Assembly: GCA_937897665.1 (NCBI GenBank)
Contig: CALCPB010000019.1
Coordinates: 1-13,957 of the forward strand
Reading direction: 5' to 3'
DNA: 13,957 bases
DNA from: an uncultured Halomicronema sp.
GTDB taxonomy: Bacteria; Cyanobacteriota; Cyanobacteriia; Phormidesmidales; Phormidesmidaceae
Shown here piece by piece: positions 1-13,957 of this stretch; position 1 is the stretch's first letter, and each line of letters starts with the position of its first letter. The translations under genes were made by a program, and so were the position numbers. The notes below the pieces were generated by a model. It was not told the origin of the DNA. It saw only the letters and a list, made by a program, of their open reading frames with translations, and ran no database searches.

Positions 1-1272
1 CAGTCCATCGGCTTCCAGATTTTTCAAAGCCTGCCGTTCGGAGGCAAAGTAGTCATCAAAATCCTGGTCAAAGCGGAGGTGATATTTGGTCTCAATGGCT
101 GCTTTGGACAGTTCAAACTGACACATGAGCTCCATAATCACCGCGCGCCGCAGAATATCGTCGCGGCTGAGGGTGACGCCTCGTGCCAGGGGCAGCTGAT
201 GGGTATCCATCACGCGGTAAAAGTCTCGTAACTGCTTGTGATTCTGGACATAAACGTCGTGCAGCATGCTGATGGCCGTCATGCCAAAGGCCAGCAGATC
301 AGACTCGGGTTGGGTGGTATAGCCCTGGAAGTTGCGATGGAGCTGTCCAGCCTGTTGCGCCAGGGTCAGCTCATCATCGGGTTTAGCAAAGTGATCCATG
401 CCGATGAACTGGTAACCGTGGGAGGTGAGTTCATCCATGCTCAGATGAAAAATGTTGAGTTTTTCGGCTGGGGTGGGGAGTTGAGTCGGGTCAATATGCT
501 GCCGCTGGACGGGCTTGAGCCAGGGCACATAGGCAAAGTTAAACAGGGCGATGCGGTCTGGATCGAGCGCGATGGTTTTGCGAATGGTCTCTCGAAAAGT
601 CGCTGCGGTTTGGTAAGGCAAACCGTAAATTAGATCCACATTGATGCTGTCAAAGTCTGCTTCTCGCATCCAGGCCATGCCCTGAAACAGCATCTCCTCG
701 GGTTGAATGCGGTTAATCGCCGCCTGGACTTGGGGGTCAAAGTCTTGAATGCCAAAGCTAATGCGATTAAAGCCGAGCTGTTTTAACCCCAGCACATAGT
801 CGCGACTGAGCTGGCGGGGGTTGACCTCGATGGAAATTTTGGCATCCTTGGCAAACTGGAAATGCTGAGCCAGCGCCGTCCAAAGGCGTTCCACCTGGTT
901 TAGGGTCAGATAGTTGGGCGTGCCGCCACCCCAGTGCATCTGGTTGACTACGCGCCCTTGGGTGCGGGTGGCGACCTGCTCAATATTCTGGATGAGATAG
1001 TCGAGGTAGGGCTCTGCTGCCTGCCGCTGTTGGGTAATGATGGTGTTGCAGCCGCAAAAGTAGCAAGCGGTTTCACAAAAGGGAATGTGGCAATACAGGG
1101 AGAGCGGTGTCTGCTTGTAATTGCCAACGGCGATCGCCGTTTCAAAATCCGCGATCTGAAACCCGTCCGCCAGTTCTGTGGCGGGGGGATAGCTCGTGTA
1201 TCGCGGCAGCGGCTGATTGTATTTGTTGAGCAAGGCCGCATCAAATGTCGGTATTGAAGTCAGGGTTGTCAT
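1..1272 (-). CDS. hemN: Oxygen-independent coproporphyrinogen III oxidase, partial (C-terminus beyond window)
   Basis: Radical-SAM enzyme that decarboxylates coproporphyrinogen III to protoporphyrinogen IX without O2, replacing HemF in anoxia. I translated the minus strand from the ATG at 1272-1270; the frame stays open for 424 codons to base 1. HemN proteins are about 450-460 residues, so roughly the last 35 residues are missing. Visible marks: PRYTSYPPA near residues 23-31, and the cluster motif CHIPFCETACYFCGCN at 61-76, with C66, C70 and C73 as the expected 4Fe-4S ligands. The HWGGGTPNYL segment and the I(S/E)VNPR stretch are also typical. It lies 89 bp behind ho2 on the same strand, but an intrinsic terminator stands between them and no good Shine-Dalgarno is seen. 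In Synechocystis and Synechococcus 7002, hemN is co-induced with ho2 and chlAII at low oxygen by ChlR (established); chlAII is not in the window. Confidence 0.95.
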   Translation of the reverse strand, partial: MTTLTSIPTFDAALLNKYNQPLPRYTSYPPATELADGFQIADFETAIAVGNYKQTPLSLYCHIPFCETACYFCGCNTIITQQRQAAEPYLDYLIQNIEQVATRTQGRVVNQMHWGGGTPNYLTLNQVERLWTALAQHFQFAKDAKISIEVNPRQLSRDYVLGLKQLGFNRISFGIQDFDPQVQAAINRIQPEEMLFQGMAWMREADFDSINVDLIYGLPYQTAATFRETIRKTIALDPDRIALFNFAYVPWLKPVQRQHIDPTQLPTPAEKLNIFHLSMDELTSHGYQFIGMDHFAKPDDELTLAQQAGQLHRNFQGYTTQPESDLLAFGMTAISMLHDVYVQNHKQLRDFYRVMDTHQLPLARGVTLSRDDILRRAVIMELMCQFELSKAAIETKYHLRFDQDFDDYFASERQALKNLEADGL

Positions 1273-1297
1273 ACAGCATTCACTAAATGGAGATCTG

Positions 1298-1329
1298 AAA
1301 AAAGGGGACGATTGAGGGGTACCGTCCCC
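1298..1329 (-). terminator. Intrinsic terminator between ho2 and hemN
   Basis: Read on the minus strand: stem GGGGACG, 12-nt loop, CGTCCCC, then six T. The 7-bp GC-rich stem with an immediate U tract has the form of a Rho-independent terminator. It sits about 30 nt after the ho2 stop and 25 nt before the hemN start, so it would end or attenuate ho2 transcripts and reduce read-through into hemN. Confidence 0.75.
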
Positions 1330-1361
1330 ATCGTTCAGAGGAACCGAAAACCAATAACCTT

Positions 1362-2126
1362 CTACGAAGCGGCTGATTCCGCCGCCACCAGTTCTACAGA
1401 AGTCTGACCCGGGGCCCGTGCCGTACTGCCGGGCTTGTCTTGCCGGGTAATCAAATCAAATACATGCTCGCCAATGGCCGCTCTGACATCCGGCTCCAGC
1501 TCATGAAAGACATTGCGATTGAGGGCAAAGGCCCGATTCGCCTCCGCGACAATGGCTTGAATCTGCTCAGCGCCTACCGGCAGCGAGTTGAGGGCATCCC
1601 GATACCGTTGCTTACACTGGCGGCGGGCTTCCATGGTGGGCAGCTGATCAAACTCATGGAGGCCGGTGCCTTGATCAGGCGGTAAATCGAGCGCCGAACG
1701 AACGATGTGGCGCAAGCTCTGGCCGCCGGAGAGATCGCCCATGTAGCGCACGTAGGCATGGGCAATCAGCAGCATCGGGTTGGTCTGAGAGATTTCCTGC
1801 AGACGAGCCACGTAGTTGTGTCCTTCCGGGGAGATGGTAATTTGCTGACGCCAGTTTTCACCGTAGTAGAAGCGCAGATCTGCTTCTAACTTGTGAGTGC
1901 GCTCCAGCTCCGGGAAGAGCATGGGGCTAACCATGGGATGATGCCGATGACGCGCCATCTCAACTTCTAATGTGCGGTAAACATAATAGAGATCGGCAAT
2001 GAGCTTACGAAAGGGCTCTCTTTCCACAATGCCTTTGAGAAAGCATTTCATAAAAGCTGTGTTTTCAGCCAAGGTGTGAGATTGCTGGGTGCCTTCCCGC
2101 AGACACATCGCTAAAGCTTGAGTCAT
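1362..2126 (-). CDS. ho2: Heme oxygenase, low-oxygen (HO2) type by context
   Basis: Ferredoxin-dependent cleavage of heme to biliverdin IX-alpha, CO and Fe2+, the first step of phycobilin synthesis; soluble cytoplasmic enzyme. The 254-residue product has the proximal heme ligand His17 in QQSHTLAEN and the distal-helix motif GDLSGGQ at 130-136, both diagnostic. The last 20 or so residues are an Ala/Ser/Thr-rich tail. Start ATG at 2126 follows GAGG with 8-nt spacing. HO1 and HO2 cannot be separated by eye; I call HO2 because hemN follows directly, as in the ChlR-controlled low-oxygen operon chlAII-ho2-hemN. The promoter region carries a long palindrome and the leader a strong hairpin, both listed separately. 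Family assignment is near certain; the paralogue assignment is inference. Confidence 0.95.
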   Translation of the reverse strand: MTQALAMCLREGTQQSHTLAENTAFMKCFLKGIVEREPFRKLIADLYYVYRTLEVEMARHRHHPMVSPMLFPELERTHKLEADLRFYYGENWRQQITISPEGHNYVARLQEISQTNPMLLIAHAYVRYMGDLSGGQSLRHIVRSALDLPPDQGTGLHEFDQLPTMEARRQCKQRYRDALNSLPVGAEQIQAIVAEANRAFALNRNVFHELEPDVRAAIGEHVFDLITRQDKPGSTARAPGQTSVELVAAESAAS

Positions 2127-2208
2127 GGAAAATACCTCGAATATCGATTAATAGCTGAGCAACGATGTTTTGAGAGAACAGGTTCAAAAGACCAGAACAG
2201 CGAACCGA

Positions 2209-2245
2209 CACTCAAGACCCCTGAGACTTCCAGGGGTCTTGAGTG
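2209..2245 (-). promoter_or_regulatory. 15-bp perfect stem-loop in the ho2 leader
   Basis: Arms CACTCAAGACCCCTG (2209-2223) and CAGGGGTCTTGAGTG (2231-2245) are exact reverse complements with a 7-nt loop. It lies 83 nt upstream of the ho2 start and downstream of the palindrome at 2304-2337, so it would be in the ho2 transcript leader. No U tract follows on the minus strand, so it does not look like a standard terminator. It could be a transcript-stabilising or regulatory structure. Confidence 0.6.
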
Positions 2246-2303
2246 CCTGAGGTCGATCGCCTAACAGCTCTGAGTCCAGCGCTTAACAGCATCTCTCATC
2301 GCT

Positions 2304-2337
2304 CATTAATTACTATATAGCTATTTAGTAATTAATG
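2304..2337. promoter_or_regulatory. 34-bp near-perfect palindrome, probable operator of ho2
   Basis: Centred between 2320 and 2321; 16 of 17 base pairs match, the only mismatch being T2316/T2325. Outer arms are CATTAATTACTA and TAGTAATTAATG; the centre is ATAGCTAT. On the minus strand 2317-2312 reads TATAGT, a candidate -10 box, and no good -35 lies 17 bp upstream, which fits an activator-dependent promoter. By context the ligand could be a ChlR-like MarR-family dimer, since ChlR activates ho2 at low oxygen in other cyanobacteria. I do not recall the published ChlR box well enough to claim a match. Confidence 0.6.
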
Positions 2338-2426
2338 ATAGGTGTTGTGAAAACTTTACGGTTGTCTGGCTATTCAGACTGATCGCTACACTTTTTATCT
2401 TTGTGGTGTCCCCACAAAACCCACAA

Positions 2427-2467
2427 TTTTTTTTTTTTTAATCCCCCTTTTCCCCCCCCCCCCCCCC
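2427..2467. repeat. Homopolymer block T13 - C5 T4 - C16
   Basis: Adjacent mononucleotide runs: T13 at 2427-2439, C5 at 2443-2447, T4 at 2448-2451, C16 at 2452-2467. On the minus strand this is G16 A4 G5, which can form a G-quadruplex. Such runs slip during replication and are also common sites of sequencing and assembly error, so the exact lengths should be treated as uncertain. Confidence 0.8.
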
Positions 2468-2527
2468 AGAATTGGGGCTAGAGGGCGAATCATCCCATCA
2501 TTAAGCAACGACGCATCCGTTGCTCCA

Positions 2528-3277
2528 TCATCCCCTGGTCGGTAGGTCTGCTGTTTCGCAGTCTGGTTGCTGGGGATAGCTCTGGGGCATCACCGCATTT
2601 TTCAAGTTAGCTTGATCGAGCAAGGTGCCCGTCAGGTCAGCGCCCAGCAAATTCGCGTCTTCCAGATTAGCCCCGGTCAGATCGGCGTAACTAAGGTCAG
2701 CCCCTTGTAGATTTGCGCCACGCAGATCCGTCGACACCGTCCCCGGACGATAGTCGAGCCCTAAGTTGGCCCGACAGAGAATAGCCTGAGCTAAATTGGC
2801 CCCCTGTAGGTTGGCCCCACTCAAGCGCCCATAGCTTAAATCAACCTGTTGCAAGTTGGCCTGCGTCAGATTGGTTCGTGAGTCAGCCGTTGGGCGCAAG
2901 TCGGCCTCAAGCAGACAAGCCCCTGACAGATCAGCCCCTTGCAAGTTCGTGCCGCCTAGACTGGCTTTGAGCAGATTGGCCTCAACCAAGTGCGCGTGGC
3001 CCAGGTTAGCCCCACTCAGATCAACCTCGCGCAAACGGGCATGAGCCATCCTGGCCGCCCTCAAATCGCTGCCCCACAGAATTGATTCGCTCAAATCGCT
3101 GTGCTCAAAATTAGCTTGGCGAAAATGAGTTCGACCTAAACGAGATTGCCGCAAATCTGAGCGGCTGAAATTAATGTTGTTGAGCCTGAGCTGCAGTAGA
3201 TCACTCTCTAAAAGTCTCAACCCCGCAAAATCACGCTGGCCAGCGTTGTATCTTTCCTGAAGTTCTTTTCTATCCAT
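2528..3277 (-). CDS. Pentapeptide-repeat protein
   Basis: A 249-residue protein made almost wholly of A(D/N)LXX pentapeptides, for example GANLQGADLSYADLTGANL near residues 185-205. Such proteins fold as a right-handed quadrilateral beta-helix. The N-terminal 15 residues (MDRKELQERYNAGQR) are a charged cap, and the last 20 or so residues are non-repeat. Two short breaks interrupt the helix (around RPTADSR and LDYRPGTV) and may form loops. No signal peptide or membrane segment is seen, so it is probably cytoplasmic. Start ATG at 3277 follows AAGGA at about 11 nt. Cyanobacteria have many such genes, mostly of unknown role; the family gives no reaction. It is downstream of the cytochrome gene on the same strand with a 103-bp gap, so co-transcription is possible but not shown. 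Confidence 0.93.
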   Translation of the reverse strand: MDRKELQERYNAGQRDFAGLRLLESDLLQLRLNNINFSRSDLRQSRLGRTHFRQANFEHSDLSESILWGSDLRAARMAHARLREVDLSGANLGHAHLVEANLLKASLGGTNLQGADLSGACLLEADLRPTADSRTNLTQANLQQVDLSYGRLSGANLQGANLAQAILCRANLGLDYRPGTVSTDLRGANLQGADLSYADLTGANLEDANLLGADLTGTLLDQANLKNAVMPQSYPQQPDCETADLPTRG

Positions 3278-3380
3278 GACGTTATTTATCCTTAAATTTG
3301 ATGGGATGAGTGCTGACGATCGCGCCCACTCTGTAGCCTCGAAACGACCGCGACGGCCAACTGTGACACCTCCGGTGTGC

Positions 3381-3989
3381 CTAAGAGGCGGAGATCGCGG
3401 CCTCTAACGCTTGTTTGACCTCGGGAATAAAGACCGTGTACATGCCCCGTAAATCGCCCACGTTAAAGTCATAGGCGAGATCTTGGGGATAGTTGTCTTT
3501 CACAAATTGGGGTAGATCGCCTTTGCCCCCGTGGCAGGCCAGACAGCTGGCTTCCACATTAATCCGACGGTAGTAGCGGGTGCCGGGCTCGCCATTGAGC
3601 GTTGCTGAAGCCCAAAAGCCCTGCAGATCGGCATCTTGCTCAAACTTGGCTAGGGCCATTTGGGCTTGGAGGGTATCGGGTTCATGAGCCGGGTTGCGAT
3701 ACTTCTTGGCCAATTGTTTAACCTGCCAACCGTTGTCTTGGCTCAACTGCATCGCTTTCATCCCCACCGGTTTGCAGACCTGTCGCATGGTTTCAGCGGT
3801 CGGCGGTGCAGTGGCCTCTTCGAGATAGGCTGCCAGCCCACTGCGCAGGGCGTCTAAATTTTCAATTTCCTGGACCGCTTTAGCGAGTTCGGTCGGTTCC
3901 GGTTGGGCTAGCGCGATCGCGGGCAGCCCCATGAGGCAGAAAATCACGAGGGATACACCGAGAACTAATCGAGAGAACACTCTCATCAT
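3381..3989 (-). CDS. Secreted DUF3365 / Tll0287-like c-type heme protein
   Basis: A 202-residue protein with an N-terminal signal peptide (basic start MMRVFSR, hydrophobic core, probable cleavage after AIALA near residue 28), so it acts in the thylakoid lumen or periplasm. A single CLACH heme-c motif is at 149-153. The architecture matches the cyanobacterial Tll0287 family, which has a PAS-like fold and His/Cys heme ligation; Cys72 in QVCKPVG is a candidate for the Cys ligand (inference). I chose the ATG at 3989 because AGGAG stands 7 nt before it; an upstream GTG at 4019 is in frame but would put extra residues before the signal peptide. It lies downstream of sqr on the same strand, which suggests a redox or sensing role linked to sulfide. 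The physiological function of the family is not established. Confidence 0.88.
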   Translation of the reverse strand: MMRVFSRLVLGVSLVIFCLMGLPAIALAQPEPTELAKAVQEIENLDALRSGLAAYLEEATAPPTAETMRQVCKPVGMKAMQLSQDNGWQVKQLAKKYRNPAHEPDTLQAQMALAKFEQDADLQGFWASATLNGEPGTRYYRRINVEASCLACHGGKGDLPQFVKDNYPQDLAYDFNVGDLRGMYTVFIPEVKQALEAAISAS

Positions 3990-4009
3990 GCACAGTCTCC
4001 TGAATGAGT

Positions 4010-4180
4010 TTAAGAGCACGCTTTCTTAGGTTTAATAGCCGCGAAAGACTGGGGACAGCGCACCCACAAATCGTGCAGTAATGCCGACAAATACCAACCC
4101 GGCGCCAGGCCCGCTGCTCCGACTGCTTTGAGGGCCGTCAATGTCTTGGATGAATTGGCTTGCTCAGAAGGAAGCGACAT
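4010..4180 (-). CDS. Possible 56-residue small protein between sqr and the cytochrome gene
   Basis: On the minus strand an ATG at 4180 opens a frame ending in TAA at 4010-4012. The product begins MSLPSEQANSSKTLTALKAV, has a moderately hydrophobic middle (VGAAGLAPGWYLSALL) and ends in a basic KPKKACS tail. AGGA abuts the ATG with almost no spacing, which is poor. It fills the gap between sqr and the cytochrome gene (46 bp after the sqr stop, 20 bp before the cytochrome ATG) with codon use like its neighbours. I do not recognise it; a single weak membrane helix is possible. It may be a real small gene of the sqr operon or chance. Confidence 0.35.
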   Translation of the reverse strand: MSLPSEQANSSKTLTALKAVGAAGLAPGWYLSALLHDLWVRCPQSFAAIKPKKACS

Positions 4181-4226
4181 TCCTGTGATAACAGGGAACG
4201 GTCGCGATCTCTATGGCAAGAGGTGC

Positions 4227-5546
4227 TTAACTCGCTAGGGATTCTGAGCCAGAGGCTGCCGTTTTAGCCAGCGCGGAAACATCCTTCAGCAGTTGCAGCC
4301 CAAACAGAGTCCGGAGTCCCAACCGCTCGTACCAGGGCATCCCGACGCCAAAACGAATTTTCAGCATGAAATATTCTTCAAAAGCAGCTTTCACCCACAC
4401 GACCCAGGGCCCCCGCACCGCGTAGGAGTGTTTCCGCTTCCCGGTTTTGGGGTCGGGCAGTACCGGAGCGGCAATGTAGGCAATGCCCGTATTGCCAAAC
4501 TCAGCAAAACAGAGAGCCTCTAAAGTCGGCACTTGATGATGGGCTTTGCTCGCTTTGAGGTCAACGGCAATATTGTGGGCCGCAGCGGTTGCCATTGCTT
4601 CGGCCATTTGCACGCTTTTGGGGAGCCCAATCGGTACCGGAGTGACATCGGGCTGGGCCAATTTGACACTCACCCCGGCGGCGTAGATGTTGGCAAACTC
4701 GGGATGGCGTTGGGTGGGCAAAATGGGAATAAACCCCCTGTTATCACCGAGCCCAGGGACCTCTCGGATAAACTGCGCCCCCTGAAAGGCGGGCAAAATC
4801 ATGGCGTAATTAAAGGGCAACTGGCGGCCATCAGCCAGGGTCACGGCTTGGGACTGAATTGCGGTAATCGTGGCATTATCAATTACCTCAATCCTCCGTT
4901 CTTGCATGAGCTCGGCGGTCAGCTCTCGGGCTTGGCGTACCCCCGAGACGCCTAAATGTCCGGCGTAGGGTTCTGGGGTGACATAGGTGATTGGGACTTG
5001 ATCTCGCAATCCTCGACGGCGCAGTTCCTGATCGGCAATTAGGGCAAATTCATAGGCCGGGCCAAAGCACCCAGCACCTGGCGCGGCCCCCACCACCATC
5101 GGCCCAGGATTTTCGAGAAACGCCAGCCAGGCTTGACGGGCTTCGAGAGCATGGTCGGGGGTGCAGACAGAGTGGGTATAGCCGCCGTGGGGACCAATGC
5201 CGGGTACCCAGTCCCAGGCCAGGGACGCGCCGGTCGCAATGAGCAAATAGTCATAGGTGATCGCCGCCTGCCCCTCAATTGTCAGGCGCTGCTGGGTGGG
5301 GTCGAGGGCCGTCACCTTACCCGATACCCAATTGAGATTGTGACGTTGGGCGAGTCGAGCCAGGCCCAACTGCACATGCGCTAACGGCTTCAAATTGAAG
5401 GCAACCCGAATCAGCCCTGGAATAAAGGTGAATTCTGATTTCTCTGATACTAAGGTGACCGTATGCTCTGATGGCAGCAGATGCCGGAGTTCATAGGCGG
5501 CGGGCAATCCCCCTAATCCGGCCCCAATAACAACAACATTAGCCAT
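4227..5546 (-). CDS. sqr: Sulfide:quinone oxidoreductase
   Basis: FAD-dependent, membrane-associated enzyme oxidising H2S to polysulfide or a persulfide and reducing plastoquinone. The 439-residue product opens with the dinucleotide-binding GAGLGGLPAAYEL (8-20), has the ATG motif in LLIATGASL (101-109), and GCFGPAYEF at 159-167. The three redox cysteines expected of full SQRs are present: C128 (SVCTPDHA), C160 (GCFGP) and C346 (ALCFAEFGNTG), matching the layout in Aquifex and Rhodobacter enzymes. The conserved IYAAGV segment is at 287-292, and the C-terminal 50 residues form the amphipathic membrane-docking part. An in-frame TGA stands four codons before the ATG at 5546, so the start is fixed; GGAGG is 13 nt upstream, longer than usual. 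It is divergent from the nine-gene sulfur block. Other FAD-disulfide reductases lack this cysteine set. Confidence 0.92.
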   Translation of the reverse strand: MANVVVIGAGLGGLPAAYELRHLLPSEHTVTLVSEKSEFTFIPGLIRVAFNLKPLAHVQLGLARLAQRHNLNWVSGKVTALDPTQQRLTIEGQAAITYDYLLIATGASLAWDWVPGIGPHGGYTHSVCTPDHALEARQAWLAFLENPGPMVVGAAPGAGCFGPAYEFALIADQELRRRGLRDQVPITYVTPEPYAGHLGVSGVRQARELTAELMQERRIEVIDNATITAIQSQAVTLADGRQLPFNYAMILPAFQGAQFIREVPGLGDNRGFIPILPTQRHPEFANIYAAGVSVKLAQPDVTPVPIGLPKSVQMAEAMATAAAHNIAVDLKASKAHHQVPTLEALCFAEFGNTGIAYIAAPVLPDPKTGKRKHSYAVRGPWVVWVKAAFEEYFMLKIRFGVGMPWYERLGLRTLFGLQLLKDVSALAKTAASGSESLAS

Positions 5547-5717
5547 AAAACGCTTTCATCCTCCATCTTTTTTATTCGGATTTTTTATCAGGTGTTTGTT
5601 AATCCCTCGGGGCAGCACAGCTCTTTAAACGTCTGAGCCAACCAATCGGACAATACGTCAACAATTTGAGGAAGCTATGAAGCCCTTCTTTGTAGAACGA
5701 CTAGGTAGCCCTTAAGC

Positions 5718-5737
5718 AACTATACTACTAAGTAGTT
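5718..5737. promoter_or_regulatory. Inverted repeat in the sqr/DUF302 spacer, candidate operator
   Basis: AACTA (5718-5722) and TAGTT (5733-5737) are inverted with a 10-bp spacer; overlapping it, ACTACT-A-AGTAGT (5724-5736) is another perfect inverted repeat. The 18-bp core 5719-5736 shares 13 of 18 positions with 2312-2329 in the ho2 palindrome, including the ACTA-N10-TAGT frame. On the minus strand 5724-5719 reads TATAGT, a candidate -10 for sqr 173 nt from its start, as in the ho2 promoter. Confidence 0.5.
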
Positions 5738-5876
5738 ATATGACGTTATGAATAGAGTAAAATCTATGTATTTACCCTGAAGATTGCTTTCTCGTCAGGC
5801 GACTAAAAACAAGCGATCGCTGAAGTATTGTATTACTATCTGGTCATAAAATGAATAATGAATTGATTGGCCAGGA

Positions 5877-5933
5877 GCCTGTCTGTGTCTGACGGCGATC
5901 TTTATCGCCTGATTGACAGGCAGTTTCCCTGTC
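5877..5933 (+). promoter_or_regulatory. Leader with mutually exclusive hairpins
   Basis: GCCTGTC (5877-5883) can pair with GACAGGC (5915-5921), enclosing the inner stem GGCGAT/ATCGCC (5894-5899/5904-5909). GACAGG (5915-5920) can instead pair with CCTGTC (5928-5933). The two folds exclude each other and end 33 nt before the DUF302 start, near its ribosome site. The form recalls attenuator or riboswitch expression platforms, but no poly-U tract follows and I do not recognise a known riboswitch. Confidence 0.4.
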
Positions 5934-5966
5934 TCAAGACCCATGAAACAAGCGGAGTCATGATTG

Positions 5967-6386
5967 ATGTATCACTTTAGTAAGGTTGTTAATGTCTCAT
6001 TTGAAGAGGCCCTAGAGCAGGTGACGGCGTCGCTGCGAGCAGAGGGGCTGGGGGTGCTGACTGAAATTGATGTGCAAGCCGCCTTTCAGAAAAAGCTCGG
6101 CAAAGACTTTCGGAATTACAAAATTCTCGGGGCCTGCCATCCCGGCATCGCCTACAACATGATTCAAGCGGATGACAAAGCGGGGGCGCTTTACCCCTGC
6201 AATGTGGTGGTCCAAGAGCATGAAGATGGCCGCGTCGAGGTCTCAGCAGTCGATCCGCTGATGATGTTTTTGATGGTGCATACTCCTGAGGCCAAGGCGA
6301 TCGCCCTAGAGGCCAGTGAAAAGATGCAGGCTGTTATCGATCACTTGCCCGCCGCCGCTACGCCTGAACTGGCTGGCGTGGCTTGA
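5967..6386 (+). CDS. DUF302 family protein, first gene of the sulfur block
   Basis: A 139-residue soluble protein without signal or membrane segment. It carries the family's two hallmarks: GACHP at 55-59 within KILGACHPGIA, and LYPCNVVVQE at 75-84; C57, H58 and C78 are the residues most likely to matter. The start is ATG 5967 with GGAG 9 nt upstream; a TTG at 5964 is in frame but has worse spacing. DUF302 has no established biochemical function. Family members often sit beside sulfur, rhodanese and metal-stress genes, and the Cys/His pair would suit sulfur-species or metal binding (inference). It is the first gene after the divergent control region, so it should be the first one made when the block is induced. 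Confidence 0.88.
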   Translation: MYHFSKVVNVSFEEALEQVTASLRAEGLGVLTEIDVQAAFQKKLGKDFRNYKILGACHPGIAYNMIQADDKAGALYPCNVVVQEHEDGRVEVSAVDPLMMFLMVHTPEAKAIALEASEKMQAVIDHLPAAATPELAGVA

Positions 6387-6434
6387 GTTTTGCCCAAGTC
6401 CTTGAATGCTGAGTTTTGGAACCTTGAGTTCCTT

Positions 6435-6462
6435 GGATGTGTAGCCATTACTCGCTACATCC
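6435..6462 (+). other. Stem-loop between DUF302 and DUF2892 genes
   Basis: GGATG-(TG)-TAGC at 6435-6445 pairs with GCTACATCC at 6454-6462: nine pairs with a 2-nt bulge and an 8-nt loop. No U tract follows directly. It may be an intercistronic processing or stability element. Confidence 0.35.
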
Positions 6463-6527
6463 ACACATTGCCCTTAATTTAATTTTGACTAATTCAATTT
6501 CGATCGATTTTTTTGGAGATAAAACCC

Positions 6528-6743
6528 ATGTTTAACAATGTCGGTACTACTGATCGTTTAGTGCGATTAATCGCCGCCGCGATTCTGCTTTATTTAAGCT
6601 TGCAGACCTATGCTGGCTCAGCCTTGGGAATTGGGCTCGCAATCGCTGGAGGTGTTGCCCTACTGACGGGGCTGATAGGTTCCTGTGCTCTGTATAGATT
6701 GCTCGGCCTGAATACCCGCAAGTCCAACCAATCCTTGCCCTAA
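6528..6743 (+). CDS. DUF2892 (YgaP-like) small inner-membrane protein
   Basis: A 71-residue protein with an N-terminal FNNVGTTDRLVRL and two hydrophobic helices (about 11-29 and 31-51), ending in LTGLIGSCALYRLLGLNT at 46-63. This is the DUF2892 pattern, also found as the membrane part of YgaP-type rhodaneses. The family's late Cys is present at C53. ATG 6528 has GGAG 9 nt upstream; a TTG at 6513 is in frame but less likely. In YgaP the two helices tether a rhodanese domain to the membrane; here a separate rhodanese is encoded two genes downstream, so the two might act together (inference). Confidence 0.85.
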   Translation: MFNNVGTTDRLVRLIAAAILLYLSLQTYAGSALGIGLAIAGGVALLTGLIGSCALYRLLGLNTRKSNQSLP

Positions 6744-7043
6744 AGTCAGGCGACTTTATCCAGGGCCATTACACCGCAATAGAGACTTCCAGGTCGAGTG
6801 AGCGATCGCTTCCTCTGACTCACGGCCTGGATTCCTAGTTGCTTTCTTCTGCAGTAGTCGCTCCCAAGATCAGTAGTGACTACACCTTGGTAGCCTCTTA
6901 GTTTCAGACCCTGAATTAATTTTTCAGGGTCTACAGGACTCACCCAGCGCTGCGATCTGGGTGAGTTCCAAAAACTGTTTTTTGAGAGAACTATCAAACA
7001 ATTTCTTTCTGCACTGTCATTGAAATGACTGGAGTTAATTTGA
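6744..7043 (+). other. Structured 300-bp spacer before the Rieske gene
   Basis: Three stem-loops follow each other. The first is imperfect: TCCAGG-GTGAG paired with CTCAC-CCTGGA (6788-6831), with a HIP1 octamer in the loop. The second has perfect 10-bp arms AGACCCTGAA/TTCAGGGTCT (6906-6932, 7-nt loop). The third has perfect 10-bp arms ACTCACCCAG/CTGGGTGAGT (6938-6966, 9-nt loop), with a T6 run about 13 nt further on. An antisense open frame here has no recognisable domain and overlaps the Rieske start. The spacer probably separates the first two genes from a second transcription unit. Confidence 0.5.
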
Positions 7044-7580
7044 ATGATGGACAATGCCATTCCGTATGAAAACCCGTCGTTGTCACGACGGCAATTGCTT
7101 AACTTTTTGACTGGGGCAACGGTAGCGGCCACTGCCGGATCGGCACTGTATCCAATTGCTCAATTTTTAGTGCCGCCTCGGGAGGTCACCGAAGGAGGTG
7201 GCATCCTCGCTAAAGACAAACTGGGCAATCCCATTCCAGCTAGTCAAATACTGACTGAACCGCCTGGAACTCGTGCCCTGATTGCCGGATTAACAAGTGA
7301 ACCGACTTATCTGACGATCCACATGGATGGTTCCCTATCCTCCAGGGGGATTGTCGATAACTGCACGCACCTGGGCTGCACCTTTCCCTGGAACTCGAAC
7401 GATCAGCAGTTTCAATGCCCTTGTCATGGATCGCTCTACGATCCGGAGGGCAACGTCGTGCGAGGCCCAGCGCCGCTCCCCCTCAAGCTGGTGCATGTAG
7501 CAGTCAAAGATGACGCCATCTGGATTTATCCCTGGAATGAACTTGATCCACGGACGGGAGAACCACCGTGGTGGGTTTAA
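7044..7580 (+). CDS. petC: Rieske 2Fe-2S protein of cytochrome b6f type (PetC paralogue)
   Basis: Iron-sulfur subunit that takes electrons from plastoquinol and passes them to cytochrome f. The 178-residue protein has a twin-arginine-like N-terminus (SRRQLLNFLTG, 14-24) and one membrane helix (about 20-42). The 2Fe-2S ligands are in CTHLGC (107-112) and CPCHGS (125-130): C107, H109, C125, H128, with C112 and C127 as the disulfide pair. The ending DPRTGEPPWWV is typical of cyanobacterial PetC. ATG 7044 has GGAG 9 nt upstream; ATG 7047 is an alternative. Main petC genes are normally followed by petA; here neither petA nor any other b6f gene is present, so this is probably an alternative PetC serving sulfide-derived quinol oxidation (inference). 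Confidence 0.92.
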   Translation: MMDNAIPYENPSLSRRQLLNFLTGATVAATAGSALYPIAQFLVPPREVTEGGGILAKDKLGNPIPASQILTEPPGTRALIAGLTSEPTYLTIHMDGSLSSRGIVDNCTHLGCTFPWNSNDQQFQCPCHGSLYDPEGNVVRGPAPLPLKLVHVAVKDDAIWIYPWNELDPRTGEPPWWV

Positions 7581-7632
7581 CCGAATTATGTTCCTGGCCC
7601 TCAATTAACCTCACCAAGCGACCCAACTCCCC

Positions 7633-8040
7633 ATGGCATCTGTATCGTCATCCCGGTCTCCTCTCGTTGACCTATCTCCAGAAGAATTTGTTCAATCGGC
7701 CCAACCATTATGTCTCATTGATGTCCGGAGCCGGTTGGAATACCATCAGTTCCACGCTCCTGACGCGATCAACCTCAGCCTGCCGCGTATTTTGATCGGT
7801 CGCATGCCCATTCTGCACAACTCCTTACCGCGGTGGCTTCGGCAACTTCCCCAAGAGACTGCGATCGCGGTGATTTGTCTGACGGCGCATCGCAGCCCGA
7901 TCGCGGCCCAAGCCCTGCATGAAATGGGCTTTAGCCAGATTTTCAATATTTCCGGGGGCATGATGGCCTGGAAAAAAGCCGGTCTCCCGACCCAGTCAGG
8001 GCCGTCCCAAAATTCTGTTCACGAACATCACATGAGCTAG
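7633..8040 (+). CDS. Single-domain rhodanese (sulfurtransferase)
   Basis: Sulfane-sulfur carrier or transferase, for example moving sulfur between persulfides, glutathione and thiosulfate. The 135-residue protein has the rhodanese pattern LIDVRSRLEYHQFHAPDAINL (28-48), the active-site loop CLTAHRS (82-88) with catalytic Cys82 and Arg87, and the late NISGGMMAWKKAGLP (105-119). No signal peptide is seen; cytoplasmic. The ATG at 7633 is preceded by no clear Shine-Dalgarno, and the gap from the Rieske stop is 52 bp. Next to SQR and persulfide dioxygenase, the likely job is handling the persulfide product. The His-rich end (HEHHMS) is unusual but may be incidental. Confidence 0.92.
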   Translation: MASVSSSRSPLVDLSPEEFVQSAQPLCLIDVRSRLEYHQFHAPDAINLSLPRILIGRMPILHNSLPRWLRQLPQETAIAVICLTAHRSPIAAQALHEMGFSQIFNISGGMMAWKKAGLPTQSGPSQNSVHEHHMS

Positions 8041-8109
8041 GACGCGTCATCAATTAATCCCAGAAGCCTTTGAAGCGAAGCATTACCGCGCCCGCATTCA
8101 CTCAACAGG

Positions 8110-8168
8110 CTAGGGGCTGTCGTTCCTTTGCTGCAAGGATTTGACCGCTGAATAATGACAGACCCTAG
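8110..8168 (+). other. Nested inverted repeat before the transporter gene
   Basis: CTAGGGGCTGTC (8110-8121) and GACAGACCCTAG (8157-8168) are inverted repeats matching at 11 of 12 positions. They enclose a smaller stem TCCTT/AAGGA (8124-8139). It lies about 130 nt before the transporter start, in the 259-bp gap after the rhodanese gene, and would be part of an operon or leader transcript. Confidence 0.4.
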
Positions 8169-8299
8169 TCTGCTCATCACTTCGAGTGACTGCAGTGGCA
8201 CTGGCATGGCCGCGATCGCCGCTACCGCCCATCAGCCCTGGCGATTGCGATACTGCTCGACCAACACACATTCCCACATCATTCGAGGCAACTATCACT

Positions 8300-9295
8300 A
8301 TGTGGAAAATATTGGGTTCTCTGCAAAAAAATCTAGTTTGGTCAATTCCTGCCTTTATGGTGGCAGGAATTTTGGTCGGTGCCCTGACCGACCCCTCGGC
8401 CCTGAAATCACTGATCATTCCCCTCACCTTCCTCATGGTGTATCCCATGATGATTAACCTGCAGATTCAGCAGGTGTTGTCTGGGGGAGATTTAAAGGTG
8501 CAGTTAATCACCCAGCTGATTAATTTTGGCGTTGTGCCATTCTTTGCCTATGGCATGGGGCGACTGTTTTTTGCCGATCGCCCCTTGGTCGCGCTGGGTT
8601 TGCTGCTGGCCTCGCTCTTACCCACCAGCGGCATGACTATTTCCTGGACGGGCTTTGCCAGAGGCAATCTCAGTGCCGCTATCAAAATGACGGTGATTGG
8701 GCTGATTCTGGGCTCCGTTGCGACCCCGTTTTATGCCAAGTGGCTCATGGGCACTGTCGTCGATATTCCATTAGCCAGCATCTTTCGACAGATTGTGATC
8801 ATCGTCTTCCTACCAATGATTCTGGGGTTTGTCACCCGCATTTCCTTGATTCGAATCGTGGGGGCCGACAAGTACCACAAAAGCCTGAAGCAAAAGTTTC
8901 CGGCCTTTTCCACCATTGGCGTTTTGGGCATCGTGTTTGTGGCGATGGCGTTGAAGGCGAAAGACATCCTGGCCAGTCCCACCATCTTGCTTTTATTCTT
9001 AGTGCCGCTGGCGATCTTATATGCGGGGAATTTTCTCCTCAGTACCTTGGTCGGTAAGTTCTTTTTTGCACGGGGGGATGCGATCGCGCTGGTCTACGGC
9101 ACGGTGATGCGGAATTTGTCGATTGCTTTAGCGATCGCCATGACAGCCTTTGGCAACGAGCAAGGGTCTGAAATTGCCTTGATTATTGCCATGGCCTACA
9201 TCATTCAGGTGCAGGCGGCGGCCTGGTATGTCCGCTGCACTGACCGCATCTTTAGTCCGGCCTCACGCGAGATGGCATTAATCGAGGACAAGTAA
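8300..9295 (+). CDS. BASS/ACR3-superfamily membrane transporter
   Basis: A 331-residue protein with about ten predicted membrane helices of the bile acid:sodium symporter / arsenite permease superfamily; hallmarks are LLPTSGMTISW (106-116) and the late YGTVMRNLSIALAIA (266-280). Family members move organic anions or arsenite, thiolated species included. The ACR3 signature Cys in the fourth helix (PCT-type motif) is replaced by PTSG here, so arsenite export is doubtful. I chose ATG 8300 because the family's N-terminus (MWKILGSLQKN) starts there and GAGG lies 11 nt upstream; the longer frame from 8186 adds 38 non-family residues. The stop TAA shares one base with the next ATG at 9295, so the two genes are translationally coupled. 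The substrate could be a sulfur oxyanion (inference). Confidence 0.85.
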   Translation: MWKILGSLQKNLVWSIPAFMVAGILVGALTDPSALKSLIIPLTFLMVYPMMINLQIQQVLSGGDLKVQLITQLINFGVVPFFAYGMGRLFFADRPLVALGLLLASLLPTSGMTISWTGFARGNLSAAIKMTVIGLILGSVATPFYAKWLMGTVVDIPLASIFRQIVIIVFLPMILGFVTRISLIRIVGADKYHKSLKQKFPAFSTIGVLGIVFVAMALKAKDILASPTILLLFLVPLAILYAGNFLLSTLVGKFFFARGDAIALVYGTVMRNLSIALAIAMTAFGNEQGSEIALIIAMAYIIQVQAAAWYVRCTDRIFSPASREMALIEDK

Positions 9296-9720
9296 TGACG
9301 GAATTTAATGGGATACCGGCTCTGGCGGGCGGATTGCTGATTGGCCTTAGCGCCACGATGCTCTTGGCCTTTAACGGTCGCATTGCCGGAATTAGCGGCA
9401 TTGTTAGCGGCAGTTTGGGCTGGGCGGCAGATCGGCAGTGGCGGCGGCTGTTTCTGGTAGGCATGGTGCTGGGGGGGCTCCTCTATGAATATGGTCTGGC
9501 GGCCAGCCCAACTCCGACGCCCACGGCAGGCGGTTGGCCCCTGGTACTAGGAGGCTTTTTAGTGGGTTTTGGCACCCGTCTCGGCAATGGCTGCACCAGC
9601 GGTCACGGTGTCTGCGGTTTGGGGCGACTATCGCTGCGATCGCTGGCTGCCGTAATTACCTTCTTGAGCACCGCCATGGTGACGGTGTATCTCACTCGTC
9701 ACGTTTTGATGCTGGGTTAA
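9295..9720 (+). CDS. YeeE/YedE family half-transporter, first subunit
   Basis: A 141-residue protein with about four membrane helices and the signature GTRLGNGCTSGHGVCG at 93-108; C100 and C107 are the conserved cysteines. YeeE/YedE (TsuA-type) proteins take up thiosulfate through such cysteines in the larger single-chain form (about 350 residues). Here the protein is half-size and pairs with the next gene. Its ATG overlaps the transporter stop by one base, and the partner's ATG follows its stop by 14 bp. Role in sulfur species transport is by family; direction and exact substrate are not known. Confidence 0.9.
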   Translation: MTEFNGIPALAGGLLIGLSATMLLAFNGRIAGISGIVSGSLGWAADRQWRRLFLVGMVLGGLLYEYGLAASPTPTPTAGGWPLVLGGFLVGFGTRLGNGCTSGHGVCGLGRLSLRSLAAVITFLSTAMVTVYLTRHVLMLG

Positions 9721-9734
9721 CAGGAGCTATCACT

Positions 9735-10184
9735 ATGAACCAAAAAATTATCGCGTTGCTGTCTGGTTTACTGTTTGGGCTGGGTCTGGGACTTTCTCAG
9801 ATGATCGATCGCCAGCGAGTCTTAGGGTTTTTGGATGTCGCGGGAACCTGGGATCCGACTCTGTTATTTGTGCTGGGCGGTGCCGTCGCCGTGACGGCGG
9901 TGGCCTTTCGGTTTGTGTTGCGCCGCGATCGCCCCCTTTTCGGCAGTCGTTTCTGCTTGCCCAGCCGCCGAGATATTGACGGCCCTTTACTCGCAGGCGC
10001 GGCCATCTTTGGCATCGGCTGGGGCATCTCTGGCTACTGCCCCGGCCCCGGCATGGTCGCTCTGGTGCTGGTGAGTTGGCAGCCGCTGGTATTTGTGGCG
10101 GCGCTGATTGCTGGTATGGCCGCCTATCAGGGCTATCAGTCTGCAACTCAGTCATCTAACCGGGCAACCCAGTCCAACTCTTAA
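9735..10184 (+). CDS. YeeE/YedE family half-transporter, second subunit (DUF6691-like)
   Basis: A 149-residue protein with about four helices, beginning MNQKIIALLSGLLFGLGLGL. The signature GIGWGISGYCPGPG is at 93-106, with conserved C102; C74 is in the loop after the second helix. Two-gene YeeE/YedE transporters put the GCTSGHG motif in the first protein and the GYCPGPG motif in the second, as here. ATG 9735 has AGGAG 8 nt upstream; a longer frame from 9534 runs within the preceding gene and is a shadow. The C-terminal 18 residues are a Gln/Ser/Asn-rich tail outside the membrane. Expected to form a heteromer with the preceding protein. Confidence 0.9.
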   Translation: MNQKIIALLSGLLFGLGLGLSQMIDRQRVLGFLDVAGTWDPTLLFVLGGAVAVTAVAFRFVLRRDRPLFGSRFCLPSRRDIDGPLLAGAAIFGIGWGISGYCPGPGMVALVLVSWQPLVFVAALIAGMAAYQGYQSATQSSNRATQSNS

Positions 10185-10301
10185 GCTACCGCGACCGCAA
10201 AAGCGCGAGGGCACAGAGACGCCCCAGAAAAAAGTAAACCTGAGGACCGTTCTGAGGGACGAGTCCCTAGTCAACCATTGCCAAAGTCAAGGAGAGAAAT
10301 C

Positions 10302-11003
10302 GTGTTATTTAGACAGTTGTTTGACGCTGAAACCAGCACCTACACCTATTTGATTGCCGATCCGCAGACCCGAGCAGCGATTCTGGTGGATTCGGTATTA
10401 GAGCAGGTGGAGCGGGATCAGCAATTGCTCCAAGAGCTCGGCCTGACGCTGCGATTTTGTTTGGAAACCCACATTCACGCCGACCACATCACCGGGACGG
10501 GGCAGCTCCGCGAACTAACCGGCTGTGAAGGTATTGTGCCGGCGAATGCCCCGGCCCAATGCGCCAACCGCACTATTCAGCATGGTGAACGGTTGCGGGT
10601 TGGGGATGTCGAGATCCAAGCCATTGAAACCAACGGTCATACCGATAGCCACATGGCCTATCTGGTCAACGGCACCCATCTATTAACCGGTGATGCCTTG
10701 TTTATTCGCGGCTGTGGGCGCACCGACTTTCAGAGTGGCGATGCGGGCACGCTCTATGACCGAGTAACGCAGCGTCTGTTGACGTTGCCAGAGACGGTGC
10801 TCGTGTATCCGGCCCACGACTACCGGGGGCACACCGTCTCCACCATTGGGGAAGAGAAGCGGGTCAATTCTCGTTTTGTGGGACGGACGCGGGACGAGTT
10901 TATTGCTTTTATGGACAGCCTCGACTTGCCTAATCCAAAAAAGATTATGGAAGCGGTGCCGGCCAATGAGCACTGTGGCAATATCGCCAGTCTAGTGAGC
11001 TAA
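10302..11003 (+). CDS. Persulfide dioxygenase (ETHE1-like MBL-fold)
   Basis: Non-heme iron enzyme that oxidises glutathione persulfide to sulfite and glutathione. The 233-residue protein has the metallo-beta-lactamase motif THIHADH at 56-62, H113 in NGHTDSH, D131 in LTGDALFIRGCGRTDF, and H172 in YPAHDYRGH; spacing H57-H113 (56 residues) equals that in human ETHE1. The GRTDF segment is specific to ETHE1/persulfide dioxygenases rather than glyoxalase II. The start is GTG at 10302 with GGAG 7 nt upstream, since MLFRQLFDAETSTYTYLIAD is the family's usual N-terminus; the first in-frame alternative at 10278 (TTG) is less likely. The sulfite exporter gene follows by 7 bp, which fits sulfite as product. 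Confidence 0.93.
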   Translation: MLFRQLFDAETSTYTYLIADPQTRAAILVDSVLEQVERDQQLLQELGLTLRFCLETHIHADHITGTGQLRELTGCEGIVPANAPAQCANRTIQHGERLRVGDVEIQAIETNGHTDSHMAYLVNGTHLLTGDALFIRGCGRTDFQSGDAGTLYDRVTQRLLTLPETVLVYPAHDYRGHTVSTIGEEKRVNSRFVGRTRDEFIAFMDSLDLPNPKKIMEAVPANEHCGNIASLVS

Positions 11004-11010
11004 GGCCAAC

Positions 11011-11817
11011 ATGTTGATTACTATCGTTGGCCATTTTTTGGCCGTGGGGATTGGCCTGAGCCTTGGGCTGATTGGTGGTGGCGGCTCGATCTTGGCAGTG
11101 CCGGTGTTGATCTACGTGATGGGTGTGGGATCGAAAGCGGCGATCGCCATGAGTTTGGCGATCGTTGGCACCGTCAGTCTGGTAGGCGCCATCCCCCATG
11201 GGGTACAGGGCCACGTCAATCTCAAAACAGCCCTCGTCTTTACCCCCGCCGCCATGGTTGGGGCCTACCTCGGAGCCCGTCTTACGGCCCTGCCTTTCAT
11301 CACTGATACGATGCAGCTCGTGGCATTTGGCGTGATCATGGTACTGGCCAGTCTGCTGATGATTCGCCAAAGTGGTCAACCCGCTCACCGTGACTCCGTC
11401 CCCCAATCGCGGCCGCGATCGCCCCGACTATCATTTTGCCTCACGAAAATGCTGCATCAGTATCCCTGGCTGGCCATCCCCGCAGAAGGGTTAGCGGTGG
11501 GCACCCTGACCGGATTTGTCGGGGTCGGCGGCGGCTTCCTGATCATTCCGGCTCTGGTGCTGCTAGGGGGCCTGCCGATGAAAGAGGCGATCGGCACCTC
11601 TCTTCTGATCATTGCGGCTAAATCAACAATGGGCTTTGTGGGCTATCTCGATCAGGTGGCGGTTGATTGGGCGCTGGTGAGTTCTTTCACCATAGCGGCA
11701 AGTGCAGGAACCTTAGTGGGTTCCTATCTGACCCAATTCATCCATGCCAAACGGCTGCAACAAGGATTCGGGTACTTTGTTTTGGCCGTGTGTGGCTTTG
11801 TGCTGATGCAACGATAG
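11011..11817 (+). CDS. TauE/SafE family sulfite exporter
   Basis: A 268-residue membrane protein with about eight helices in two related halves. Each half carries the glycine-rich motif: [20 protein letters not shown] (15-34) and [20 protein letters not shown] (164-183). The family exports sulfite, sulfoacetate and related organosulfonates. The ATG is 7 bp behind the persulfide dioxygenase stop, with AAGG in the gap as ribosome site, so translation is probably coupled. Given the neighbour, sulfite made from persulfide is the likely substrate (inference). A short linker at about 121-143 (Pro/Ser/Arg-rich) joins the halves. Confidence 0.9.
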
Positions 11818-12272
11818 GTATTTTTTGATGTGTTATTGCTGGCAGGGGCGTTTGCTCCCAGCATACGTTCTGCCATAAAGGGACAGAAGCTCGGAGAGGC
11901 TCTACTAACGGCAAGCGGGTGATATCGCGCTGCAGCGGGCTTGCGATCGCTCAGGGGGGAGGGGCTTCCGTAATACCCGTTCTCAGTGCTCGGACTCCTG
12001 ATGCAATCCTGGAAACGCAGGGGGGCGAGGGGCAGGGGAGCCAGATCTGTAGCCTGATTTTAGAGAATCGGTATAGTCACCACAATTGACGCATCTGGGC
12101 GACCAAGTGGGATAAGGCCGGAGTATGCCTAAGACAATCCCAGACTTGGGCGGTTGGACTTCAATGGCGGCGTTGCAGCGGTATTGGGGGCTGTCGGAGG
12201 AGAAGAAGGCAGAGGCGATCGCGGGCTCGTCAAATTTCCGAGACCGCGATCTGGTGAGAGTCAGGGCAGAGT
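11818..12272. other. Mostly non-coding region after the sulfur operon
   Basis: About 455 bp with no recognisable gene, apart from a weak 53-residue frame at 12125. It holds the stem-loop at 11837, two HIP1 octamers (11943, 12215), and G-rich stretches around 11954-11965 and 12020-12039. No insertion sequence ends or promoter were recognised. It separates convergent transcription units. Confidence 0.5.
11837..11863 (+). terminator. Stem-loop after the sulfite exporter gene, possible terminator
   Basis: TGCTG (11837-11841) pairs with CAGCA (11859-11863), and GGGGC (11845-11849) with GCTCC (11854-11858, one G-U), with GTTT as loop. It begins 20 nt past the stop. No T run follows it; a T6 run precedes it (11821-11826). 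It is placed where the sulfur operon should end, but it is not a canonical terminator. Confidence 0.35.
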
Positions 12273-12286
12273 TTACGCGAAGGTGA
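12125..12286 (+). CDS. Possible 53-residue small ORF or gene remnant
   Basis: ATG at 12125 to TGA at 12286; product MPKTIPDLGGWTSMAALQRY followed by a charged, helix-prone end (WGLSEEKKAEAIAG, later RDRDLVRVRAEFTRR). AAGG is 7 nt upstream. Its last 14 bases overlap the 3' end of the metallophosphoesterase gene on the other strand. I do not recognise a family. It may be a small DNA-binding-like protein or a fragment; low confidence. Confidence 0.25.
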   Translation: MPKTIPDLGGWTSMAALQRYWGLSEEKKAEAIAGSSNFRDRDLVRVRAEFTRR

Positions 12287-13957
12287 GCTCGGCAATCGCA
12301 CCGCTACCATTTAGCGTGACGACTAGTTGACTGACGCCATCAACATTGATGTCAGTGGTGCCTAGTTCACCGTCAGCGGTCTCGACGATGGCAGTACTGC
12401 CCAAAGGTACACCATTCAGGTCAATGGCTTCGATGGTGCCACCTTCCTCACTGTCGAGAACATCGAGGCTCGCGATGTTCATGGCCTCATCAAAGGTGAA
12501 TACGAACGTGCCCCCTGACGCATTGTCATCAGGATTAGTGCTGTCGCCGTCTTCAGACAAGATCAATACATTCCCCAGGGCATCACTCGCCAGATCGGTA
12601 TCGCCCCCAGTAGGATTCGCAGTATCGAAAATCATCGCCTCCAGGCCATGGGTGGTCACGGTCAGACCTGTAAGCTGATCGGTCACCACCGTTCCAGCGG
12701 TGAGTTCCGAACCTTCAAAATCAATGTTTTTTGAGGGTCGCGATGACGCATCGGTGACTTCCCCGACGGCATTGGTCTCTAGGGTGATTTCATCGCCATA
12801 AACCCGACGTTCCGTATCGATCAACTCATAGTTCGCATCCAGAACAGGGAAACTGTAAACCGGCGTAAATGTGATCTGGGCGCCCCCATCCGGACCATCA
12901 AGCCGTTCGAGATTGACCTCCAGGTGACCGTAGTGTTTACCGCCTTCGATGATTTGCGGTACACCATCCACCTCCGCCCACAACTCCGGTTCGTCTTGAT
13001 CCGCAGTCCACTGGCTAAAGGGGTTGTAGTTTAAGAGCTCTCCCGCTGCATCGGTGCGTTGCCCGCGCATGCCATCGCCCGCCACGCCCACGTCATAGTA
13101 GTAGACGCCGATGCCGTCGTTATTCTCATCGACAAAGCTACGCTCAAACATCTCGCTGTGCCCAGAGAAGACGGCGGCGACCCCATACTCCTCAAACAGC
13201 GGATGGTACTGGCGCATCGGCGTTCCCCCTTGCCCTGAGGAATCCTCATGGTTCATAGGCAGGCCATGGGTGCCGCTAGAGTAAGGCGCGTGGTGCCACT
13301 GAGCAAAGATGATTTGTCCAGACTCTCGGGCCTCTTCAAGCTGCTCGATCACCCAATTCCATTGCGGGCTACCGGGGTTAAAGTCGGCTAAATCAGTGCC
13401 TCCCGCCGCTTCATACTCTTCGCGAGTGAAATTTTGTTGAGTGTCCGTTCCCGGCTCGGTAAATTCCTGACCGCTCACTTGGGGCGGCTGCCCTTCGCCG
13501 CCGTAATTGTCGCGGCTGTCATCAGGTTCGCCGTTGGAACTATCCAGCGTCAAAATGGTAATGGGGCCATAATCAATGCGGTAATAGTTATCTTGATGTT
13601 CTGGCGTCCCGTTTTCAGGCGCATCAAAGTAGACGTCGAACTTTTCACGACCAAACAAAGGCCCAAACCGCCCATCGTCATCAAAGCCGTAGCCGCCATT
13701 CAGGGCACCAAAGTTTTCCCAGTTGCCCAAAGCCGGTAGTAGAGCGTATTCCGATAGGCCACTGTCGAATTCCCCGGCGTTGTGGCGGAAGAACTCATCC
13801 CAACCGGGCTGATAGCCTCCCCCTTGCATCAAATCTCCCGGCATCACCAGAAAGTCAGGGTTGCGGCTGTTGATAATCTCCAGATTTTCGCGATACCCCA
13901 CCGTTTCAGTCAGGGGATAGTTGAGGCGATCGCCGGCAACACCCAGGTTCTCAGCCC
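12273..13957 (-). CDS. Metallophosphoesterase with C-terminal surface domain, 5' end outside window
   Basis: The frame is open from the right edge to the TAA at 12273-12275 (561 full codons); a GTG at 13901 is not the start, because codons upstream keep the family pattern. Calcineurin-like phosphatase motifs visible: MPGDLMQ, LGNWENFG, QWHHAPYSSG and FSGHSEMFER; the first DxH motif lies outside the window. Compared with the usual GNHE and GHxH motifs, this protein has GNWE and GHSE, so two common His positions differ. The last 150 residues or so, starting near KNIDFEGSELTAG, are an acidic beta-rich domain (IFDTANPTGGDTDLAS, LILSEDGDS, GSGAIAELTF) common in secreted and surface cyanobacterial proteins. 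Overall acidic, Asp/Glu-rich composition suits export. Substrate unknown; not evidently linked to the sulfur genes. Confidence 0.85.
   Translation of the reverse strand, partial: AENLGVAGDRLNYPLTETVGYRENLEIINSRNPDFLVMPGDLMQGGGYQPGWDEFFRHNAGEFDSGLSEYALLPALGNWENFGALNGGYGFDDDGRFGPLFGREKFDVYFDAPENGTPEHQDNYYRIDYGPITILTLDSSNGEPDDSRDNYGGEGQPPQVSGQEFTEPGTDTQQNFTREEYEAAGGTDLADFNPGSPQWNWVIEQLEEARESGQIIFAQWHHAPYSSGTHGLPMNHEDSSGQGGTPMRQYHPLFEEYGVAAVFSGHSEMFERSFVDENNDGIGVYYYDVGVAGDGMRGQRTDAAGELLNYNPFSQWTADQDEPELWAEVDGVPQIIEGGKHYGHLEVNLERLDGPDGGAQITFTPVYSFPVLDANYELIDTERRVYGDEITLETNAVGEVTDASSRPSKNIDFEGSELTAGTVVTDQLTGLTVTTHGLEAMIFDTANPTGGDTDLASDALGNVLILSEDGDSTNPDDNASGGTFVFTFDEAMNIASLDVLDSEEGGTIEAIDLNGVPLGSTAIVETADGELGTTDINVDGVSQLVVTLNGSGAIAELTFA

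Follow-up and report, generated by a model that had tools for sequence, protein, structure and literature searches.

Several of the gene combinations considered here have been published, and we describe them as far as the available parts of the papers go. In Synechococcus sp. PCC 7002, a type I sulfide:quinone oxidoreductase (SQR) and a persulfide dioxygenase (PDO) oxidize sulfide to sulfite and thiosulfate (PMC7042703). In Thermostichales MAGs, petC2 flanks type I sqr, and low-oxygen electron transport has been proposed there (PMC11304991). Adjoining genes for DUF2892, PetC, and rhodanese occur in the microoxic DUF2892-petC-rhodanese-psbA1 cluster of Acaryochloris and in psbA1-slr1184-slr1185 of Synechocystis, where they are induced by low oxygen (PMC5295598). 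The yedE1E2-pdo clusters (Agrobacterium blh, PmpAB) combine a two-part YedE with PDO and have rhodanese, SQR, and TauE in the vicinity (PMC10812762). The sqr operon of Synechocystis 6803 (suo genes) contains sqr, a DUF302 gene, and an ArsR regulator (PMC5061849), and members of the ChlR regulon include heme oxygenase and hemN (PMC4500134).

They are compared here with a 13,957-bp stretch of contig CALCPB010000019.1 from an uncultured Halomicronema sp. (assembly GCA_937897665.1), referred to below as the window. Its features are as follows.

1 to 1272, minus strand: hemN, oxygen-independent coproporphyrinogen III oxidase, cut by the contig end (TIGR00538, 626.5 bits; cutoff, 324.95)
1362 to 2126, minus strand: heme oxygenase of the HO2 group (PF01126, 252.5 bits)
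2308 to 2333, no strand: overlapping palindrome pair (2308-2325 and 2316-2333; 21.8 and 23.9 bits), 182 bp upstream of where heme oxygenase starts
3381 to 4019, minus strand: Tll0287-type c-heme protein with CxxCH at residue 159 (PF11845, 101.6 bits; PDB 5b82, 186 bits)
4227 to 5546, minus strand: SQR, Cys 128, 160, and 346 (3sz0, 330 bits)
5723 to 5740, no strand: palindrome in the SQR/DUF302 gap (23.5 bits), 177 bp upstream of SQR and 227 bp upstream of DUF302
5831 to 5848, no strand: further palindrome in this gap, with a lower score (16.4 bits)
5967 to 6386, plus strand: DUF302 protein (PF03625, 87.9 bits)
6528 to 6743, plus strand: YgaP-TM (DUF2892) protein (PF11127, 66.7 bits)
7044 to 7580, plus strand: PetC2, alternative Rieske subunit of cytochrome b6f (NF045928, 287.9 bits; cutoff, 250)
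7633 to 8040, plus strand: single-domain rhodanese, Cys82 (PF00581, 58.2 bits)
8300 to 9295, plus strand: BASS/SBF-family transporter (PF01758, 91.3 bits)
9295 to 9720, plus strand: YedE1-like half, its start overlapping the BASS stop (PF04143, 25.7 bits; cutoff, 27)
9735 to 10184, plus strand: YedE2-like half (PF20398, DUF6691, 148.7 bits)
10302 to 11003, plus strand: ETHE1-like PDO (4ysb, 268 bits)
11011 to 11817, plus strand: TauE/SafE-family exporter (PF01925, 152.9 bits)

Judging by their gene numbers (G0075 and A2866), the PCC 7002 enzymes are not evidently linked, unlike the arrangement in the window, and the available part of that account mentions no PetC2, YedE pair, or common palindrome (PMC7042703). 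The Thermostichales MAGs differ in being without PDO, and what could be consulted of their description includes neither a DUF302-BASS-Tll0287 core nor an operator (PMC11304991). SQR stands in the window where the Acaryochloris and Synechocystis set has psbA1 (PMC5295598). Unlike in the yedE1E2-pdo clusters, the pair in the window sits behind a cyanobacterial PetC2 block, with no ArsR gene on the contig (PMC10812762). Where the Synechocystis 6803 operon has a chromate/arsenite transporter, the window has PetC2, Tll0287, and BASS (PMC5061849), and the ChlR targets listed in the available part of that paper do not include sqr, pdo, or petC2 (PMC4500134). The initial annotation called the combination possibly undescribed; that description is not supported, as SQR plus PDO, petC2-sqr, DUF2892-petC-rhodanese, and yedE1E2-pdo have each been published, and by the first two of these the chemistry is not new. 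A search of the accessible portions of the open-licence literature found neither the palindrome nor a link of SQR to BASS or to Tll0287 described, which does not by itself establish the operator as novel.

An open reading frame check recovered all ten genes assigned to the sulfide module, SQR and a nine-gene block, at the positions first given for them. Their divergent layout, with SQR on the minus strand and the DUF302-to-TauE block on the plus strand, was likewise borne out; probable better start codons are 8300 for BASS and 6528 for DUF2892. The description as a cyanobacterial sulfide oxidation module thus stands as to families and residues. Its proposed boundary at 4227 does not: the unit extends to the Tll0287-type protein and, via the common palindrome, to heme oxygenase-hemN. 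A profile search also placed a pentapeptide protein on the SQR strand, outside the limits first drawn. That the contig was wrongly joined between BASS and YedE is ruled out by the overlap of the YedE start with the BASS stop (junction TAATG) and the lack of a G+C step there (G+C is 0.47 to 0.58 over the window). In the window, no RNA elements were found at the Rfam gathering cutoffs and no tRNAs by a tRNA scan; sigma-70 (2 matches versus 6.7 in shuffles) and terminator (12 versus 12.3) scans gave no help on operon limits, and the plus-strand block may be cotranscribed.

The closest solved structures for SQR are sulfide-quinone reductases, with 3sz0 aligned across residues 2 to 423; we take 3sz0 to be the Acidithiobacillus ferrooxidans SQR. 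Cysteines C128, C160, and C346, reported as intact, are all present, are the only ones in the protein, and each align with a cysteine of 3sz0. The enzyme scores 50 to 69% against other cyanobacterial SQRs and is predicted to carry out sulfide-dependent quinone reduction. We presume it to be type I-like, a label taken in line with PMC7042703 and PMC11304991.

Cys82 of the rhodanese is in place, as are H57/H59/D61/H62, H113, D131, and H172 of the dioxygenase when it is read from GTG 10302; H57, H113, and D131 are presumably metal ligands, following the pattern of ETHE1-type PDOs. Next to 4ysb, the dioxygenase matches ETHE1 (4chl) at 214 bits and glyoxalase II (1qh3) at 63 bits, and the glyoxalase II assignment was rejected on these scores. 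It passes no NCBIfam cutoff (gloB, 111.1 versus 200.8; Blh, 97 versus 625) and probably oxidizes glutathione persulfide with O2. The two adjacent half-size YedE proteins, the first just below the PF04143 cutoff, are by their layout a candidate YedE1E2/PmpAB sulfur transporter. Three close relatives (L034, L071, and L072) have sequence covering the region after SBF, and none of them matches YedE-PDO-TauE. This sulfite-making half is a local add-on to a recurring core.

That core emerged from 56 cyanobacterial loci, the window among them, surveyed up to 10.5 kb from SQR; some of these loci may represent the same species more than once. Tll0287 occurs in 21, PetC2 in 18, SBF in 14, DUF302 in 13, and PDO in 11. 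The 59 other SQR loci show, of these families, only DUF302 (2 loci), plus ArsR_s2 (3 loci). The relatives set retained 80 of 568, 21 of them cyanobacterial by title. The recurring neighbors of SQR are thus the Tll0287-type heme protein, DUF302, PetC2, and BASS; since other cyanobacteria also have this gene set around SQR, the grouping is more than chance.

The Rieske protein, listed in the initial annotation as an addition, is no unrelated extra: the family model and its clade identify it as PetC2 of cytochrome b6f. It carries the cluster ligand motifs CTHLGC at 107 and CPCHGS at 125 and, in a 48-row comparison with a PetC1 set picked by identity, groups with the second PetC clade, split from canonical PetC1 at 100/100. 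All 18 PetC proteins found in the 56 loci belong to this clade and none to PetC1, and on this and the recurrence near SQR a chance neighborhood for PetC was rejected. No petA was found in this genome bin, so a canonical petC may also be missing from the draft. The heme oxygenase falls in the HO2 group (53 to 73% identity), apart from HO1 (43 to 51%), and the Tll0287-type protein has the heme motif CLACH as well as the second Cys aligned with Tll0287. These observations bear on constitutive sulfide detoxification, in which SQR, PDO, and TauE would clear sulfide in oxic cells, the neighbors would be unrelated, and the palindromes would serve another regulator. The aerobic operation of the PCC 7002 SQR, which clears endogenous sulfide, is in its favor (PMC7042703; seen in part), but the exclusive presence of PetC2 near SQR, the recurrent core, and the nature of HO2, HemN, and PetC2 as low-oxygen forms make it quite improbable.

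SBF was found in 12 of the 35 genomes with SQR versus 1 of the 20 without. An arsenic-linked cluster, with BASS exporting arsenite and ArsR sensing arsenic, would agree with the Synechocystis sqr operon, which, according to the available part of its description, is linked with arsenic metabolism and includes a DUF302 gene (PMC5061849). The BASS protein also has a weak match to the acr3 model (79.7 bits). This match, however, does not reach the cutoff of 282.8, on which ACR3 was rejected, and the PDB relatives are bile-acid-family transporters. ACR3 has an essential Cys, which the BASS protein lacks; read from 8300, its single Cys is near the C-terminal end (residue 351 of the longer frame). 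An arsenic role for the cluster is thus very improbable.

An 18-bp palindrome, TATAACTA-NN-TAGTTATA, occurs four times in the window: two copies lie in the SQR/DUF302 gap, and two that overlap each other precede heme oxygenase-hemN. These four sites score at least 15 bits, against 0.07 expected from 30 shuffles; the matrix, built from 29 of 33 sqr sites with repeats omitted, includes 5723 to 5740 but none of the other three. The site at 5723 to 5740 is the sole match within 2 mismatches of the consensus in the 5.2-Mb genome. A common divergent control region for SQR and DUF302, as proposed initially, is therefore plausible. A search demanding exact 7-base arms turned up little, and since it was from this output that the consensus was taken by eye, 18 of the 53 loci used for testing do not count as blind. 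At least 13 of 16 bases matched before sqr in 33 of these 53 loci (0.5% in shuffles), the other 20 falling below, with L046, L056, and L067 omitted for alignments beginning past SQR residues 1 to 3. Among the loci unseen when the consensus was read, 17 of 35 have the palindrome before sqr; a binomial figure was set aside because it would count related loci as independent. The loose search pattern was drawn with the window's sites already known, and reversed control patterns were equally frequent genome-wide in many genomes.

Sites of at least 15 bits lie within 400 bp before PetC2 (15/28), PDO (11/19), and DUF302 (10/13), in counts that cover part of the loci and include L155, L163, L153, and L164, selected for having a site, as well as L169 to L172 and L190, chosen because an ArsR adjoins PDO, and in which divergent pairs share sites. 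At a threshold of 11 bits, 13 of 21 ArsR_s2 promoters have one. Counts for 300-bp upstream regions are lower (PetC, 6/17; PDO, 6/11; ArsR_s2, 4/13), with a site also before 30 of 731 other ORFs. In G286 the genes do not lie together, and a site of at least 19.6 bits is found at each of SQR, Tll0287, DUF302-SBF, and AcsF-like/HO2-hemN. The palindrome precedes eight psbA-like ORFs near SQR and, in some genomes, AcsF/HO2, including 2 of 6 genomes without SQR; it was absent from all 20 HO1 and all 20 PetC1 control loci and from HO2 of the same-genus genome G170.

The sites at heme oxygenase-hemN, psbA-like ORFs, and AcsF/HO2 are those expected if the palindrome bound ChlR, a MarR-type low-oxygen activator, and the island were the ChlR regulon (chlAII-ho-hemN, psbA1) extended to sulfide genes, with oxygen, not sulfide, as the signal. 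ChlR activates tetrapyrrole genes and binds the psbA1 promoter (PMC4500134, available part). Of the 17 HO2 loci, its main targets, however, only 7 have a site, with weaker scores than at sqr, and the sites at PDO and ArsR_s2 promoters also go against this assignment, leaving it unlikely.

An ArsR protein with the recognition helix QANxSKHL is the most likely candidate for binding the palindrome. Among the HTH_5 matches read in ten palindrome-carrying genomes, a QAN-helix ArsR_s2 was present in every one (G000, G008, G045, G054, G129, G170, G172, G213, G215, and G286). The absence of sites before the 19 ArsR_s1 genes is expected, because these directly follow sqr. This genome has two s2-like frames elsewhere, L186 without a site and L188, a 90-aa frame with a 12.8-bit site; the L186/L034-type ArsR was rejected as the island regulator for its other gene setting and lack of a site. 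Profiles give ArsR_s2 generic ArsR scores only, so the labels SqrR and BigR were not adopted. For Synechocystis, the part of the report at hand calls the arsR adjoining sqr a likely regulator only (PMC5061849).

We consider it probable that the window holds a sulfide/low-oxygen photosynthesis island under one putative operator. Rising sulfide, or sulfane sulfur derived from it, would release a repressor from TATAACTA-NN-TAGTTATA, freeing both the divergent promoter between SQR and DUF302 and the one in front of heme oxygenase-hemN. SQR would pass sulfide electrons to plastoquinone, PetC2 would replace the usual Rieske subunit in cytochrome b6f, and heme oxygenase and HemN would sustain bilin and heme synthesis at low oxygen, with the Tll0287-type heme protein as a possible periplasmic redox partner or sensor. 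The rhodanese and YedE pair may handle sulfane sulfur as glutathione persulfide, which in this genome PDO would oxidize to sulfite for export by TauE. Because PDO and heme oxygenase need O2, the set fits microoxic or mixed oxygenic/sulfidic conditions rather than strict anoxia. In the available accounts, a PetC, a heme oxygenase, and AcsF go up in microoxic Acaryochloris (PMC5295598), while polysulfide given to PCC 7002 lowered sqr as pdo, rhod, and tauE rose, against simple co-induction (PMC12466478).

More tentatively, and with rather less confidence than for the island itself, this may be a conserved cyanobacterial "sulfide mode" switch, in which a sulfane-sulfur-responsive ArsR family acting at a single palindromic operator swaps in PetC2 and an alternative D1, installs SQR with the heme protein and BASS, and turns on persulfide disposal and low-oxygen tetrapyrrole enzymes. 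With a conserved palindrome as the common mark of sqr, petC2, pdo, DUF302-BASS, and a number of low-oxygen genes, the way in which cyanobacteria switch to sulfide-driven photosynthesis would become testable, and the Tll0287-type protein and the SQR-linked BASS carrier would gain a physiological setting.

Contig C19 (13,957 bp, the entire contig) comes from a 5.2-Mb cyanobacterial draft genome in 1047 contigs that is 90.3% complete. The gene coordinates and key residues of the initial annotation are correct; improved starts lie at 6528, 8300, and 10302.

Features of the window, in order
minus strand: hemN, incomplete at the contig edge
minus strand: heme oxygenase
2308-2333: overlapping palindrome pair upstream of heme oxygenase
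2528-3277, minus strand: pentapeptide-repeat protein
minus strand: Tll0287-type c-heme protein
4227-5546, minus strand: sulfide:quinone oxidoreductase (SQR)
5723-5740: palindrome, SQR-DUF302 gap
5831-5848: palindrome, SQR-DUF302 gap
plus strand, opposite SQR: DUF302
plus strand: YgaP-TM (DUF2892)
plus strand: Rieske protein
plus strand: rhodanese
plus strand: BASS/SBF transporter
plus strand: two YedE halves
10302-11003, plus strand: metallo-beta-lactamase-fold dioxygenase
plus strand: TauE
12273-13901, minus strand: metallophosphatase-domain (calcineurin-like phosphoesterase) protein, past the TauE end of the island

SQR scores 330 bits against solved sulfide-quinone reductases and retains the three cysteines. 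Sequence comparison identifies the dioxygenase as an ETHE1-like persulfide dioxygenase (PDO), and the Rieske protein scores above the NCBIfam b6f cut-off. A tree of 48 PetC sequences separates 20 canonical members, chosen by identity, from 28 others with 100/100 support; all 18 PetC proteins from SQR loci fall in the second clade, here named PetC2. The BASS protein has bile-acid-family relatives in PDB, and its gene is found in 12 of 35 genomes with SQR versus 1 of 20 without. Assignment of this protein to acr3 was rejected, the score being far under the acr3 cut-off. No evidence here ties the calcineurin-like phosphoesterase to the island. The pentapeptide-repeat protein recurs near SQR in loci L041, L048, L052, L054, and L055 (49-54% identical).

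Within 10.5 kb around SQR, the commoner neighbors in 56 cyanobacterial loci, including the window, are Tll0287 (21), PetC2 (18), ArsR_s1 (15), SBF (14), and psbA, DUF302, and ArsR_s2 (13 each). DUF2892 (12), PDO (11), close rhodanese (10), TauE (7), YedE halves and hemN (3 each), and heme oxygenase and AcsF (2 each) are rarer. Since no single neighbor occurs in most SQR loci, the island is modular. The 59 other SQR loci used for comparison contain DUF302 twice, ArsR_s2 three times, and none of the remaining families at the thresholds used, below which matches to Tll0287, rhodanese, TauE, and PDO do occur. Weak Tll0287 matches (32-35%) lie near SQR in the non-cyanobacterial loci L089, L113, L117, and L132.

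Spirulinaceae SM2_1_0 (L071) has the order Tll0287-SQR/DUF302-DUF2892-PetC2-rhodanese-SBF, with fragmented rhodanese and DUF2892 matches. CCP5 (L072), whose contig ends on the Tll0287 side, shares the rest of this order; L034 (genome G215) is without DUF2892 and rhodanese, and L068 without DUF302. The 5.8 to 8.4 kb past SBF in L034, L071, and L072 contain no YedE, PDO, or TauE matches, and G215 has no PDO at 1e-60, so that YedE-PDO-TauE looks like an add-on at the window's locus. PDO is common overall (27 of 33 genomes). Oscillatoriaceae Prado104 (L076) also clusters SQR, PetC2, the YedE pair, and PDO, in a different order. In L067 (G174), the SQR and SBF matches are both partial and ~2 kb apart, as if decaying jointly.

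Several of these associations are described in earlier reports: SQR-PDO in PCC 7002 (PMC7042703), petC2 flanking sqr (PMC11304991), microoxic DUF2892-PetC-rhodanese-psbA1 (PMC5295598), yedE1E2 together with pdo (PMC10812762), a DUF302 gene within the sqr operon of Synechocystis (PMC5061849), and Tll0287 as a c-heme Cache domain (PMC12889525). The open-licence literature searched yielded no description of the SQR-BASS link, the SQR-Tll0287 link, or a shared palindrome.

This palindrome, TATAACTA-NN-TAGTTATA, was first noticed in 19 regions upstream of sqr. At least 13 of its 16 fixed bases are found at most 500 bp upstream of sqr in 33 of 53 loci (16 of 18 already seen when the consensus was read, 17 of 35 not previously seen), compared to 0.5% in shuffles. 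With a score matrix built from 29 of the 33 sites, and with certain loci in the counts selected because of a site, sites of at least 15 bits lie within 400 bp of PetC2 (15/28), PDO (11/19), and DUF302 (10/13). Sites before SBF (1/15), rhodanese (2/17), Tll0287 (1/22), and TauE (1/15) are rare, which is expected if these genes are operon-carried yet gives no support alone. Control loci show none (0/20 HO1 and 0/20 PetC1); HO2 loci have weaker sites in 7 of 17. Among the remaining ORFs in SQR loci, 30 of 731 have the palindrome, including one AcsF-like ORF and eight psbA-like by their N-termini, one of which (L083) was checked by Pfam. Similar Fe-S proteins, HdrC-like on inspection by eye and with an upstream palindrome, lie near SQR in L043 (10676-11383; a 4Fe-4S dicluster protein by Pfam), L056 (3113-3814), L064 (4720-5427), and L076 (8713-9420). 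Nitronate-monooxygenase-like proteins near SQR, also with the palindrome, are found in L048 (13226-14320; Pfam assignment), L052 (6072-7166), and L055 (12483-13577); they either diverge from psbA-like ORFs or lie near them.

The window contains four sites of at least 15 bits, versus 0.07 in shuffles. None lies within 400 bp of its own PetC or PDO, so both genes would have to rely on those upstream of DUF302. Allowing at most two mismatches to the consensus, the sqr site is the single match in the window's genome, and the same holds for G215 and G085. A looser pattern, drawn with the window's sites already known, gives eight matches in this genome, four of them in the window, and six in the reversed control; the four outside score 6.0 to 11.5 bits. 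In many genomes, raw palindrome counts are not above reversed controls, and the evidence rests on site positions, not raw genome counts. The complete genome G286, from another family, has ten matches, five of 6.9 to 11.2 bits and five of at least 19.6 bits; four of the latter precede SQR, Tll0287, DUF302-SBF, and the AcsF-like/HO2-hemN genes. The fifth (L266 2603-2620, G286:C1:2192602; 20.7 bits) lies 69 bp upstream of a GAPDH-like gene, a possible further regulon member.

Two ArsR groups occur at SQR/PDO loci, ArsR_s1 downstream of sqr and ArsR_s2 often divergent from PDO. The ArsR_s2 alignment has a QANxSKHL helix and one invariant Cys in 17 of 17 sequences, 15 of which carry another Cys at the LC/CL position; the 18 ArsR_s1 sequences have QAN, PAN, or QGN at the equivalent position. 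The palindrome is present at 13 of 21 ArsR_s2 promoters (at least 11 bits). ArsR_s2 was found in all 10 genomes examined, an outcome that could have gone against it, and may be general in cyanobacteria. The main rival has ChlR, a MarR-type low-oxygen activator, binding the palindrome instead of ArsR; on both sides the binder is a candidate. The window's own genome has a short s2-type ArsR frame (L188 2019-2291, G000:C313) with a 12.8-bit palindrome upstream; it comes after a cytochrome bd-like frame, as read by eye.

Gene content, families, linkage, and palindrome sites are direct observations. In the inferred mechanism, electrons would pass from SQR through plastoquinone and PetC2-b6f to photosystem I. 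Sulfane sulfur would be converted by rhodanese and YedE to glutathione persulfide and then by PDO to sulfite, which TauE would export; sulfane sulfur would itself cause derepression. The PDO and heme oxygenase families require O2, so the gene set as a whole is consistent with a microoxic setting. In PCC 7002, polysulfide increased pdo, rhod, and tauE and decreased sqr (PMC12466478), a pattern left unexplained by a simple model with one signal. With this result and the site-based selection of loci weighed in, the window probably represents a sulfide/low-oxygen photosynthesis island under one operator. Under the same caveats, we suggest only tentatively that a sulfane-sulfur-responsive ArsR acting on a single palindromic operator might constitute a conserved cyanobacterial "sulfide mode" switch.
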